NCBI RefSeq assembly: GCF_038595065.1
Contig: NZ_CP152003.1
Location: 3,576,001-3,640,000, forward strand
Length of the DNA: 64,000 nt
Source: Sutcliffiella sp. FSL R7-0096
GTDB lineage: Bacteria; Bacillota; Bacilli; Bacillales; Bacillaceae_I
Direction of reading: 5' to 3'
Part shown: positions 1-64,000 of the stretch, one piece after another
How positions within the stretch are numbered: position 1 is the stretch's first letter
How the letters are laid out: each line of letters begins with the position of its first letter
The notes under the pieces: model-generated
Databases searched by the model: none
What the model was told of the DNA's origin: nothing
What the model saw: the letters and a program-made list of their open reading frames with translations, nothing else
Program-made: the position numbers and the translations under genes

Positions 1-27
1 CACTGCACCTGATACTCCGGGGATAAG

Positions 28-186
28 TTAACTTCCTGTTTCTATAAGAATTTCTCCTACTATACCTGTTAGGGATTCTTTTGCAATGTCTGCTGCAGTG
101 TCACTACCAACAGTCAAGATGGTTTCAATTGCAAGATTTTTGCCGGTGTCATTTAGATCTTTTCTTTGATTCTGATTCAAAAGCAT
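28..186 (-). CDS. Small hypothetical protein, possibly cut short by a stop
   Basis: A 52-residue frame runs from an ATG at 184-186, preceded by a GGAG-type ribosome binding site, to TAA at 28-30. The product is acidic-amphipathic (begins MLLNQNQRKDLND, ends EILIETGS). After the TAA the same frame continues to the window edge as LIPGVSGAV, which looks like more protein, so the gene may be a longer one interrupted by a nonsense change, or may simply end here. I recognise no family. The rest lies outside the window. Confidence 0.45.
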   Translation of the reverse strand: MLLNQNQRKDLNDTGKNLAIETILTVGSDTAADIAKESLTGIVGEILIETGS

Positions 187-320
187 TCTCCTTCATTATA
201 TTAGTAGTAATGAGAAAAGGGGACAAGCCCCCTTGTTAAATCATACTATCTTAAACGGATGGTTTCTTTTCCGCTTTATTTGATAAAGTATTATTGTTTA
301 CAAATTAAAATGTGGTTTAT

Positions 321-1421
321 TTATCTCAATATCATTCGATTGAACTGGGATAAAGGGATGGTTTTAATATTTAATTCTTCTGCTCTTTTGAGTAGCTTAT
401 ACTCGTTTCCATCTGTATAGACAATAATGTCGGCTTTTGTGCTATTTGTTCCTTTGTTTACACCAAGTACTTCCAAATGTTGAACAAGGATTTCTTCGAC
501 CCTGTTTTGCGCCCGAATAGGTAACAGAGCAATGTTGATAACTTTCCCTTTCAATTCCGGAATTTTTTTGAACGGGGACTCATTGTTTTCCACTGTAGTA
601 GCGATAGATTTTCGGGTAATAGAGGCTGTTCCTAGATCGAGATCCGACGATACTGCGTCTATAAACCAATCATCAGTTTGAACCTCAATCTCCAACGCTC
701 TTGCTTTAACCAGTTTGCTTCCCGGATTTTCCCCACAAATCAATAAATCAGTTTTAGGCGAAACGCTTCCTGTAACGGTAGCACCACACTTGGTTGCGAT
801 CGCTTGCATAAGGACCCTAGGAAAAGGGCTAGTACCGGTGAAAACCATCCTCTTACCTGCAAATACGTCACATTCCCCTTCCACATTCGCGTTCGCTTCC
901 ACCAAATTTTTAAATTTTTTCGGTGACACTTTATATAATGGTAACCATGTTTGTGGATTTGCCTTTTCTATCACCTCATAGAGCGCATTAACATCATCAA
1001 TCGCTTTATGCGTCAAAGGACGGTTTACTTCGAAATACCGCAGTAAATAGTCCAAGGAATACGAAAACAACTCTGGATTTTCAAGTTTAATGGCCCTAAC
1101 GGAATCATAGCATTCATACTCCTCCCCTAACCATCCATAATGCACTAGAAACTTTCTATCAAATGCAACGTTATGCGCAACTATAGGATACTTATATTTT
1201 TTCACTATTTCTATAAACCGTTCTTTACTCTCTTTGTCTTCACATATATTTGCATACCCTTTTCCCATTCCTAGATGAACTAAACGTATGTCTGCTACTT
1301 CTGCGATATGCTCCGTTAAAACGATTCTTCCGTCTTCCACGACCAACAAGGCAACTTCGTATATACCAGAGTCCACACTAAAATCCAGCGTTTCTATGTC
1401 AAGCAGAATCATGTTTTTCAT
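321..1421 (-). CDS. DEDDh 3'-5' exonuclease with C-terminal BRCT domains
   Basis: The 366-residue protein has an N-terminal DnaQ-like exonuclease fold (about residues 3-160) with all acidic/His catalytic positions visible: D8 and E10 in LLDIET, D88 in HNVAFD, H138 and D143 in HKAIDD. A BRCT domain follows (about 187-258, MVFTGTSPFPR to DDWFIDAV) and a second, weaker BRCT-like segment ends the protein (about 288-366). In known families this pairing is a nuclease used in DNA repair or proofreading, with BRCT for protein or DNA-end binding; the exact role here is inference. It overlaps the upstream gene by 4 bp (ATGA), so the two are translationally coupled. Confidence 0.85.
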   Translation of the reverse strand: MKNMILLDIETLDFSVDSGIYEVALLVVEDGRIVLTEHIAEVADIRLVHLGMGKGYANICEDKESKERFIEIVKKYKYPIVAHNVAFDRKFLVHYGWLGEEYECYDSVRAIKLENPELFSYSLDYLLRYFEVNRPLTHKAIDDVNALYEVIEKANPQTWLPLYKVSPKKFKNLVEANANVEGECDVFAGKRMVFTGTSPFPRVLMQAIATKCGATVTGSVSPKTDLLICGENPGSKLVKARALEIEVQTDDWFIDAVSSDLDLGTASITRKSIATTVENNESPFKKIPELKGKVINIALLPIRAQNRVEEILVQHLEVLGVNKGTNSTKADIIVYTDGNEYKLLKRAEELNIKTIPLSQFNRMILR

Positions 1422-1855
1422 AGTGCTGCACCGATATGAACCTTGAAATTGTCCTGAAGATAATTGTTCAATTCATCTCTACTACTAAATAGCACGGAGA
1501 GTTTTTCAGATGAAAAATGAAAATGATCACTGTATGTACTCTTCCTTATAGTAAAGGTAAGTGACAGGTCTTTTCCCTCTTCGTTTTTGTATTGTATCGT
1601 ATCTTTGTGTACTGCTTTATATTGATGCCTTCCTACTTCTTTTCCGGTTTTTCTTACAATAAATAACGCATCATTCTTAATTTCGTGGAAATGTAGCTCC
1701 TGGTAATCATATAAACCTCTAGAATAAAAAGATTCAGTTCCAGTTTCCAAATGGCTGATCAGCATTTCCTCTCGAGTAAAACCCGTAATATAGACTTTGT
1801 TTTCATGAATATCTATAATTGCACTTTTCAATTCATTTATTCGAGCTTGTAACAT
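1418..1855 (-). CDS. Hypothetical protein coupled to the exonuclease gene
   Basis: A 145-residue soluble protein with no signal peptide or membrane segment, rich in charged residues and beta-type patches, which I do not recognise. Its stop overlaps the start of the downstream exonuclease/BRCT gene by 4 bp, and a GGAGG-type site precedes its ATG, so it is the first gene of a two-gene operon and probably works with the nuclease. No function is claimed. Confidence 0.7.
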   Translation of the reverse strand: MLQARINELKSAIIDIHENKVYITGFTREEMLISHLETGTESFYSRGLYDYQELHFHEIKNDALFIVRKTGKEVGRHQYKAVHKDTIQYKNEEGKDLSLTFTIRKSTYSDHFHFSSEKLSVLFSSRDELNNYLQDNFKVHIGAAL

Positions 1856-2200
1856 TATTCCACCCCTCCATACAATATTTCCCTCTTTATATTACCTTAA
1901 TTTTCCGAATATTTCTTTGTTTTTTTAAAAAACATCCTAAATACTTGAAAGGTTAACTTGTGGGGTGCAAACAGACAAATATTCCGTGTAATTACATATA
2001 AATCTCAATTGAGACACTTGGTATTTCGCCCAAAAAAGACCGACTTTTATTAAGCGGGTCTTTTAAATTACTAAATATCGTTTTATTACACTTATTTTTC
2101 CATGATGCCTAATACCAGTTGTTTCCTCAAGATATATTTTCCATTAAAAAAATCTTATCATGTGGCATATAAGCTTACTTAAGCTAAGCAAGGGGTTATT
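1856..2200. other. Intergenic, one weak hairpin
   Basis: No gene is supported here. The first part (to about 1960) should hold the promoter of the exonuclease operon. Positions 2032-2064 contain an A/T-flanked inverted repeat (AAAAAGACC against GGTCTTTT) that could act as a weak bidirectional terminator. The segment around 2105-2160 is AT-rich and resembles fragments of the repeat family seen further right (AATACCA followed by ATTTTCC). Confidence 0.4.
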
Positions 2201-2776
2201 TTAACATTGAATATTAAACCACCCAGTTTCTCTAGGAAAATCATCTCTTGTTAGTCTAGTACCTGTGATAAGTTCCCTAAAAGATGTGATTGTACCATCG
2301 TGAGAAACCACAAATATTTTTTGGTTTTCTTGCCGTTTGCACCAATTAAGAAATTTCTTAGCTTGTAAGTTGAATTGCAGTTCAGGTAGAGTATTAATTC
2401 CATTAATCCACAATTCCTCTGGAATCTCATTCTGTAAATCAAAGCCTGGAAACTCTTCTTCTATCTTCCTCTTACTTAATATTTCATCACAAGGCAATGT
2501 TTTTCCAGAAGGAACTTGAGGGAATATTCTAGGAGAAACAAGTGGACTTACAATCTTTTTACAATTAACATTTGAACTCCAATAATCAGCTGTTTGTAAA
2601 GCCCTCCTTAAAGGACTAATTACTAAGATATCTTCTTCAGTAAGGGGAAATTGTTCTCTAAGCAACTTAGATTGACTCACCCCTTCAGCAGTAAGTGCAG
2701 GGTCGCAAATTTGCAAGCTCTTTGGGATATCTAAGGTATGTTCACTCTCCCCGTGCCTAATAAATACTAGCTCCAA
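2201..2776 (-). CDS. Histidine phosphatase family protein
   Basis: 191 residues with the branch-1 histidine phosphatase signature RHG at residues 7-9 (FIRHGESEHT), the conserved SPLRRALQTA segment, and the second catalytic histidine in VVSHDGT near residue 160. Family members hydrolyse phosphomonoesters through a phospho-histidine; the substrate cannot be told from sequence. The protein is cytosolic and of usual family length. It is the most downstream member of a run of small minus-strand accessory genes extending to 11 kb. Confidence 0.85.
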   Translation of the reverse strand: MELVFIRHGESEHTLDIPKSLQICDPALTAEGVSQSKLLREQFPLTEEDILVISPLRRALQTADYWSSNVNCKKIVSPLVSPRIFPQVPSGKTLPCDEILSKRKIEEEFPGFDLQNEIPEELWINGINTLPELQFNLQAKKFLNWCKRQENQKIFVVSHDGTITSFRELITGTRLTRDDFPRETGWFNIQC

Positions 2777-2823
2777 ATTATCTCCCTCGCTTTCTCATAA
2801 GCACTAAATCAGTAACCAGAAAA

Positions 2824-3231
2824 CTAATCAAAAGTGATAAAGAACGGCTGATTTTCTATATCAATTATCTTTAACAGTTCTTGTTTATATTCCGTAAAAA
2901 TAATTAACTGTAATGCTTCTTCAAGACTGAAAAATCCTACATCCAAACTTTCATCGCTTGTCATAAGATTGCCTTTTAATGGTTTACCCAACCACCAAAA
3001 GTTACATATATTTTTTCTTGATTCTTGGGATACTCCACAAAATCTTAGGACTTCAATATCTAATCCAGTTTCTTCCTTCACTTCTCTAATTACTGCCTCT
3101 TGAATAGTTTCATTAGCTTCTACAATGCCACCAGGTAATTCCCATCCTCTTGAAGGATCCTTTTTTAACAGTATTTTATTCTTATTATCCCTTATGACTG
3201 CACCGGATGTGAGGGTGAATGGATTAATCAT
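2824..3231 (-). CDS. NUDIX hydrolase
   Basis: 135 residues with a complete Nudix box (GGIVEANETIQEAV then REVKEETGL), preceded by the usual beta strand (RGWELPG). The E residues of REVKEE are the metal ligands. NUDIX enzymes cleave nucleoside diphosphates linked to another moiety; the substrate here is unknown. The ATG at 3231 has an AGGTG site upstream. First of three unrelated-looking NUDIX genes in this block; the three share the motif but little else, so they are not recent tandem copies. Confidence 0.85.
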   Translation of the reverse strand: MINPFTLTSGAVIRDNKNKILLKKDPSRGWELPGGIVEANETIQEAVIREVKEETGLDIEVLRFCGVSQESRKNICNFWWLGKPLKGNLMTSDESLDVGFFSLEEALQLIIFTEYKQELLKIIDIENQPFFITFD

Positions 3232-3415
3232 CTATTACACCTACTTTAATATAGTCCTTTATATTTAATTCCAATAAACTTTTTTATTTAACACCAATTA
3301 CCTAAAAACAGAACAACCTCAAGAAGCCACAAGGTTCTAGCAATTAAATCCACTTGAAAATATATTTGCTCTTCTACTTCTTCATAGTACATACTTCTAA
3401 AAGATTCTCGAAGTA

Positions 3416-3937
3416 TCAGAGCTTCATAATAACATCGTCAACATTATCCCATTCATAAATTAGTTCATTTAAAACTTTTCCACCGATTTTAATTCGAACT
3501 TTTTGAATTAATCTCGCCCCATAATATTCATAAAAATAACGAGTTTTATTTTCTTCAAGAACTTCCACATATATTTTTTCATAACCCAATTGTTTAAAAT
3601 GCAAAAATAGTTCTTTAAGCAGCTTTTTTCCAATTCCTTTTCCTTGATATTCTTCAAGGAGATAAATCGATGTTAAATTACTAGAATTTCCCACTACATT
3701 GGTCTCTCTCTTCCAAGCATCTGCAAAACCTATAATTTGACCTTGATTATTTTCCGCAACAACAACATAAATATGGGTTTTTTCAATATTTTTCTTCCAC
3801 AGTTCTGTTCGTTTTTCATAAGATAAATTGTTTAAGAAATCATTTGGGATAATGCCTTTATAAGTTGTCTTCCAACTATCAACATGAACGTTTGCTATCC
3901 CTGGTGCATCTTCTACTTTTGCTCTTCTTATAATCAT
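3416..3937 (-). CDS. GNAT family N-acetyltransferase
   Basis: 173 residues with the GNAT fold: N-terminal IRRAKVEDAPGIANVHV, the central strand SIYLLEEYQGKGIGKKLL with the Q-x-x-G-x-G/A acetyl-CoA pyrophosphate loop (YQGKGIGKKL), and the C-terminal FYEYYGARLIQK. It transfers acetyl from acetyl-CoA to an amine; the substrate is unknown. It is cytosolic, stands alone with its own upstream spacer, and lies between two NUDIX genes in the cassette-like run. Confidence 0.85.
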   Translation of the reverse strand: MIIRRAKVEDAPGIANVHVDSWKTTYKGIIPNDFLNNLSYEKRTELWKKNIEKTHIYVVVAENNQGQIIGFADAWKRETNVVGNSSNLTSIYLLEEYQGKGIGKKLLKELFLHFKQLGYEKIYVEVLEENKTRYFYEYYGARLIQKVRIKIGGKVLNELIYEWDNVDDVIMKL

Positions 3938-4049
3938 TTCAACACCCCGTTATGTAATTAATCGCTTAAACAAATACTGACACTCTATTCTTCTCAATAC
4001 TATAGTAAGTAAAGTGATCTCAACTCCTATGCTGCTATCGCTCAATTCA

Positions 4050-4562
4050 TTAGGAAATAGGCATCTCCCAATCTTCTAACTCCGCCCATTTAATAATGGG
4101 TTCTCCTTCTTGTGACTTCATTGAACCGACAAATACATTATTATTAGTCATTTTTTTAATGAAGTGATTTATTATTTCAATTGTAGTTGCCGATACATTT
4201 TTATTTGCGACTTCATTTATTTCAATCCACTTTAAAGAACCTTCATCACTTTCAACTAAGGGGTATTGCTTACTTAAAGTACCAAAAAACACATATTGTA
4301 TTCTAATTTCCTCGTAAGCTTTTGTTCTATGTACGATGTATCTGAGAGTTAAATCATGCAGATGATTTCTATTTATTCCTGTCTCTTCTTCTATTTCTCT
4401 TAAACAAGCATTTTTAGGTTCATTTATTTCTATACCTTCTATATGCCCACCTATAGGAACTAAATGTCCAGCAAGAAATGTATCTTGTGATTTTTTTTGA
4501 AGAAATAACACTTGATATTCTTCGTTTATTATAAAAGCGACGGCCAACTGTCTAAGTTTCAA
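4050..4562 (-). CDS. NUDIX hydrolase (TTG start)
   Basis: 170 residues with Nudix box GGHIEGIEINEPKNACLREI followed by EEETGI. It is more insertion-rich than the first NUDIX gene and has a C-terminal extension (MKSQEGEPIIKWAELEDWEM). The start is TTG at 4560-4562, supported by AAAGGGG eight bases upstream. The same N-terminus (KLRQLAV-FIINKE) and the same ribosome binding site recur at 33.1 kb joined to a different protein, so this gene start has been copied elsewhere. Substrate unknown. Confidence 0.85.
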   Translation of the reverse strand: MKLRQLAVAFIINEEYQVLFLQKKSQDTFLAGHLVPIGGHIEGIEINEPKNACLREIEEETGINRNHLHDLTLRYIVHRTKAYEEIRIQYVFFGTLSKQYPLVESDEGSLKWIEINEVANKNVSATTIEIINHFIKKMTNNNVFVGSMKSQEGEPIIKWAELEDWEMPIS

Positions 4563-4654
4563 AACATTGTCCCCTTTCTATTTCAGTTTTAGAATTCTAC
4601 CTGATACTGACCTAATTTTATACTTCTAGATGAAGCATTACGTTTCCTTCCTTA

Positions 4655-4740
4655 TTCCACAATCTGGCCCTAAAATACAAAATGAGCACCGATTCTTATT
4701 AAGAATGGCGCCCGATTGCTGAAGACTCGGTTTCAAGATA
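4655..4740. repeat. MITE-like hairpin repeat, copy 1
   Basis: The segment begins TTATTCCACAATCTGGCCC and ends GGCGCCCGATTGCTGAAG, which are imperfect inverted copies of each other. An internal hairpin (GATTCTT-ATT-AAGAAT inside GCACC/GGCGC) sits between them. It is the best-preserved copy in the first 10 kb and is closely matched at 33215-33293. It lies between two same-strand genes and could also end transcription. It is too short to encode anything. Confidence 0.7.
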
Positions 4741-4792
4741 ACAATACATTTCTTCAACTATAGCTCCTAAATTGAAGAATTCTAAATCTCTT

Positions 4793-5245
4793 TTAGTCGG
4801 GGGTAATTAAACCGTATCTGTTCCTTTTACCCATCCACGAACTAACATCACGCCACTTAAGATTCTTTGCAGAAATCCAGCTATTAGCACCCTGAGTATA
4901 GGTATTTGGTTCCCAATCCAAATCATCAGCCCAATAAAAATAACCTTCGTGTAAAATAAGTTTTGCTTCATAAATGACTGGGTCATAGTTAATTGGACTT
5001 GGAACGATATGAAATTGAGTTACGCCTTCAAAAAGTAATTCAATTGCAGAAGGATTATCATTCTGTCTTTGGAAGAGGATTCGTACATTTGTATCAAGGT
5101 CTGTTGACATGCCCATAGATAAACTTTCGTCTACATAGCTCTCTGTCCACATATATAATTCCTTTAAACAACTATCATGGAATTCACCAAATGTTTCTAA
5201 CAAATTATAAATATCATTCCTATCTTTAAGTTCTTTCCATTCCAT
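4793..5245 (-). CDS. Hypothetical protein
   Basis: 150 residues, acidic, no signal or membrane segment. It begins MEWKELKDRNDIYNLLETF and contains FHDSCLKEL, a short motif seen in small unannotated Bacillus proteins and some immunity-like proteins, but I cannot assign a family with confidence. It is rich in W and Y toward the C-terminus. It sits directly after repeat copy 1 and before a NUDIX gene in the same orientation. Confidence 0.7.
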   Translation of the reverse strand: MEWKELKDRNDIYNLLETFGEFHDSCLKELYMWTESYVDESLSMGMSTDLDTNVRILFQRQNDNPSAIELLFEGVTQFHIVPSPINYDPVIYEAKLILHEGYFYWADDLDWEPNTYTQGANSWISAKNLKWRDVSSWMGKRNRYGLITPD

Positions 5246-5316
5246 AATATCACCATCATTTAATTATTTCTTCTTCTATTAAACTTCCTATTCCTAAGTA
5301 ATAAGTAAAAAGTAAT

Positions 5317-5352
5317 AAGCGATCCACCATGCTACAATTGCCCCTATTTAAT
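5317..5352. repeat. Short hairpin repeat fragment
   Basis: The spacer between two minus-strand genes contains GCGATCCACCATGCTACAAT then TGCCCC, nearly the same as the spacer at 6470-6503. In both, GCGAT pairs with a downstream ATTGC/ATCGC to make a small hairpin. It is a minor variant of the intergenic repeats in this region. Confidence 0.4.
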
Positions 5353-5381
5353 GGAAGAACATAATTAAGGTAAAGCACCAA

Positions 5382-5840
5382 TTAGATTTCACTAGTGAAT
5401 TTCTTAAAATCTTCAATGAAAGGTTTGTTAGTGGGAGAAATATTTTCAGGTAATTCATCTATGTTATAAAACTTAATTTCGGCACTTTCTATTCCATCAG
5501 CTTTAAAATGCCCACTAAAAGTTGAGGATGAAAATACTACATTAACAAAGTAAACCTCGTCACCATTTGGATAAATGTGATGTTGCTGCCCGCCAGAGTA
5601 AACATTTAACAACTTCATTTCCTCAATATTTATATTTGTTTCTTCAAATACTTCTCTTTTTGCGGTTTCTTGAATACTTTCTCCTACATCCATTACACCA
5701 CCAGGTATGCACCAGTTTCCATCATCACTTCTTTTGATCAAGAGAATTTTATTATCTGGATCCGTAACAATAACACCTGCTGCACATATTATCAGTGGCA
5801 TATTCCCTACTGCCTGGCGTAAAGTTTTTATATATTCCAT
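5382..5840 (-). CDS. NUDIX hydrolase
   Basis: 152 residues; Nudix box GGVMDVGESIQETAKREV then FEETNI, preceded by GNWCIPGG. The arrangement (long N-terminal helix, then VIVTDPDNKILLIKRSDDG) is that of the MutT/ADP-ribose pyrophosphatase-like NUDIX group common in Bacillus; the substrate is not predictable. The ATG at 5840 has AAGGTGA upstream. Third NUDIX gene in the block. Confidence 0.85.
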   Translation of the reverse strand: MEYIKTLRQAVGNMPLIICAAGVIVTDPDNKILLIKRSDDGNWCIPGGVMDVGESIQETAKREVFEETNINIEEMKLLNVYSGGQQHHIYPNGDEVYFVNVVFSSSTFSGHFKADGIESAEIKFYNIDELPENISPTNKPFIEDFKKFTSEI

Positions 5841-5933
5841 CTAATTCACCTTCTTTATATGTTAGGAAGTCTGTTTACTACGCTATTGCTCCAAATTGTT
5901 ATTGTAGGTAGTATAGATTGGATTTTTGAGGGT

Positions 5934-6401
5934 TCAACTCTCTATTGAGTCTTCTAATGTTCTTAGTAAAAATTCTCCGAAGCTTGGAAACTCAGTTTCA
6001 AACTTTTGTGCTTCTATTGGTAATCCACGTAAATATGAAACAACAGCAGCGTTATCATCGTTTTCATCCTTCACATTAGAGCAATCTAAACAATAATACA
6101 TATTGTCATAACCAGCAAAATAGAAACAAACCAGGTGTTCGGGGAATCCTTCTTCTTGTCTAAAGTGTTTAGTAATCCAAACCATACTTGGAACTCCACC
6201 TTCTTCAATTCCAAGGCCGTATATTTCTTCTCCAAAAATGTCACCAACACCATATCTTTTTAGAAATAGTCTATAACTACTAGGTAACTTGACGCTTAGC
6301 GTTTCTTCAGCAGAATAAATTAAATCTTCCTGAATTTCACCAATAAAATCTCCCTCATCCGAATGCTTCTCAATGATTTCAAATGCCTTTTTAATAACCA
6401 A
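5934..6401 (-). CDS. SMI1/KNR4 (SUKH) family protein
   Basis: 155 residues with the SUKH core: I-x-x-AEETLSVKLPSSYRLFLKRYG near residues 28-52, then GLG, LVCFYFAGYDNMYYCLD and a C-terminal FGEFLLRTLED. In bacteria these proteins are often immunity partners of contact-dependent or LXG toxins. No toxin gene is visible within the neighbouring genes, so an orphan immunity role is only inference. Confidence 0.8.
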   Translation of the reverse strand: MVIKKAFEIIEKHSDEGDFIGEIQEDLIYSAEETLSVKLPSSYRLFLKRYGVGDIFGEEIYGLGIEEGGVPSMVWITKHFRQEEGFPEHLVCFYFAGYDNMYYCLDCSNVKDENDDNAAVVSYLRGLPIEAQKFETEFPSFGEFLLRTLEDSIES

Positions 6402-6467
6402 TTAATTTCTCCCCTATAGTAAGAAAATTTAAAATAGCTCTCTTAAGTTAAACTGCTCAATTCTTAT

Positions 6468-6506
6468 GTAAGGAGCGATCCACTATGCAACAATCGCCCT
6501 ATGATT
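6468..6506. repeat. Short hairpin repeat fragment
   Basis: GCGATCCACTATGCAACAAT followed by CGCCC forms a hairpin (GCGAT with ATCGC) and matches the spacer at 5317-5352 in sequence and in position between two same-strand genes. Confidence 0.4.
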
Positions 6507-6524
6507 CTTGAAGAAATTCTTGCA

Positions 6525-6974
6525 TCATTCTTGGTCAATATTTACTATGATTTCATCATACAATTCATCATCAATATAAACCTTTAACTTCCATAGTCCC
6601 GATGATGGAAATAATACTGCTGAACGAGCGTGTCCGTTTATGACATCACCACGAGGGGTTAATTGTTCATCTTTGAATGTGATTGGATTTATCACTTCTT
6701 CTTCGCCCTGTTTAAATGCTTTTACTTCCCATTTTTTGTTGGATATACTTTCGGGTCCCCAAAAATGCCACATCCACTTTTGTCCCTTTTCTGTTACAGT
6801 TTTAGGACCGATAATTCCAATACTACCTTCTTTACCGAACATTTCTCCGTACTCAGTTTCAAAGTTGGAAGTATTATCAGACCAAGTTGCCTCTTTAACT
6901 GTTTCTTTCGAAGTACAAGCTACCAACAATAACACCATACATAGCAATGGAAACAAAAATAAACTTTTCTTCAT
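6525..6974 (-). CDS. DUF4871-type lipoprotein
   Basis: 149 residues. A lipoprotein signal peptide ends at the lipobox VACTS near residue 19-22. The mature part has the DUF4871-like core MFGKEGSIGIIGPKTV, KWMWHFWG and LFPSSGLWKLKVYIDDEL. The same core is found twice in the membrane protein at 8738-9769, so the two are paralogues. It should be anchored on the outer face of the membrane. Function unknown; the family is often next to ECF sigma factors in Bacillus, as here. Confidence 0.75.
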   Translation of the reverse strand: MKKSLFLFPLLCMVLLLVACTSKETVKEATWSDNTSNFETEYGEMFGKEGSIGIIGPKTVTEKGQKWMWHFWGPESISNKKWEVKAFKQGEEEVINPITFKDEQLTPRGDVINGHARSAVLFPSSGLWKLKVYIDDELYDEIIVNIDQE

Positions 6975-7022
6975 CTTAATCCCCCTTTATTAATGGCTTA
7001 ACAACTCATAATATTCTTTTTG

Positions 7023-7158
7023 CTTATTCAACAATCCTGCCCTATTACTTAATACCAATTATTTCATATTCTAATAATTCCTTCAATTAGATATTTCTTG
7101 CGGCCATAATAAAAATGGACGCTGATCCTTGTTCCTGGATCGCGCCCTTTCATTGATT
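7023..7158. repeat. Long hairpin repeat, copy 2
   Basis: Starts TTATTCAACAATCCTGCCC, contains AATACCAATTATTTCATATT and ends with the hairpin GCTGATCC-TTGTTCC-TGGATCGCGCCC. The middle block is shared with 8545-8675 and, more loosely, 35275-35405. It lies between two minus-strand genes. Confidence 0.6.
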
Positions 7159-7165
7159 AAGATAC

Positions 7166-7606
7166 TTAATATATCATTCTCTTTGAAAGATAATACTGCT
7201 GATTTTCTTTAGTTGGATGTTCTTCTATCACACCAACTACTTCATAACCATACTTTTGATAAAAATTAGGTGCTTGGAAGCTAAATGTATCAAGCTGAAT
7301 TAGTCTGCAATTATTTTCTCTTGCAAAATCCTCTATCTTTAGTAATAACTCTTTCCCATACCCTTTACCCCTCAGCGATTCATCAACCCATAAGAAATCA
7401 ATATGTAAGGTGTACCAAAAAATTGTTCCTGTTATTCCTCCTAAAATTTTTCCTCCCTCATCCTTTATAATAAAGCTAATATTCTTAACAGGATGTTTTA
7501 CATCGTCAGGTAGTTTAGAAAGATTATGTTCTATTACTTTTTTTCGAATGTATTCACTATCTTCTTGATTCCATTGTTGCGTAATTATCATAATTTCCTC
7601 TCCCAC
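7166..7606 (-). CDS. GNAT family N-acetyltransferase
   Basis: 146 residues with the GNAT pattern: [16 protein letters not shown] is the acetyl-CoA-binding loop (R-G-K-G-Y-G), followed by [23 protein letters not shown], typical of the group that acetylates small molecules. The encoded start [13 protein letters not shown] could also be the internal ATG (MIITQQW, 7591), which has GGAGAGGAAAT-like sequence before it. Substrate unknown. Confidence 0.85.
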
Positions 7607-7682
7607 CTAGAAGTCACTGAATTTATATTTTATCATATTTGCTTCTTCAACCTGCTTCGTTACCTAATTAATCCTTTTTCAA

Positions 7683-7752
7683 TTTAATTGTCCTAAAATA
7701 CAAAATGAGCACCTATTCTTCTTCAAGAATGGCGCCCGATTGTTGAAGACTC
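7683..7752. repeat. Hairpin repeat, copy 3 (left end missing)
   Basis: CCTAAAATACAAAATGAGCA then CCTATTCTTCTTCAAGAATGG and CGCCCGATTGTTGAAG closely match 4671-4740 and 33230-33293. The hairpin arms ATTCTT/AAGAAT are intact. The expected GGCCC end at the left is absent. Confidence 0.6.
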
Positions 7753-7777
7753 GATTTCAAGAAAATTATACATTTCT

Positions 7778-8488
7778 TTAACTATACAAACTGCCCTGGA
7801 TGAGGTCTGATAAGAAAGAATCCACATCATCCCTAATCACAACCCCATGCCCTGTACAAAGGATACTTGGCCTAATCTCCCTAAGTTTCTTAAGTCCTTC
7901 CATAAACAACTCAAAATGGTGCTTACTTCTCATCTCCTCGTTTTTTGCCCACTCCGAGATGAACTTTACATATTTATCCTTCATTTCTTTCCCATTGCCC
8001 GCAATTTTTTCATTTGGCAAAGGGTCACCAAAGAAACAAAGGTGGTCCCCACAAAACAAAACACCACTTTCTTGATGAAAAAGAGCAACAGAGCCTGGAG
8101 TATGATGACCTAGGAGGATACACTCCAACCCGTTGATAGCCGCACCATTATCAGGGAGCGTTCCTGTAAGAGTGGTTTTCAGATTTTCCGGCACCAGGCT
8201 GAGATCTTCACTATGAATATAACTTTTTATGTTTTCTAAAAAGGAAAGTCCACCGATGTGGTCTTTATGACCGTGCGTAGCTATGAATGCGAAAATCTCG
8301 TCTTTATTTAGATTAATTTCTGTCAAGGAGGCTTCTAGGTAATCAAAGTGCTCCTCTTTACCAGAATCAATAAGTGTGTAGCCATTATCTCCCATCACTA
8401 AATAACAGTTATTATAGGAATTCCACGATTCATCCCATAAGAGAAAGCCATACACATGATCCGTTATTTTTTCAAAGTAGTATTTCAA
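7778..8488 (-). CDS. MBL-fold metallo-hydrolase
   Basis: 236 residues with the metallo-beta-lactamase metal site: ATHGHKDHIGG (HxHxDH) near residue 70, then H127 (LLGHHTPGSVAL), D in CGDHLCFFGD, and the last His in LCTGHG. The N-terminus (YFEKITDHVYGFLLWDESWN) is that of lactonase/glyoxalase-II-like members. It probably hydrolyses an ester or thioester; the substrate is unknown. Cytosolic. Confidence 0.85.
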   Translation of the reverse strand: MKYYFEKITDHVYGFLLWDESWNSYNNCYLVMGDNGYTLIDSGKEEHFDYLEASLTEINLNKDEIFAFIATHGHKDHIGGLSFLENIKSYIHSEDLSLVPENLKTTLTGTLPDNGAAINGLECILLGHHTPGSVALFHQESGVLFCGDHLCFFGDPLPNEKIAGNGKEMKDKYVKFISEWAKNEEMRSKHHFELFMEGLKKLREIRPSILCTGHGVVIRDDVDSFLSDLIQGSLYS

Positions 8489-8544
8489 AAAAATCCCCTC
8501 CCTGTTTACACTCCGGAAAACTCCTCTTTCAACAAAGAGCTGCC

Positions 8545-8675
8545 ATATTGTTTTAATACCAATTATTTCATATTCTAAAAATTCCTACAATAAGTTATTT
8601 TTCATCCTCGCAAAAAAAAAGAGCGCTAATCCTTGTTACAGGATCGCACCCGTTTGCTGAAGATTGAAATGTAAG
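8545..8675. repeat. Long hairpin repeat, copy 4
   Basis: AATACCAATTATTTCATATT is shared exactly with copy 2, followed by AAAAATTCCTACAATAAG and the hairpin GCGCTAATCC-TTGTTAC-AGGATCGC, ending CCCGTTTGCTGAAG. It is between two minus-strand genes. Confidence 0.6.
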
Positions 8676-8737
8676 GTATAAGTCTGTTTTGCACAGACTA
8701 TAAAGAAAAGCCCACTTTTGTTAAAGAAGAATACGTA

Positions 8738-9769
8738 TTATTCATTTATTTCGTAAACTAATATATCGAATAATTTTCCATCAGTATAAAGCAATATTGC
8801 CCATTCTCCTGACTTTGGAATGTTCACGCTTGAAGGTGCGTGTGCATTTGCTCCATTATTCCCTCCTCCAAGACCTATAGTCCAACCTGTTGTTATGATT
8901 TGATGGACAGTTCCTGTATATCTGTGAAAACCAACGACCGTTAGTTCGGTTTCTCGGGGGTTTTCAACACCCCATAGGTGCCACATCCACTTTTGATTGA
9001 TGTTTATGCTTGGCATATCAGCACCAATAACACCTGATTTATTTTCATTTCCAATAATATTGTCATTGAACGTCACAGCTTTTTTATCCCAATCAACTTT
9101 TTCAAAATTACTTACTTCAACAAAGTTTGGTATTTCTTCAGGTAAAATAATAGAGCCGTCTTTTGCTTTTTCATCTACACTGACAGCTACATCACCGTAG
9201 GCTTTGCCATCCAAGTACACCTGATACTTCCATATGCCTCCATAGGGTACTTGAAATGTAACCGTGAAACGCTGTAAACTTGAGTACCCAGATGAAGGTT
9301 CAATTATTTTTTGAGGAGATAAAACTTGGACTCTTTCACCAGTTTCCTTATTCAACGCAGAAATGGAAAGTTCTTTTCCTTTATAAGTTTTAAAAGGCTC
9401 TGCGAAGTTAAAGATATATCCATAAGGCTTTCCTGCTTCCAATTCAGGATCAGGGAATATGCTAAATAGTATATTCTGATTCTCCTTATATTCATGTCGT
9501 ATTTCCCACATATCAGGAGCACCTGGACCGCCATTTATCTTTTCATTATTTTGCCTGATTAAAAACTCTGTTGAAACGAAGAAGGCTAATAAACAGATGG
9601 CAAAAGTGGAAATGAGGAATACGGCTAATTTATTGGGACTGTTTGGCTTCCCTTTTCCATCTGTAAGGATTGCTTTTCTAATATTATTTTTTTTAAATTC
9701 CGTAAAGTGAATACCTTTGTGCGTCGTTGAATCCATCGCTTTCCGCAACTGTTTAAGCTTGTTCTCCAT
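8738..9769 (-). CDS. Membrane-anchored DUF4871-type protein, likely partner of the ECF sigma factor
   Basis: 343 residues. Residues 1-45 are cytosolic and basic; one membrane segment lies at about 48-68 (LAVFLISTFAICLLAFF); the rest is outside. The external part carries two copies of the DUF4871-like pattern: PDMWEIRHEYKENQ...GGIWKYQVYLDGKAYGDV and VIGADMPSINI...KWMWHLWG...SGEWAILLYTDGKLFD. The gene start overlaps the end of the sigma factor by 17 bp, the arrangement of sigma/anti-sigma pairs, so an anti-sigma or sensor role is inferred. The first of two adjacent ATGs (9772) is also possible. Confidence 0.75.
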   Translation of the reverse strand: MENKLKQLRKAMDSTTHKGIHFTEFKKNNIRKAILTDGKGKPNSPNKLAVFLISTFAICLLAFFVSTEFLIRQNNEKINGGPGAPDMWEIRHEYKENQNILFSIFPDPELEAGKPYGYIFNFAEPFKTYKGKELSISALNKETGERVQVLSPQKIIEPSSGYSSLQRFTVTFQVPYGGIWKYQVYLDGKAYGDVAVSVDEKAKDGSIILPEEIPNFVEVSNFEKVDWDKKAVTFNDNIIGNENKSGVIGADMPSININQKWMWHLWGVENPRETELTVVGFHRYTGTVHQIITTGWTIGLGGGNNGANAHAPSSVNIPKSGEWAILLYTDGKLFDILVYEINE

Positions 9770-10307
9770 CATATCCCCACCTCTCCATCATTTTTTTCAG
9801 CCTTACCCTGGCTCTGCTCAATCTCGTTTTTATCGTATTTGGGTTCACACCTAATATTCCTTTAATTTCTTCAATTGAACATTCCTCATAATAATAAAGA
9901 ATAATAATTTCCCGATACTTAACAGGCAAAGATAATACACTCAAGGAAAGGAATTCTTCCTCGTTGCGCTTCAATAGATTCTTTTCTGGTGACAATTCCT
10001 TTGATGAAAAAAGAGTAAATAGGCTTGAATTAATGACCACTTTTCTAAATGCAGAACTCTTCAAAACATCCTTTGATTTGTTAATAGTCAATCGAAAAAT
10101 CCACGATTTAAATGAGATAATTTCATCTATTTTTTCATATTTCTTGTAGCACGCTATGAATACATCCTGAACAATATCTTCAGCTAACCTCCAGTCCTTC
10201 ACATAGTTATAAGCTAACTTTGTGAGCCGTTCTCCGTACTCATCCATAATAAACTCCAACCATGCATCTCTGTCTTCTAAAGAACCTTGATCCCTAATCT
10301 TTTTCAC
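9753..10307 (-). CDS. ECF-type RNA polymerase sigma factor
   Basis: 184 residues. Region 2 is seen in KLAYNYVKDWRLAEDIVQDV (core and -10 recognition) and region 4 in LPVKYREIIILYYYEECSIE followed by EIKGILGVNPNTIKTRLSRA, a helix-turn-helix for the -35. It overlaps the downstream DUF4871 membrane protein, its probable controller. The regulon is unknown; the paralogous DUF4871 lipoprotein at 6.5 kb is a candidate member. Confidence 0.88.
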   Translation of the reverse strand: MKKIRDQGSLEDRDAWLEFIMDEYGERLTKLAYNYVKDWRLAEDIVQDVFIACYKKYEKIDEIISFKSWIFRLTINKSKDVLKSSAFRKVVINSSLFTLFSSKELSPEKNLLKRNEEEFLSLSVLSLPVKYREIIILYYYEECSIEEIKGILGVNPNTIKTRLSRARVRLKKMMERWGYDGEQA

Positions 10308-10429
10308 ACGCTTCTCACCCCATTTGCCGTATAATGCTAAGACGATTTAGTTAGAAATAGGTTTCATTTCTTTCAAAACTCAATTTCAGTTCAATATCTT
10401 CACTTTTTTTTGACAAAAAAAACACTTAT

Positions 10430-10470
10430 CCTTTTTCCGGATAAGCGCCCTTTAATGGAATAACTAAAAT
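10430..10470. repeat. Hairpin repeat / terminator-like element
   Basis: CTTATCC-TTTTT-CCGGATAAG followed by CGCCCTTTAATGGAATAAC has the same design as the other intergenic repeats (hairpin then GCGCCC). On the minus strand the hairpin is followed by a run of eight T, so it can terminate transcripts entering from the DinB side. Confidence 0.55.
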
Positions 10471-10542
10471 CTGACCTTATTCATAAAATCACTTAATTCT
10501 TATTAAACTAACACCAGTTAATACCAAATGATCTATTTTACA

Positions 10543-11024
10543 TTAATTATTCAAATGAGATGAAAGACCCCGTCCAATAAGGTTTGCAGACACAGGCTTT
10601 TTCCCTACTTCCCTTGCCCAAATTGATAATTGTCCTATATGGTGAATTTCATGAGCAATGAAATGGCGTATAACCTCACCCCAGGTATCCGTTACAATTC
10701 TTCCATCTTGTAAGGTATCGTAAAATAATTGATTTTCCTACTATCATCCCAGATGTTCACAAAGTTCTCCACTTCCGTTCGAAATTCAGCGTCCAATTTT
10801 CGTACCTGATTCAAGCTCTTATAATCATTGAAACTCTCCTCAAAGTCTGTTTTACCTTGTAAAAGGCGTATCCAACTCCATTCTACATAAACTATATGGA
10901 AGAGTGTATGTAGTATACTACCTACACCGCCAGTTCGGTTGCGTAAAAGATCTTCTTCACTTAACTCCTCACACCACCGATACCATTCTTCTCTGACCAT
11001 CCAGTTATATTGAAATGTTTGCAA
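10543..11024 (-). pseudogene. DinB-family protein, frameshifted
   Basis: The 5' part (start TTG at 11022-11024, preceded by GGAGGGG with 5-base spacing) encodes the DinB/YfiT four-helix start QTFQYNWMVREEWYRW and the His region LHTLFHIVYVEWSW. The frame then runs into a stop at 10692. The other frame continues as DTLQDGRIVTDTWGEVIRHF, AHEIHHIGQLSIWAREV to a TAA at 10543-10545, the expected DinB ending with its metal-binding HEIHH. Restoring one A in the AAAA run near 10735 gives one continuous reading frame. Either a real pseudogene or a sequencing error in a homopolymer. Confidence 0.85.
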
Positions 11025-11204
11025 TGAAACCCCTCCATACTTCAAGAATATGACAACTGATAAAACACTTCACTTCTGAGAATAAAACAAAGCAAACTCC
11101 AGTATTACTATTTCAACTAAATAGTATAGATTCCTTCTTAAACATGCCCTCAGTTTCGGTGGAATTTTCACAATCTTGATACTTACAAAATCTTATAGCC
11201 ATGC

Positions 11205-11258
11205 GTTCATCAACCATCTGGCCCATATAAAACGATCGCTGTCCATTTTTTAGATGAA
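11205..11258. repeat. Hairpin repeat fragment
   Basis: CAACCATCTGGCCCATATAA matches the left end of the MITE-like repeats (ACAATCTGGCCC), followed by CGATCGCTGTCC. It abuts the IS110 remnant on its right. Confidence 0.45.
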
Positions 11259-11259
11259 C

Positions 11260-11556
11260 AAGACTATGTGTATATTATGGGGGGAACTGTAGATGCGTAT
11301 CAACTTTGCGAGCTATTCTACACTGAAGAGTTGAAGCCTCATAGAAAAAGAGGAAATCAGTTATTAAAACTGAGAAGCCTCATAGAAAAAGAGGAAATCA
11401 GTTATTAAAACTGAGAAACCTCACCAGACAGCAGGAAGCAATTGTAAGTGTTTCATCTCAAACAAAATTACAATCACAAATTCTATTGGATCAGGTATTT
11501 CCTGAGTATCGAGGTGTTTTTGGAAATCTATATTCTAAAGTCTCTTTAATGTATTC
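11260..11556 (+). pseudogene. IS110-family transposase fragment with tandem duplication
   Basis: The plus strand encodes DAYQLCELFYTEELKPHRKR, then after correction GNQLLKLRNLTRQQEAI and QILLDQVFPEYRGVFGNLYS KVSL, which I recognise as the middle of IS110-type (DEDD) transposases. The start, the N-terminal DEDD domain and the C-terminal domain are missing. A 41-bp segment is present twice in tandem (11333-11373 and 11374-11414), which shifts the frame; removing one copy restores a continuous reading. It is a relic of a lost insertion sequence. Confidence 0.75.
11333..11414. repeat. Perfect 41-bp tandem duplication
   Basis: Two identical 41-base units beginning GAAGCCTCATAGAAAAAGAG lie head to tail, followed by a diverging third start (GAAACCTCAC). 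The unit length is not a multiple of three and breaks the IS110 frame, so it arose after or as part of inactivation. Confidence 0.95.
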
Positions 11557-11711
11557 CACTATCCTGTAGATAAGGAGCAGAATAGTTGAATAAATTAAAC
11601 AAGAACAACCACATCTATGACTGTTCCTGTTGTTTTGGTTTTGGATTCTTTGTTGTTTTAAATGAATTTCTAACCTTATAAACATGATAATTGTAATTGA
11701 GTTTTCTTTAC

Positions 11712-12233
11712 CTACTTATCCATTCTTACTATGTTCTGCTTTCGCCAACCATAGTGAGTCATTCCACGAGGTTTGTATACCGATAACCCTGTGACCACAA
11801 GTAATACCAATAATCCACCAACAGCGTGTATAACAAGGGACAGTCTTAACTCACGGAGGTCGGTGCTGAATAATATCGTCTCTGCTGCTACATTTGCAAT
11901 ATAACTAATTGGCTCCAGTTGTAAGTACAAGACGATAGTTGCAACCAGCGTTAACAATAATTTTATTAAAACCCAATAATGACGGAACAATCCCCACTTT
12001 GTGCCTAACGATTGAATGAGACCGCTTAACAAAGAGAATATACTCAACGGAACAATGACAAGCAACGTAATTAATTCCAGCGATAGGTAAGATGCTCTAA
12101 CCACCTGTTCATTCTCACTATTCAAACCGACAATAGAAAGAACAAGAAAACAAGCAATAGCTCCAATCCAGCCAAGAGTAGAAACGATATGTATCAAAAG
12201 TGCAAACTTTCGGATGCGTGGTGTCATCATCAC
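11712..12233 (-). CDS. Four-helix membrane protein (DUF2269-like)
   Basis: 173 residues, very hydrophobic, with four predicted membrane helices: about 8-30 (FALLIHIVSTLGWIGAIACF), 50-72, 82-104 and 130-152. The H in helix 1 (LIHIVSTLGWIGA) and the general plan resemble DUF2269/CopD-like small membrane proteins. Function unknown. Its start overlaps the upstream 65-residue gene by 4 bp, so the two form an operon. Confidence 0.7.
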   Translation of the reverse strand: MMMTPRIRKFALLIHIVSTLGWIGAIACFLVLSIVGLNSENEQVVRASYLSLELITLLVIVPLSIFSLLSGLIQSLGTKWGLFRHYWVLIKLLLTLVATIVLYLQLEPISYIANVAAETILFSTDLRELRLSLVIHAVGGLLVLLVVTGLSVYKPRGMTHYGWRKQNIVRMDK

Positions 12234-12427
12234 GATTCGATAATACCTTGTTTTATTATCGAAACATCGTTGCCAACTCCATTAAGTGAAAAGTGGCGAT
12301 TGGGTCCATGTTCTCCACCGATACCTGTAACTTTCATAATTACAAATAATAAAACTAAAACAATAACAATTATCCCAAAGACTTTTACCCACCGTGGGGT
12401 ACTTGGTGGTCCTTCTTGTTTAGTCAT
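12230..12427 (-). CDS. Small single-pass membrane protein
   Basis: 65 residues with one membrane helix (WVKVFGIIVIVLVLLFVIMK, about 13-32) and a short outer tail (GGEHGPNRHFSLNG). An ATG at 12427 is preceded by GGAGG. It is the first gene of a pair with the four-helix membrane protein, coupled by an ATGA overlap. Small proteins of this shape (short cytosolic arm, helix, GGxHGP-like segment) are frequent next to DUF2269-type genes in Bacillus; the function is unknown. Confidence 0.7.
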   Translation of the reverse strand: MTKQEGPPSTPRWVKVFGIIVIVLVLLFVIMKVTGIGGEHGPNRHFSLNGVGNDVSIIKQGIIES

Positions 12428-12589
12428 GAAATCCTCCCAATTTTATGCTTTTAAATATATTTAATTATAACAAAGTTTATAAGCCCTCTTACAGTATGAG
12501 GCTGGTAGCATTAGAACATTTTTTCACAAGCACTTTAGAAATATAGTGTTGTGTTGCACAGTATTACGTCTACTCCGCATATAATGAGT

Positions 12590-13490
12590 TGTTATAGTGA
12601 TAGGTAAGCTTTTGACGTTATCTCCAGCTTTTCCCCCACTTCACACCGTACAGGCGAGTTTCCCAGCATACGGCGTTCCAACTAATCCAATTCATTCAAG
12701 ATTTTTATGATTATGCAAAGGAGAATCAGATTGCTTCGTTCAGACATTGCTTTCGCAATTTATTGACTTCTATGAGTTGCTTTTCATTTAACTTAAGTGA
12801 GTTTAAAAGCACTTGTATTTTCTCTAAATCTCTCAAATGTATAAGGAGATGTACAGATTTATGCAATATCATTAAGTTTCCGTATGAATCATCTTTGGTG
12901 AGATGGTACGGTGTCTTATGGTGGCAATGCCATTCATCGAGTCCTAATTCAACCCCTGTAACAGCACATTTCCCATATTGTGCAATAAATCTACTAATTC
13001 GGTTATCGTTGTATTCGATGGAACGGCTCGGTATGAACTGTTTCATCACACGAGTAAGCGTTTGTTTATTGATTGCTCGCAAGTTTTTATGAATTTTGTC
13101 CCTACCTACGGTAGTGTAGTTACAAATAGTTTGAGAGAAGTTCAGATTTACCTTGCAACGTTGGGCATGAATTGGGATAAGTACCATTTCTTTTATTTTG
13201 AAGAGCTTACACTCATATCCCTTGTACCGTTTCTGTAAGGATTTTGGAAAGTCCTGAAACGTAGCTTCTTTTCTCAATTCTTTTAAACGATTAAACAATG
13301 CTTTATGAAGACGATAGTTCAGCTCGGTTAAATCATCAGTGATGTGTGAAGCTGCTGAATAATAATTTTGGATTCCCATTATAACTGTATTAAAGCGCCA
13401 AACATTCTCAACCGATTGGTGTTTCTGAATCTCTTTGATTGTTTGTCTTACTTTTATCTGTGCATTTTTGAGCGCATTCTTTGTCATGTG
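12590..13490 (-). mobile_element. 3' fragment of a group II intron
   Basis: The minus strand holds the C-terminal half of an intron-encoded protein (maturase and HNH parts, 12726-13487), followed by a candidate domain V (about 12636-12676: CGCCGTATGC, GGGAAACTC, TGTACGGTGTG) and domain VI (AGCTGGAGATAACGTC to CTATCAC). The catalytic RNA domains I-III and the reverse transcriptase part should lie to the right but are absent; the element is 5'-truncated. The exact 3' end is estimated from the CTATCAC motif. Confidence 0.75.
12726..13487 (-). pseudogene. Group II intron protein, maturase and HNH part only
   Basis: 253 residues that match the thumb/domain X (maturase) and DNA-binding/endonuclease end of group II intron proteins. 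QNYYSAASHITDDLTELNYR LHKALFNRL is the X-domain region, and the HNH endonuclease runs from CAVTGVELGLDEWHCHHKTP to NLMILHKSVHLLIH. Full-length proteins are about 600 residues; the whole reverse transcriptase (fingers/palm with YADD) is missing. It cannot retrohome alone. Confidence 0.85.
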
Positions 13491-13906
13491 TGAGCGAGCG
13501 ACATAGAGGGTTCAGTAATCGTTTTAAACAACACTGTATAGACAAAGAATATTCCGATGTAACGGTGGGTCATTATTTCAAACAGTCAGCCAGGTTTATG
13601 GACTACCTTTCTTCTCAGAAAGTTATGGATTGTAAAGGTATTAATCTACAATACTCCTAAATTTTCAGCAGCTTATTATTTGAATCCTACTAGTAGATTT
13701 TTTTCGTGATTACCATAAAATTCTGAATATTTAATGAAAAACTAGCAATTGTAGATTCATTCGACAGTAAATATCTACATTTTGCTAGTTTTAATTATTA
13801 AATGCATTCTCTCTCTAATTGTTATTTATATATGCTTTGATCGAAATATTTTCATAATAACATTATTTCGGGTTTAAATATGAATTTTAAATTTGTGTAC
13901 TTCTAT
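13491..13906. other. Intergenic scar with a long hairpin
   Basis: No gene is supported. The left part (to about 13640) is the unidentified sequence next to the intron breakpoint. At 13737-13791 a long inverted repeat (AAAACTAGCAA then GTAGA, paired with TCTAC then TTGCTAGTTTT) can act as a terminator for the znuA-like gene that ends at 13907 on the minus strand. Confidence 0.5.
13737..13791. terminator. Hairpin after the metal-binding lipoprotein gene
   Basis: Arms AAAACTAGCAA/TTGCTAGTTTT plus inner GTAGA/TCTAC, with T/A tracts on both sides, so it can work in both directions. Confidence 0.6.
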
Positions 13907-14857
13907 TCAATCCAAACCTTCACCTAACACCTTAATATTATTTTTCATTATTGAAAGATAATCCTCTTTTGCTTCACGTCTGTCTTCAGAAAGTGACTCT
14001 AAATTGTGCAAGAAAAGCGGACTTGTTCCAGTTTCATTTTGGACAGTTTTGGCAACTTTATTGTTCAAATTTTCCTCGAAGAATAAATGCGTAAGTCCTT
14101 CTTCTCCCATTAAGTTAATGATTTCAATCAACTGTTGTTGTGAAGGTTCATCACTTGGTGATATTCCACTGATGCCTATTTGCTCAAGACCATATCTTTC
14201 TTCCCAATATCCGTAAGCAGAATGGGATACAATAAATTTCTTTTTTTCGGCACTTTTTATCATTTCATTGAATTCTGCATCCAGCTTTTCTAAATCCCTT
14301 TTCAAAGAAATAAAGTTTGCCTCAAAAATCTCTTTTTCTTCTGGATATAATTCTACTAGTGATTTTTTGATATTGTCAGCTACTTCTATTGAACGTATAG
14401 GGTCTAGCCAAAAATGAGGGTCCACTTCACTCTTTTCATTTTCATGTTTTTTTTCATCATCGCTATGTTGATCTTTTGCTGAGCTTTTTAATAGCGTAAT
14501 ATTTTCAGTTGCATTTACAATCATTACCTGCTCATCCTCTAAAGATTCAATAATAGACATGGCAAAACCTTCTAAACCTGTACCTGAATAAATAAAGGCA
14601 TCTCCTTTTGCCACTTTCACCATCTCACTAGGCGATAAATCAATGGAGTGTGCATCGGAGCCAGGAGGTACTATATTCTCAATGGAAACCAAACTGCCAC
14701 CAATCCTTTTTGTAAAATACTCTAATGGATAAATTGTTGTAAATATTGTAAGTTGTTTGTATTCCTTATCTTCATTTATTGATTGATCTGCAATACACCC
14801 ACTAATTAAACTGATAATGATAAAAGATATCATCAAAAATTTTATTCTCTTATACAT
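13907..14857 (-). CDS. Zinc-type ABC transporter substrate-binding lipoprotein
   Basis: 316 residues of the cluster 9 (ZnuA/AdcA/TroA) family. The signal peptide ends in the lipobox ISGCIA. Metal ligands expected in the family are visible: H in PPGSDAHSID, H in EVDPHFWLDP, H in FIVSHSAYGYW, and the acidic end in GTSPLFLHNLESLS. A His/acid-rich loop (KDQHSDDEKKHENEKSE) precedes the second ligand, the mark of zinc members. No permease or ATPase gene is adjacent, so it either supplies a distant ABC system or scavenges zinc. A Zur-like box sits 32 bp before the start. Confidence 0.88.
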   Translation of the reverse strand: MYKRIKFLMISFIIISLISGCIADQSINEDKEYKQLTIFTTIYPLEYFTKRIGGSLVSIENIVPPGSDAHSIDLSPSEMVKVAKGDAFIYSGTGLEGFAMSIIESLEDEQVMIVNATENITLLKSSAKDQHSDDEKKHENEKSEVDPHFWLDPIRSIEVADNIKKSLVELYPEEKEIFEANFISLKRDLEKLDAEFNEMIKSAEKKKFIVSHSAYGYWEERYGLEQIGISGISPSDEPSQQQLIEIINLMGEEGLTHLFFEENLNNKVAKTVQNETGTSPLFLHNLESLSEDRREAKEDYLSIMKNNIKVLGEGLD

Positions 14858-14888
14858 GACATTACTCCTCTAAATGATGTATTTCCAT

Positions 14889-14906
14889 AAGTAATCATTA
14901 CGATTT
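14889..14906 (-). promoter_or_regulatory. Zur-box-like operator
   Basis: On the minus strand the sequence is AAATCGTAATGATTACTT, which matches the Bacillus Zur consensus (TCGTAATNATTACGA core) except in the last bases of the right arm. It is 32 bp upstream of the zinc-binding lipoprotein start, where a repressor would block transcription. Confidence 0.7.
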
Positions 14907-14940
14907 ATAAATTATTTCTACTTAACCATAAACTTAATAT

Positions 14941-15675
14941 TTATATGGTCCAATAAGTTAAAGTATCCCATATCCCTAAAACAACTAAAAATGCACCGGC
15001 AACTTTTTGTATTATACTTCCCACACGTTTTCCTTTCTTCATTACCATGCCACCAGCTTCGAAAAACCATATTAGAAACATTAATATAAGTATTGGCACC
15101 GTAGTTCCTATCGCGAATACGGAAGGAAGAACCATACCATATGATTCCGTTAATGCAACCGGCATAAGGCTTAAAAAGAATAGGACGAACATGGTCGGAC
15201 AAAATCCTAAGGAAAAACTGAAGCCTAACAAAAAAGATCCCCATTTTTTTGATTTAATATTTTCACCAGCAATATTGAGTATAGGGAGGTGCCAATTCAT
15301 TTTTAGATATCCTAATAAAAATAGTCCTACCGCAATCAACAGCGGTCCAGTCAATTTCCGTATCCAGGGAAAATAAAGGGTCAGTGAAGACTGAATTTCT
15401 CGACCAAATAACCAAATTAAAAGCCCAAGAGATGTAAAGGCTACAATTTTACCTAAAGTGAATAATATGACATCCCCCCAAGCCACTTGTTTATCAAGCG
15501 ACTTTTTTCCAAAAAGGGTTATTGCCCCAATATTCCCAGTCAATTGGCAAGGAACCATCGATCCCACAATACCTAACAAAAAGGCATATAAAAGTGTAAC
15601 CTCTTTAAATGAAATCGCAACATTCGAAAGTGGGACTGTAATGGAGTTTGTAATCCCATTCATAATTTCGTACAT
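14941..15675 (-). CDS. CcdA/DsbD-like heavy-metal-associated membrane protein
   Basis: 244 residues, six or seven membrane helices. It has the two hallmarks of the DsbD_2/SafE-like group: GSMVPCQLTGN in the first helix and GFSFSLGFCPTMFVLF in the fourth, each with a Cys-Pro type site. CcdA relatives carry reducing equivalents across the membrane; a metal-transfer role is inferred from context. The start is set at MYEIMNG by comparison with the broken paralogue at 53731-54160, which starts MYEIFNK. A copper-type regulatory motif lies 50 bp upstream. Confidence 0.78.
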   Translation of the reverse strand: MYEIMNGITNSITVPLSNVAISFKEVTLLYAFLLGIVGSMVPCQLTGNIGAITLFGKKSLDKQVAWGDVILFTLGKIVAFTSLGLLIWLFGREIQSSLTLYFPWIRKLTGPLLIAVGLFLLGYLKMNWHLPILNIAGENIKSKKWGSFLLGFSFSLGFCPTMFVLFFLSLMPVALTESYGMVLPSVFAIGTTVPILILMFLIWFFEAGGMVMKKGKRVGSIIQKVAGAFLVVLGIWDTLTYWTI

Positions 15676-15724
15676 TAAACCACACCATTTCATACTGTTT
15701 TTATCTTAATTGTAAGATAAAAAT

Positions 15725-15740
15725 GTGCAGATATTATGAA
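15725..15740 (-). promoter_or_regulatory. Copper-island motif, site c
   Basis: Minus strand TTCATAATATCTGCAC, followed by a TTACAAT-like -10. It shares ATAAT-TCTGCA with the sites before the multicopper oxidase and YdhK and stands 50 bases before the start codon. Confidence 0.5.
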
Positions 15741-15753
15741 GAAACACACTTAT

Positions 15754-16653
15754 TCATTTATTTGTAACTATTACCTTTCCTACCATCCCAGCTTTCTTAT
15801 GACCTGGAACCGTGCAATAAAATTCATATTCCCCTATCTCAAGAGGGGTGAAACGAATCTCATTTTTACTATTTGCAAGAGCGTGCAGATGCAAAGGTCC
15901 CTTTAAATTATGATGACTACTTTCCATTGTTTTTACTGATAAGCCTTTTATCTCTATATCATGTTCCACTCCATCCATGTTGTTTAATTGAAGAATGATT
16001 TCCTCTCCTACTTTTGCCACAAAAGATGCAGGTGTGTAAGCATTGTTTACCGCCTGAACAGAAACTACCTTTGGATCTTTTGTGCCAGTAGCACGATGCT
16101 GATGTCCATGATCTGCTGATGGTTTTACTGCACCATGACTTAATTGAAAACCAAGAATCAGGTATGCACTAATTCCTACCATTGAGAAAAGTGGCTTTAA
16201 ATACCACGATTTATTAAACTTATTTTGATCTTGGTTAGATTGACAAAACACAAAAAACAATAATAACGAACAAACACTTATCGTTAACAATAGGATTATC
16301 AAGAAGAATACATCCTTAGTTGAAATCATTTCTCCCAGCATAGCACCCATCATACCACCCATTAAACCTGACATGGCTCCTTCAATAGACGTAAGTAATC
16401 CGAGTCCTACACCCGCGAGTATACCAGCAACCATACCTAAAAATAGTGCAATTATTGTGGAGCTGAATAAGTCCCCTTGGTACATTACGCCAAATGTCAA
16501 TCCAACTATCAAACTTATGGTCATTGCATAAGTCATGGATAAAATCATTCCCGCCATGGAAGGCAATCGTTTCTTCAATATTCTTGAAAGTACTAGGATT
16601 ATACCTATTTCCATAATCAATGTTAATAAAATATACCAATAAAATACATGCAT
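15754..16653 (-). CDS. Membrane protein with C-terminal cupredoxin domain
   Basis: 299 residues from the ATG at 16653, chosen because GAGGGGAGGGG stands six bases upstream. About six helices fill residues 1-170 (including a Gly/Met-rich stretch GAMSGLMGGMMGAMLG). A linker rich in His (ADHGHQHRATG) leads to a cupredoxin (about 195-299) with type 1 copper ligands: the first His in DGVEHDIEI and the C-x-x-x-x-H-x-x-x-x-M loop CTVPGHKKAGM. It should hold copper outside the membrane. Divergent from the Csp gene; a copper-island motif lies upstream. Confidence 0.8.
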   Translation of the reverse strand: MHVFYWYILLTLIMEIGIILVLSRILKKRLPSMAGMILSMTYAMTISLIVGLTFGVMYQGDLFSSTIIALFLGMVAGILAGVGLGLLTSIEGAMSGLMGGMMGAMLGEMISTKDVFFLIILLLTISVCSLLLFFVFCQSNQDQNKFNKSWYLKPLFSMVGISAYLILGFQLSHGAVKPSADHGHQHRATGTKDPKVVSVQAVNNAYTPASFVAKVGEEIILQLNNMDGVEHDIEIKGLSVKTMESSHHNLKGPLHLHALANSKNEIRFTPLEIGEYEFYCTVPGHKKAGMVGKVIVTNK

Positions 16654-16724
16654 CGCGTACCCCTCCCCTCTAACATATCTATGCAAATGATGGTGGGACA
16701 TGTATGCTGTAGTTTTACAATACT

Positions 16725-16740
16725 GTGCAGATAATAAGGA
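16725..16740 (-). promoter_or_regulatory. Copper-island motif, site d
   Basis: Minus strand TCCTTATTATCTGCAC, upstream of the cupredoxin membrane protein (72 bases before its chosen start). It shares TCTGCAC with site c. Confidence 0.45.
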
Positions 16741-16819
16741 TTTTTATTTTTAAGTATTAGGAAGTTAGCTGGAGGGGTACACCATTAATGTTTAATAAAT
16801 CTTGAAAGGAGTTTTTCCA

Positions 16820-17155
16820 TTGTTAATTAAAAATGAATATCAAGAATGTTTGGACGCCTGCTTGGCCTGTATGGAAGCCTGTAATTTTTGTTTTAATGCT
16901 TGTTTAAACGAGAATGATGTAAAAATGATGGCTGCCTGTATCCGACTAGATCGCTTATGTGCAGATACTTGTAGTCTTGCAGCGACAGCTATTCAATCAG
17001 ATAGCCCATTCAAGGAAGAAATCTGCAGATTATGTGCCGAAATCTGTGCTGCCTGTGGAGAAGAATGTAGTAAACACACACACGAACATTGCCAAATTTG
17101 TGCGGACGCATGTTTTCGATGTGCAGAAGCTTGCAGAAGAATGATTACTGCATAA
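16820..17155 (+). CDS. Csp-type four-helix copper-binding protein (DUF326)
   Basis: 111 residues from TTG at 16820, selected because AAAGGAG is eight bases upstream. It is packed with Cys in helical spacing: CLDACLACMEACNFCFNACL, then CADTC, CRLCAEICAACGEEC and CQICADACFRCAEAC. This is the Csp family, tetrameric four-helix bundles that store many Cu(I) ions in their core. There is no signal peptide, so it is a cytosolic (Csp3-like) store. It precedes the two-component system and is followed by a strong terminator, so it is a single-gene unit. Confidence 0.9.
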   Translation: MLIKNEYQECLDACLACMEACNFCFNACLNENDVKMMAACIRLDRLCADTCSLAATAIQSDSPFKEEICRLCAEICAACGEECSKHTHEHCQICADACFRCAEACRRMITA

Positions 17156-17168
17156 TGTACTTTTTAAG

Positions 17169-17193
17169 ACACGCCACTTATTGGCGTGTTTTT
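17169..17193 (+). terminator. Rho-independent terminator after csp
   Basis: ACACGCCA-CTTAT-TGGCGTGT followed by five T. Confidence 0.9.
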
Positions 17194-17269
17194 AATTTTG
17201 TTTTTTCCACTCACTACCCCTATAATACATACATCCAATTCAGTTAATAATGACAATTTTTTTGTTGCT

Positions 17270-17285
17270 TTCTGTCAATCTGCAA
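17270..17285 (+). promoter_or_regulatory. Copper-island motif, weaker site e
   Basis: TTCTGTCAATCTGCAA keeps the TCTGCAA core of the other sites and is followed by a GATAAT -10-like box. It stands 55 bases before the kinase start and suggests autoregulation of the two-component system. The left half is poorly conserved. Confidence 0.35.
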
Positions 17286-17339
17286 GCTTTCTCGATAATT
17301 TCCGGATATTCTAAAACTATTACAAAGTAGGTGATGTAC

Positions 17340-18695
17340 TTGAAGTTCTCAACCAAGCTAGGGCTTTGGTTCTTCTTTTGTATTTTAATTATTGAAACTG
17401 GTTCCATGCTTTTCCTTCATCAAAATGTCGTTCAATCCCTCGTTGATAATGAATTGAAGTCATTATCGGCAAGAGGAGATAGCCATCGAGATGTTCTGGA
17501 AGAATCTTTTATCGACAATACACTTCAACATATCGTATTAATGGAATCGAAAACCGATACGGAAGTGGTGATAACAGACCAAAGTGGAAATGTTATCGAA
17601 TCTTCCATTGCCATCAATGACGAAATCACCTCCATTATTTTGCCAAGTACGCATGAAGATATGATCATTGAAGCAGATTGGGAGTCACAATCCTATATAG
17701 CCACTGCATCCCCATTCAGTTCGAATAGTGGGGTTAGGGGAACTGTCTTTATGCTAAAAAGCACTAACCAAATGAAAAGCTTGATTACCAACTTAAACCA
17801 CCATTTCGGGATTGCTGTTATCATTATTTTATTTTTCCTGGTAATTACGAACCTCATCTTAGTGAAGCTTTTAACCAAACCCTTAGTATCCATGAAAGAA
17901 GCAACAAAGCGAATCAATGAAGGAGACTTCACGGTAACCCTTCCTGTGAAATCCAAAGATGAAATTGGAGAGTTGGCGAAATCCATTAAAACATTGGCAA
18001 GTAACCTAAACTACTTGCAACAGGAGCGAAAAGAATTTTTGGCAAGTATATCCCATGAGCTACGGACTCCACTCACCTATATCATCGGTTATGCTGATAT
18101 TGGTCAAAAGCATAATTTAACGGATACTCAAAGGAATGAATATCTGAAGATTATTCATGAAGAATCGATTCGAGTATCAAACCTACTTGAGGATTTGTTC
18201 GAATTAGCCAATATGGATCAGAATTCTTTTTCGATTGCAAAGGAAGAAATCCAACTAGGGAAATTCTTGCAGACTATTTTTGAGAAGACTTATCCCGTAT
18301 TCTCCAATTCCGGCATTGGTCTAAAGTTTAACTGCAAACAGAACTGCTTCGTGAATATAGATCCTTTGCGATTTGAACAAGTAGTACAGAATATATTGGA
18401 CAATGCACTGAAGTATTCAGACAGAGGGACCACAACCATCGAATTAAGCAAAAAGGATAATATCTGCATACTCTCCATCTCTGACGAAGGTAAAGGAATT
18501 CCTGATGATCAAATCCCATATATATTTGATCGCTTATTCCGAGTGGAAAAATCCCGATCTCGCCTTACAGGTGGAGTTGGTCTTGGGTTATCCATCGTAA
18601 AGGAAATTGTAGATGCCCATGATGGGGAGCTGAAGGTGAACAGTGAAATTGGTGTAGGTACAACTGTATCGATTCTATTAAAGGAGGCAAAATAG
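17340..18695 (+). CDS. Sensor histidine kinase of the copper island
   Basis: 451 residues from TTG at 17340 (GTG at 17331 is an alternative). Helix 1 (about 6-26) and helix 2 (about 155-177) enclose a roughly 130-residue outer sensor domain. HAMP (about 178-232), HisKA with the phosphorylated His in SISHELRTPLTY, and HATPase with N-box NILDNALKYS, DEGKGIP and GGVGLGLSIVKEIV are complete. The gene ends four bases before the regulator start. Sensing of copper or an envelope signal is inferred from the surrounding genes. Confidence 0.85.
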   Translation: MKFSTKLGLWFFFCILIIETGSMLFLHQNVVQSLVDNELKSLSARGDSHRDVLEESFIDNTLQHIVLMESKTDTEVVITDQSGNVIESSIAINDEITSIILPSTHEDMIIEADWESQSYIATASPFSSNSGVRGTVFMLKSTNQMKSLITNLNHHFGIAVIIILFFLVITNLILVKLLTKPLVSMKEATKRINEGDFTVTLPVKSKDEIGELAKSIKTLASNLNYLQQERKEFLASISHELRTPLTYIIGYADIGQKHNLTDTQRNEYLKIIHEESIRVSNLLEDLFELANMDQNSFSIAKEEIQLGKFLQTIFEKTYPVFSNSGIGLKFNCKQNCFVNIDPLRFEQVVQNILDNALKYSDRGTTTIELSKKDNICILSISDEGKGIPDDQIPYIFDRLFRVEKSRSRLTGGVGLGLSIVKEIVDAHDGELKVNSEIGVGTTVSILLKEAK

Positions 18696-19391
18696 ATGAA
18701 ACAAATACTACTGATAGATGACGAACAAAGAATGCTAGACCTTTTATCCCTCTATTTAACCCCGCACGGGTTTACCTGCATCAAAAAGACTACTGCTTTG
18801 GAGGGGATTCTGTTTCTGAGTGATCATGAAGTGGACCTCATTATTCTTGATGTCATGATGCCAACCATGGACGGTTGGGAAGCATTAGCTGCAATCCGAG
18901 ACTTTAGTAAAACACCTATAATCATGCTCACAGCTAGAAATGATGACACCGATATGATAAAGGGCTTAAAGAACGGTGCAGACGATTACATTTCCAAGCC
19001 ATTTAATGAAGATGTGCTTGTAGCAAGGATTGGAGCTGTGCTCCGTCGATCGGCCACAGAAGGGCCAACGGAAAAGCCATTACACTTCAAAGGTTTATCA
19101 CTTGACTCTCTTTCTTACAAATTATCATATAATGGACAGCCTATTTCCATTACACCAAAAGAATTTGCCTTACTGGAGCTATTTTTAAAGTATCCGGATA
19201 AGGTCTTTTCACGGGACCATTTACTTTCTACACTTTGGGAATTGAAAGCAGAGACGGAAAACCGCACCATTGACTCCCATATTCGGAATCTTAGAGAAAA
19301 ACTGCGACAAGTTGGTTTTAATGTGGACAGGCATTTAAAAACCATTTGGGGAGTTGGGTATAGGTGGAATGATAAATTTGAATCGAATTAG
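18696..19391 (+). CDS. OmpR-family response regulator
   Basis: 231 residues. The receiver domain has the acidic pocket DDEQ at the N-terminus, phospho-Asp in LIILDVMMPTMDGW, T in PIIMLTARND and K in YISKPF. The C-terminal winged helix ends ENRTIDSHIRNLREKLR and GVGYRW. It abuts the kinase gene and is its partner. I infer that it binds the TCTGCA-type elements upstream of several copper genes, since OmpR-type activators bind next to or over the -35, which is where those elements lie. Confidence 0.88.
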   Translation: MKQILLIDDEQRMLDLLSLYLTPHGFTCIKKTTALEGILFLSDHEVDLIILDVMMPTMDGWEALAAIRDFSKTPIIMLTARNDDTDMIKGLKNGADDYISKPFNEDVLVARIGAVLRRSATEGPTEKPLHFKGLSLDSLSYKLSYNGQPISITPKEFALLELFLKYPDKVFSRDHLLSTLWELKAETENRTIDSHIRNLREKLRQVGFNVDRHLKTIWGVGYRWNDKFESN

Positions 19392-19412
19392 TAAATCCAT
19401 GGAGGTTTAGAG

Positions 19413-20345
19413 ATGAACAAGATAAAGAATTTTATTATGATAACAGTTATAAGTATGCTAGTTGTTGGATGTTCAACTAAAGAGCAAAATAAAAATAATG
19501 ACTACTTTATAGAGGCAAAGGAAGAAACCATAAATCATATCCACGGGATTGGTTACTTGGGTGATGAGAAAGACTTAATTCTAGCAACCCATCATGGCCT
19601 TTTACGCTTTTCTGAAGGAAAATGGTACAAGACTAGTAAAAATAATCATGATTATATGGGATTCCAAGCAACAGATGAGCAATTTTTTTCCAGCGGCCAC
19701 CCTGAGCTAGATTCCGACTTAAAAAATCCCTTAGGGCTTATTAAAAGTAGTGATCAAGGTGCTACCTTAGAAAGAATTGCTTTTTATGGGGAAATTGACT
19801 TCCACTATCTTGCGGCCGGATATAAGAGTCAAACATTGTACGTTTTTAATGAGCACGAAAATTCCCTGAAACAAGGTCTTCATTATTCGGTAGATCAAGG
19901 GGAAACATGGGAAGCTAGTTCCATGAAAGGAATATCTGCCAATGCCATCGGAAATATAGCTGCACACCCTACTTCTTCAGAGGATGTTGCTATCTCCACC
20001 AATAAAGGATTATTTATTTCTTCTAACTTTGGTAATGAATTCAAGTTGCTAACCAGCTCAAATTCTGTGACAACAGTGGAATATCAGGAGGACAGTCTGA
20101 TTTACTTTATCCTAGAAAATAATGAAACCAAATTAGTAAAGTACAATTTTAAAAATGAAATAACTGACGAGTTGTCCCTACCTGAAGGGATTTCCAGTAA
20201 AAATCCCATTATGTTCATTGCCACTAATCCAGAGAATAGGTCAGAAATAACAGCCATCTCCTTGAATAATGACATTTATCAGTCCAACAATACTGGAGAA
20301 AGCTGGAATACATTAGTTGAAAAAGGTAACGTCTCTAATGAATAG
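19413..20345 (+). CDS. BNR/sialidase-like lipoprotein (F510_1955 type)
   Basis: 310 residues. The signal peptide ends in the lipobox VVGCST. The mature part is a beta-propeller-like repeat protein: IHGIGYLGDEKDLILATHHG, then Asp-box-like turns SSDQGATLER, SVDQGETWEA and NTGESWNTL. The family is annotated as glycosylhydrolase-like by fold only; catalytic sialidase residues are not evident and the family occurs in metal resistance clusters. It is likely a surface protein of the copper operon. Its end overlaps the next gene by 8 bp. Confidence 0.75.
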   Translation: MNKIKNFIMITVISMLVVGCSTKEQNKNNDYFIEAKEETINHIHGIGYLGDEKDLILATHHGLLRFSEGKWYKTSKNNHDYMGFQATDEQFFSSGHPELDSDLKNPLGLIKSSDQGATLERIAFYGEIDFHYLAAGYKSQTLYVFNEHENSLKQGLHYSVDQGETWEASSMKGISANAIGNIAAHPTSSEDVAISTNKGLFISSNFGNEFKLLTSSNSVTTVEYQEDSLIYFILENNETKLVKYNFKNEITDELSLPEGISSKNPIMFIATNPENRSEITAISLNNDIYQSNNTGESWNTLVEKGNVSNE

Positions 20346-20988
20346 AAGCCGTAAGCATATTGTTATCGGAGTCTGTTCCTTTTTGCTAAGTTATCTGATC
20401 GTACAAACCAGAAATGAATGGGCTCCCCTGCATGCTTGGAACCGTGCATTCGCAGATGTATCCTTATTCATGCTTGGACTTGTCATGGTTATAGGGCCAA
20501 TCGTACGTATCCTCCCAGTCTTGAAGGGGCTGGTTGCATGGCGAAGATCGTTAGGGGTATGGTCTGGAATTCTTGCGCTTATTCATACGATTATCATTCT
20601 AGATGGATGGGTTGAATGGGATTTTACACGATTGTTTTTCATTTTCACTCCATTTGGTCAAGAATGGGTATTGCATCCTGGTTTCGCACTCGCTAATGCA
20701 ATCGGAATAATTGCGGTGCTATACTACCTTATACTAATGATTACATCGAACAATCTGAGTATTAAAGTATTAGGTAATTCAGCCTGGAATTATTTACAGA
20801 GTAAAACAAGCACTCTTTATCTTTTGGTTTTGTTGCATACTCTTTATTTTTTGTATTTTCACAAACCGGAAAATCCTAACTGGATGAAAGGTCCTTTTAT
20901 AGCCATTATTGTTTTGATTTTCTTATTTCAAATAGCAGGATTTGCATGGACCATTCGAAATAGAATCAAAAAAAAAGTAAACAAATAA
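20338..20988 (+). CDS. Ferric-reductase-like (MsrQ-type) membrane protein
   Basis: 216 residues from the ATG at 20338, inside the end of the previous gene. Six membrane helices with histidines placed for heme: LHAWNRAFAD, ALIHTIIILDG, LLHTLYFLYFH, and the RRSLG-W-G motif of the ferric reductase-like transmembrane domain. It probably moves electrons across the membrane, in the style of MsrQ, perhaps to keep copper or Met residues reduced. Last gene of the kinase-regulator-lipoprotein operon; a terminator overlaps its stop codon. Confidence 0.75.
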   Translation: MNRSRKHIVIGVCSFLLSYLIVQTRNEWAPLHAWNRAFADVSLFMLGLVMVIGPIVRILPVLKGLVAWRRSLGVWSGILALIHTIIILDGWVEWDFTRLFFIFTPFGQEWVLHPGFALANAIGIIAVLYYLILMITSNNLSIKVLGNSAWNYLQSKTSTLYLLVLLHTLYFLYFHKPENPNWMKGPFIAIIVLIFLFQIAGFAWTIRNRIKKKVNK

Positions 20989-21007
20989 AACTTGTTTACT
21001 TTTTTTA
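20973..21007 (+). terminator. Terminator overlapping the stop codon
   Basis: AAGTAAACAA-ATAAAAC-TTGTTTACTT then a T tract; the left arm includes the last codons of the membrane protein gene. Confidence 0.85.
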
Positions 21008-21047
21008 TTGGACTGTCACAAATTGTTACTTTTTCTAATAATGGAAT

Positions 21048-21063
21048 TCCATAATTTCTGCAA
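21048..21063 (+). promoter_or_regulatory. Copper-island motif, site a
   Basis: TCCATAATTTCTGCAA, identical over 16 bases to site b before ydhK. In both cases 47 bases separate the motif from the start codon. Confidence 0.6.
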
Positions 21064-21110
21064 TCATTTTTGATAACATTCTCCTTGAAACTACTTAAGG
21101 AGGAATAATC

Positions 21111-22676
21111 ATGAAACTAAAGCTGATAGCTTTACTATCTTTTACGGTAATATTTTTGGCGGCATGTTCGGATATGAGTAACATGGATCATGGTGAAATG
21201 AATATGAGTGATTCTTCAACTGAACAAGAGAAAGAAAAACTCCCTGAAACAAAAACTACCTCAACTGAAGTATTCTCTGAGAATGAAATAACATTGGTTG
21301 CAAAAGAGGCAGCTCATCAATTAAACAATAGTACAGTGGTAAACGCCTGGACCTTTAATGGTTCTGTTCCTGGTTCTCAAATACGTGTTCAGGAGGGCGA
21401 AGATATAACAATTCATCTAAAAAACGAACTTAAAGATCCTGTTTCCATTCATTGGCATGGCCTTCCTATCCCAAATGCAATGGATGGAATTCCCGGTGTG
21501 ACCCAAAACGCTGTTCAGCCTGGCGAGACCTTTACCTATAACTTTACTGCCACAGTTACCGGGACATACATGTACCATACACATCAAGACGGTGTCAATC
21601 AACTTGATAAGGGCCTATACGGTTCTTTCATTGTAGAACCTGCTAATAAGACATATGACAGAGATTACTCATTAATGTTGGACGAGTGGATGAGTGACCC
21701 TAAAGGCTCTTCCATGAGTGATATGGAAGACATGGACCATGGAAAAATGAATGATAAAGAAAAAGAAAATCAGGACAGTTCAATGTCCATGGAGGGCATG
21801 GGCCATAACATGGACGGCTACGACATCTTCACCATTAACGGAAAAAGCGAAGATTTGATTGAGCCGTTAAAAGTGAAAGAAGGGGAAAAAGTTCGAATAC
21901 GGCTTGCGAACATAGGGTTCATGTCACATAAAATACACCTTCATGGGCATCAATTTAAAGTAGTAGCAATTGATGGTCAGGAACTGAACGCTCCACAAGA
22001 ACTAGAAAATCAATTATTGTCTATTGCACCTGGTGAGAGGTACGATATTGAATTCATTGCTGACAATCCAGGTGTTTGGTACCTTGAATGCCATGGGGAA
22101 ATGACAGGAACAGAAGGAATGAAAACAAAAATACAATACGAAGGATATACGGAATCCAAAGATAAGCCAAATCCAAAAGAAAAACTACCTGAGTTTAACT
22201 TTAATGACTATGGTGAAGCAAAAAGTGGATTTTTTGAGATGAACCAACAGTACGATCTGGAGTACACGATGAATTTAGATACCGAGATGGAAAAGAAGGA
22301 GATGGTGTATACCATCAACGGAAAAACTTTTCCTGAAACAGAGAATATCATAGTAAAAGAAGGAGACAATGTCAAAGTGAAATTGGTCAACAATTCAGCC
22401 ACAGATGACCATCCTATGCACCTTCATGGCCAATTTTTCCAAGTACTAAGCAAAAACGGAAAACCAATAGAAGGATCTCCAGTCATTAAAGACACCATCA
22501 ATGTAAAACCCGGTGAAGAATATGAAATCGCATTTAAAGCAGATAATCCAGGAAACTGGCTCTTCCATTGCCATGATTTGCACCATGCCGCAGCTGGAAT
22601 GGTGACTCAAGTAAAATATGAGGGTTTTAAACCTGATTTCAATCCAGATCCAGAAGCGAATAATAAACCAGAGTAA
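21111..22676 (+). CDS. Multicopper oxidase lipoprotein (copper tolerance type)
   Basis: 521 residues. The lipobox is FLAACSD. Three cupredoxin domains carry all four copper-binding motifs: HWHGLP, HTHQDG, HPMHLHGQ and HCHDLHHAAAGM (type 1 Cys, His, Met). A Met/His-rich insert sits in the middle (about 195-235, SMSDMEDMDHGKMND and SMSMEGMGHNMDGYD), as in Cu(I)-oxidising CueO/CopA enzymes. It should oxidise Cu(I) to Cu(II) at the outer membrane face. Monocistronic between two terminators; motif site a lies in its promoter. Confidence 0.92.
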   Translation: MKLKLIALLSFTVIFLAACSDMSNMDHGEMNMSDSSTEQEKEKLPETKTTSTEVFSENEITLVAKEAAHQLNNSTVVNAWTFNGSVPGSQIRVQEGEDITIHLKNELKDPVSIHWHGLPIPNAMDGIPGVTQNAVQPGETFTYNFTATVTGTYMYHTHQDGVNQLDKGLYGSFIVEPANKTYDRDYSLMLDEWMSDPKGSSMSDMEDMDHGKMNDKEKENQDSSMSMEGMGHNMDGYDIFTINGKSEDLIEPLKVKEGEKVRIRLANIGFMSHKIHLHGHQFKVVAIDGQELNAPQELENQLLSIAPGERYDIEFIADNPGVWYLECHGEMTGTEGMKTKIQYEGYTESKDKPNPKEKLPEFNFNDYGEAKSGFFEMNQQYDLEYTMNLDTEMEKKEMVYTINGKTFPETENIIVKEGDNVKVKLVNNSATDDHPMHLHGQFFQVLSKNGKPIEGSPVIKDTINVKPGEEYEIAFKADNPGNWLFHCHDLHHAAAGMVTQVKYEGFKPDFNPDPEANNKPE

Positions 22677-22699
22677 AATTACCACAACTCATAAGGATA

Positions 22700-22732
22700 C
22701 CAAAGCCTCTTTCACCACGAAAGAGGCTTTGG
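22700..22732. terminator. Strong shared terminator
   Basis: CCAAAGCCTCTTTC-ACCAC-GAAAGAGGCTTTGG, a perfect 14-bp stem between the oxidase and the converging YwmB-like gene. The T-run is short on both sides. Confidence 0.8.
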
Positions 22733-22778
22733 TTATGCCTGTCTGGCGGAAAACTAGATGTAAAAATATATTTTTCTC

Positions 22779-23501
22779 CTAGTATTCTTCTGTAATGATA
22801 GGAATTCCGATTGTAATTTGTAAGTTTGAATTGGACGGTTCCCTTCTTAAAGCCACTTGAAGATTAAATCGCTTATTGTTGGTGGAAGGTAAACTGAAAG
22901 CCCAATCCTTGTTAAAGGCTGACACCGAAACAAGGTTTTTTTCTTCAAGCCCTTCCACTTTATCAGCAGATAGGTTTTCCAAAAGTAAATTTGCTTTTAC
23001 ATTTAAATCCGAGTTGATATCAACATCTAATAAACTTCCCTTCACTGTAAAGTATATACTGTTCTTCAATTCAATATCATTAACGAAGCTTCTATAATCC
23101 TTTTCTGACCATCCTCCTCTTGTATAACTGTAAGTCTGTACTACTTGATATGAATGATCCTCCTTATAAGCCGTAACCGTTATTCTTTCCCTTTCGATGT
23201 CACTCTTCATATTAGTTCCTACAATTAAATAATGATGATCCTGTTCCATGTCGGTGGACCATTCGAATTTTGTGTAATCTTTCTTTAACTTCGCTTCTAT
23301 TTCCTTGATTACATCCAAATTATTTACATTAAGTTCCTCACGGGAATAAATCGTCCACTCATGTATTATTACTCCCTGATTTTTAAGTATGTTAATAGTA
23401 GATAATAACTTATCCTTTTCATCCATGGATTCCCTATATTGACTATCTATTACCATGAAACCAGCTATAAAAATAAGAATAATGTATAAAAGCATTTTCA
23501 C
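22779..23501 (-). CDS. YwmB-family protein
   Basis: 240 residues with an N-terminal membrane segment or signal (LLYIILIFIAGFMVI). The rest is the two-lobed fold called YwmB/TATA-box-like: GVIIHEWTIYSRE, LKKDYTKFEWS, YTRGGWSEKDYRSFV. The function is unknown; in Bacillus it is an exported or membrane-tethered protein. It is convergent with the oxidase gene and divergent from lgt. Confidence 0.7.
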   Translation of the reverse strand: MKMLLYIILIFIAGFMVIDSQYRESMDEKDKLLSTINILKNQGVIIHEWTIYSREELNVNNLDVIKEIEAKLKKDYTKFEWSTDMEQDHHYLIVGTNMKSDIERERITVTAYKEDHSYQVVQTYSYTRGGWSEKDYRSFVNDIELKNSIYFTVKGSLLDVDINSDLNVKANLLLENLSADKVEGLEEKNLVSVSAFNKDWAFSLPSTNNKRFNLQVALRREPSNSNLQITIGIPIITEEY

Positions 23502-23655
23502 GATTCCATTTCACCTCCCGATTATAACCCTGCTTATAAATAAATTTAAGCAGATAAATATTCGTTGAATTTCTGTTACAAATAATGCACAAATTCTGGA
23601 CAAGTTTTCGCTAAACTTAATTGATTAAATCTTGATAGAATAGGAGCTTCCAGAT

Positions 23656-24474
23656 ATGAATTCTTTACAGGCTATAGATAGAGTAGCATTCGAAATTGGA
23701 CCATTTACAATCTATTGGTACGGAATAATTATTGGGATTGGAGTACTTCTAGGTTGGTACCTTGCAACCCAAGAGGCAAAGAAATTAGGGTTGAGTAAGG
23801 AAATATTTTCAGATCTACTAATTTGGGCAATTCCTATCGCAATTGTCAGTGCAAGATTATATTATGTCGCATTCAATTTGGATTATTATTTAGATAATCC
23901 AGGAGATATCTTTGCGATATGGCAAGGTGGTATCGCCATACATGGTGCTCTGCTTGGAGGTGTCATAGTTGCTTATATATACACCCGAAAAAAGCGTGTT
24001 TCCTTTTGGCAATTAGCAGATATAGCAGCCCCTAGCATCATTTTAGGTCAAGCAATTGGAAGGTGGGGGAACTTTATTAACCAAGAAGCACACGGTACTG
24101 AAGTTTCACGATCCTTTTTGGAGGGGTTATATCTCCCTAATGTCATCACGAATCAAATGTTTATTGCGGGAGCCTACTACCATCCCACATTTTTGTATGA
24201 ATCACTTTGGAATTTAGCTGGATTTGGTGTTTTGTTATTTTTGAGAAGACTCCCCATCAAAAGAGGTGAAATTTTTCTCTCTTACTTGATTTGGTACTCA
24301 TTCGGAAGATTCTTTGTTGAGGGTTTAAGGACAGATAGCCTTATGATAGGAGAGGTCCTAAGGACAGCCCAGATTCTTTCCTTATTAATCATTCTTCTTG
24401 CCATTTTTCTAATTTGGTTCAGAAGAAAAAGTGGCTATGCAAAAATTCTTTATCTTAATGATTACAGAAAATAA
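23656..24474 (+). CDS. lgt: Prolipoprotein diacylglyceryl transferase, probably a second copy
   Basis: 272 residues with the Lgt signature [13 protein letters not shown], the conserved [13 protein letters not shown] near the start, [12 protein letters not shown] and [10 protein letters not shown]. Seven helices are expected. It attaches diacylglycerol to lipobox Cys. Housekeeping lgt is normally next to hprK in Bacillus, so this one inside a copper island is likely an extra copy serving the many lipoproteins here (oxidase, YdhK, BNR protein, ZnuA-like). Confidence 0.92.
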
Positions 24475-24484
24475 CTTTTTCCAT

Positions 24485-24522
24485 AAAAAATAGCTTGTAG
24501 TATAACGCTACAAGCTATTTTT
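24485..24522. terminator. Bidirectional terminator
   Basis: AATAGCTTGTAG-TATAACG-CTACAAGCTATT flanked by A6 on the left and T5 on the right; it serves both lgt and the converging ydhK. Confidence 0.9.
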
Positions 24523-24528
24523 ATGGCT

Positions 24529-25113
24529 TTATTCTTCTGATGATAATTCACTTTCTGTTACCCACTTATGATTGGTTACTTCCTCTCCACTGTCTTTCAA
24601 AGTGAAGTCTACCATATAAACGGTGGTTTGTTCCGCTGAATCAATAACTGCAGTTGCACCCTCCATACCTTCCATATGTTCAGCTTCTACCTTTACTTCA
24701 GCACCAGCTTCATAAGGTTCTTCCTGTCTATCCGCTATCTCTTCGTGGATGATCCATTTATGATCTTCGACTCTTTCTCCACCATCGGTTGGGTCATAAG
24801 ATATGGTATATACCGTTGTATCATATGCTCCAACAATCGTAGCTTCTGCACCTTCCATACCTGGCATGTGAGCCTCAGTAATAACCGCTGTACTTCCAAC
24901 TGGGAATGCAGGACTTTCTGCTTCCTCCAGTCCTTCAGGGACTTCACCGGAACCGGACATATCCATTCCGGAATGGTCCATTCCGGAGTGTTCACCTTCT
25001 GAATTTTTCTCTTCATTTTCGTTTGAAGCTGTATCGTTTCCGTTATTCGAGCATGCAGATAATACTAGCAATCCAGCAAGAGCACCAAACAATATTAGCT
25101 TTTTCCAACTCAT
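24529..25113 (-). CDS. ydhK: YdhK-type lipoprotein (two DUF1541 domains)
   Basis: 194 residues from the ATG at 25113, which has GGAGGAGGAAA upstream. The lipobox is VLSACSN, then a low-complexity, Met/His/acid-rich linker (EGEHSGMDHSGMDMSGSG). Two DUF1541 repeats follow: HMPGMEGAEATIVGAYDTT...DHKWIIHEEI and HMEGMEGATAVIDSAEQTT...NHKWVTESEL. The Met/His motifs suggest copper binding outside the membrane; the family is common in copper and arsenic islands. A TATAAT -10 and motif site b are upstream. Confidence 0.85.
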   Translation of the reverse strand: MSWKKLILFGALAGLLVLSACSNNGNDTASNENEEKNSEGEHSGMDHSGMDMSGSGEVPEGLEEAESPAFPVGSTAVITEAHMPGMEGAEATIVGAYDTTVYTISYDPTDGGERVEDHKWIIHEEIADRQEEPYEAGAEVKVEAEHMEGMEGATAVIDSAEQTTVYMVDFTLKDSGEEVTNHKWVTESELSSEE

Positions 25114-25144
25114 TTTTGTTTCCTCCTCCAAAATTAATATAATT

Positions 25145-25150
25145 ATTATA
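25145..25150 (-). promoter_or_regulatory. -10 box of the ydhK promoter
   Basis: Perfect TATAAT on the minus strand, 10 bases downstream of motif site b. No good -35 is visible, so an activator bound at the motif would fit. Confidence 0.6.
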
Positions 25151-25160
25151 CCCAGAAAAT

Positions 25161-25176
25161 TTGCAGAAATTATGGA
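25161..25176 (-). promoter_or_regulatory. Copper-island motif, site b
   Basis: Minus strand TCCATAATTTCTGCAA, identical to site a, 47 bases before the ydhK ATG. Confidence 0.6.
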
Positions 25177-25250
25177 CTTACTCGATTTCATTCTATATTT
25201 CACAAAAAATTAAAGATCCAGTTAAGCAACCTTTAACTTCTTCCATAAAC

Positions 25251-26558
25251 TTAGAAAGAAATGTATTTCCTCGGGTTCACCGCATTCGATTTGGCATTAT
25301 TCCAATTACCTTCATGCAGCTCGAAGTGAAGGTGGTTTCCAAAAGAATAACCTGTGTTGCCCATTCCTCCTAGATACTCCCCTTTTTCCACATATTGTCC
25401 TTGACTGACAGAAAGATTATCCATATGAGCATACACGGAAGTATAAGTCTGTCCATTAACACTATGTGTAATGATTACCCAATTTCCATAAGAACTACTA
25501 TAAGATGCATTTGTTACATAGCCATCAGCAACAGCTACAATTGAAGTTCCTCTTGGTGCAGCAATATCTATTCCATAATGGTAACGGGGTTGACCATTTA
25601 ATACATCATATCCAAATTCAGTAGTAAATACCCCATTTGTAGGGGCAGTCCATACTCCTTCACTGACAGGAATATGAACTGGGCTATTTACCTGTTGTGG
25701 TTTAGAAGTTGCTACTTTTTGCTTTTGTTCTTCTGCAGCTTTCCTTTCTCGTTCCTTTTGCCTTGCTAATTCAACTAATCGCTCCTGCTCAGCTATAATG
25801 CTCTCTTCAATACCTTTCTCTAACTCGTACAATTCATTGCTCTTTTCTTCAAGGTCAACCTGCATTTGTTCTATTTTTTTCTGTTGAGCTGTAAGACTGT
25901 TGATAAGTTCATTTTTTTGTTCCTTTTGTGAACCTAAACTTGCAATAAACTTATCTAGTTCTTTCTTTTGAGTTTCCAAATTTACTAATTCTTCCCGTAC
26001 TTCTTTTTCTTTTTGTGTTAATGAATCCTGTTCTTTCTTTTGTTCGTCAATTATATCGCGGTCTGCCTGTACGAGTGTACTTACTGCTGTTAATCGATTT
26101 ATGAGGTCAGCAAAGTTCTCAGAATTCAAAATAACTTCTAGATAGTTATTATATCCTCCGTTTGTTTGAAAGGCACGAGCCCGATCTTCTAATAACGCTG
26201 CCCTCTTTTCCAGCTTTTCTTTCAGTACCTCTATGTCTTTTGTCAACTTTAAAATATTTTCATTCGTTTCTTTAATATTTCCATTTACGGATTTTATTTC
26301 TTTATCCGTATTGGATATTTCCATGTCTAACTTTTTAATTTGGGCTGTCAAGTCATTTTGTTGAGCTATAATACTATCAATTTTTTTATTATTGTTCTCG
26401 ATACTTCTATCAATTGACTGACGTTCTTGCTGAACATCCTGTTTTTTCTGCTTTAAACTATCAATCTCTTCAGCTGAAGTGGAGTGAGGAAAAAAAGCAT
26501 TACTAACTGACAATAATGCAACTACAAAATATCCAAGAAACCTTTTATTTTTATTCAT
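25251..26558 (-). CDS. Coiled-coil M23 peptidase (murein hydrolase / EnvC type)
   Basis: 435 residues. A signal peptide (about 1-29, ending STSAEE) leads to a long coiled coil (about 30-270) rich in E, K and Q, then an M23 LytM domain (about 310-435) with zinc ligands in HYGIDIAAPRG (H and D) and GNHLHFELHEG (HxH). It cuts peptide cross-bridges of peptidoglycan or activates an amidase. It is followed on the upstream side by SpoIIP, so two wall hydrolases are side by side at the edge of the copper genes. Confidence 0.88.
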   Translation of the reverse strand: MNKNKRFLGYFVVALLSVSNAFFPHSTSAEEIDSLKQKKQDVQQERQSIDRSIENNNKKIDSIIAQQNDLTAQIKKLDMEISNTDKEIKSVNGNIKETNENILKLTKDIEVLKEKLEKRAALLEDRARAFQTNGGYNNYLEVILNSENFADLINRLTAVSTLVQADRDIIDEQKKEQDSLTQKEKEVREELVNLETQKKELDKFIASLGSQKEQKNELINSLTAQQKKIEQMQVDLEEKSNELYELEKGIEESIIAEQERLVELARQKERERKAAEEQKQKVATSKPQQVNSPVHIPVSEGVWTAPTNGVFTTEFGYDVLNGQPRYHYGIDIAAPRGTSIVAVADGYVTNASYSSSYGNWVIITHSVNGQTYTSVYAHMDNLSVSQGQYVEKGEYLGGMGNTGYSFGNHLHFELHEGNWNNAKSNAVNPRKYISF

Positions 26559-26902
26559 TTGAAAACTCCTGTTATAATTATTTCCTCTTCCTATGTATGG
26601 ATAGCAAATTAATGAGGATTCGAATGCATTTTGTGTCGAAAAACAGAATCTATTATCGAACTTCCTTATCTTAACACTGTCTAGTGCTTAGTAGATAACC
26701 GTTGTCTTACAAATTCTTCTCATGCTAGTAACATTTTCTAGCATTTTTTGTGCAGAAAAAAACAGTCTCTTAGCGCAGGCTAAAAAACTGTTGTCTCTAT
26801 CATAAATTTCCTATATATATTTTCTCAGTTTAAACTAGTATATATTAGAATACATTATCAGCAAACATATACTATACTCAATTCTTGGTATACCTTCGTA
26901 TG
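26559..26902. other. Intergenic between two wall-hydrolase genes
   Basis: No gene is supported. It contains a terminator for spoIIP (26761-26792), a small inverted repeat GCTAG/CTAGC at 26724-26742, and a TTTCTGCACA-type string near 26752-26762 (minus strand) that loosely recalls the copper-island motif. Downstream of it lies the promoter region of the M23 gene, where I see no clear -35/-10 pair. Confidence 0.4.
26761..26792 (-). terminator. Terminator after spoIIP-like gene
   Basis: AACAGT-CTC-TTAGC-GCAG-GCTAA-AAA-ACTGTT, followed on the minus strand by TTTTTTTC. Confidence 0.7.
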
Positions 26903-28060
26903 TTAAAAATCACCAACATCTTTATCTTCCCAAACCAGTTCACTAAAATACTTAGCAAATACTTCCACAGAATTATCTAACTCCACCATAGTATTATCTA
27001 CTCCCCCTACTTCTAGTAGAATAGATCTATCGGATAAATCTTGGTTATAAATCCCGTCACCTTCGGATTTATTCTTTATAACTACACCTCTACTTAAACC
27101 CGGAAAGTGTTCTTCTATAGCATAGTGGAGATTACTTGCGAAATCCAGATTCTCCTTGAAATTTTTATTCTCTTCTCCAACAATAAACAATAGTTTAGCG
27201 TAATCTTTACCATTTATTTTAATATGAGTTTTATCTTTTCTTACAGAATCTCTGTGAATATCAATCAAATATTTCAGTTCATTATTGGAACTTAATACTT
27301 CTTCAACCACCTCTCTTGAGTACTGATATGAGTTATAATAATTCCAGCCCCGTGAAAGTAATTGTTCAGTTACATTAGTAGTGTTATGTTTGGCGACTAT
27401 TCCATGACTTAATAACTTCCCTTTTAGCATATTTCCTACAGCTATAACGTTAACTTTAGAATTATTACTTGTTGCCTCATCAGGTGTTTTGGCACCCTTT
27501 AACAAAGGTAAAAATGATTCCCAACTATGCGATTGATAAATGTAAACTAATTCCTTTTCATTCGTTTTTTCTGGTGCAGGAGGTGGAGATATTTCTTCTT
27601 CTATTTCTTCTAATTGTTCATGTGCAATTTCCCTCTCCTTCAATAATACTTCCATGGGAGGAGAGGATTCATGTGGAAGAGTAGTATAGTTCGTCCCTTC
27701 TCCTGCAATATGTATCCTGTAGTCAAATGCATAAAAGCCTGGAATTTCATTTCCTAACAAACTCCTGACATCATTAGGTTTAATATTAGTGGCTAATTGA
27801 AATATCATACTTTGAATCGGTATTTTATCTACCTCTACTCCTTTTCCAATCATATAATGATTTTGGCTTTGAAGTGCACTTAAAAAAATATTTGTATTAT
27901 TTATCTTGTATAACCAAGTGCCAATAATTTCTGAAGAAAGCTTATTTGTAAAAGCAGTACTTATTACAGTTACCAATAAAAGCGATATGATGATAGACAA
28001 AAAAGTACTATTTAAATAGAAGACCAAAATATTATTAGATGAACGTTTAGTAGAATTCAT
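26903..28060 (-). CDS. spoIIP: SpoIIP-like stage II sporulation wall hydrolase
   Basis: 385 residues. One N-terminal membrane anchor (about 14-36, FYLNSTFLSIIISLLLVTVI) and an outer SpoIIP domain with the catalytic motifs YQSHSWESFLP (His and Glu retained) and LIDIHRDSV. SpoIIP is an amidase/endopeptidase that thins septal peptidoglycan during engulfment. As the housekeeping spoIIP lies next to gpr, this is probably a paralogue carried by the island. A proline-rich segment (EEEISPPPAPEKTN) links the two parts. Confidence 0.82.
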   Translation of the reverse strand: MNSTKRSSNNILVFYLNSTFLSIIISLLLVTVISTAFTNKLSSEIIGTWLYKINNTNIFLSALQSQNHYMIGKGVEVDKIPIQSMIFQLATNIKPNDVRSLLGNEIPGFYAFDYRIHIAGEGTNYTTLPHESSPPMEVLLKEREIAHEQLEEIEEEISPPPAPEKTNEKELVYIYQSHSWESFLPLLKGAKTPDEATSNNSKVNVIAVGNMLKGKLLSHGIVAKHNTTNVTEQLLSRGWNYYNSYQYSREVVEEVLSSNNELKYLIDIHRDSVRKDKTHIKINGKDYAKLLFIVGEENKNFKENLDFASNLHYAIEEHFPGLSRGVVIKNKSEGDGIYNQDLSDRSILLEVGGVDNTMVELDNSVEVFAKYFSELVWEDKDVGDF

Positions 28061-28159
28061 TTTAGCTCCCTCCTCATTCTAGTATTTATCCTATGAATGA
28101 AGCAGTTAAAATAGAAGGAGATAATGTATGCTTAGGAAAATAGTTACTATATACTGAAA

Positions 28160-28204
28160 AGGATGATACGATTAAAGTATCTTTACCTTTAATCGTATCA
28201 TCCT
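28160..28204 (-). terminator. 18-bp perfect hairpin
   Basis: Arms AGGATGATACGATTAAAG (28160-28177) and its exact complement (28187-28204) with a 9-base loop. On the minus strand the second arm is followed by TTTTC, so it ends the MATE remnant transcript. Confidence 0.7.
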
Positions 28205-28233
28205 GATATTTATTCATGACAAGTTGAGAACTA

Positions 28234-28645
28234 TTAATAATTATTAACTGACTTAGAAAGTTGAGCATTACGGGTTCTCGGATCGCAATCTGCAACTTTA
28301 TCTTTTGTGCTAGATACCCAGCGGTCTTTGTTAAAACGAGTCCATAGAACAATTGCTCTAAAGACTATATCAATTCCAATAGCTATCCAAACGCCTGCCA
28401 AGCCCATTTCTAGCACTATCGCAAGAAGGTAGACTGTCCCAGTTCTTATAAGCCACATGCCTATGATGGTCAGATACATAGGATACTTTGTGTTGTTTGC
28501 ACCTTGATATGCACCTGTTAATATTTCCTGCAATTTGGTGAACAGCAAAAGTATTAGTTCCAAGTGCAAAAACACTTGCAAAAGCTGCCCCGACAATTCC
28601 ATATGCAGGAATGAACCAGAATCCAACTATTAAGAAGACTGTATG
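28234..28645 (-). pseudogene. MATE transporter remnant with internal deletion
   Basis: The minus strand encodes FWFIPAYGIVGAAFASVFAL, TNTFAVHQIAGNI, then (after a frame change) LTGAYQGANNTKYPMYLTII GMWLIRTG and the C-terminal GVWIAIGIDIVFRAIVLWTR FNKDRW. All are pieces of a MATE protein homologous to the intact neighbour at 28650. The two joined parts, from mid-protein and from the C-terminal quarter, show that most of the gene was deleted. The ends of both copies (VNNY and ANNY) are similar, so it is a tandem paralogue. Confidence 0.8.
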
Positions 28646-28649
28646 CTTG

Positions 28650-30083
28650 TTAATAGTTATTTGCGCAAGCTGACATGGTTTCTTTTGTTGTTTGAGGGTG
28701 ACAGTGCGATTCTGGTTCTGGTGCCTTTTCGAGTGCCATCCATTTTCCCCGTTTAAATTGTATTGCCAATACTATTGCACGAAATGCTATATCTGCTCCT
28801 ATCGCTATCCAAACTCCCGCGAGTCCCCAGCCCAGCTTGATTCCAAGAAGATAGACAAGTACGGTTCGTACCGCCCACATCCCGAATCCAGTAAGGTACA
28901 TCGGGAATTTCGTGTTGTTTGCCCCCTGGAATGCTCCTGTAAGCACCATTAATACAGCGAGGAATGGCTGGAACATACCCGAAATCTTTAGTGCGGTACC
29001 TATATCATCAATAACTTGCTGTTCGTCGGTAAAAAATCTGCCAGCCCAGTCACCGAGGAAGAAGAGCAAGGCACCGAGCAGGGTCATCGCTCCTACTGTG
29101 AGATAGGTGGATAGTTTGGCATAATGCCTGGCTTCTTCAAGATTGCCCGCACCGATTTGCTGGCCAACCAAAATTGTGGCTGCTGTAGCAAATCCATATG
29201 CAATCATATAGGAAAATACTTCGACATTGCCGGCAATCTGGTGGGCGGCAAATGCATTGGTACCAAGGGCAACAACGAAACCGAAATAAACAATTTGGCC
29301 GGCACGCATGACCAGTCTCTCGCCTGCAGCCGGTGCTCCAAGGGTAGTCAGTTCCATCAGATGTGTCCTGTCAATACGCCAGTAATCTCTTCTGAAGGTA
29401 AGAGTTGCTGTTCTATTGACATAGTAAAATAATGCAATGCTGCCGATTAATCTAGAAATGACGGTTGCGATCCCTGCTCCAACGATGCCCATTTCAGGTA
29501 TGAACAAAAATCCGAATATGAGGACATAATCCAGAACGGCATTCACAATATTGATGACAATACTGACCTTCATTGGGGATTTTGTATCGCCTGCTCCTCT
29601 AAGAATAGCGCTTAATACAAACATGAAACTCATCACAATCGACGGGATTCCAACAATCCTAAAATATAGAGCCCCTGCCTCTAAAACTTCCGCTTCTATC
29701 CCCATCAGTTTTAGCAGCGGTTCAGCGAAAATCCAGGTAATAATTCCTGTTAAGATGCCAAATATGGCAGCAAGAACGATTGATTGCTGTGAAATATGCC
29801 TTGCTTTTTCCGGAAGGTTAGCACCAAGGAAGTTTGCAATCCTTACATTGGCTGCTACCCCAATTGCCATAAATAACGCAAAATATATCGCAAGAACTGC
29901 ATTGGTGACCCCTACCGCCGAAACTTCTGCCAGACCGATTTTTGATACAAAGTATGTATCGACAAAGCCGAGGACCGTCTGGAAAAAATTTTCGATGACT
30001 GCTGGAATAGCCAGTATCGTAATGATTTTCAGTCGTCCTTTGTTCGTTTGCGGCCTGTCAATTTTCCCTTCAATCTCCTTCAC
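28650..30083 (-). CDS. MATE-family efflux transporter
   Basis: 477 residues with twelve helices in two halves; family landmarks are AIPAVIENFFQTVLGFVDTY, AILRGAGDTKSPM, and in the second half GAPAAGERLVMRAG and LTGAFQGANNTKFPMYL. It exports cationic drugs or metabolites by Na+ or H+ antiport. The gene is visibly richer in G and C than its neighbours, suggesting a different origin. A broken paralogue follows directly. The ATG at 30083 is preceded by AAAGGAGG. Confidence 0.9.
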   Translation of the reverse strand: MKEIEGKIDRPQTNKGRLKIITILAIPAVIENFFQTVLGFVDTYFVSKIGLAEVSAVGVTNAVLAIYFALFMAIGVAANVRIANFLGANLPEKARHISQQSIVLAAIFGILTGIITWIFAEPLLKLMGIEAEVLEAGALYFRIVGIPSIVMSFMFVLSAILRGAGDTKSPMKVSIVINIVNAVLDYVLIFGFLFIPEMGIVGAGIATVISRLIGSIALFYYVNRTATLTFRRDYWRIDRTHLMELTTLGAPAAGERLVMRAGQIVYFGFVVALGTNAFAAHQIAGNVEVFSYMIAYGFATAATILVGQQIGAGNLEEARHYAKLSTYLTVGAMTLLGALLFFLGDWAGRFFTDEQQVIDDIGTALKISGMFQPFLAVLMVLTGAFQGANNTKFPMYLTGFGMWAVRTVLVYLLGIKLGWGLAGVWIAIGADIAFRAIVLAIQFKRGKWMALEKAPEPESHCHPQTTKETMSACANNY

Positions 30084-30155
30084 GTTTGTACCTCCTTTCT
30101 AGAAAATTGAACAATAGCACACAATCCTGTGTGCCATTGCTGAAACTGATGCCTA

Positions 30156-31034
30156 TTACTTGACTTCAATCACAAAAGGCACCGTATAAAGTTTTTGTTT
30201 GTACTTGAACTGCCCCCAAATTTTATACAATCCACCTTGGGGAAAGCTGGTCATATACTCGACATTTGGTCCTTTTTCGTTTTCATCTACTGGGTGAACA
30301 TGGAGAAATTCATTCATATCCTCACTGACAATCACGACATGTCCTGCAGAACCAAGATAGGGTTCAAGTTCAGTAATTGGGTTTCCTTCCTTATCATTTA
30401 GGGTGAAAATCAAACTTATATGCTCATCTACTTGCGCTTCTGGGAGAATCAGCTCGATTGTCAGGTCGTCTATCTCCTTTTTCAAAAGCTTATCAGGAAC
30501 CACCTCTTCCATTGTTTCCGAACCGTTTACGACAAGCTCATGAGACGCAAGCTGCTGATTTGCCCCCTCCGGCAGGAAATCTGCATATAATTTATATTCC
30601 CCTGCCTTTGGGAAGGTTGTCTTTACCTGAAATTTGCCTTTCCCACGATAATGCGGATGAAGATGCTGAAAAACAGACAAATCCTTTTTGATTGCCAGTA
30701 GGTGCATTTCTTTTTCATGCACAGCTAAAAAAGCCTCGATAACCTCCCCGGAGAAATCTTTGATGTTAATAAGAATTTCTGTTTCTTGACCAACTTTGAC
30801 CGTAAGAGGGTTCGAGGTCCAATCAACCTGTATTTTTGATGACGTTGCCCCACCTTTAGGTTTGTTCTCGTGATGGTCGGTGTGGTCTTGATAGGAATCC
30901 ACCATGCTATGTCCTTGATGATGTTCATAACTGACATGTGGTGCTCGACTAGTCTGGCTACTATCTCTTGTCATTCTTGCGGTCTGCCTGTTGTCATGAT
31001 TGTTTACAGTACTATGATCATTTTTAGGATTCAT
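30156..31034 (-). CDS. His-rich protein with YtkA/FixH-like beta domains, no signal peptide
   Basis: 292 residues from the ATG at 31034 (GGAGG eight bases upstream). Residues 1-65 are hydrophilic and rich in H, N and Q (HHQGHSMVDSYQDHTDHHEN). From about 66 it has two immunoglobulin-like copies: VDWTSNPLTVKVGQETEILI ... FPKAGEYKLYADFLPEG and LTIELILPEAQVDEHISLIF ... FPQGGLYKIWGQFKYKQK. Relatives I know are exported lipoproteins; here the export signal seems to have been replaced by a tail like those of CopB-type ATPases. Possibly a hybrid gene. Confidence 0.6.
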   Translation of the reverse strand: MNPKNDHSTVNNHDNRQTARMTRDSSQTSRAPHVSYEHHQGHSMVDSYQDHTDHHENKPKGGATSSKIQVDWTSNPLTVKVGQETEILINIKDFSGEVIEAFLAVHEKEMHLLAIKKDLSVFQHLHPHYRGKGKFQVKTTFPKAGEYKLYADFLPEGANQQLASHELVVNGSETMEEVVPDKLLKKEIDDLTIELILPEAQVDEHISLIFTLNDKEGNPITELEPYLGSAGHVVIVSEDMNEFLHVHPVDENEKGPNVEYMTSFPQGGLYKIWGQFKYKQKLYTVPFVIEVK

Positions 31035-31055
31035 CTCCCGACCTCCAATCAAAAT

Positions 31056-31574
31056 CTATTCTTCCATCATATAACTGAAATGATTCATGACTTTCTTTTG
31101 TTCATCTGGCGTACCCATAGGCGTTACATCTGCTTCAATCTCTTTCAGGAATTCAGTAACCATATTTAGCAGTTGCCCTTGCTGAAGTGCCTATTCAATA
31201 TGAGTCTGTTTGACCTGATGGTCCTTCATTTTAAGAGCTGAGAAGAAGTTCTCCTTCGCCATTGCCTCTGTTGAAACCTTAATCTCTAATGCGATATGCT
31301 TGTCCATCAGCTGTGACCCTCTAGATGTAGTTTCGAGCTGACCCTCCGGAAGCTCATCGAAATCCGGAAGCTTCTCAAAATCACTTTTGTCAGGATCGAG
31401 CATATCCATCATGATACGCACATGGCTTCTTAAAATCCCTACCTTAGTATTTAGCAATTCAAGTAATTTTTCTTCTTTTACTTCTCTTGCCATAAGCTTT
31501 ACTTTCAATATCATGCCGTCATGGTTAGGTAGGTGAGTTGCTAGTAACCCTAAGTCAGATGCAGGTAATAGCAT
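31056..31574 (-). pseudogene. CotF-like spore coat protein with in-frame amber stop
   Basis: The frame from ATG 31574 (begins MLLPASDLGLLATHLPNHDG) encodes about 127 residues to a TAG at 31191-31193, then continues in the same frame as ALQQGQLLNMVTEFLKEIEA DVTPMGTPDEQ to MEE-TAG at 31056-31058. The segment DHQVKQTHIE-ALQQGQ is the ferritin-like helix of CotF-type coat proteins. A single base change would restore a 172-residue protein. Confidence 0.7.
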
Positions 31575-31778
31575 ATTTTTATTCCTCCCTAATTTCTTTG
31601 GCTTTACTAGTTTCTACCCCAGGTTTCTTGAACTAAACTCCATAGAAAATGCATATTTGACTACAGTGAGCAGTATTGTTTGTAATTATAAACCGGCGCT
31701 TATAAAATACACAGCGAGGAATTGTGTATTTAAAAATAATGTCATGTAAAAGCTAGATAAGAATTAAAGGAGGTAAAA

Positions 31779-32462
31779 ATGGTGAAAAAAATTGTTATGC
31801 CCGCACTTATCTTATTGATTCTGCTCATTGTGGGCGGCTGGTTTTTTATGAGGGTTTTTGGCGGCATGAACGGCAACATGCCTGGACAAGGGGGAGGAAT
31901 GATGGATGATGGTATGATAGGTAACGATAACGGAGAGGTTGAAGATATGAAGAATGACTCATTCGCTGATGGAGGAACCTCTCTTCCCATTCCCCCCATC
32001 CTAAAAGATGAGAATCCGGACCCAGGAAAAGCAGAGTTCACTCTTGTTGCCCAAAAAGGAACCATGGAGTTTATAGAAGGCAAACCAACAGATACGTTTG
32101 GATATAATGGCGATTACCTAGGACCCGTGATTCGTGTAAAAACTGGAGATGATGTTTCGATCAAGGTGAAAAATGAGATTGATGAAGCAACCACTGTCCA
32201 TTGGCATGGACTAGAAGTTGACGGCGACCAGGATGAAGGCCCTCATTCCGGTATCCAGCCTGGAACCACGTGGAATCCGCAATTCAAAATTGAACAAAAT
32301 GCTGCTACATTATGGTATCATCCCCATCTGCTCCATGAAACTGGCGAACATGTATATAAAGGACTTGCTGGTCTATTTATAATTGATGATGAAGATAGTG
32401 AGAACCTGGACTATGACCTGCTTGCCCATTTGCTCCCAGTTCTTCTTAAAACTTCTGTATGA
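31779..32462 (+). pseudogene. Multicopper oxidase, N-terminal fragment
   Basis: The first about 210 residues are the start of a multicopper oxidase: an N-terminal membrane anchor (about 5-27), a Gly/Met-rich linker (MNGNMPGQGGGMMDDGM), then VHWHGLEVDG and LWYHPHLLHETGEHVYKGLA GLF, the first two copper motifs. Near 32410 the sequence stops matching (after SENLDYD) and enters the 3' end of an opposite-strand C39 gene, so domains 2-3 with the type 1 site are lost. Truncated by a deletion or recombination. Confidence 0.85.
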
Positions 32463-33125
32463 TTCTTTCCTGTTTTTTATACCAGTGATAGGATCGTTAA
32501 AATATATATGGTCATCGTTGTATCCAGTAATTAGCACGGAATGTTCTTTGTAAGTGATTGATTCAGGTCCTAATGGCGTTATCCATTCCTCAAAATAAGA
32601 TGCCGGCAGCTTTTTATAGGTTGTATTAATGATCACCCATATGGGAAGGTCCAAGGATAAATAGGTTTTAATTTCGGAAAAGTCAGCTCCCGTTATATCC
32701 TTTACTTTACCAGGTAAGTATTTTTCTGCCAGCTCAGCTATTGGTCTATGATAAACACCAAATCCGGGTTTCTTATAGGTATACATATCCCCAATATAGC
32801 CATCGTTTGGATGTCCCCAGTTAGGTACACCCTCTCTTTTCTCGAGCAACACCGGATTCTTCTTAATGCCTGAAGCTAATTCCATTTTATCCACATCAAT
32901 ATCATTGTATTGAAGTAACATTGCAAGACTAGTTACTTCACATTCTCGTGGAAGTTTGGGAAATTGTTTAACCACTGGTGCGTAAAGAAGCACTTTATCC
33001 TTTATTCTTATAATCAAATTTACCTTTATTGAGCCTTCATTTTCATTGCTTGGCCTACAACATTCCCCCCACACTTCATTTTCTTTGTTTATAATAAAAG
33101 TGACGGCCAATTGTCTTAGCTTCAA
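32373..33125 (-). CDS. Chimeric gene: NUDIX start joined to C39-type papain-like peptidase
   Basis: 250 residues from TTG at 33123-33125, with AAAGGGG upstream exactly as in the NUDIX gene at 4562. The first 15 residues (KLRQLAVTFIINKENEV) copy that NUDIX start. From about 40 on it is a C39-like protein: LPRECEVTSLAMLLQYNDI with the catalytic Cys, WVIINTTYKK, EHSVLITGYNDDHIYFNDP with the catalytic His and Asp/Asn. The C-terminal tail beyond KKNWEQMGKQ reads into the oxidase fragment. It probably arose by recombination; activity is uncertain as the native N-terminus is lost. Confidence 0.65.
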   Translation of the reverse strand: MKLRQLAVTFIINKENEVWGECCRPSNENEGSIKVNLIIRIKDKVLLYAPVVKQFPKLPRECEVTSLAMLLQYNDIDVDKMELASGIKKNPVLLEKREGVPNWGHPNDGYIGDMYTYKKPGFGVYHRPIAELAEKYLPGKVKDITGADFSEIKTYLSLDLPIWVIINTTYKKLPASYFEEWITPLGPESITYKEHSVLITGYNDDHIYFNDPITGIKNRKESYRSFKKNWEQMGKQVIVQVLTIFIINYK

Positions 33126-33214
33126 AAAATCGACCCCTTTCATTTTCGCTTCAAAATCCTACCTGTATACTGACTTAACTTATAATTCCAGATGTGGCCT
33201 TACGATTCCTACCT

Positions 33215-33293
33215 TATTCCAGAATCTGGCCCTAAAATAAAAAGTGAGCGCCAATTCTTCTTCAAGAATGGCGCCCGATTGCGGAAGAATTGA
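33215..33293. repeat. MITE-like hairpin repeat, copy 5
   Basis: TTATTCCAGAATCTGGCCC at the left, GCGCCAATTCTT-CTTC-AAGAATGGCGC in the centre and CCCGATTGCGGAAGAA at the right. The flanks on both sides also match those of copy 1, showing a duplicated segment. Confidence 0.75.
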
Positions 33294-33354
33294 ATTCAAC
33301 ATAACTTGTATTATGACCTTCAATTAAAGCTCCCAAATAGTTGAATAGTCCTCA

Positions 33355-33750
33355 CTATCCTTCAAGAAGTTCCCTATAATAAAGTTCTTCTCCTTGAAAC
33401 TCAACAAGTAACATTCCACTACCTTCTTCATCTATTGAATAAACTTTTGTCCCTTTTGGTAATTTAGTTGCACTAAGATTATTAAACAACAAGCTACTGG
33501 TAGTCTGTTTTTGAATTTTACCAACGTAGTTATCTTTAGAAAAAGATATATTCTCCCTATCATTTTCGAACCAACCCAAATTTGTCACATTGCTAAAAAT
33601 TTTGCCGTCATACTCAATAATGTCTGCATCTTTGTTTTGTTTCAATACATCTCTGGCAGTCACTCTTCCCCCGTCAGCTACACCGCAACTAGTAAACATA
33701 TATATTGCTAAAGTAGTTATAAATAACACTGCAATTAACGATTTATTTAT
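33355..33750 (-). CDS. Hypothetical lipoprotein, unusual start
   Basis: 131 residues if read from an ATA codon at 33748-33750, which stands five to six bases after GGAGGGG and gives a perfect signal peptide (INKSLIAVLFITTLAIYMFT then SCG). No ATG, GTG or TTG precedes the hydrophobic core; the GTG at 33727-33729 would cut it in half. The mature part (VADGGRVTARDVLKQNKDAD to LYYRELLEG) is unrecognised. Either a rare AUA start or a recent ATG to ATA loss. Confidence 0.6.
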   Translation of the reverse strand: MNKSLIAVLFITTLAIYMFTSCGVADGGRVTARDVLKQNKDADIIEYDGKIFSNVTNLGWFENDRENISFSKDNYVGKIQKQTTSSLLFNNLSATKLPKGTKVYSIDEEGSGMLLVEFQGEELYYRELLEG

Positions 33751-33896
33751 TATATTCCCCTCCCATCTTCCGACGTATCTTCTTTAAGTAACCTCCCATA
33801 ACTTGAACAAAGGGCGATTGCCATTCCCGCAAATGCTCCCAACTGTTGAAGATATACAATTAAGGAGTAACCTACTCATTTTTAGCTGGCATTTGT

Positions 33897-34070
33897 CAGC
33901 CACCTTCTATACAAGTGAGACTTGAACTTCCAACAGTTGCATTTAATTCTTGCAGTAATGAAGGTAAACGGTTGCTTTGTAAGAGGTATATTATTTTTTA
34001 TAAATATCTCTTCTGTTTCTACCCAAGCATCTGCAATTGCTTCAGGGGACATATTCGACTGTATTACCAT
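33897..34070 (-). pseudogene. Remnant of a small protein
   Basis: The minus strand begins MVIQSNMSPEAIADAWVETE EIFIKNNIPLTKQ, then in another frame continues RLPSLLQELNATVGSSSLTC IEGG-stop, giving a likely original of about 60 residues with one frameshift near 33960. The family is not recognised. It precedes another repeat-like spacer (33805-33855, GGGCGATTGCC to CTGTTGAAG). Confidence 0.45.
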
Positions 34071-34263
34071 TTCAACACCTACTTTTTACTTGACTATATC
34101 ATTTCCTAGTGAATTAACCTGCACAGTTAGCCGAAGATTCTCTGACGAAATAAATGCAGAGCCGCTACTTGATCAGTAAACGCCCCTCTACTTTGATAAG
34201 CAAAACAGTCATGCTATGCTATGACTAATGTGCATTTTATTATTCTTTAGGTTGTGATACAGA

Positions 34264-35217
34264 ATGAACTTACTTGAAAAACTATATACTCTTATTATTT
34301 TCTTAGCAGTGATTATTGATATAGGTTTAGGACAAGTAGAACTAATAAGTGAAAATGCAGAAAGGTTTATCTTTCCTTTATTAGTAGCAATGCTTTATAT
34401 TACTTTCTTACAAATTCCTATTGAGCAAATAAAAAAAGCTTTTAAAAACATCAAGTTTACATACATTTCAGTCATCATAAACTTCATTTGGACACCTATC
34501 CTAGCGTGGCTGCTAGCGATGGCATTTTTAGGTGATAACCCAGCCTTGTATATTGGATTTATTATGCTGATGGTTACACCCTGCACTGATTGGTACTTGA
34601 TATTTACAGGGATAGCAAAAGGAAATGTTGCATTATCAACTGCAATCTTACCATTAAACTTAATCTTACAAGTCATTTTGCTACCTATCTACCTTCTGGT
34701 TTTTGGCGGAACAACAGGTGTTATAGAGCTTTCGTTTCTAGTCGAAAGTATCTTAATTGTACTATTCATACCATTGATTTTAGCTTTTCTAACAAAATTG
34801 TTCTTGAGAAGTAAACAACAGTTAAGAAAAAATCTTATATCCAATCTCAGCGTGATGCCGATAATTTTTCTCAGCCTTGCAATTGTTGCTATGTTTGCTT
34901 CACAAGGCCAAATACTTTTTAATAATCTAGATTTAATGTGGCAAATTACCATCCCTATTCTTTTGTACTTTATTGTAAATTTCTTAGTTGGTCAGAAAAT
35001 TGGACAGCTTATGAACTTTTCGAACTCCGACAGAACAAGTTTAAGCTTAACGACTTTAGCAAGAAACTCGCCAATCGCTTTAGCAATCGCTATGACTGCA
35101 TTTCCAGACCAACCTTTAATAGCTTTAACATTAGTTATTGGACCATTATTGGAATTACCTATTCTGGCTATCATTACACAGATTTTATTATTTATTTCAA
35201 AAAATAAAAGTGCATAA
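34264..35217 (+). CDS. Acr3/BASS-type carrier, likely arsenite or organic-anion efflux
   Basis: 317 residues, about ten helices, of the bile acid:sodium symporter/ACR3 superfamily: LIIFLAVIIDIGLGQ, NFIWTPILAWLLAMAFLGDN, then LMVTPCTDWYLIFTGIAKGN with the conserved Cys of Acr3-like proteins, and TTLARNSPIALAIAMTAFP matching the second signature. Such genes are commonly named arsenic resistance proteins, but the substrate is not certain; no arsR or arsC is next to it. A terminator follows. Confidence 0.75.
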   Translation: MNLLEKLYTLIIFLAVIIDIGLGQVELISENAERFIFPLLVAMLYITFLQIPIEQIKKAFKNIKFTYISVIINFIWTPILAWLLAMAFLGDNPALYIGFIMLMVTPCTDWYLIFTGIAKGNVALSTAILPLNLILQVILLPIYLLVFGGTTGVIELSFLVESILIVLFIPLILAFLTKLFLRSKQQLRKNLISNLSVMPIIFLSLAIVAMFASQGQILFNNLDLMWQITIPILLYFIVNFLVGQKIGQLMNFSNSDRTSLSLTTLARNSPIALAIAMTAFPDQPLIALTLVIGPLLELPILAIITQILLFISKNKSA

Positions 35218-35225
35218 ACAACTAA

Positions 35226-35262
35226 AAAGCACACATCAATTTATTTTAATGATGTGTGCTTT
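35226..35262 (+). terminator. Terminator of the Acr3-like gene
   Basis: AAAGCACACATCA and its complement around ATTTATTTTA; flanked by A and T tracts. Confidence 0.85.
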
Positions 35263-35274
35263 CAAATTGGATTA

Positions 35275-35405
35275 CCTTAATGCATTAATTCTAATTATTT
35301 CATAATCTAAAAATTCCTTTAATAAGATATTTTCCTCGGCCAATTTAAAAACGAGCGTTAATTTGTTCCACGAAAGTTCCCGATTGCTAATTGGGCTTTT
35401 AGTAA
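35275..35405. repeat. Degenerate long hairpin repeat, copy 6
   Basis: CTAATTATTTCATAATCTAA then AAATTCCTTTAATAAGATAT matches copies 2 and 4; the end reads CGAGCGTTAATTTGTTCC then CCCGATTGCTAATTGG. This accounts for part of the 364-base gap 35218-35581, the rest of which (35406-35581) shows nothing I can interpret. Confidence 0.5.
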
Positions 35406-35581
35406 AAAAGCATCCGTCGTCAGAGTGAAAAATCTGTTTCATAATGCAATAGGTCTATGACTTATAAGCGAGTAGAGAAAATTAATAACTTAGAACTTGT
35501 AATTTGACTCCACAGCCAGTTCCTCTTTCACTGTTACAATAATGGTATGAATATATTGAAAATAAGGGTGAATTACCTTCC

Positions 35582-38140
35582 TTATTTTTGTCTTAACAAC
35601 CTCATACTATTTAATATTACAATCAATGCTGCTCCTGTATCACTTAGAACGGCCATCCATAAAGTAAGATCACCTGTGAAGATCAGTAATAATGCCGCAA
35701 GCTTTGTAAGAAGAGAAAACCACACATTTTGTTTGATGATGGTTAACGCTTTTCTACTCAGTCGTATGGTATGAGGAAGTTTCTCAAGGTTATCGGCCAT
35801 TAACACAATATCCGCTGTTTCCATGGCAGTATCCGTACCTGCTCCACCCATCGCAATTCCCAAATCAGCAGTTGCTAGGGCGGGAGCATCATTGATTCCA
35901 TCTCCCACCATGGCTACTCGTTTCCCTTCAAGCTGAAGTTTCTTCACAGCTTCCACTTTATCTTCAGGCATCAATTCTGCAAAATAGCGATTCACCCCTG
36001 TTTGGGATGCGATTTTCTTTGCGGTTCCTTCATTATCCCCTGTTAGCATCACCATTTCATCAATTCCAACTTGTTTTAGCTTATCGATAGCTTGAACAGT
36101 GATGGTTCTGATTGCATCTGAAACCGCGATAATACCGAGCACTTCGGTACGTGTACCAATAAGAATCAGCGTGTTTCCTTCATGCTGTAATTGCTTGATT
36201 TGTTTTTCTAGTTCGGAAAGGGATAAATTAAATTCTTCGTACAATTTTGGATTCCCCACAAAATACTCTTGACCATTAATGGTAGCTTGAGCACCTTTTC
36301 CTACGATTGTTTTGAAAGTTTCCCCATTTAATACTTGAATTTCTTTCTCGGCAGCATAAGTGGTGATGGCTTTCGCAATAGGGTGGTTAGAATGCTCTTC
36401 AATTGTACGTGCTATTGCAAGCAGATTTTCCTCTGTACTGTTTAAAGGGATGACCTGAGAAACTTTTGGTTTCCCTTCTGTTAACGTACCTGTTTTATCA
36501 AAGGCTATAGCATTAATGGCTCCAGCTTTTTCAAGGAAGGTACCTCCTTTAATTAAAACACCATTTTTAGCAGCATTTCCAATTGCCGAAACAATCGCAA
36601 CAGGTGTAGAAATCACGAGAGCACAAGGACATGCAACAACAAGCAATGCTAATCCTTTATAGGCCCATTCAGACCATGTTCCGATTCCAAGTGAAGGTGG
36701 TCCTATTATGATTAGTAATGCTATTACAAAAACTATCGGGGTATAGATGCTTGCAAACCGGTCTACAAAAGCTTGGGTAGGGGCTTTCTTTTCCTGTGCC
36801 TCTTCCACAAGATGAATGATTTTAGCGATTGCTGTATCTTCCACAAGCTTAGTTATTCGGACTTCCAACGATCCATTTTCGTTTACCGTTCCAGCAAAAA
36901 CGGAGTCTCCAACTTCTTTATCAACCGGAATGGACTCGCCAGTAATCGGAGCCTGATTAACAGTGGAAATACCTGATACAACGTCTCCATCCAATGGGAT
37001 TTTTTCGCCAGGTTTAACGATAATTATGTCTCCTACTGAAACGTCTTCAACAGGAACTTTTAACAATTGATTTCCTTTTTTCACTACTGCTTCTGATGGT
37101 GCCAAATCCATTAAACTACGAATGGATTCTCTAGTACGCTCAATGGACTTATTTTGAAGTGTATTCCCTAATGCGAATAGCCACACTACTGTAGCCCCTT
37201 CGAACCACTCTCCAATTAGAGCAGCTCCGATTGCCGCAGCTGACATGAGAACATTCATATCAAGGGAACGACTTTTGATTGCATAGTAAGCACTTCTGAT
37301 CGGTTTGAATCCACCTACAACAATTGCCGCTGCATATAAAAGAGTGACAAGAATGGGATAGAATCCTGCATAGGCACCAAAAAAACCAACTGCTAAGAAT
37401 CCACCTGAAATGGCTGTTAAAGGCACTTCTTTTCTCTTTTTATTTGGAGTGGAACCATCTTTGGAAATAGGGGAAGCAACGAATCCAGCCCTTTTTACCT
37501 CTTTCATAATCTCTTGATTATTTGTCTCGTGTACAACATGCATTTTCCCAGTTGAAAAATTCACTCGAACATCTTTAATCGCTGGATTCAAGCTAAGGTG
37601 TTTTTCGATGGTTGCTGCACAAGCACCGCAATCCATCCCTTCTACTTGAAAGGTATGAACTTGTTTGGAAGCTTGATACGATACAACATGAAAACCCAGG
37701 TTTTTTACTTGTTTTTCAATTTTCCCGTTTAGAGAAGATACCCCGGTTTCCACCTGCATCTTACCTGCACTGTAGTTGACATTTACCTTGTTCACGCCTT
37801 CTATTTTGGAAATACTTTTCTCGATTGTGGCTGCACAAGAGGGACAGTCCATCCCTTTGACTTCATACTGCAGTTTCTCGACTACATTTGGTGTAGCTGA
37901 AAGATGTTCGACTAGGGAATTATCTGATTTTCCGCTACAACAAGCTGAAACCTTTTTATCATCCCTTTTTTCCTCCTTACAGCATGAGGCAGGATGGACA
38001 TTTTCATTGTGATGTGTTGTATTATTGCAGCATGAGTCCTTTTCCAAATTCCCCTGAAAAAGAGGAATGGAAGAGGAGGAATCTTGCATACTATCATTCT
38101 TGGAACAACAACTATTTGATTTTGGTTGATCTGTTGACAT
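35582..38140 (-). CDS. cadA: Heavy-metal P1B-type ATPase (Cd/Zn/Pb), two HMA domains and CC-rich head
   Basis: 852 residues from the ATG at 38140 (AAGGGTGAG upstream; an ATG at 38179 is possible). The first about 85 residues hold four CC motifs (SCCS, SCCN, SCCK, ACCS). Two HMA domains follow with GMDCPSC and GMDCGAC. The pump core is complete: [15 protein letters not shown] (metal site), DKTGTLT (phosphorylated Asp), HPIAKA and GDGINDAPA. It exports Cd(II), Zn(II) or Pb(II). The cadC repressor gene is directly upstream with 59 bp between; a CadC-like palindrome lies in the shared promoter region. Confidence 0.92.
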   Translation of the reverse strand: MSTDQPKSNSCCSKNDSMQDSSSSIPLFQGNLEKDSCCNNTTHHNENVHPASCCKEEKRDDKKVSACCSGKSDNSLVEHLSATPNVVEKLQYEVKGMDCPSCAATIEKSISKIEGVNKVNVNYSAGKMQVETGVSSLNGKIEKQVKNLGFHVVSYQASKQVHTFQVEGMDCGACAATIEKHLSLNPAIKDVRVNFSTGKMHVVHETNNQEIMKEVKRAGFVASPISKDGSTPNKKRKEVPLTAISGGFLAVGFFGAYAGFYPILVTLLYAAAIVVGGFKPIRSAYYAIKSRSLDMNVLMSAAAIGAALIGEWFEGATVVWLFALGNTLQNKSIERTRESIRSLMDLAPSEAVVKKGNQLLKVPVEDVSVGDIIIVKPGEKIPLDGDVVSGISTVNQAPITGESIPVDKEVGDSVFAGTVNENGSLEVRITKLVEDTAIAKIIHLVEEAQEKKAPTQAFVDRFASIYTPIVFVIALLIIIGPPSLGIGTWSEWAYKGLALLVVACPCALVISTPVAIVSAIGNAAKNGVLIKGGTFLEKAGAINAIAFDKTGTLTEGKPKVSQVIPLNSTEENLLAIARTIEEHSNHPIAKAITTYAAEKEIQVLNGETFKTIVGKGAQATINGQEYFVGNPKLYEEFNLSLSELEKQIKQLQHEGNTLILIGTRTEVLGIIAVSDAIRTITVQAIDKLKQVGIDEMVMLTGDNEGTAKKIASQTGVNRYFAELMPEDKVEAVKKLQLEGKRVAMVGDGINDAPALATADLGIAMGGAGTDTAMETADIVLMADNLEKLPHTIRLSRKALTIIKQNVWFSLLTKLAALLLIFTGDLTLWMAVLSDTGAALIVILNSMRLLRQK

Positions 38141-38199
38141 AATTCTCACCCTTCGTCCGGTATTCCTGTTGTCATCCATATCTAAGTATGGAATACTCT

Positions 38200-38583
38200 C
38201 TATTCCTTGACCACTTCTTCTTTGGAATGTATTAATGCAATAGATACTAATTGGTGAATATGATCATCAGCCAATGAATAAAACACTAATTTTCCTTCTT
38301 TACGATACTTCGCCAGGTTCATACTCCTTAACAATCTCAGATGATGGGACGCAGTGGCAGTGGAAGATCCAATGATATTCGCCACATCACAAACACACAA
38401 TTCTTTCTCCAAAGTTAAAGCATAAGCAATCTTTATTCTGGTGGAATCGGAGAGTGCTTTAAAAATCAACTCCACTCCGTTTACTTCTTCTATTCTATTT
38501 TTTAGGGTATTAACCTTTGGTTCATCAAAGCAAAAAGTTTCACAAGTGTCCTTTTCAGCAGTTTGAATCAATTTTTCTGACAT
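38200..38583 (-). CDS. cadC: CadC-type ArsR/SmtB repressor
   Basis: 127 residues from the ATG at 38583. All four metal Cys of CadC are present: KDTCETFC in the N-terminal arm and ELCVCD in the recognition helix region, followed by the winged helix-turn-helix SSTATASHHLRLLRSMNLAK. It binds DNA until Cd, Pb, Bi or Zn displaces it. It heads the cadC-cadA operon. The 122-residue homologue at 51909 shares the same plan but is clearly a different gene. Confidence 0.92.
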   Translation of the reverse strand: MSEKLIQTAEKDTCETFCFDEPKVNTLKNRIEEVNGVELIFKALSDSTRIKIAYALTLEKELCVCDVANIIGSSTATASHHLRLLRSMNLAKYRKEGKLVFYSLADDHIHQLVSIALIHSKEEVVKE

Positions 38584-38600
38584 GTGTTTCCCCACTCCTA

Positions 38601-38618
38601 TTCAAACGTTCATTTGAT
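38601..38618 (-). promoter_or_regulatory. Imperfect CadC-like palindrome near the cadC start site
   Basis: TTCAAACGTTCATTTGA, with arms TCAAA/TTTGA, between the -10 of cadC and its ribosome binding site. Confidence 0.5.
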
Positions 38619-38634
38619 TATTAGTTCTAAGATT

Positions 38635-38663
38635 ATGTTATGCCATGTTTTTAATATTGTCAA
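38635..38663 (-). promoter_or_regulatory. Promoter of cadC-cadA
   Basis: Minus strand TTGACA (38658-38663), 17-base spacer, TAACAT (38635-38640). Confidence 0.75.
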
Positions 38664-38666
38664 AAC

Positions 38667-38692
38667 TTTATTCAAATACCCTTTTGAATAAA
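38667..38692. promoter_or_regulatory. CadC-like palindrome shared by cadC and copC
   Basis: TTTATTCAAA (38667-38676) and TTTGAATAAA (38683-38692) are exact inverted copies, 6 bases apart. The site is just upstream of the cadC -35 and covers the TTGAAT -35 of the copC promoter. Confidence 0.7.
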
Positions 38693-38712
38693 TGTTCTTA
38701 CTTTGTTAGAAT
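38684..38712 (+). promoter_or_regulatory. Promoter of copC-copD-bdbDC
   Basis: TTGAAT (38684-38689), 17 bases, TAGAAT (38707-38712). The -35 lies inside the right arm of the CadC-like palindrome. Confidence 0.7.
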
Positions 38713-38746
38713 GAATCCGATAAAGAATAATATTGGAGGCATCCTT

Positions 38747-39262
38747 ATGAACAAAGCAATTATCCTGACGATCATCTTATCGATTTTTTCCTTTAATCAA
38801 GTTTCAGCTCATACAGGTCTGGAAAGTTCCGATCCTGTTCAAGGAGACACAGTAAGTGATGAGTTGGAAGAGGTCATCCTTAATTTTGAAACAAAAGTAG
38901 AAGCGAATAGCACATTGACAGTCCTCGATCCAAAAGAAACAGAAGTTCCTGTAGAAGTGGAAATTAGCGGGCAGCAAATGAAGGGGATATTGACTCAGCC
39001 ATTGGAAGCTGGCGACTATCAAGTACTGTGGAAAATAATTGGAGCTGACGGACATCCGATTGAAGGAGAGGTTACTTTTTCTGTAAGTAATGACGAAACA
39101 ATAACTGAGCAACAGGAAGATAATCATACTGAAGAAGTGGATCGCAATATTGAAGGGATTGAGCATAATACTTTGCCTTCCTATATCCTCCCATCTATCG
39201 TTGGTATATTCTCCATATCGATACTTGTTAGCCTCTGGTGGTTATTGAGGAGGAAAAAATAA
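38747..39262 (+). CDS. copC: CopC-domain copper resistance protein
   Basis: 171 residues from the ATG at 38747 (GGAGG upstream). Signal peptide to VSAHTG, so the mature protein starts with His, the Cu(II) ligand of CopC. The CopC beta-sandwich runs to about 120 with LWKIIGADGHPIEGEVTFSV, in which D-x-H gives further ligands. A C-terminal helix (YILPSIVGIFSISILVSLWW) and RRKK anchor it in the membrane. CopD follows 3 bases on. It binds copper outside and passes it to or from CopD. Confidence 0.9.
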   Translation: MNKAIILTIILSIFSFNQVSAHTGLESSDPVQGDTVSDELEEVILNFETKVEANSTLTVLDPKETEVPVEVEISGQQMKGILTQPLEAGDYQVLWKIIGADGHPIEGEVTFSVSNDETITEQQEDNHTEEVDRNIEGIEHNTLPSYILPSIVGIFSISILVSLWWLLRRKK

Positions 39263-39265
39263 TCA

Positions 39266-40357
39266 ATGTTTTTCTTAGGAGTAATAAGTGAAACCATTCT
39301 TTATTTGTGCTTCTCGATCCTAATGGGAAGTTTCATTCTTTATGCGGTGCCTGAACGATACCGTCCATCTATTTACGTTCCAAGAAACGTCATGCTACTT
39401 GCTACAGGTGGGATTGCGATTCTATCTTTTACCCCAGTGGCAATTCTGGTTCTCTATCTCTATAAAGATATTGGAATTTGGAACACCTTACAGAATGTTC
39501 TATTTACTTTTGAAGTAGGGAAAGCCTGGGTCATCACTTATTTTATAGCTACCTTTCTCTTTATCTTTATTGTGTGGTTCGATATTCGAAAGCGTGCACT
39601 CTTTGCTTTTATTGGAATTGCTCTTACCCTTGTATTGATACTTGCTCTGGGTTATGCAAGTCATGCCAGTTCCTATGATCCCATAACTGGTTTTCTCACC
39701 CACTCCACCCATTTTACAACTGTAACGGTTTGGGTAGGTATATTGTTTGTTGTAGGTTGGAAGTCCACTAATTATGCAAACTGGCTTTCATTCTTAAAAT
39801 GGTACACTCCATTATCAATCCTTTGTTTAAGTGTGACAATTCTCTCTGGGCTTTATCTAATGAACTATGTAATAGATTACGAGTTCTATACGAACTCCTG
39901 GATGCTGACATATGGACAAACCCTACTTTTAAAGCACATTTTGGTCTTACCATTGTTAGCTTACGCTTTTATTAATGGAATTTTAATAAAAAATATCTTA
40001 AGAAAAGATTCATCTTTTGATCCAAGACCATGGACAAAAGTGGAGGGAATTATTATCGGCTTTATTTTTGCTGCAACTGCCGCATTAGGACAACAATCTC
40101 CACCCCACGAAACAGATATTACAAAGGATACAGTTTCAACATTGTTTACTTATTTTTATCAAGGTAAGTACACGGAGAACATGGTACTAGGTTTAGAAAT
40201 GTCCTTAACAAGTGTCTTGTTGTTAATTTGTGCGACGACTTTTTTCATCTTAATGATATACTCATTCATGAAAAAGGCTGGTCCATTACTGACGTTTATA
40301 CTGGGAGTGTTTTTAATTATATCCAGTTATCTTACCATTTTAGTTAGTATTCAGTAG
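39266..40357 (+). CDS. copD: CopD-domain copper membrane protein
   Basis: 363 residues, eight or more helices. CopD-type features: GFLTHSTHFTTVTVWVGILF, KWYTPLSILCLSVTILSGLY, TYGQTLLLKHILVLPLLAYA and FINGILIKNILRK. With CopC it corresponds to the split form of Bacillus YcnJ. It probably carries copper across the membrane. ATG at 39266, 3 bases after the copC stop; the bdbD-like gene follows after 17 bases. Confidence 0.85.
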   Translation: MFFLGVISETILYLCFSILMGSFILYAVPERYRPSIYVPRNVMLLATGGIAILSFTPVAILVLYLYKDIGIWNTLQNVLFTFEVGKAWVITYFIATFLFIFIVWFDIRKRALFAFIGIALTLVLILALGYASHASSYDPITGFLTHSTHFTTVTVWVGILFVVGWKSTNYANWLSFLKWYTPLSILCLSVTILSGLYLMNYVIDYEFYTNSWMLTYGQTLLLKHILVLPLLAYAFINGILIKNILRKDSSFDPRPWTKVEGIIIGFIFAATAALGQQSPPHETDITKDTVSTLFTYFYQGKYTENMVLGLEMSLTSVLLLICATTFFILMIYSFMKKAGPLLTFILGVFLIISSYLTILVSIQ

Positions 40358-40374
40358 GAAAAGGAGAAATTAAC

Positions 40375-41055
40375 ATGTCCAAAAACAATAAATCACCATT
40401 CAAGTTAATGGTTATCGTAACGCTACTTATCATTGGAATTATTGCGGCTCTTGTAATCATTACAAACCAAGATAATGACAATGAAGAAAAATACGTGGAA
40501 AACACCCCTTCCATTGAAGGGCAACCTGTTCTTGGCCAAGAGGATGCACCAGTAACGATTGTAGAGTTCGGGGACTTTAAATGCCCTGCTTGCAAAGCAT
40601 GGGGGGAAAATATTTACCCTCAACTTATCAAGGATTATGTAGATTCCGGAAAAGTTAAATTCGTTTATATTAATGTTCTTTTTCATGGCGAAGAGTCCGC
40701 TTTAGGAGCAGCAGCTGCTGAAGCAATTAGAAAACAGAACCCGGATGAATATTGGGAGTTTCATAAAAAGCTTTTCAATGCACAGCCATCAGCTAATCAC
40801 GACGGATTATGGATTACAACAGATAAGGTGATGGAAGTGGCTAGTGAACTACCTGGCATTGATATGGAACAATTTAAAACTGATCTGAAAAGCCAGGAAA
40901 TTATAGATGCTGTAACTCATGATAATGATCTCACCGAGGAGTTTAAAATCAGTCAGACTCCAACCATCATGGTGAATGATAAAGTGTTGGCTGACCCATT
41001 TGACTATGAGAAAATCAAGTCATTAATTGAGTCTGAGCTTGAAGGTGATGAATAA
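40375..41055 (+). CDS. bdbD: DsbA/BdbD-like thiol-disulfide oxidoreductase
   Basis: 226 residues. A membrane anchor (about 11-30) precedes a thioredoxin fold with helical insertion (DSBA type). The active site is C70-P-A-C73 in FGDFKCPACKAWG, and the cis-Pro loop is SQTPTIMVND. It oxidises Cys pairs in exported proteins and is re-oxidised by the BdbC-like protein encoded by the next gene (the stop and start share one base). Together with copper proteins it may fold Cys-containing copper handlers. Confidence 0.9.
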   Translation: MSKNNKSPFKLMVIVTLLIIGIIAALVIITNQDNDNEEKYVENTPSIEGQPVLGQEDAPVTIVEFGDFKCPACKAWGENIYPQLIKDYVDSGKVKFVYINVLFHGEESALGAAAAEAIRKQNPDEYWEFHKKLFNAQPSANHDGLWITTDKVMEVASELPGIDMEQFKTDLKSQEIIDAVTHDNDLTEEFKISQTPTIMVNDKVLADPFDYEKIKSLIESELEGDE

Positions 41056-41492
41056 TGAAAAAGGTCGAAGAGGCATCTGGCCAGATCTATCTATATTTGG
41101 CTTGGCTTGTTGCCACCGTCGCTACGCTAGGAAGCCTGTATTTCAGTGAAATACGAGGCTTTATACCATGTGAATTATGCTGGTACCAGCGTATTCTGAT
41201 GTATCCAATGGCCCTTATCCTTGGAATTTCAACCTTCCAGAATGATAGCTCCGGCAAGAAATTTGCTCTTCCGATGGCAATAATAGGTTGGTGCATTTCG
41301 CTGTATCACTATTTAATTCAAAAGGTTCCTGGATTTGCGGAGATTAAACCGTGTGTCAATGGTGTTCCCTGTAACGCACAATATATTAATTGGTTTGGAT
41401 TCGTTACGATACCATTCCTTGCATTAACGGCCTTTTCATTAATTATTCTTTTACTCACTCTATTGAGTATGAAACAAAGGAAACAAAAATAA
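41055..41492 (+). CDS. bdbC: DsbB/BdbC-like quinone-linked disulfide oxidoreductase
   Basis: 145 residues, four helices, with the two Cys pairs of the family: C39-E-L-C42 in IPCELCWYQR and CVNGVPC in the second outer loop. It passes electrons from BdbD to menaquinone. It overlaps bdbD by one base (TAATG), so the two are co-translated. A terminator follows, which closes the copC-copD-bdbD-bdbC operon. Confidence 0.92.
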   Translation: MKKVEEASGQIYLYLAWLVATVATLGSLYFSEIRGFIPCELCWYQRILMYPMALILGISTFQNDSSGKKFALPMAIIGWCISLYHYLIQKVPGFAEIKPCVNGVPCNAQYINWFGFVTIPFLALTAFSLIILLLTLLSMKQRKQK

Positions 41493-41506
41493 AGGAAGAC
41501 TAAGAG

Positions 41507-41540
41507 AGACACTTGCAGCATTTTGGCAAGTGTCTTTCTT
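41507..41540. terminator. Terminator between bdbC and sco
   Basis: AGACACTTGC-AGCATTTTG-GCAAGTGTCT then TTCTT; it serves the two converging genes. Confidence 0.85.
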
Positions 41541-41547
41541 AATGTAA

Positions 41548-42135
41548 CTAGTTCTCATTCACAATCTTTACATGCTCGATGACTTCCTCAAAAGGCACAT
41601 CTAAACCGTCAAAACTCTTGATAATAACTCCCTCCTGGTTAATGAGATAGAAGCTCGTACCATGTACAACTTCTCCTCCCCCTTTAGGCTTGGCTACTAT
41701 TGTTTTAAAATTCTTCTGGCCAAATGCTTCTATTTCTTGTTGTGTGTAGCCCGTAACAAAATTCCAATTCGAATAATTGATATCAAAACGGCTGCCAAAC
41801 TCTTTCAGCACTTCTGGAGTATCTACCTCAGGATCTACTGAAAACGAGAGATATTGGACATCCAAGCCTTCTTCTTCTGTTTTCTTTTGCAGTTTAGACA
41901 TATTTGCTGTCATCGGGGAACAAACTGTCGTGCAGCTTGTAAAGATAAAAGATGCAATAGTAACATTCCCTTTTATGTCTTCTAAACTGTACTCTTTTTC
42001 GTCCTGATTGACAGCGGAGAACTCCTCTAGTTTCCAATTTGTCTGGTCCGGAATCTTTTCACTACTAAAACCACATGAAGAAAGAATTAATAAAAGGACG
42101 CTAAGCATTCCTAAAAAAGTAGATTTGTTTCGCAA
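41548..42135 (-). CDS. SCO1/SenC family copper chaperone lipoprotein
   Basis: 195 residues. Lipobox LSSCGF near residue 21. The thioredoxin-like domain holds the Cu ligands C-x-x-x-C in FTSCTTVCSPMT and H in VHGTSFYLIN. Sco proteins deliver copper to the CuA site of cytochrome c oxidase or handle thiols in the envelope. In this island it may supply copper to the multicopper oxidases; that is inference. Convergent with bdbC. Confidence 0.9.
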   Translation of the reverse strand: MRNKSTFLGMLSVLLLILSSCGFSSEKIPDQTNWKLEEFSAVNQDEKEYSLEDIKGNVTIASFIFTSCTTVCSPMTANMSKLQKKTEEEGLDVQYLSFSVDPEVDTPEVLKEFGSRFDINYSNWNFVTGYTQQEIEAFGQKNFKTIVAKPKGGGEVVHGTSFYLINQEGVIIKSFDGLDVPFEEVIEHVKIVNEN

Positions 42136-42291
42136 TCTGTTTCATCCTTTACTGTAAAATAAGTAACAACAACGGAATCGTATCATGCTCCGAAGAAGAA
42201 AGAAAGATTACCTAAACTTTGTTCATAGAAATGTCTTGAATAGCGAAATATATTCAAAATTTCATTGCTCTCAGTCTTTATAAACATTAAA

Positions 42292-42313
42292 ATATGAGTA
42301 TATATGCATATAT
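42292..42313 (+). promoter_or_regulatory. CzrA-like operator before the oxygenase gene
   Basis: ATATGAGTATAT followed by ATGCATATAT; includes the 16-base palindrome TATATATGCATATATA. It is a variant of the sites at 44789 and 45650, and is 17 bases before the ATG. Confidence 0.55.
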
Positions 42314-42329
42314 AAAGGTGGTCTTTATT

Positions 42330-43376
42330 ATGATTTATGATGCTTTAGTAATTGGAGCTGGCCAAGCAGGCTTATCCTTAGGTTACTATTTAAAGAAGAC
42401 TTCGCTATCCTTTTTACTCCTAGATGAACATTCTCGAATCGGGGAATCCTGGAGAAAAAGATACGATTCCCTCGTGCTATTTACCCCAAAGTCGTACAGC
42501 TCTTTACCCGGCATGGGAGTAGAAGGATGTCCCAGCCAATTTCCTACAAAAGAGGAAATCGCCATGTATCTAGAGAGTTATGCTACCCACTACCAGCTTC
42601 CAATCCAGCTAAACACTCAAGTGAAAAAACTAACGAAAGAAATGGATCTTTTTGTTGTAGAGACCAATGCTTCTACACTTAGGGCAAGAAATGTTATAGT
42701 ATGCACTGGGCCTTTCCATACTCCCAGTATTCCTTCAATTGCTAAAACACTATCCACTACCATAAACCAGATGCATTCCTCTGAATATCGTAACCCATCC
42801 CAATTGGCATCAGGTTCTGTGTTGGTAGTAGGTGGAGGAAATTCAGGTGCACAAATTGCAATAGAAATTGCAAACCAAGGCTATGACACCTACCTTTCTG
42901 TAAGTAAAAGTCTAACTCACTTACCCTTAACCATTGCGAATAAAAGCATCTTTTGGTGGCTAGATCGAACCAAAATTCTTCGAGCAAATAAAAATACGCT
43001 AGTTGGAAAAGCCTTTCGAAAAAGAGGGAATGTCATTTTTGGTACAGAGTTAAATGATGCAGTTGCAGAAGGGAAAATCACTATTAAGAAAAGAAGCGTG
43101 GGGGCAACTGATCAAACCATTCTCTTTGCTGATCAAACTACCCTTAATCCAGATAATATTATATGGGCTACAGGATATACCCCGGATTATTCCTGGATAG
43201 ATATGCCTAACATTATCCAAGAAAAAGAGAGGCCGTTACATGAAAGGGGAGTTACAAGTATCAAGGGGCTTTTCTTCCTAGGAATGCCTTGGCAGTCCCA
43301 ACGCGGTTCCGCTTTGTTACTTGGTGTTGGAAGTGATGCCGGTTTTATTCATCAAAAAATATTAGAAAATAACTAA
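42330..43376 (+). CDS. czcO: FAD/NAD(P)H flavin monooxygenase (CzcO/YrpB-like)
   Basis: 348 residues from the ATG at 42330 (AAAGGTGG upstream). Two Rossmann motifs: ALVIGAGQAGLSLGYYL near residue 5 for FAD and SVLVVGGGNSGAQIAIEIA near 165 for NAD(P)H, with WATGYTPDYSW near the end. In Bacillus and Staphylococcus this gene type lies next to CDF exporters (czcO/trkA-like) but its role in metal resistance is not clear. The CzrA-like operator upstream ties it to the next two genes. Confidence 0.82.
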   Translation: MIYDALVIGAGQAGLSLGYYLKKTSLSFLLLDEHSRIGESWRKRYDSLVLFTPKSYSSLPGMGVEGCPSQFPTKEEIAMYLESYATHYQLPIQLNTQVKKLTKEMDLFVVETNASTLRARNVIVCTGPFHTPSIPSIAKTLSTTINQMHSSEYRNPSQLASGSVLVVGGGNSGAQIAIEIANQGYDTYLSVSKSLTHLPLTIANKSIFWWLDRTKILRANKNTLVGKAFRKRGNVIFGTELNDAVAEGKITIKKRSVGATDQTILFADQTTLNPDNIIWATGYTPDYSWIDMPNIIQEKERPLHERGVTSIKGLFFLGMPWQSQRGSALLLGVGSDAGFIHQKILENN

Positions 43377-43483
43377 TCCTTCAATTTTTTCTCATCTTTT
43401 ATTACATAACAATAATTCCGATTCTATGTATTTCCCAGCACAATCATATATAATAAAGGTATTAACTTTAAGGAGTTTATGTT

Positions 43484-43789
43484 ATGAGTAAGAGCAACAT
43501 TGAGTTAGATTCAGAAACATTGAACATGGTTTCTCAGACATTCAAGGCACTATCGGACCCTACAAGACTGAGAATTCTTCACCTGCTCTTTGATGGAGAG
43601 TTTTCGGTTAACGATATCGCAGAGAACTTAGGCCTCTTGCAGTCCACAGTATCACACCAACTCCGCTTACTGAAGAGTCTGCGATTGGTGAAATTCCGTA
43701 GAGAAGGAACAACTATTTATTACTCGCATGATGATCAACATGTCATTGACATATTGCAGCAGACCATACAACATACCAAACATAGTTAA
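43484..43789 (+). CDS. czrA: CzrA-type ArsR/SmtB zinc/cobalt repressor
   Basis: 101 residues. Winged HTH ([27 protein letters not shown]) and the alpha5 metal site D-x-H...H-x-x-H in [20 protein letters not shown], the CzrA arrangement for Zn(II)/Co(II). It has no Cys metal site, so it is distinct from the two CadC proteins. Three 20-22-base sites of one type lie before nearby zinc genes. It probably also regulates itself, but its own promoter shows no clear site. Confidence 0.9.
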
Positions 43790-43810
43790 TTTGGAGTGTG
43801 TAACTCCATA

Positions 43811-43847
43811 AAAAATAAACGCTCCCAATACGAGCGTTTATTTTTTA
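43811..43847. terminator. Bidirectional terminator
   Basis: AAATAAACGCTC-CCAATAC-GAGCGTTTATTT with A and T tracts; it serves czrA and the converging CDF gene. Confidence 0.9.
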
Positions 43848-43851
43848 TAAA

Positions 43852-44769
43852 TCAGTTGCAAAGATCCCCTTCACAATTCTCTCCAATCAAATCAATTTGA
43901 ATGGTAGTGTGCTCAAGATGGTAATTATGGTGTAAAAGTGTTTGTGCTGTTTTTAAAATATCCTGCTGATTCACGTCTGCATCGATAACGATGTGACAAC
44001 TTAATGCAGGGAATTCGGATGTGATGGACCAAACGTGCAGGTCGTGCACATCCCTTACTCCCGTAATCTGGAGCAACGACTCTTTAATCTCCTTCACATT
44101 TATATTGCTTGGTGCCCCCTCCATCAGAATGTGAAAGGAATCTTTTGTTACGCGATAACCACTAATTATTATTAGGACTGCTACTATTACGCTTGCAATC
44201 GGGTCAGCCAAATTCCATCCAAAAAACATGATGAGTAAAGCCGCCGTTATAGCCCCCACCGATCCAAGGAGATCCCCCAATACATGTAGGAAGGCACTCC
44301 TGACATTCAAGTTTTCGTCCTTATCTCCGCTCATTAGAATATATGCAGCAATAATATTCACAAGTAATCCTAACACAGAGATAATTAGCATCCCGCCACT
44401 GATCACTTCAGGAGGGCTTTGAATTCTTTTGTAGGCCTCCCAGAATATATAAACGGAAATGCCTATTAATGTGACACCATTTATGAAAGCAGCGAGGATT
44501 TCGAACCGTTTATATCCAAATGTTTTCGAAAGTGTTGCCTGCTTTTCTCCAAATGTTAACGCCAAATAACTTAATCCTAAGGCAACAGCATCACTTAACA
44601 TGTGTCCTGCATCGGACAATAAGGCCAAACTGTTGGTCAGTATTCCCCCGATTACTTCTACGATCATATAGGTGGCAATAATGATGAATGAAAGTTTCAG
44701 TGCTTTTTTATTCTTACTGCCATGATGATGATGTCCATGGTCATGACTGTGGCTATGATGAGCTCCCAT
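43852..44769 (-). CDS. czcD: CDF family zinc/cobalt/cadmium exporter (CzcD-like)
   Basis: 305 residues. The His-rich start (GAHHSHSHDHGHHHHGSKNK) is followed by six helices with the zinc site SLALLSDAGHMLSDA (HxxxD in helix 2) and LHVLGDLLGSVGA (HxxxD in helix 5), then the C-terminal cytosolic domain (VHDLHVWSITSEFPALSCHI). The end (LIGENCEGDLCN) carries two Cys. It exchanges Zn(II)/Co(II)/Cd(II) for protons. A CzrA-like site is between promoter and ribosome binding site. Confidence 0.93.
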   Translation of the reverse strand: MGAHHSHSHDHGHHHHGSKNKKALKLSFIIIATYMIVEVIGGILTNSLALLSDAGHMLSDAVALGLSYLALTFGEKQATLSKTFGYKRFEILAAFINGVTLIGISVYIFWEAYKRIQSPPEVISGGMLIISVLGLLVNIIAAYILMSGDKDENLNVRSAFLHVLGDLLGSVGAITAALLIMFFGWNLADPIASVIVAVLIIISGYRVTKDSFHILMEGAPSNINVKEIKESLLQITGVRDVHDLHVWSITSEFPALSCHIVIDADVNQQDILKTAQTLLHHNYHLEHTTIQIDLIGENCEGDLCN

Positions 44770-44788
44770 CAAGAATCATCCTTTCTTT

Positions 44789-44808
44789 ATATGTGTATAT
44801 GTTCATAT
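44789..44808 (-). promoter_or_regulatory. CzrA-like operator before czcD
   Basis: Plus-strand sequence ATATGTGTATATGTTCATAT; its complement ATATGAACATATACACATAT differs by one base from the site at 45650-45669. Confidence 0.75.
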
Positions 44809-44852
44809 ATACATTATTACAAACTTATTAGTTAACATCAATACATTTTTCA

Positions 44853-45560
44853 TTATTTTTCCACAATAATATGAAAAGTAATACTTAAAATAATTCCCGT
44901 CAATAAAAAGAAGTATGCCTGTTTTCTGGACAACATGTTCCAGTAAGAAAGAATAAATTCGTGTAAGGAAGTAAAAAAGATAAGACTGCCAGTCATAGCA
45001 ATTAACACACTTTGAACTCGGTCTGTTATGGAAAAATAATTTCCTAATGACATAAAGCTAATAAAAAGAAGAGCAAAAGGTACATAGTACAGGAGGGATT
45101 TCCAAGATGCTTCTCCTTTTGATAAAAGTGCTAGGGTAATTGCAAACCCTTCTGGAATATGGTGAATTCCGGACATTATCGTAAGCGATGTGAAAATTTC
45201 AGTTTTATGAATGATAGCCCCAAGAGTAAGGCTGAAAGGAATGGTATGTAAAATCATTGCCAGAAAAATAAGCAATACAGAATGATTTGCTTTCTCGAAA
45301 GAGTGCAGGAAAAAATGGAGTGTTATAAATAAAGACAGACCAATCATACTGCCAACTGCTAAGCTTTCTATATCTCTCTCATTCATAGCTAGTGGAATTA
45401 TCTCTATACAGACTACTCCAATTAATAATGCACCACATAGAAGAAAGATACCGTAAACAGATCGTTGGAACAGATAGAAAATTCCTATCGCACTACCTCC
45501 CCCGACTACTAAACAAACCAATAAGAACATTCCAATTGTCCATTGCTCCATGAGTGCCAT
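44853..45560 (-). CDS. ZIP family metal transporter
   Basis: 235 residues, eight helices. The ZIP signature is visible: LAMILHTIPFSLTLGAIIHK in helix 4 (HxxP) and MSGIHHIPEGFAITLALLSK in helix 5 (HHIPEG), the binuclear metal site. ZIP proteins usually import Zn(II) or Fe(II). It is divergent from the oxidase operon, with a CzrA-like site in the 301-base region between them. Confidence 0.85.
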   Translation of the reverse strand: MALMEQWTIGMFLLVCLVVGGGSAIGIFYLFQRSVYGIFLLCGALLIGVVCIEIIPLAMNERDIESLAVGSMIGLSLFITLHFFLHSFEKANHSVLLIFLAMILHTIPFSLTLGAIIHKTEIFTSLTIMSGIHHIPEGFAITLALLSKGEASWKSLLYYVPFALLFISFMSLGNYFSITDRVQSVLIAMTGSLIFFTSLHEFILSYWNMLSRKQAYFFLLTGIILSITFHIIVEK

Positions 45561-45861
45561 CCTTTACTAAATTAGTAGTGTATTCACCTTCAAATTGTCC
45601 TATTCGGTTTCAAAAATATTTATTTCTTTATTATTTTATATGGTTGACAATATGAACATATGCACATATTATGAAGTTAAAGTTGTCCTAAGGAAACTTT
45701 ATGAGCTTATACCAATTTATTAGCGCGAGGTGAAACCTAAATAGTAAAAAATTAGAAATTATCTTTAAATTTTCTATTAAAAGGATAGTCCCAATAGGCA
45801 TTCAATGTAGTTATTTATCATAAAAGTTGCATATAGGCAATTTTTTAAGAGGAGGTAAAGT
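45561..45861. other. Divergent promoter region and long 5' leader
   Basis: Besides the plus-strand promoter and operator at 45644-45672, the 180 bases before the oxidase start (45680-45861) hold no clear hairpin terminator, so the mRNA should have a long AU-rich leader. I see no open reading frame worth reporting in it. Confidence 0.4.
45644..45672 (+). promoter_or_regulatory. Near-consensus promoter with operator in the spacer
   Basis: TTGACA (45644-45649), 17 bases, TATTAT (45667-45672). The CzrA-like site ATATGAACATATGCACATAT (45650-45669) fills the spacer exactly. It points toward the Tat-oxidase operon. Confidence 0.75.
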
Positions 45862-46893
45862 ATGGATAACGAAAAGGAAGAACAGCAAAAAATATCTCGT
45901 CGTGATATTTTGAAAATTGGATCAGTTGGAGCCGTAGGACTTGCAGGGAGTTATTTTTTAAACAAGGTTGCTCCATATACAGGAACAGCCAACGCTTCTT
46001 CTCACAATAATCACAAGAAGAACAATGGTCATGCCAATCATGCGAACATGACGGATAATTCCAAAACGAGCGGTTATAAGATGGCTGAGCGATTGCTCAC
46101 TGAATTTGATTATGGAAAAGTGAGTACCCTGCCTAATGGTCAAACTCTCAGAACATACGAAGTCGTTGCAATTGATAAAGAAATCGAAATCGCTAAGGGC
46201 ATCAAGTTTCCTGGATGGACGTACAATGGAACCATTCCAGGACCAACCTTCCGGTGTACAGAAGGTGATATGCTGCGATTCAACTTTATTAACCAAGGCA
46301 GCCATCCACACTCCATTCACTTTCATGGCATCCACCCACCTGAAATGGATGGAATAGAACCAATCTATCCAGGTCAATCTTTCACGTATGAATTTGAAGC
46401 GAAACCTTACGGACTACAAGTCTATCATTGCCATGTACTCCCTTTGGCTCGTCATATTCACAAAGGACTTTATGGGAATTTTATCATTGATCCTAAGACA
46501 CCTAGAAAACCAGCGAAAGAGCTTAACATGGTCATGAACGCTTATGACTTGGACTTAGACGGAGCGAACGAATTCTACACTGTGAACGGCTATGCGTTTG
46601 CATTTATGAATCATCCGATAAAGATAAAAAAAGATGAACTCGTCCGAATTTATTTGAGCAATCTAACGGAATTTGATTTATTGAACTCGTTCCATCTTCA
46701 TGCTAACTATTTTACGTATTATCCAACTGGAAGAGACGACAACCCCTCCCAATTCACTGATACGATTATGCAATGTCAAGGTGAACGTGGAATCGTTGAA
46801 GTCCGTTTCCCATACAAAGGGAAATATATGTTCCATGCTCATGTCAGTGAATTCGCTGAACTGGGTTGGATGGGATTCTTTGAGGTCGAGTAA
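45862..46893 (+). CDS. Two-domain multicopper oxidase with Tat signal
   Basis: 343 residues. The Tat signal is SRRDILKIGSVGAVGLAGSY. Copper motifs: HSIHFHGIHPPEMDG, YHCHVLPLARHIHKGLYG (with the type 1 Cys and His) in domain 1, and NSFHLHANYF and YMFHAHVSEFAELGWMGFF in domain 2, so it is the small two-domain type (nitrite reductase/small-laccase plan), of which only domain 1 has a type 1 Cys. A His/Asn-rich linker (SSHNNHKKNNGHANHANM) follows the signal. Export is folded, through the Tat pathway. Confidence 0.88.
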   Translation: MDNEKEEQQKISRRDILKIGSVGAVGLAGSYFLNKVAPYTGTANASSHNNHKKNNGHANHANMTDNSKTSGYKMAERLLTEFDYGKVSTLPNGQTLRTYEVVAIDKEIEIAKGIKFPGWTYNGTIPGPTFRCTEGDMLRFNFINQGSHPHSIHFHGIHPPEMDGIEPIYPGQSFTYEFEAKPYGLQVYHCHVLPLARHIHKGLYGNFIIDPKTPRKPAKELNMVMNAYDLDLDGANEFYTVNGYAFAFMNHPIKIKKDELVRIYLSNLTEFDLLNSFHLHANYFTYYPTGRDDNPSQFTDTIMQCQGERGIVEVRFPYKGKYMFHAHVSEFAELGWMGFFEVE

Positions 46894-46907
46894 AAGGAGG
46901 GATGAAG

Positions 46908-48077
46908 ATGAAGATTAAATGGTTGATTGCTGGACTTATTCCATTAATTTTGTTAGTCGGCGTACTTGGTTGGGTGTTAAAAAATGGAGCAGGCGTTGAA
47001 CAAGATCCTGCTGCTCCAATTGAAGTATTAAACATTGAGAGAATAAAAGTAACAGTCTCTGGGTTCGAGCTTGACGTGAGCAACACGGGACCTGAAACAT
47101 TAAAGATTTCACAGGTTATGGTGGATGATTCGGTTTGGGATTTCACTGTCTCTCCTAGTCAAACACTTGAACGATTTGATGATGGGAATATCGTGATCAA
47201 CTACCCATGGGTAAAAGGAGATCCCCATCTGATAAAACTGATTACGGAAAATGGCATCATCACAGAAGGTGAGGTTCCTGTTGCAGCTTTAACGCCATTG
47301 CCCACTTGGGAAAACTTTTTGAATTACGGTTTTATTGGATTTTATGTGGGAATTGTTCCTATCACATTAGGATTGTTATGGTATCCGTTCATGAAACGCT
47401 TTAAGCGTAAATGGATCAATGCAATTTTAGCATTAACCGTTGGATTACTGCTCTTTTTATTTGTAGGAACGTTAGCTGATGGGTTTGAGATAGGAGCTGA
47501 AGCACCTTCTGTATTTCAAGGAAACATGGTGGTCATCATCGGAGCCGCTCTTACATTCCTCCTACTGATCGGCTTTGATCAGTATCAACAAAAGAAACTG
47601 GAGTCTAAAGGATATTCTCCTTATGCCATAGCCTTACTCATGGCAACAGGGATAGGACTCCATAACTTCGGTGAAGGTCTTGCCATCGGATCTTCTTTTG
47701 CCCTAGGGGAAGCAGCACTCGGAACCTTTTTAATTATCGGGTTCACATTGCATAACATCACAGAAGGAATCGGAATCGCAGCACCGTTATTAAAGACGAA
47801 ACCACGATTTAGGGACTTCGTTCTCTTAGGATTGATTGCTGGTGCACCAGCAATCTTGGGTACTTGGTTTGGAGGCTTTGTCTTCTCACCAATCTGGGGA
47901 GCGTTATTCTTAGGAATTGGAGCAGGTGCTATCCTGCAAGTCATCTTTGTTATCACAAAGATGCTAGTTGAAGACCATAAAAAATTCAGAGAACCTTCTG
48001 TCTCTTGGTTAAACCTTTCTGCATTTTCTGCAGGGATGCTTATCATGTACTTTACCGCATTTTTCGTAAAATTTTAA
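46908..48077 (+). CDS. ZIP-like metal transporter with extracytoplasmic N-terminal domain
   Basis: 389 residues from the ATG at 46908 (GGAGGG six bases upstream). An N-terminal helix (about 5-24) and a beta-rich outer domain (about 30-125, VEVLNIERIKVTVSGFELDV) precede eight helices with the ZIP metal site: GIGLHNFGEGLAIGSSFALG and GFTLHNITEGIGIAAPLL. Standard ZIP proteins lack the outer domain. Lying between a multicopper oxidase and a TatA gene, it may import a metal that the oxidase prepares, for example iron; that is inference. Confidence 0.85.
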   Translation: MKIKWLIAGLIPLILLVGVLGWVLKNGAGVEQDPAAPIEVLNIERIKVTVSGFELDVSNTGPETLKISQVMVDDSVWDFTVSPSQTLERFDDGNIVINYPWVKGDPHLIKLITENGIITEGEVPVAALTPLPTWENFLNYGFIGFYVGIVPITLGLLWYPFMKRFKRKWINAILALTVGLLLFLFVGTLADGFEIGAEAPSVFQGNMVVIIGAALTFLLLIGFDQYQQKKLESKGYSPYAIALLMATGIGLHNFGEGLAIGSSFALGEAALGTFLIIGFTLHNITEGIGIAAPLLKTKPRFRDFVLLGLIAGAPAILGTWFGGFVFSPIWGALFLGIGAGAILQVIFVITKMLVEDHKKFREPSVSWLNLSAFSAGMLIMYFTAFFVKF

Positions 48078-48089
48078 GGAGGGATAGTA

Positions 48090-48266
48090 ATGTTAGGACC
48101 TGGAAGCTGGGTATTAGTTGGAGCAGCTGCTCTTATTATCTTCGGACCGAAAAAACTTCCCGAATTAGGTAAAGCAGTTGGAACAACGCTTAGGGAATTT
48201 AAAAAGTCAACACAGGGCCTCATGGATGAGGATGAAAAAAAACCTCAACGCGATACCGACTCATAA
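48090..48266 (+). CDS. tatA: TatA-type Tat translocase subunit
   Basis: 58 residues. Short N-terminal helix ([17 protein letters not shown]), the invariant [14 protein letters not shown] hinge and amphipathic helix ([13 protein letters not shown]), then a charged tail. GGAGGG stands nine bases upstream of ATG. Third gene of the oxidase operon, with no tatC nearby; it would work with a TatC encoded elsewhere or serve as a private pore subunit for the Tat oxidase two genes upstream. Confidence 0.92.
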
Positions 48267-48290
48267 AAGTACTGACACTCATAGAAAACA

Positions 48291-48332
48291 AAGGAGCCAC
48301 CTGTCTTAATCAAGGTGGCTCCTCTAGTTTTT
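48291..48332 (+). terminator. Terminator of the oxidase-ZIP-tatA operon
   Basis: AGGAGCCACC-TGTCTTAATCAA-GGTGGCTCCT followed by CTAGTTTTT. Confidence 0.9.
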
Positions 48333-48428
48333 GTACCTTGGTAAATTTTATTTAGATATACTTTCTATGCACGTTCTTACCGTCATAAGTAAAAGTACGT
48401 TCTTCTTCTCAATAACCGACTCCATATA

Positions 48429-48468
48429 GGGGTACCACCAACAGTTTGTCATAAAACCACACGCTAAG
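48429..48468 (+). repeat. Tn3-family terminal inverted repeat
   Basis: GGGGTACCACCAACAGTTTG ... ACCACACGCTAAG matches the recalled pattern of Tn4430/Tn3-type ends (GGGGTACCGCCAGC ... CACGCTAAG) and points into the element on its right. The matching right end was not found intact. Confidence 0.65.
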
Positions 48469-48484
48469 CAAATTTCGACATAAA

Positions 48485-48525
48485 ATAAGCCGATGATTCC
48501 CTACGCTAAGGAATCATCGGCTTAT
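48485..48525. terminator. Orphan hairpin
   Basis: ATAAGCCGATGATTCC and its exact complement around CTACGCTAA, 16-bp stem. No gene ends here now; on the minus strand it is followed by TTTTA. It may be a terminator left from a lost gene. Confidence 0.6.
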
Positions 48526-48718
48526 TAGTAACTATTCTAGTCGTTTTATTATCTGTATAAATCCAGACATTTTCCATTTGGTTATTCATGATAATCAATC
48601 CAAACATGCTGGTACTTGCCAATTTTAGGGTTCCTTTGTGGTAACTCCTCAGTTTTTTCTATTGAAATGGTAGTTAGCCCCTGTGTTGCAAATTAATATA
48701 ATAGGGCTTCATAAGCTG

Positions 48719-48866
48719 CACTCTGTATTAGTGACAGGATATGACCAATACTATATTTACTTTAATGATCCACTAGCAAACACAAAGAATAAAAAGGCCA
48801 AAAATAGCAGACTTTGAAGCTGCATGGGTGCAACTGGGTAGACAAGCAATTACTTATATCCAATAG
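48719..48866 (+). pseudogene. C-terminal relic of a C39-type peptidase
   Basis: The plus strand reads HSVLVTGYDQYYIYFNDPLA NTKNKKA, then, one frame over, ADFEAAWVQLGRQAITYIQ-stop. This is the His-bearing end of the same family as the chimera at 32373-33125 (HSVLITGYNDDHIYFNDP ... NWEQMGKQ). The N-terminal part is gone. Confidence 0.7.
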
Positions 48867-48902
48867 TTAGTTGGTTAAGGTAGGTTCTATTATTTGAAAG
48901 AA

Positions 48903-48942
48903 GAAAAACAAAAGTCCCAACTGTTAACTAGAGCGACTTTTG
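48903..48942 (-). terminator. Terminator of cadD
   Basis: AAAAGTC (48910-48916) and GACTTTT (48935-48941) flank a weakly paired loop, with a T-run on the minus strand. Confidence 0.7.
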
Positions 48943-48953
48943 AAGATTATTTT

Positions 48954-49628
48954 TTAATAATTTATTAAACTCAAAAGGGCACCGAAAGTTTCGTTCTCCA
49001 CCATGATATAGATTCCTAAACCAATAAAGACAATGGGTATAATCCACCTACCGTAATTCTCTAAGGTTTCAGAGACATGTTTAAAAGCTGCCAAACGATA
49101 TCCAATAAAACACCAAATTGCAACCATAATAAAGAAAGTAATAACCGATACTGCTAGTTGGTTCATGGTTAAAGTAGAGAAGAAAGGAACATATATTCCA
49201 ATGTTATCTCCTCCATTAGCAAATGTTATAAATGCTACACTTAAAAAGACACTATTATACTTTCCAGAATTTAAACTTGAAAGAATTGCATTTTCATCCT
49301 CATCCTCATCTTCTCCCTTTATAAACAACATAATCCCTAAATAGATTGGAATTAGTCCAAGTAATCCTACCCATTTCTCTGGAATTAACATAACTCCAAA
49401 AGTTCCTAAGAGACTAACTACTACTAACAAGGTAAAACCTAGATATTGTCCAATAATTATATCCTTAGGGGATATAGGTTTATTCTCTGTCTGGTTACCT
49501 TTTAAACCTTCACTCGTTTTCACCTGTGCTTTTACCTGTGAAAATAGCAGCATCAAAACAAAAATATCATCAATATTGGTAACTATAAATGCCCCTATTG
49601 CAGAAATAACGTTCAAAATTAAAGTCAA
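48954..49628 (-). CDS. cadD: CadD-family cadmium resistance transporter
   Basis: 224 residues, five or six helices. The family pattern is visible: IGAFIVTNIDDIFVLMLLFS (DD motif in helix 1) and AFITFANGGDNIGIYVPFFS (GGDN) in helix 4. It resembles staphylococcal CadD, which gives low-level Cd resistance. An acidic loop (GEDEDEDENA) may bind cation. It lies downstream of cadC2-cadA2 in the same orientation, 117 bases from the cadA2 stop. Confidence 0.88.
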   Translation of the reverse strand: MTLILNVISAIGAFIVTNIDDIFVLMLLFSQVKAQVKTSEGLKGNQTENKPISPKDIIIGQYLGFTLLVVVSLLGTFGVMLIPEKWVGLLGLIPIYLGIMLFIKGEDEDEDENAILSSLNSGKYNSVFLSVAFITFANGGDNIGIYVPFFSTLTMNQLAVSVITFFIMVAIWCFIGYRLAAFKHVSETLENYGRWIIPIVFIGLGIYIMVENETFGALLSLINY

Positions 49629-49744
49629 TTACATCAACCCACTAACTGATTTTTTACTATATTTAGAAGTTATACTATTAATGAGACCATTTTAGAAAAG
49701 GAATTTCTATCTTTCTGGAAAATCCCTTTTTAGCACTTTTCCCT

Positions 49745-51922
49745 TTATTCTTTCACTCTCATTAGTCGCAAACCATTTAGAGCTACTAGAAGGGTTGCGC
49801 CCATATCGGAAAGAATGGCAATCCAGAGCGTTAACCAACCTGGGATAACCAATAGTAAGGCAATAAATTTAATAGCAATTGCAAAAGTAATGTTAGCTTT
49901 GATGATATTTAGAGCTTTCCGGCTAAGTTTTACAGTAAATGGTAGTTTTCTTAAATCGTCTCCCATAAGAGCGACGTCTGCTGTTTCCAGAGCTGTATCT
50001 GTACCAGCTCCACCCATTGCAATACCAACTGTTGAGGCCGCCAAAGCAGGTGCATCATTAACACCATCTCCTACCATAGCTACGTTGCCAAACTCGGATC
50101 TCAACTGTTTAATAAAGTCTAATTTGTCTTGTGGCATTAATTCTGCCTCTATATCAGAAACTCCAACCTGTCCTCCGATAGCATTCGCAGTACCTTTGTT
50201 ATCACCTGTAAGCATAATTGTTTTTTTGATGCCAAGTTGATGTAACTTTTGAATGATTTCCTTACTTGATTCACGAACTTCATCAGCAACTGCAATAACT
50301 GCAAGTAATTCTTTTTCGGTCCCAATAATCATCGCTGTTTTCCCTTGATTTTGAAGTTTAGTAACATTTTTCTCTAAGTCTTTATCAAAATCAGTAGTCA
50401 ATAATTCCTTAAAGAGTTTCGGGCTACCGATATAATAAGTGGTCCCGTTTACAATACCCTTTATACCCTTTCCTGTGATAGAAGAGAAATCCCCTACCTG
50501 TATGTCAGAATAAGTAATGTCCTTTTCTTCTGCTTTTTTCATGATGGCTGAAGCAAGAGGATGCTGAGAACGATACTCCAATGCAGTAATAATGGATAGT
50601 AATTCTTTTTCATTTGTCTGTTTGTTCAACACATTATAATCAGTTACAGCTGGGACTCCTTTTGTTAATGTTCCTGTTTTATCGAATGCAATAGCCTTTA
50701 AGGCGCCCATTTCTTCTAAATACACTCCGCCTTTTACAAGGACCCCTTTTTTAGCAGCATTCCCAATCGCTGAAACAATAGAAATCGGAGTCGATATGAC
50801 CAATGCACAAGGACAACCAACAACAAGAACAGCTAATCCTTGATAAACCCATGTTTCCCAACTGCCATCAAAGAACAAAGGAGGGACTATAGCAACCAAT
50901 GCTGCAATGATCATAATGATCGGTGTGTAATATTTCGCGAATTTATCAACAAATGCTTGCGAAGGAGCACGTTCTCCTTGTGCTTCCTCTACAAGATGAA
51001 TAATTTTAGAAATCGTTGTATCTTCTACTAGTTTCGTTATTTGTACTTCAAGTAATCCTTCTTCATTTAAGGTACCTGCAAATACTTCATTATCAACCGT
51101 TTTCTCAACAGGGACTGATTCACCTGTAATAGCTGCTTGGTTAACGGCAGAGTAACCACTTACAACTACACCATCCATAGCAATCTTTTGACCAGGTTTT
51201 ACAATCATGATATCCCCAACAGCAATATCATCAACATGAATCATTATTTCTTGTCCATTACGTCTAACGAGTGCCTCTTTAGGAGCGATATCCATTAATG
51301 AACGAATCGATTGTCTTGCTCTATCCATAGAGAATCGCTCAAGTGCTTCACTAATTGCAAAGAGTATGACAACAAGGGAAACTTCAGCCCATTCTCCTAT
51401 AATGGCACCACCTATAACAGCTACTGTCATAAGGGTTTTCATGTCAAAGTCAAAATGAATCAAGTTTTGTAAACCGACTTTAAAGAGTGATAATCCTCCG
51501 ATTAACATAGATGCTACAAATAATAATGTAGTAACAATGTTCTCATCCCCATTAACAGATGAGGAAAGGTAACCAAAGACAAGAAATAAGGCTGAATAGA
51601 GTAAAGTGCTGTGTTTTTTATAGAACGGCACTTTTTCTTCTTTTTTAACCTCTTTCACCTCTTGTGAATCTTGACGAGCAAATTTTTCAGGAGTCACTTT
51701 AAGATTCTCAAATGCACCTGCTTTTTCTAGTTCTTCTATCGTTGCATTACCATAAACAGCAATTTTAGATGCACCAAAATTTACTTTTGCATCCTCAACT
51801 CCAGATAGCTGTTTTACATTTTTTTCGAATTTACCCGCGCAGTTTGCGCAAGTAAAACCTTGTACACGATAGGCCTTCATTTCTTGTTCAGATGTTATTG
51901 CCTTTTGATCAGACATTGACAT
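49745..51922 (-). CDS. cadA: CadA-type heavy-metal P1B ATPase, one HMA domain
   Basis: 725 residues. One HMA domain with [13 protein letters not shown], then a pump core with [28 protein letters not shown] and [10 protein letters not shown]. It is the standard staphylococcal CadA length and lacks the CC-rich head and second HMA of the copy at 35582. It exports Cd(II), Zn(II) or Pb(II). The start overlaps the cadC2 stop by 14 bp. Confidence 0.93.
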
Positions 51923-52277
51923 TCACCTCTTTCTTATGTTCTAGTACAATCATCATTATTTGTCTAATATGTTCATCGTCTAACGAATAAAACGCTAGTT
52001 TTCCTTCTTTTCTATATTTTACAATCCCCTGCTTATGAAGGGTCCTTAAATGATGAGAAGCATTTGCCACCGTAATACCAATAATATTTGCTATATCACA
52101 CACACATAACTCTTCGTCTTGACACAAAGCAAAGGTAATCTTTGCCCTATTTTCATCCGCAATTGCTTTTAACATTTGGGCAACACTAACAATATCGATT
52201 GTTTTTAGATCAGCTTGTATTCGATTGACCTTTTTCTCGTCATAACAAAAAATTTCACAAGTATCTTTCTTATTCAC
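51909..52277 (-). CDS. cadC: CadC-type ArsR/SmtB repressor (second copy)
   Basis: 122 residues with KDTCEIFC at the N-terminus and ELCVCD in the DNA-binding part ([22 protein letters not shown]). All four Cys are kept. Two inverted-repeat operators lie upstream. It heads cadC2-cadA2-cadD, inside the decayed Tn3-type element. About half identical, by eye, to the other CadC. Confidence 0.93.
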
Positions 52278-52292
52278 ATTATCACCCCATTA

Positions 52293-52316
52293 ATATTCAA
52301 GTGTTTACTTGAATAT
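52293..52316 (-). promoter_or_regulatory. CadC operator, perfect palindrome
   Basis: ATATTCAAGT, four bases, ACTTGAATAT, just before the cadC2 ribosome binding site, over the likely start of transcription. Confidence 0.8.
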
Positions 52317-52340
52317 AGTATATACCTTTCCTTGGTTAAT

Positions 52341-52360
52341 ATTCAAGTGAGTATTTGAAT
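52341..52360 (-). promoter_or_regulatory. Second CadC-like site over the -35
   Basis: ATTCAAGT, GAGT, ATTTGAAT. On the minus strand it contributes TTGAAT as the -35, with TATACT about 18 bases on as the -10. Confidence 0.65.
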
Positions 52361-52549
52361 GAAAAACATAAAATTATTTTTTATAATAGTAATTTCCATT
52401 AACGAACGTTTTAGGGATTAATTTTTACTCCTCCATAATTCAGTAGTTTTTATGTTTTTCATTCCCTAAAAGCTTCCCTTTAACATCTTTCCCAAAATTG
52501 ACTCCGAATCCGAATTAGGGAATAATTATTTTGAAGGAGTGAATTAAAA

Positions 52550-53140
52550 TGGGGAAAATCTTTGGATATGCTCGTGTTTCTACTCAAAATTAAATTATAG
52601 ATCTTCAAATTGATGCTTTAGAAAAAGCAGGCGCAGCTGTTATTTACAAAGAGAAAATAACTGGAACAAGAAAAGAACGTCCAGAATTAGAACAACTTCT
52701 AAAGGCTATAAGTAAAGTTGATTCTGTGGTCGTTTATAAGTTGGATCGTATCTCAAGGTCTACAAAACATCTAATTGAATTGGTTGAAACCTTTGAAGAA
52801 AAAAAGGTCATTTTCCATACAGGATAATATTGATACGTCAACAGCTATGGGACGTTTTTTCTTCCGAACAATGGCGAGTAATGCTGAACTTGAACGAGAT
52901 ATTATCAGTGAGCGTACAAAATCAGGATTACAATCTGCAAGAATGAGAGGCCGAAATGGGGGGAGACCTTCCAAAGACTCCAAGTTGGTGGAACGTGCTT
53001 TAAAACTACATTCATCTAAACAATTTAGCATCAAAGGAATTACTGATATTACGGGTGTTAGTAAATCAGTGTTGTATCGCGAGCTTTGGAAAAAAATTAA
53101 ACCTTCTGGTTGGATTAGGGGGCTTTTCCTGTGTGTCTAA
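52550..53140 (+). pseudogene. Tn3-family serine resolvase, inactivated
   Basis: Reads GKIFGYARVSTQN, TAA, then IDLQIDALEKAGAAVIYKEK ... YKLDRISRSTKHLIELV, a catalytic resolvase core. The frame shifts near 52815 and resumes as SIQDNIDTSTAMGRFFFRTM ASNAELERDIISERT ... and a DNA-binding HTH (SIKGITDITGVSKSVLYRE). An early nonsense codon at 52590 and one frameshift break it. It starts after GGAGTGAATTAAA. It is followed by the transposase remnant, as in Tn3-family elements. Confidence 0.88.
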
Positions 53141-53180
53141 GAGCGAGAGAACTACTTACACCTGATCAAAGAAGGATTTT

Positions 53181-53687
53181 TTGATAATCCCGTCTACTTT
53201 AAGTGATTGGGAATTAGCGTATTACTATACCCTTACACAAGATGATATTGAGGTAATAAGACGTAGAAGAAGAGATCATAATCGATTGAGATTCGCTATT
53301 CAAATTTGTCTTTTTCGTTACCCTGGTTGGTCTCTTTCAGATATCAAGAATGTTCCTGATAAGGTGATAAACTATGTTGCTAATCAGTTACAAGTAGATG
53401 CAAGTGAATTTAAGTGATATTCTGAACGAGAGCAAACAAAACATGAACATATTGAGGAAATACGAAAGCATTATGGTTTTTCTAATTTTTCAGCACAGTC
53501 ATATCGGATTATTTCACAGGCATTACTCCCCCATGCAATTGAAAATTCAAATGCCCTTTTCCTAATAAGGATGACTTTAGAAGAAATGCGAAAGCGAAAA
53601 ATCATTCTGCCTGCTATGACAATGATTGGAAGATTAGTATTGATTAGTATGGGATACAAGGCGACGGGCAAAGGAGAAAATATATAA
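53181..53687 (+). pseudogene. Tn3-family transposase, N-terminal remnant
   Basis: Reads IIPSTLSDWELAYYYTLTQD, HNRLRFAIQICLFRYPGWSL, then a TGA at 53416-53418 and in the same frame YSEREQTKHEHIEEIRKHYG ... MTLEEMRKRKIILPAMTMIG, and ends after about 168 codons. Tn3 transposases have about 980 residues, so over 80 percent, including the DDE domain, is lost. Confidence 0.85.
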
Positions 53688-53695
53688 TTCACTCT

Positions 53696-53734
53696 TTAAG
53701 GGGTAGTGACAGCTTCGCTGGTACTACCCCTTAA
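53696..53734. repeat. 12-bp inverted repeat, possible Tn3 end scar
   Basis: TTAAGGGGTAGT (53696-53707) and its complement (53723-53734) around GACAGCTTCGCTGGT. Each arm carries GGGGTA as in Tn3-type ends, so it may be two fused ends, or a simple terminator for the gene on its right. Confidence 0.45.
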
Positions 53735-54160
53735 GGAAAGTTCCCAATTTTCCCCTTTTTTAATAGTACAGGGATGGACCATTTCCATTTAATAACGCCT
53801 AAAAGAAATAATCCAATGAGTATGATTGCCGGACCGATAAAAATTCGAATCCAAGAAAAGAAATTGGTCAAGGTAGCTTCGATTTCTTTACCGAAAACCC
53901 ATAATATTATCCCCACTATGGAAAAAGCTAAAACTTTCCCCATAGTAAAAAGCCAAACATCCCCCCATGCTATTTTTTTTGTAAAGATTTATTACCATAC
54001 AACATAAGCGCGCCTAAATTCCCTGTGATTTGACAAGGTACCAGAGAACCTACCACACCTAATATCAATGCAATTAGTATTGGAATCCTTCAAAAGACAT
54101 CGCCATATTAAAGAAAGGCTGCAGAAAAAAATTACTGAATTTATTAAATATCTCATACAT
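53731..54160 (-). pseudogene. CcdA/DsbD-like membrane protein, decayed
   Basis: Begins MYEIFNKFSNFFLQPFFNMA with GGAGGAT nine bases upstream, shifts frame near 54090, continues GSLVPCQITGNLGALMLYGN KSLQKK, shifts again in an A7 run near 53985, then GKVLAFSIVGIILWVFGKEI ... SIPVLLKKGKIGN and ends at 53731. It follows the protein at 14941-15675 closely, with the last about 115 residues missing at the Tn3 remnant. Confidence 0.85.
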
Positions 54161-54267
54161 ATGAATTATCCTCCTACTTCTCTAATCATAGTTGAAATAA
54201 CTCATAAAACATTGCATATACTTGATAAATTTATGACATATTACTTGGTAAACTTATTGATCAACAG

Positions 54268-54975
54268 TTAAAATCCAGTGAACCCTCCAAACCAACTAAC
54301 TAATACAGCAATAATTTTGGTCATTAAATTAAAGTACAATAAGACTCCCATCAAAATCATTATTGAACCTCCCACTTTCATAAATAATGCACTATGCTTT
54401 TTAATAAAAGTCATTTTATTAATAAATAAGGTCATTAAAAGAAAAGGAATGGAAAATCCTAATACATAAAAAAACATGTAAATAAATCCTTTCCCTGGAT
54501 CTGTTACACCTAAGGCGATGACACCAGCAAGGATTGGACCTGAACAAGGCGTCCAACCAGCAGCAAAACCAATGCCAATCAAAACTGTACCTAAATAACC
54601 TGTAGGTCTCTTTTGAAATTTAACTTTTTTATCAGAAAGTAGGAAGTTGAAATTTAGAAGCCCTGTAAGGACTAAACCAAAGAACACCATGACCATAGCG
54701 CCAAGTTGCCGTAATAAATTTTGATTACCTATAAAAAAAGTACCAATAAATGACGTGGAGAGCCCTAAAGCTAAAAAGATAATTGAAAATCCTACTAAAA
54801 ATAAAATGGTATGAACAAAAGCTTTCCCACGTAGAATACCTTTTTCATTTTTTAAATCATTTACAGACACTCCAGTAATATAGGAAAGAAAAGCAGGATA
54901 TAAAGGAAGCGCACATGGTGAAATAAATGATAAGAGACCTGCACCAAATGCTAGAAATAAGTTTAGATGCTCCAT
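54268..54975 (-). CDS. ccdA: CcdA cytochrome c biogenesis / thiol carrier
   Basis: 235 residues, six helices, with the paired Cys of CcdA: LSFISPCALPLYPAFLSYI in helix 1 and AAGWTPCSGPILAGVIALG in helix 4. It brings electrons from cytosolic thioredoxin to the outside, serving ResA in cytochrome c maturation and StoA in spores. The ResA-like gene upstream at 55307 is the natural partner. ATG at 54975 has AGGAGGTC upstream. Confidence 0.92.
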   Translation of the reverse strand: MEHLNLFLAFGAGLLSFISPCALPLYPAFLSYITGVSVNDLKNEKGILRGKAFVHTILFLVGFSIIFLALGLSTSFIGTFFIGNQNLLRQLGAMVMVFFGLVLTGLLNFNFLLSDKKVKFQKRPTGYLGTVLIGIGFAAGWTPCSGPILAGVIALGVTDPGKGFIYMFFYVLGFSIPFLLMTLFINKMTFIKKHSALFMKVGGSIMILMGVLLYFNLMTKIIAVLVSWFGGFTGF

Positions 54976-55306
54976 TAAAAAGACCTCCTGAAGTTGTTTA
55001 TAAAGTTCAAGTATCTACTATCATATTTTCTAAGACAATCTAACAGTATTTAGAAGAAAGTAAGGATAACGTATTTTTAGAACTTGTTTAGGCTTGAGAT
55101 TAATTAAGCTAACTTTTTTAATTTTACAAATAAAAAAGTCGTTCCTAAACTTAAAAGGAAATCGACTTTTGTTTATAAATCGCTTAACATACAAATTTTT
55201 ATAAAAATAGTAGCGATATCCCGTTCTTATTCCGAAACTATTTCAACCGTGGGATATCTTAATAATGGCGATAAACAAATTTAGTCTCAAACAGTTATTG
55301 AACTTC
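54976..55306. other. Intergenic with two hairpins
   Basis: No gene. Contains the terminator at 55132-55170 and an inverted repeat GATATCCC/GGGATATC (about 55216-55257) that could form a hairpin downstream of the ResA-like gene. Confidence 0.4.
55132..55170 (-). terminator. Terminator after the ResA-like gene
   Basis: AAAAGTCG and CGACTTTT with extra GGAA/TTCC pairing inside; T-run on the minus strand. Confidence 0.75.
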
Positions 55307-55837
55307 TTAAGGGTTTGGCTTAATCATTTCCATGAATTCTTTCACTCTTGCCTCTGTTAATTCTCCTGAATGCTTTTTTACTACAATGCCATTTTGGTCA
55401 AGTAATATTGTGGTAGGTAATGGAAGAACTCCATAAGCCTGTCTTACTTGATCATTTCTATCCATGGGAATAGGAAATGTCATTCCATGGCGATCTCGAA
55501 ATTTTTCAACTGCCAGATCTGTTTCCTGTATATTTACTGCAAGGATTTCTACACCTTGCTCTTTGTATACTTGATACTGTTTCTCCATGTAAGGCATCTC
55601 ACGCTCACAAGGCTTACACCAAGTTCCCCAGAAGTTTAAAAACACCCCTTGCCCTTCATAGTCAGAAAGCATTACTTGGTTGCCCTCTAAGTCTGTTAGA
55701 ACAAAATTCGGTGCTTTATCTCCAACCTCTACTATTTCACCAGATTGAACAAAATTTATGTACATCGTATATCCTACTGCAATCACCATTACGGCTAAGA
55801 TAACCGAACGCATAATCAGTCTTTGCTTTTTATTCAA
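55307..55837 (-). CDS. resA: ResA-like thiol-disulfide oxidoreductase
   Basis: 176 residues. N-terminal membrane anchor (about 8-28), then a TlpA/ResA thioredoxin fold with FWGTWCKPCEREMPYME (C-x-x-C) and the cis-Pro LPLPTTILLD. ResA keeps the haem-binding Cys of apocytochrome c reduced. Close to 180 residues, the usual length. It pairs with ccdA on the same strand, 331 bases away with a terminator between, so the two are separately transcribed. Confidence 0.88.
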   Translation of the reverse strand: MNKKQRLIMRSVILAVMVIAVGYTMYINFVQSGEIVEVGDKAPNFVLTDLEGNQVMLSDYEGQGVFLNFWGTWCKPCEREMPYMEKQYQVYKEQGVEILAVNIQETDLAVEKFRDRHGMTFPIPMDRNDQVRQAYGVLPLPTTILLDQNGIVVKKHSGELTEARVKEFMEMIKPNP

Positions 55838-56360
55838 TTACATCTCTCTCCTATGGTTGATATTTTAGTATTGAGGCAATTATAGCATTCACTGTATGCC
55901 AATCTGAGATAAAAGTGTGAAGGTTTTATGAAAGTGAATCTTCCTAGTCGAGGATATTGCCCACCTTTATAAAGGAATGAGCATAAACGGGGAGAAGAAT
56001 AAATAAATCTTTACTGAAATGATCGATAAATGGCTAATGATTATCTGTGTAAATCAAATTAAAAGTATATAGCTGATTTTTCCATTAAATTAGAAACCCA
56101 GCTTTTATTTTTTAGATTAATTATAATAAAGTGTTTATTGAAACTGACTTATACCACCAGTTCAGAATCAATTATTGTAGTTGATTAAATATTTTTATCA
56201 GGCTCTGACTTTGTATTTTATACGTTAGTTAATAGGATGCGGTTAAGATTTACACTGACCATTATCTAAAAATCCTCTACATCTATTTTTTTCCAATTTA
56301 CAATTAGCTCGTATTTCATTCTTTAGATTGATATTCAAGTTGCTTTTCTACTTTATACCA
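55838..56360. other. Intergenic, nothing recognised
   Basis: About 520 AT-rich bases between the ResA-like gene and the Tn554-type element. No open frame or strong hairpin is supported; stop codons are dense in all frames. It may be decayed sequence flanking the insertion. Confidence 0.4.
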
Positions 56361-56390
56361 CAATCGGGCCATTATATATAGTATCATGGT

Positions 56391-56418
56391 AAAAAATGAG
56401 GTTCGATCGAACCTCATT
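56391..56418 (-). terminator. Terminator of tnpC
   Basis: AATGAGGTTCGA and TCGAACCTCATT form a perfect 24-base palindrome; on the minus strand it is followed by T6. Confidence 0.85.
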
Positions 56419-56452
56419 CTATGTTTACATGTTAATAAAGATATGGTTTATT

Positions 56453-56839
56453 TTAATTGATTTCCTTATAAATTGCGGCCCAATCGACCTTTAATTGTTC
56501 CTTCAATTTCTTATTTTCTTCTTCGAGATGCATCATTTTCTTTCGAAGTGATGCAATTATCACATCTTTAGAATGGTCTGTCATGTTTCGTTTTACTTGA
56601 TTCGGTGAATCTAATTTTTCTTCTTGTTTTCTTAATGTTTCAATTCTCGACCTGATATCGCTGTGTTTATATAAAAATGGTTTTGATACCCCTGATTTTG
56701 CTGATACAGAATTAAAATTTATCTTTTCTTTATGTTTAATCATTTCTTTAATGGTACTTTCAACCTTTTGCTTTGCTTTTTGCTGTTTTTCTTCGATACT
56801 TCGAAGAAGTGGTTGAGTATTTGGGTTTATATTTGCCAT
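56453..56839 (-). CDS. tnpC: Tn554 TnpC-like accessory protein (DUF6262 type)
   Basis: 128 residues, all alpha. Residues 1-60 contain NFNSVSAKSGVSKPFLYKH, a helix-turn-helix-like motif; residues about 65-128 are a coiled coil (SLRKKMMHLEEENKKLKEQ). Tn554 TnpC sets the orientation and frequency of insertion. Starts 22 bp after the tnpB stop. Confidence 0.85.
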   Translation of the reverse strand: MANINPNTQPLLRSIEEKQQKAKQKVESTIKEMIKHKEKINFNSVSAKSGVSKPFLYKHSDIRSRIETLRKQEEKLDSPNQVKRNMTDHSKDVIIASLRKKMMHLEEENKKLKEQLKVDWAAIYKEIN

Positions 56840-56861
56840 TGTATTTCATCTCTTTCTATAT

Positions 56862-58835
56862 TCAGTTTCTCAATTCTCTTCTTGTTTTAGGAAGTCCATA
56901 AATCCCACCATTTTTTATTATTCCATCTCTAATTTCTTTATACTTTTTCAATTTTGGCTGAATAATTTCAATTGATCTATTTCTACCTGATTTTTGATAT
57001 ATCTCAATATCAGATTCCATTTTAAGAATTTGGTCGTTATAGAAATCTAGAAACGTCAGATCTACATGGAAACTGCGGCAATTGTTTTTTATACATGGTG
57101 GTTCTAAAGTTTGTTCCAAAAAGTCACAATTATTTTTGGGGCTTTTAATACACAAACCGTGATCTAATCGAATGGAATCCAAATTGTGGCGGAGCCATTC
57201 TAACTCTAATCCATTTTCGTCTGCTTGTTTTTCTATACTAGTAGCGATAATTTTGCCACCTGGATTTAATCTTACAGCCCCATTACTTGTGGCTTTTTCC
57301 CATTCTTTTCGAAGGGTTGTATCATGAATCTGGGCGTATACCAGTGTCATTTCAGGGCTCACATGAGCCATCAGCTTTTGTACATGTAAAATGTTCATAC
57401 CGTTATTAATAAGGTTTACTCCATAACGATGTCTAAATGCATGTGCTTTACATCGATAGATATCTCCGTTTTCATCCATTATATTATTTTCAATAGCTAG
57501 TTTATTTAAATTATTTACTACATTGTCACGCGAAATGGGCTGTCCTTTTCTTGTACCATGATAGGTTGGAAATAAATAATTTAATGGATTTGTTTCTGAA
57601 GTCGATTTTTCCCTTGTTAATTTTTGTTGGGAAAGCACAACCTTAGCTATTTCTTCCGAAATTGGGACCCGATGATTTTTCCCCTTTACTTTACGCTGAT
57701 CTCCGGTAATCCACCAACCATCTTCTCTTTGAATCAAGCAATCTACTTTCAAAGAACACACATCTGAAATTCTAAAGCCTGATGTCTCTAACAATATTAC
57801 AACCGGAATAATCTCCTGCGGCAGTTTTCCCATGTGATCAATGATCTGATTCCAAACAAAATCAGATATGTATTTAATTTCGTTAGATGCCTTTGGAGGT
57901 AGTCTAGGTTTATCTTCAGGTACAATTAGGATTCCTACAGGCTTTTTGGGAGCTTCATCCCATTCATATCTTTGAATATATACAATAAACGTTTCTAGTA
58001 CAGATAATGAGCGATGGATGTGATTCTCAGTAGGGGGTTGACCTTTGTGAACGCTATCTCCACCCATTGGAGAGGTTCGCAAATAATGCATAAATTCCTC
58101 GATATCTCTCCTACTTAATGAGGTTAAGTCTTGCCAGTTTGGATACTTTTTATAAATATATTTAAAGAATTCTTGCAGCTTTGCCATGGTTTGTATGCCA
58201 GAACCCCAGCTTAAACTTTCTTGTATTAGAACACGTTTTTCGATATATCTTTTTGCCAAGTTTTGAAAAGGTCTTGGTACAGAAGTGAAATTTAAAGTGT
58301 ACCCGCAATTACTGTTATTATAGTCAATACCTAGTTTTCGAACATCCCAAATATCTTTCTCTGTTTCCTTCCGTTGATCATACCAGTCAAAGAAAAATGA
58401 ATAAATTCGGTTGTATAACTGGAGGTAGCCTTTTACTGTTAAGTCGCTTTTCCCATGTTCAAAAAGATAGGTTTTATAGTGAATTGAAAATTTCCCGTAA
58501 GGGATGTCTAGAATAGAACCAATATCAGAATAGAATCTGAAAATAAAATCTTGCAATTTATTAAATGCAGTAGAATTACTCCATACTGTTGCCATATTTA
58601 TTTCTAAATTAGTCAACCGACTGAAGAAATAATATTTAAATTCATTTCTAATTCTTGGATTCAATGTTTCCTCAAATTTAATTATTGGGCTTTTTATTAT
58701 TATTTCTTTTTTGTAAAGGGGACAATCTAATGCATCCCATTCTTCGTTTTCCCAATACCCACTTAACTCTTGTAAAATTTGCTCATATCTTACAGCTCTA
58801 GCTTGTTGTTCAGTTGCTTTATTTAATAAAATCAT
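56862..58835 (-). CDS. tnpB: Tn554 TnpB-like tyrosine recombinase
   Basis: 657 residues from the ATG at 58835 (AAAGGTGA upstream). The C-terminal catalytic domain has R in LLETSGFRISDVC, K in QRKVKGKNHRVPI, H-x-x-R in AHAFRHRYGVNLI, H in LMAHVSPEMT and Y in LVYAQIHD. A Cys-rich tail follows (CIKSPKNNCDFL, PPCIKNNCRSF). It overlaps the end of tnpA. Together they cut and rejoin the element ends. Confidence 0.9.
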   Translation of the reverse strand: MILLNKATEQQARAVRYEQILQELSGYWENEEWDALDCPLYKKEIIIKSPIIKFEETLNPRIRNEFKYYFFSRLTNLEINMATVWSNSTAFNKLQDFIFRFYSDIGSILDIPYGKFSIHYKTYLFEHGKSDLTVKGYLQLYNRIYSFFFDWYDQRKETEKDIWDVRKLGIDYNNSNCGYTLNFTSVPRPFQNLAKRYIEKRVLIQESLSWGSGIQTMAKLQEFFKYIYKKYPNWQDLTSLSRRDIEEFMHYLRTSPMGGDSVHKGQPPTENHIHRSLSVLETFIVYIQRYEWDEAPKKPVGILIVPEDKPRLPPKASNEIKYISDFVWNQIIDHMGKLPQEIIPVVILLETSGFRISDVCSLKVDCLIQREDGWWITGDQRKVKGKNHRVPISEEIAKVVLSQQKLTREKSTSETNPLNYLFPTYHGTRKGQPISRDNVVNNLNKLAIENNIMDENGDIYRCKAHAFRHRYGVNLINNGMNILHVQKLMAHVSPEMTLVYAQIHDTTLRKEWEKATSNGAVRLNPGGKIIATSIEKQADENGLELEWLRHNLDSIRLDHGLCIKSPKNNCDFLEQTLEPPCIKNNCRSFHVDLTFLDFYNDQILKMESDIEIYQKSGRNRSIEIIQPKLKKYKEIRDGIIKNGGIYGLPKTRRELRN

Positions 58836-59907
58836 TCTTGTCACCTTTCATCTTGTCATGTGCTTTCTGCCACTCTTTTCGTATAGTGACATCGGTGGGA
58901 TGAACATAAGTCTTAATTGTTGTTTGAACGTTCGAATGACCCAACAACTTTTGGATTATCGATATTTCTACCCCTTGTTCATGAAGCTCAGTGGCATAAG
59001 TATGCCTTAACATATGGGGGGTAATATCAATCTGGGTTTTCTTTCTTATACGTTTAATTACATCGAAAGCTGCTTGATAATTTAATGGTTCTCCCTTATT
59101 AGGACCAGTTAGATTTATAAATACATGATTGGTATCCGCGTCATGATAATCAATTAGGTAATCTTGAAAAACATTCATTGTATCGCCAGATACATATACT
59201 CTTCTTCCTTTGCCGTTTACAGTTTTAGATTCTCGTACTTGAATGGAGGTAGAGCCAATATCAAAGTCCTCGATCCATAAAGATAATGCCTCTCCAATTC
59301 TAAGACCGCCTTCATACAAAATTCGAACCAATAAAGCATCTCGAATATTGCTACACGCATCATGAATAGATTGAACCTGATCTTTTGTAAGTGTTAAAAC
59401 CTCTCTCCGAGGTTCTTTAATTTTTAAAATGTTTTTATCAAGTGGCTTCCCCTTTGATATATGATGTAGAAAGGGTTTGAACGATCGGTAATTCCCAATC
59501 ACTTGCTTCTTTGTTTTTTCTGATAGATCTTTTTCATAATCTTCAATTCGCATTAAATAATCGTAGAAACTCTGAACGCAAGTCACCATAGTATTAACTG
59601 TTCGCTCAGATCTCCTTGCTTTTGTTTGTTGAAATTGAATTACTTTAGTAGATTGATTAGGACTTCTTAGCCAAGATACATACTCCGCCAGAAGGTTAAG
59701 ATCCACTTCCTTGTACTCTTTTTCTTTTTCGTTTAAAAATTGAAAGTAAAACTTTAAATAATGACAGTATGACTTTAAGGTATTTTCGGCCTTTCCAATG
59801 TTATCTAGATATTTAAGAAACCTTAAAACTGGACCGACAGGTTTGTTATCTCCATCAATAAGCAAATATCTTTTTCTGTCATTAATTAAAACCTCTTGCA
59901 CTTTCAT
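58819..59907 (-). CDS. tnpA: Tn554 TnpA-like tyrosine recombinase
   Basis: 362 residues from the ATG at 59907 (GGAGGTGAT upstream). SAM-like N-terminal core-binding domain (about 15-130) and catalytic domain with R in LLVRILYEGGLRIGEALSLW, K in RESKTVNGKGRRV, H-x-x-R in THMLRHTYATELH, H in LLGHSNVQTT and the tyrosine in KTYVHPT. Usual size for Tn554 TnpA. First gene of the three-gene operon. Confidence 0.9.
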   Translation of the reverse strand: MKVQEVLINDRKRYLLIDGDNKPVGPVLRFLKYLDNIGKAENTLKSYCHYLKFYFQFLNEKEKEYKEVDLNLLAEYVSWLRSPNQSTKVIQFQQTKARRSERTVNTMVTCVQSFYDYLMRIEDYEKDLSEKTKKQVIGNYRSFKPFLHHISKGKPLDKNILKIKEPRREVLTLTKDQVQSIHDACSNIRDALLVRILYEGGLRIGEALSLWIEDFDIGSTSIQVRESKTVNGKGRRVYVSGDTMNVFQDYLIDYHDADTNHVFINLTGPNKGEPLNYQAAFDVIKRIRKKTQIDITPHMLRHTYATELHEQGVEISIIQKLLGHSNVQTTIKTYVHPTDVTIRKEWQKAHDKMKGDKNDFIK

Positions 59908-60015
59908 TAACATCACCTCCAAAAACAATAGTGATGTATTTTTGTTTCTCTTTCTATGAAAACTATGTTTACTATATTTATCTACTATATATATGTTGTA
60001 AATAAAGAAACAAAA

Positions 60016-60058
60016 AGGGCGTAGTAATTAACGTTATTAACGTTAATTACTACGCCCT
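60016..60058. terminator. 20-bp perfect hairpin with 3-base loop
   Basis: AGGGCGTAGTAATTAACGTT, ATT, then the exact complement (60039-60058). On the minus strand it is followed by T5, so it could stop transcription entering the element, or it could be an end-structure recognised by the recombinases. Confidence 0.75.
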
Positions 60059-60085
60059 GGTATACTACATATAATGGCCCGATTG

Positions 60086-60459
60086 CGGAATAAGCATGAC
60101 TAGACAATTTGATTATAGAACCAGCGGCCTCAAATAGGATTTAAGACTAAATACTCGCTATAGGATCTTGAGAAACGTTCTATAGCAAATTTCATTGAAA
60201 GTCCCACTTTGGTCGTCTTAAATCCTTATACACAGTACATTATGTTTATATCCCCTATAGAAACAACAGCTTCTTTTATTCCTAGTTTTCAATCAGAGTG
60301 TGAATCCAAAAAAAAGCCTATTATCTGCACCCTGTAGGTAGTAGGCTTTTTAAATTTAAGAATTATTTTAGTAAGTTAATCGGATTCCCATCATTATTTA
60401 AGAACAGTCTATTTACTTCCTCTTTTATCCAAAATAAGCGTTAATCCTCTAAATAAGCG
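60086..60459. other. Intergenic with a terminator
   Basis: Begins with the outer end of the repeat (CGGAATAAG). Holds a terminator at 60310-60352 and otherwise nothing I can interpret. It is the boundary between accessory and core DNA. Confidence 0.5.
60310..60352 (-). terminator. Terminator, A/T-flanked hairpin
   Basis: AAAAGCCTA and TAGGCTTTT with partial inner pairing (CTGCA/TGTAG). It is downstream of the TVP38-type gene on the minus strand. Confidence 0.7.
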
Positions 60460-61047
60460 TTAACCTCTTTTGTATTGCTTTTCCTTATGGAAGAACTGTT
60501 CCCATTTCATGACGACCACCTTTTGCCTCATGATAAGCATGAGAAGAAGGAGTCCAATCAACACAGCCACCATGGCCGTAGGAGAGAAATCTGTGATGAA
60601 TTGTCCGAAGACTGTATAAATGATGGCGAGTGGAATGTTACTTAGAAGAGATGCTTTCGCATATTTCGGAAAGCTTTTCGTCGTTTCAATCAAACAGAGG
60701 GAGAGCAGGTGAAAGTGAATGAACGGTACGAGGCGCATAATCGTTATTTGGCCAACAGTGAAATTGGCACGGTTGCCGAACAATCTTTCTTTCATGATTA
60801 AAATCTTCCCAAAGATACTGGGAAACTGTTGATAAAAGAAATAAAAAAATAGGCTTGATAACGTTAATCCCGCTATCGAATATATGCTACCCACAACTCC
60901 GCCGAACAAAGCACCACCTGCAATACAGATGATGACAACCGGGATGAATAGGACTTGTCTTAATATATGGAAAAGAATAAAACCAAGAGAAGCCAGCCAC
61001 CAATGACTTTCAATGACGACAAAAAGTACGTCTAATTTTTCGTCCAT
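60460..61047 (-). CDS. TVP38/TMEM64 (DedA-like, VTT) membrane protein
   Basis: 195 residues, five helices. The VTT domain motif is visible: VVIICIAGGALFGGVVGSIY SIAGLTLSSLFFYFFYQQF, then the conserved polar stretch around RLVPFIHFHLLSLC and NIPLAIIYTVFGQFI. The standard F-x-x-R/G-x-x-P-G region (IMRLVPFIHF) has H where many members have P-x-x-P. Lipid or undecaprenyl-phosphate scrambling is known for relatives. First gene of the core block. Confidence 0.8.
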   Translation of the reverse strand: MDEKLDVLFVVIESHWWLASLGFILFHILRQVLFIPVVIICIAGGALFGGVVGSIYSIAGLTLSSLFFYFFYQQFPSIFGKILIMKERLFGNRANFTVGQITIMRLVPFIHFHLLSLCLIETTKSFPKYAKASLLSNIPLAIIYTVFGQFITDFSPTAMVAVLIGLLLLMLIMRQKVVVMKWEQFFHKEKQYKRG

Positions 61048-61111
61048 TCTGCTTGCCCCCTTAGTTGTAATAGTAAAGCTTATTCATATTATATGGAATT
61101 ATGTTAGCCTA

Positions 61112-61375
61112 TCAGACAAGGAGAAAGTACCCCAATAATCCAACATATAAAAAAGTGACAAACGGAAGTCCAAAACGGAAAAGCGGTCGTTTTGTTTTAT
61201 GCCGGTATGTTCGCATCCCCATCCATGTGCCAAGGGCTCCACCTAGGAGCGCTATTCCCCACAGGTGTAACTCAGGTACCCTCCAACGATGATCAATGGC
61301 CCGCTGTTTATCCACTTTCATTATAATGAAGCCTACTATGTTAATAAAAATAAAGTAACCGATGAGTACTTCCAT
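61112..61375 (-). CDS. ysdA: DUF1294 membrane protein (YsdA-like)
   Basis: 87 residues from the ATG at 61375 (GGAGG five bases upstream). Three helices and the DUF1294 signature: IMKVDKQRAIDHRWRVPELH LWGIALLGGALGTWMGM and KTKRPLFRFGLPFV. The function is unknown. Its position after rplT is the same as ysdA in B. subtilis, which supports the core-genome assignment. Confidence 0.9.
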   Translation of the reverse strand: MEVLIGYFIFINIVGFIIMKVDKQRAIDHRWRVPELHLWGIALLGGALGTWMGMRTYRHKTKRPLFRFGLPFVTFLYVGLLGYFLLV

Positions 61376-61468
61376 CATATCCTCCAGCATTGGAATGTGT
61401 GCATTACTTTTTTGCAGACTAATGACCGATTTTTTTACATGGTCTATATATATTCATTTTACCAAATA

Positions 61469-61500
61469 CAAAAGAGGCTACCAAATCGTTAGCCTCTTTT
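61469..61500 (-). terminator. Terminator of infC-rpmI-rplT
   Basis: AAAGAGGCTA-CCAAATCGT-TAGCCTCTTT with T tracts. Confidence 0.9.
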
Positions 61501-61510
61501 GTGTAAAGAA

Positions 61511-61870
61511 TTATTTATTTAAGCTGTTTTTCGCAGCAGTTGCCAATTCAGCAAATGCTTTTTCGTCGCTAACTGCTAGCTCAGCTAACATTTTGCGGTT
61601 TACTTCGATTCCAGCTACTTTCAAACCGTGCATTAGACGGCTGTAAGAAAGACCGTTCATGCGAGCCGCTGCGTTGATACGAGCGATCCAAAGCTTACGG
61701 AAGTCGCGTTTCTTTTGACGACGATCACGATAAGCGTACATTAGGGATTTCATTACTTGTTGGTTAGCTACTTTATATAAAGTGTGTTTAGAACCGTAAT
61801 AACCTTTGGCTAATTTAATGACTTTTTTACGACGTTGGCGTGTTACTGTACCGCCTTTAACTCTTGGCAT
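61511..61870 (-). CDS. rplT: Ribosomal protein L20
   Basis: 119 residues, full length, typical [28 protein letters not shown] and [28 protein letters not shown]. It binds 23S rRNA early in assembly and, in Bacillus, the infC leader to repress its own operon. Third gene of infC-rpmI-rplT; RBS GGAGG. Confidence 0.98.
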
Positions 61871-61893
61871 TATAAATACCTCCTATAAAAATA

Positions 61894-62094
61894 TTATCTT
61901 AAGTTGTCTAACATGTGACGGATGCGTTTGAAATCACCTTTGCTGACCATAGCTGATTTACGCAATTTACGCTTTTGCTTTTGAGACTTGTTAGCGAATA
62001 AGTGACTTGTGTATGCGTGAGAACGCTTTAAGCTACCAGATCCAGTTTTCTTGAATCTTTTTGCTGATCCGCGATGAGTTTTCATTTTAGGCAT
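61894..62094 (-). CDS. rpmI: Ribosomal protein L35
   Basis: 66 residues, [20 protein letters not shown] ... [11 protein letters not shown], complete. Between infC and rplT, 23 bp upstream of rplT. Confidence 0.98.
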
Positions 62095-62115
62095 TGGAGT
62101 TCCTCCTCATATGAA

Positions 62116-62634
62116 TTACTTTTCGTTTTTAGGTGCCAAAATTAAGAACATGCTACGCCCATCCATCTTTGGATGAGACTCAATTGTTGAAACTTCTGCA
62201 CATGCTGCAGAGAAACGATCAAGCACACGCTGACCAATTTCTTTATGCGTAATCGCACGTCCTTTGAATCGGATTGATGCTTTTACTTTGTCTCCTTTTT
62301 CAAGGAACTTAATTGCATTGCGAAGCTTCGTATTGAAGTCATGCTCATCAATAGTAGGACTTAAACGAACTTCCTTTAAGCTGATTACTTTTTGGTTTTT
62401 GCGCGCTTCTTTATCTTTCTTCTGTTGCTCGAAACGGAACTTTCCGTAGTCCATGATTCGGCATACAGGAGGTTTCGCATTAGGCGCAACCATTACTAAG
62501 TCAAGATTTGCACGTGCTGCAATTTCCAGCGCTTCTACTTTTGACTTAATTCCTAGCTGGTCTCCATTTTGACCGATTAGACGTACTTCGCGGGCACGAA
62601 TGCCATCGTTTACCATCATGTCCTTGCTAATAAT
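62116..62634 (-). CDS. infC: Translation initiation factor IF-3, AUU start
   Basis: 172 residues if read from ATT at 62632-62634, six bases after GGAGG (the next ATT, 62629-62631, is equally possible). No ATG fits: the next one (DMMVNDG) is too far from the ribosome binding site. N-domain [20 protein letters not shown], linker [12 protein letters not shown]-domain [23 protein letters not shown] start codons in infC allow IF-3 to inhibit its own translation. First gene of infC-rpmI-rplT. Confidence 0.95.
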
Positions 62635-62639
62635 TAGCC

Positions 62640-62858
62640 ACCTCCAAGGTTTATTCCGAACACCGTTTGACGAACAATTTACTGAACTTTGTACAAACAA
62701 AAAAGTGTGGGTGTACACATACACCCACACTTTACGATTACATAAGTAAAAGATAAAATCTTTCTCGTAAAACCTGCCAACTGCATGAAATGCGTCAATC
62801 AGGTGAGAAGCGGGTGCTTCTTCTTGTCCTCAAACAAGTATTCAATTTGACCTTGTAT
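62640..62858 (-). promoter_or_regulatory. L20-type leader with attenuator upstream of infC
   Basis: A roughly 210-base 5' leader. A perfect hairpin at 62702-62733 (AAAGTGTGGGTGTA, CACA, complement) followed by T6 on the minus strand is a terminator. In B. subtilis the L20 protein binds this leader and favours termination; the placement is the same. Confidence 0.85.
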
Positions 62859-62888
62859 AATATATCATTAATGATGATTGATTGTCAA
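62859..62888 (-). promoter_or_regulatory. Promoter of infC operon
   Basis: TTGACA (62883-62888), 18-base spacer, TATATT (62859-62864). Confidence 0.8.
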
Positions 62889-62989
62889 GAATTCGTATCA
62901 AATGAAACAACGTTTTAAATGATATCAGATAAATTGCGATTGTGCAATAGTTTTTTTCTTTGGGTGTAAAAGATAGGTGTATGCGTTAA

Positions 62990-63130
62990 CTCCCTGTCTC
63001 CTTTCGTTCCGGGTGATCGCTTTCCGCGGGACGGTGCTTGAGCCTCCTCACAACGCTTCAGGGGTCTCAACCAACCGTTATCCCCCGCAGGAGTCGACCA
63101 CCCTGCTCTCCAGTCGACAGGGGGAGTTGG
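62990..63130. repeat. GC-rich structured intergenic repeat
   Basis: A markedly GC-rich segment with CGCTTTCCGCGGGACGGTGC, GCCTCCTCACAACGCTTCAG and CCCCGCAGGAGTCGACC. It looks like a family of dispersed structured repeats I recall from Bacillaceae intergenic regions (core CCGCGGG ... CCCGCAGGAGTCG). It encodes no protein and lies between infC and thrS, within the 62940-63355 gap. Confidence 0.6.
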
Positions 63131-63302
63131 TAAAAACATTTCAAAGATTTAACTTACTGTCGAAAAACACTCATATACTGTCCGTTTGGAGGGAAATACT
63201 GTCCGAAATTTAAAAATACGAGCGAAAGTGAAGCATTTACTGTCCAAACTAACTGGAATACAAGCCAAACGACAAATCACACTAGTTTTCGAAAAACAAT
63301 TA

Positions 63303-63347
63303 AATAAAGGGAATGCCGTGGCATCCTTAGCCAAGGCACTCCTTATT
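63303..63347 (-). terminator. Terminator of thrS
   Basis: AAGGAGTGCC pairs with GGCATTCCCTT, with inner GGC/GCC, then TTTATTT on the minus strand. Confidence 0.8.
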
Positions 63348-63355
63348 CAAAAAGC

Positions 63356-64000
63356 TTATCTCTTCGCTTCTTTCACCAAGTTATCAACAAATTTCTCTAG
63401 TGAGATTGTTTCGGATTTTTGTTCGCCGTATTTTCGGACGTTTACTGCGCGATCTTGTATTTCATTGTCGCCTAGCACTAGCATGTAAGGGATCTTCTGC
63501 ATTTGTGCTTCACGGATTTTGTAGCCAATTTTTTCGTTTCTTTCGTCCATTTCAACACGGATGCCTTTAGATTTCAGAAGGTCTTGGACTTCTTTGGCAT
63601 AATCAAAGTGCGCATCTGGCGATACAGGGATCACTTGGACCTGTACAGGTGCCAACCAAGTAGGGAATGCACCTTTGTACTCTTCGATCAAAAATGCCAC
63701 AAAGCGCTCCATTGTGGAAACTACACCGCGGTGGATAACAACCGGACGGTGTTGCTTACCGTCTTCCCCAACATAAGTGAGGTCGAATTTCTCTGGCAAT
63801 AAGAAGTCAAGCTGTACAGTGGATAGAGTCTCTTCCTTTCCAAGGGCAGTACGTACTTGAACGTCTAGCTTAGGGCCGTAGAATGCTGCTTCGTCGATTG
63901 CTTCAAAATAATCAAGACCAAGCTCATCCATTGCTTCCTTCAGCATGCCTTGTGCTTTCTCCCACATTGCATCGTCATCAAAATACTTCTCTTTATTTTT
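63356..64000 (-). CDS. thrS: Threonyl-tRNA synthetase, C-terminal part (cut by the window)
   Basis: 215 residues, open at the right edge. Catalytic-domain end with motif 3 ([26 protein letters not shown]; the Arg of GxxxxER) and the full anticodon-binding domain ([20 protein letters not shown] to [15 protein letters not shown]). It charges tRNA-Thr. The N-terminal TGS/editing domains and any upstream T-box are outside the window. Confidence 0.98.

What the first reader, a model, noticed from the sequence alone, without database searches (positions are those of the whole stretch)
21048..25176. A shared upstream element at fixed distance suggests a local copper regulon
The 16-mer TCCATAATTTCTGCAA occurs on the plus strand before the multicopper oxidase gene and on the minus strand before ydhK, in both cases with exactly 47 bases to the start codon. 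Related sites TTCATAATATCTGCAC (15725-15740, CcdA-like gene, 49 bases to the start), TCCTTATTATCTGCAC (16725-16740, cupredoxin protein) and a weaker TTCTGTCAATCTGCAA (17270-17285, kinase gene) follow. In the ydhK case a perfect TATAAT lies 10 bases downstream and no -35 is visible, as expected for an OmpR-type activator. The response regulator at 18696 is the natural candidate. I know of no described copper two-component regulon with this box in Bacillaceae.
Basis: partly seen in the sequence, partly recalled or inferred. Interest (0 to 1): 0.82.

Follow-up and report, generated by a model that had tools for sequence, protein, structure and literature searches.

The report
Copper two-component regulon with tandem-repeat operator
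The repeated DNA word noticed in this Bacillus-type copper island is part of a conserved on-switch, two 11-letter repeats just in front of the promoter, that sits before copper-handling genes mostly where a particular uncharacterised sensor pair is found, so it probably marks the genes that pair turns on when copper is high.

Summary
In detail: the 16-mer occurs exactly twice in the 4.9 Mb genome, 47 nt before the MCO and ydhK starts. It is a slice of a larger element: two head-to-tail 11-bp repeats, T(G/C)CATANTTTC-TGCAWANTTTY, then 4 nt, then a TANNNT -10 box. A genome-wide pattern made from the ccdA, MCO and ydhK sites finds one further place only: ydhK of a second locus with its own kinase/regulator (control 0). 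In many Bacillales loci the element precedes ydhK, kinase, oxidase or ccdA genes. It was found at 32 of 48 ydhK promoters from genomes with the kinase family and 2 of 32 without. The kinase's extracellular PAS-like domain has invariant H49, H64, M68 and M138 (39 of 39). Best reading: an extracytoplasmic copper sensor whose OmpR-type regulator activates these promoters. Binding and copper induction are untested. New regulon, known mechanism.

The parts
17340..18695 (+). sensor histidine kinase; extracellular PAS/Cache-like sensor about residues 28-155 with invariant H49, H64, M68, M138 (numbered from TTG 17340)
   Evidence: Pfam HAMP/HisKA/HATPase_c; conservation; models; fold matches
18696..19391 (+). 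OmpR/PhoB-family response regulator, proposed reader of the element
   Evidence: Pfam Response_reg + Trans_reg_C
25145..25176 (-). ydhK operator/promoter: TCCATAATTTC (25176-25166), TGCAAATTTTC (25165-25155), TGGG, -10 TATAAT (25150-25145)
   Evidence: (rank 1 in window)
21048..21079 (+). MCO operator/promoter: TCCATAATTTC (21048-21058), TGCAATCATTT (21059-21069), TTGA, -10 TAACAT (21074-21079)
   Evidence: (rank 2)
15709..15740 (-). ccdA-like gene operator/promoter: TTCATAATATC (15740-15730), TGCACATTTTT (15729-15719), ATCT, -10 TACAAT (15714-15709)
   Evidence: (rank 3)
17270..17312 (+). kinase-operon operator/promoter: weak unit 17270-17280, units TGCAAGCTTTC (17281-17291) and TCGATAATTTC (17292-17302), CGGA, -10 TATTCT (17307-17312)
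   Evidence: register inferred from genus relatives, several of which have TAAACT 4 nt after the second unit
23586..23617 (+). lgt operator/promoter (new): TGCACAAATTC, TGGACAAGTTT, TCGC, -10 TAAACT
   Evidence: (16.6 bits, rank 4); no relatives tested for this gene
16719..16740 (-). degenerate element between cupredoxin and DUF326 genes; conserved in relatives upstream of DUF326, facing away from it
   Evidence: (6.8 bits)
24532..25113 (-). YdhK/CopL-type DUF1541 lipoprotein
   Evidence: Pfam DUF1541 168.5 bits; PDB 4mdw YdhK E 8.6e-57
21111..22676 (+). multicopper oxidase
14941..15693 (-). CcdA/DsbD-like membrane protein (likely start 15675); ZnuA-like gene 13907-14857 follows on the same strand
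15754..16653 (-). membrane-anchored cupredoxin (start inferred from the S. deserti relative)
16820..17155 (+). DUF326 four-helix-bundle (copper storage type) protein
   Evidence: Pfam DUF326; NCBIfam Csp1 model below cut-off
19413..20345 (+). F510_1955-family beta-propeller lipoprotein, frequent neighbour of this kinase/regulator
   Evidence: NCBIfam NF045728 above cut-off; neighbours
20338..20988 (+). ferric-reductase-like membrane protein, probably in the kinase operon
   Evidence: below the Pfam cut-off
23656..24474 (+). lgt, prolipoprotein diacylglyceryl transferase
   Evidence: ORF; name by recognition, not run against Pfam

Best explanation
The element is the operator-promoter of a copper regulon. 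The histidine kinase (17340) binds surplus copper outside the membrane through conserved His and Met residues, autophosphorylates, and phosphorylates the OmpR-type regulator (18696). Two regulator molecules bind head to tail on two 11-bp repeats, one DNA turn each, that end 4 nt before the -10 and take the place of a -35, so they recruit RNA polymerase and switch on the kinase operon itself, the YdhK lipoprotein, the multicopper oxidase, a CcdA-like membrane protein and probably lgt. Shown here: the element, its period and phase, its genome-wide specificity, its conservation and co-occurrence with the kinase family, and the invariant His/Met residues. Inferred: binding by this regulator, activation rather than repression, and copper as the signal.
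Against: G006 keeps the ydhK element but has no kinase/regulator within 19.9 kb and no full-length relative of the kinase in its genome. Two kinase-negative genomes (G259, G358; a different, 35-37% kinase/regulator pair lies nearby) score above threshold. 16 of 48 kinase-positive ydhK promoters fall below threshold; of the 10 whose kinase lies elsewhere in the genome only 4 pass. The simpler tandem-word score separates the groups poorly (p 0.035, before regrouping). Cupredoxin (0 of 5) and DUF326 (0 of 8) genes outside the genus carry no forward element. A paralogous system in the same genome could read the same sites. I have no binding or expression data. The PAS/Cache fold is shared with many non-metal sensors.
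Confidence: 0.77

Rival explanations
1. The regulator and element are paired as described, but the signal is not copper as such: another metal (silver, zinc), heme or envelope stress, with copper genes as part of a broader response.
For: The sensor fold is a generic PAS/Cache type whose best matches include WalK and citrate sensors; a ZnuA-like gene follows ccdA; a few element-bearing genes elsewhere have no obvious metal role.
Against: The recurring neighbours are YdhK, multicopper oxidase, cupredoxin and DUF326 genes; invariant His and Met in the sensor; YdhK-type CopL is a copper-resistance protein in S. aureus (PMC5947656 passages).
Confidence: 0.17
2. The element is read by a different regulator, for example the paralogous system or a one-component copper repressor, and the island regulator has other targets.
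For: G006 retains the ydhK element without the kinase/regulator; the paralogous locus in this genome carries the same element.
Against: No CsoR-like palindrome at these promoters (window matches at chance level); none of 80 ydhK upstream regions matched a CsoR-like regular expression, though that expression had no positive control; the element co-occurs with the kinase family; an element also precedes the kinase gene in 10 of 11 genus loci.
Confidence: 0.1
3. The identical 16-mers are a recent promoter duplication, or chance, without shared regulation.
For: Two perfectly identical 16-mers 4 kb apart in one mobile island.
Against: Flanking sequences differ; the element is conserved at ydhK beside kinases of 55-63% identity and in other genera and the phase to the -10 is mostly fixed.
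Confidence: 0.02

Closest known systems
CopRS of Corynebacterium glutamicum (PMC3140484, passages read)
   Same: Two-component system, regulator activating a neighbouring cluster with a multicopper oxidase and a copper ATPase; operator is a direct repeat with 11-bp period (TGAAGATTTnnTGAAGATTT).
   Different: Repeat sequence differs; there one site serves two divergent clusters and lies far upstream of one of them, here separate sites precede several genes, at the -35 position, including the DUF1541 lipoprotein.
CusRS/CopRS heavy-metal sensors of Gram-negatives (NCBIfam TIGR01386/TIGR01387)
   Different: Kinase and regulator score below both curated cut-offs (187.7 against 292.55; 159.8 against 279.2).
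CsoR-controlled copXL of Staphylococcus aureus (PMC5947656, passages read)
   Same: Copper-resistance locus with a CopL lipoprotein, reported 51% identical to B. subtilis YdhK.
   Different: Copper-released repressor with a palindrome, not a membrane sensor kinase with an activator; no CsoR-like site found at the window promoters.
HssRS/HitRS (PMC3968170, passages read) and YclJK of Bacillus (PMC7961091, passages read)
   Same: HssR and HitR read direct repeats; that HssR and YclJ repeats are TTCATA-type with 11-bp period is recalled, not from a call.
   Different: Signals are heme, envelope damage and (for YclJK expression) low oxygen; the targets named in those passages are unrelated to copper.

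Membership tests
OmpR/PhoB-type activator regulon | regulator with receiver and winged-helix (Trans_reg_C) domains | tested here: met
   PF00072 and PF00486 above cut-offs
OmpR/PhoB-type activator regulon | head-to-tail direct repeat of about one helical turn at target promoters | tested here: met
   11-bp period, 19 pairs against at most 2 at other spacings
OmpR/PhoB-type activator regulon | phosphorylated regulator binds the repeat | not testable with these tools
   needs footprint or shift assay
Copper-responsive two-component system | linked to copper-handling genes | tested here: met
Copper-responsive two-component system | sensor domain binds copper and controls the kinase | not testable with these tools
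   conserved H49, H64, M68, M138 only suggest it; atom positions were not available
NCBIfam heavy-metal kinase/regulator subfamilies TIGR01386/TIGR01387 | score above curated cut-off | tested here: not met
   187.7 < 292.55 and 159.8 < 279.2
CsoR regulon | CsoR-like palindrome at the promoters | tested here: not met
   one pattern, up to 2 mismatches; 2 window matches, chance 2.45, none at these promoters
YdhK/CopL lipoprotein family | tandem DUF1541 domains | tested here: met
   PF07563, 168.5 bits, 2 stretches
Csp copper storage proteins | score above NCBIfam TIGR04401 (Csp1) cut-off | tested here: not met
   38.4 < 100; Pfam DUF326 is met

The most novel reading that the evidence does not exclude
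A Bacillales-wide, undescribed extracytoplasmic copper-sensing two-component family with its own operator code, controlling YdhK/CopL lipoproteins, multicopper oxidases and a set of little-known partner lipoproteins (F510_1955 propellers, His-tailed lipoproteins) as one regulon, alongside the cytosolic CsoR system.
Probability: 0.65. Interest if true: 0.62.

Novelty: new member of a known kind. Interest (0 to 1): 0.55.

Why it matters
In Bacillales, copper control is mainly ascribed to cytosolic repressors (CsoR; recalled, and for Staphylococcus). A conserved membrane sensor with a readable operator would give a second, outside-facing copper response, assign a condition and a regulator to the structurally solved YdhK, and let the regulon, including unknown lipoproteins, be read from sequence in many genomes.

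Tried and rejected
CsoR control of the island promoters: no site above chance. The cupredoxin site as a forward operator: noise level, and no TANNNT at the usual phase (sequence); kept as a reversed element conserved upstream of DUF326 (CTGCA core in 10 of 11 loci, lost in G006). A 16-mer as the unit: replaced by the 11-bp tandem. The plain tandem-word score as a classifier: weak (11 of 30, 4 of 10 and 10 of 40 promoters at 18 or more, groups as first drawn). Kinase seeds in the first matrix were aligned one repeat upstream of the better register, and three of the 14 sites of the second matrix are kinase sites in that register; neither was rebuilt, so kinase scores are probably underestimates.

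The eight f39/g41 ydhK promoters were first filed as kinase-negative because one search scored only 4 candidates per genome with a strict cut-off; one search showed kinase and regulator genes nearby (38-42% and 51-54% identical) and they were moved after their element scores were known. Before the move the count was 24 of 40 against 10 of 40; the rank tests use the first grouping.

Outside the genus the 25-mer had 8 hits in 397 sampled genomes, against one control hit: G057 lies before a ydhK and G214 in a kinase locus; G265 and G382 lie in no copper locus that I recognised; G029, G097, G108 and G178 were not followed.

Literature on a Bacillales copper two-component system: ten searches showed none in the rows listed; the lists were capped at 8 to 20 rows, I saw passages of four papers only, PMC10141476 and the rest were not opened, and most subscription journals are not held. 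Fold search with the whole kinase: mostly kinase catalytic cores.
Full report
Observation. The 16-mer is present twice at the stated coordinates, each 47 nt from an ATG, and nowhere else without mismatch in the 4,908,118-base genome. The three weaker sites read as quoted.

What the element is. Comparing upstream regions of related loci showed that conservation runs past the 16-mer into the -10. Counting a loose unit word, [CT][CGT]CA[AT]ANTT, in 47 loci (window part 12001-26000, 10 genus loci, 36 others; relatives not removed) gave 19 pairs exactly 11 bp apart, two each at 7 and 18, one each at 27, 28, 30 and 33, and none at 11 in reversed text. The element is therefore a head-to-tail 11-bp repeat, T(G/C)CATANTTTC TGCAWANTTTY. 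Among 119 tandem sites before target genes in 71 loci (identical 44-nt stretches counted once; overlapping registers of triple repeats counted separately), 95 have TANNNT exactly 4 nt after the second unit; the next offsets are 15 (20 sites; one repeat further, as expected for triple repeats) and 9 (16). 64 of the 95 lie outside the genus. Of 154 tandem sites elsewhere in those loci 26 show it. The 16-mer is one unit plus five bases of the next.

Specificity. The pattern YCATAATWTCTGCAMNNNTTTNNNNTANNAT, made from the ccdA, MCO and ydhK sites, has 4 places in the whole genome at up to 3 mismatches: those three, which it contains by construction, and ydhK of a second locus at 1.0757 Mb; the reversed control has none. 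A matrix built from 14 sites, none of this island type, ranks ydhK (38.0), MCO (30.8) and ccdA (27.2) first in the window, then a new site before lgt (16.6) and the kinase (14.7); the best value in five random 64 kb sequences was 11.7, and the cupredoxin site scored 6.8.

Relatives. The genus is Sutcliffiella by its named relatives (B. tianshenii, S. deserti, Bacillus sp. RO1, S. horikoshii). The kinase at 55% identity or more occurs in 10 of 16 genus genomes. The 25-mer form gives 13 hits in 10 of 16, all 13 before ydhK, control 0. G001 has kinase and element, but the element exceeds 3 mismatches. Five genomes lack the kinase, the 25-mer and ydhK at E <= 1e-30. G006 has ydhK, DUF326 and the ydhK element but no kinase or regulator in 19.9 kb around it and no full-length kinase relative in the genome; its DUF326-side element has lost the CTGCA core that the other 10 loci keep. 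That looks like decay after loss of the regulator, though it can also be read against the model.

Beyond the genus. In a sample of 397 Bacillales genomes 155 have the kinase at E <= 1e-100 (an undercount, see Tried and rejected). In 36 out-of-genus loci the genus-trained matrix reached 14 bits for 28 of 84 target genes against 11 of 360 other genes; 30 column-shuffled matrices each gave 0 of 84. By class: YdhK 7 of 11, CcdA-like 3 of 4, MCO 3 of 7, kinase 13 of 36, F510_1955 2 of 12, cupredoxin 0 of 5, DUF326 0 of 8, ferric-reductase-like 0 of 1. Of the 11 others, 8 precede His-rich lipoproteins, multicopper oxidases or a regulator gene.

Co-occurrence. For 80 ydhK upstream regions (chosen by hand from the listed matches) the element reached 14 bits in 32 of 48 from genomes with the kinase family and 2 of 32 from genomes without (Fisher 2.6e-8). 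Eight of the 48 were regrouped after the fact (24 of 40 against 10 of 40 before; see Tried and rejected). Status comes; one search listed no full-length relative above 34% in the 32, with at most 44 candidates scored per genome. Genomes are not independent, so the p-value is only a guide. The cleanest contrast is within one genus: G246 has no kinase match at E <= 1e-45, no regulator in 16 kb around ydhK, and no element; eight relatives with kinase and regulator near ydhK have it. In 4 of 10 promoters whose kinase lies far off the element is present; in G025, G070 and G097 the kinase is on another contig or 45 kb away, as expected for a regulator acting in trans, but 6 of the 10 are below threshold.

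Context. The stretch 7340-28692 is 99.98% identical in Bacillus sp. RO1 and 10417-27879 is 99.8% identical in another genus member, and two phage-integrase-type recombinases lie at 56862-59928, so the island probably moved recently. Since the host also carries the paralogous kinase locus, either system might act on either set of promoters.

Mechanism and comparison. The simplest mechanism is class-II-like activation by an OmpR-type dimer on the repeats, with copper sensed outside. It works like CopRS of C. glutamicum, whose operator is also an 11-bp-period direct repeat (PMC3140484), but the repeat differs, and the proteins fall below NCBIfam's heavy-metal subfamily cut-offs. Copper as signal rests on gene content, on the S. 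aureus CopL work (PMC5947656) and on the conserved His/Met; it is inference.

Verdict.

Noticed in passing
window 7340-28692; L023, L058: Island nearly identical (99.8-99.98%) in two other genus members, with tyrosine recombinases at 56862-59928: recent horizontal transfer is likely.
   Followed up: partly
G000:C1:1075000-1079000 (L057): Second locus in the same genome with a 61% identical kinase, regulator, DUF326 and ydhK under the same element; possible cross-regulation.
   Followed up: partly
L149 (G006): Kinase/regulator missing, ydhK element intact, DUF326-side element degenerate: possible regulon decay after loss.
   Followed up: partly
window 16719-16740 and L057-L067: Degenerate element upstream of DUF326 pointing away from it is conserved even in genus loci where no cupredoxin gene was found; role unclear.
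   Followed up: partly
L115 11414-12715, L129 5921-7150, L139 8610-9872, L143 5579-6907: His-tailed lipoproteins (HGGH ends) under the same element in other genera; function unknown, likely regulon members.
   Followed up: no
window 31779-32462: A second, short multicopper-oxidase-like open frame, apparently truncated.
   Followed up: no
window 35582-51922: More metal genes: two heavy-metal P-type ATPases, CopC, CopD and a ZIP transporter by Pfam; no element above the random level there.
   Followed up: partly
L126, L135: Kinase relatives without a recognisable adjacent regulator.
   Followed up: no
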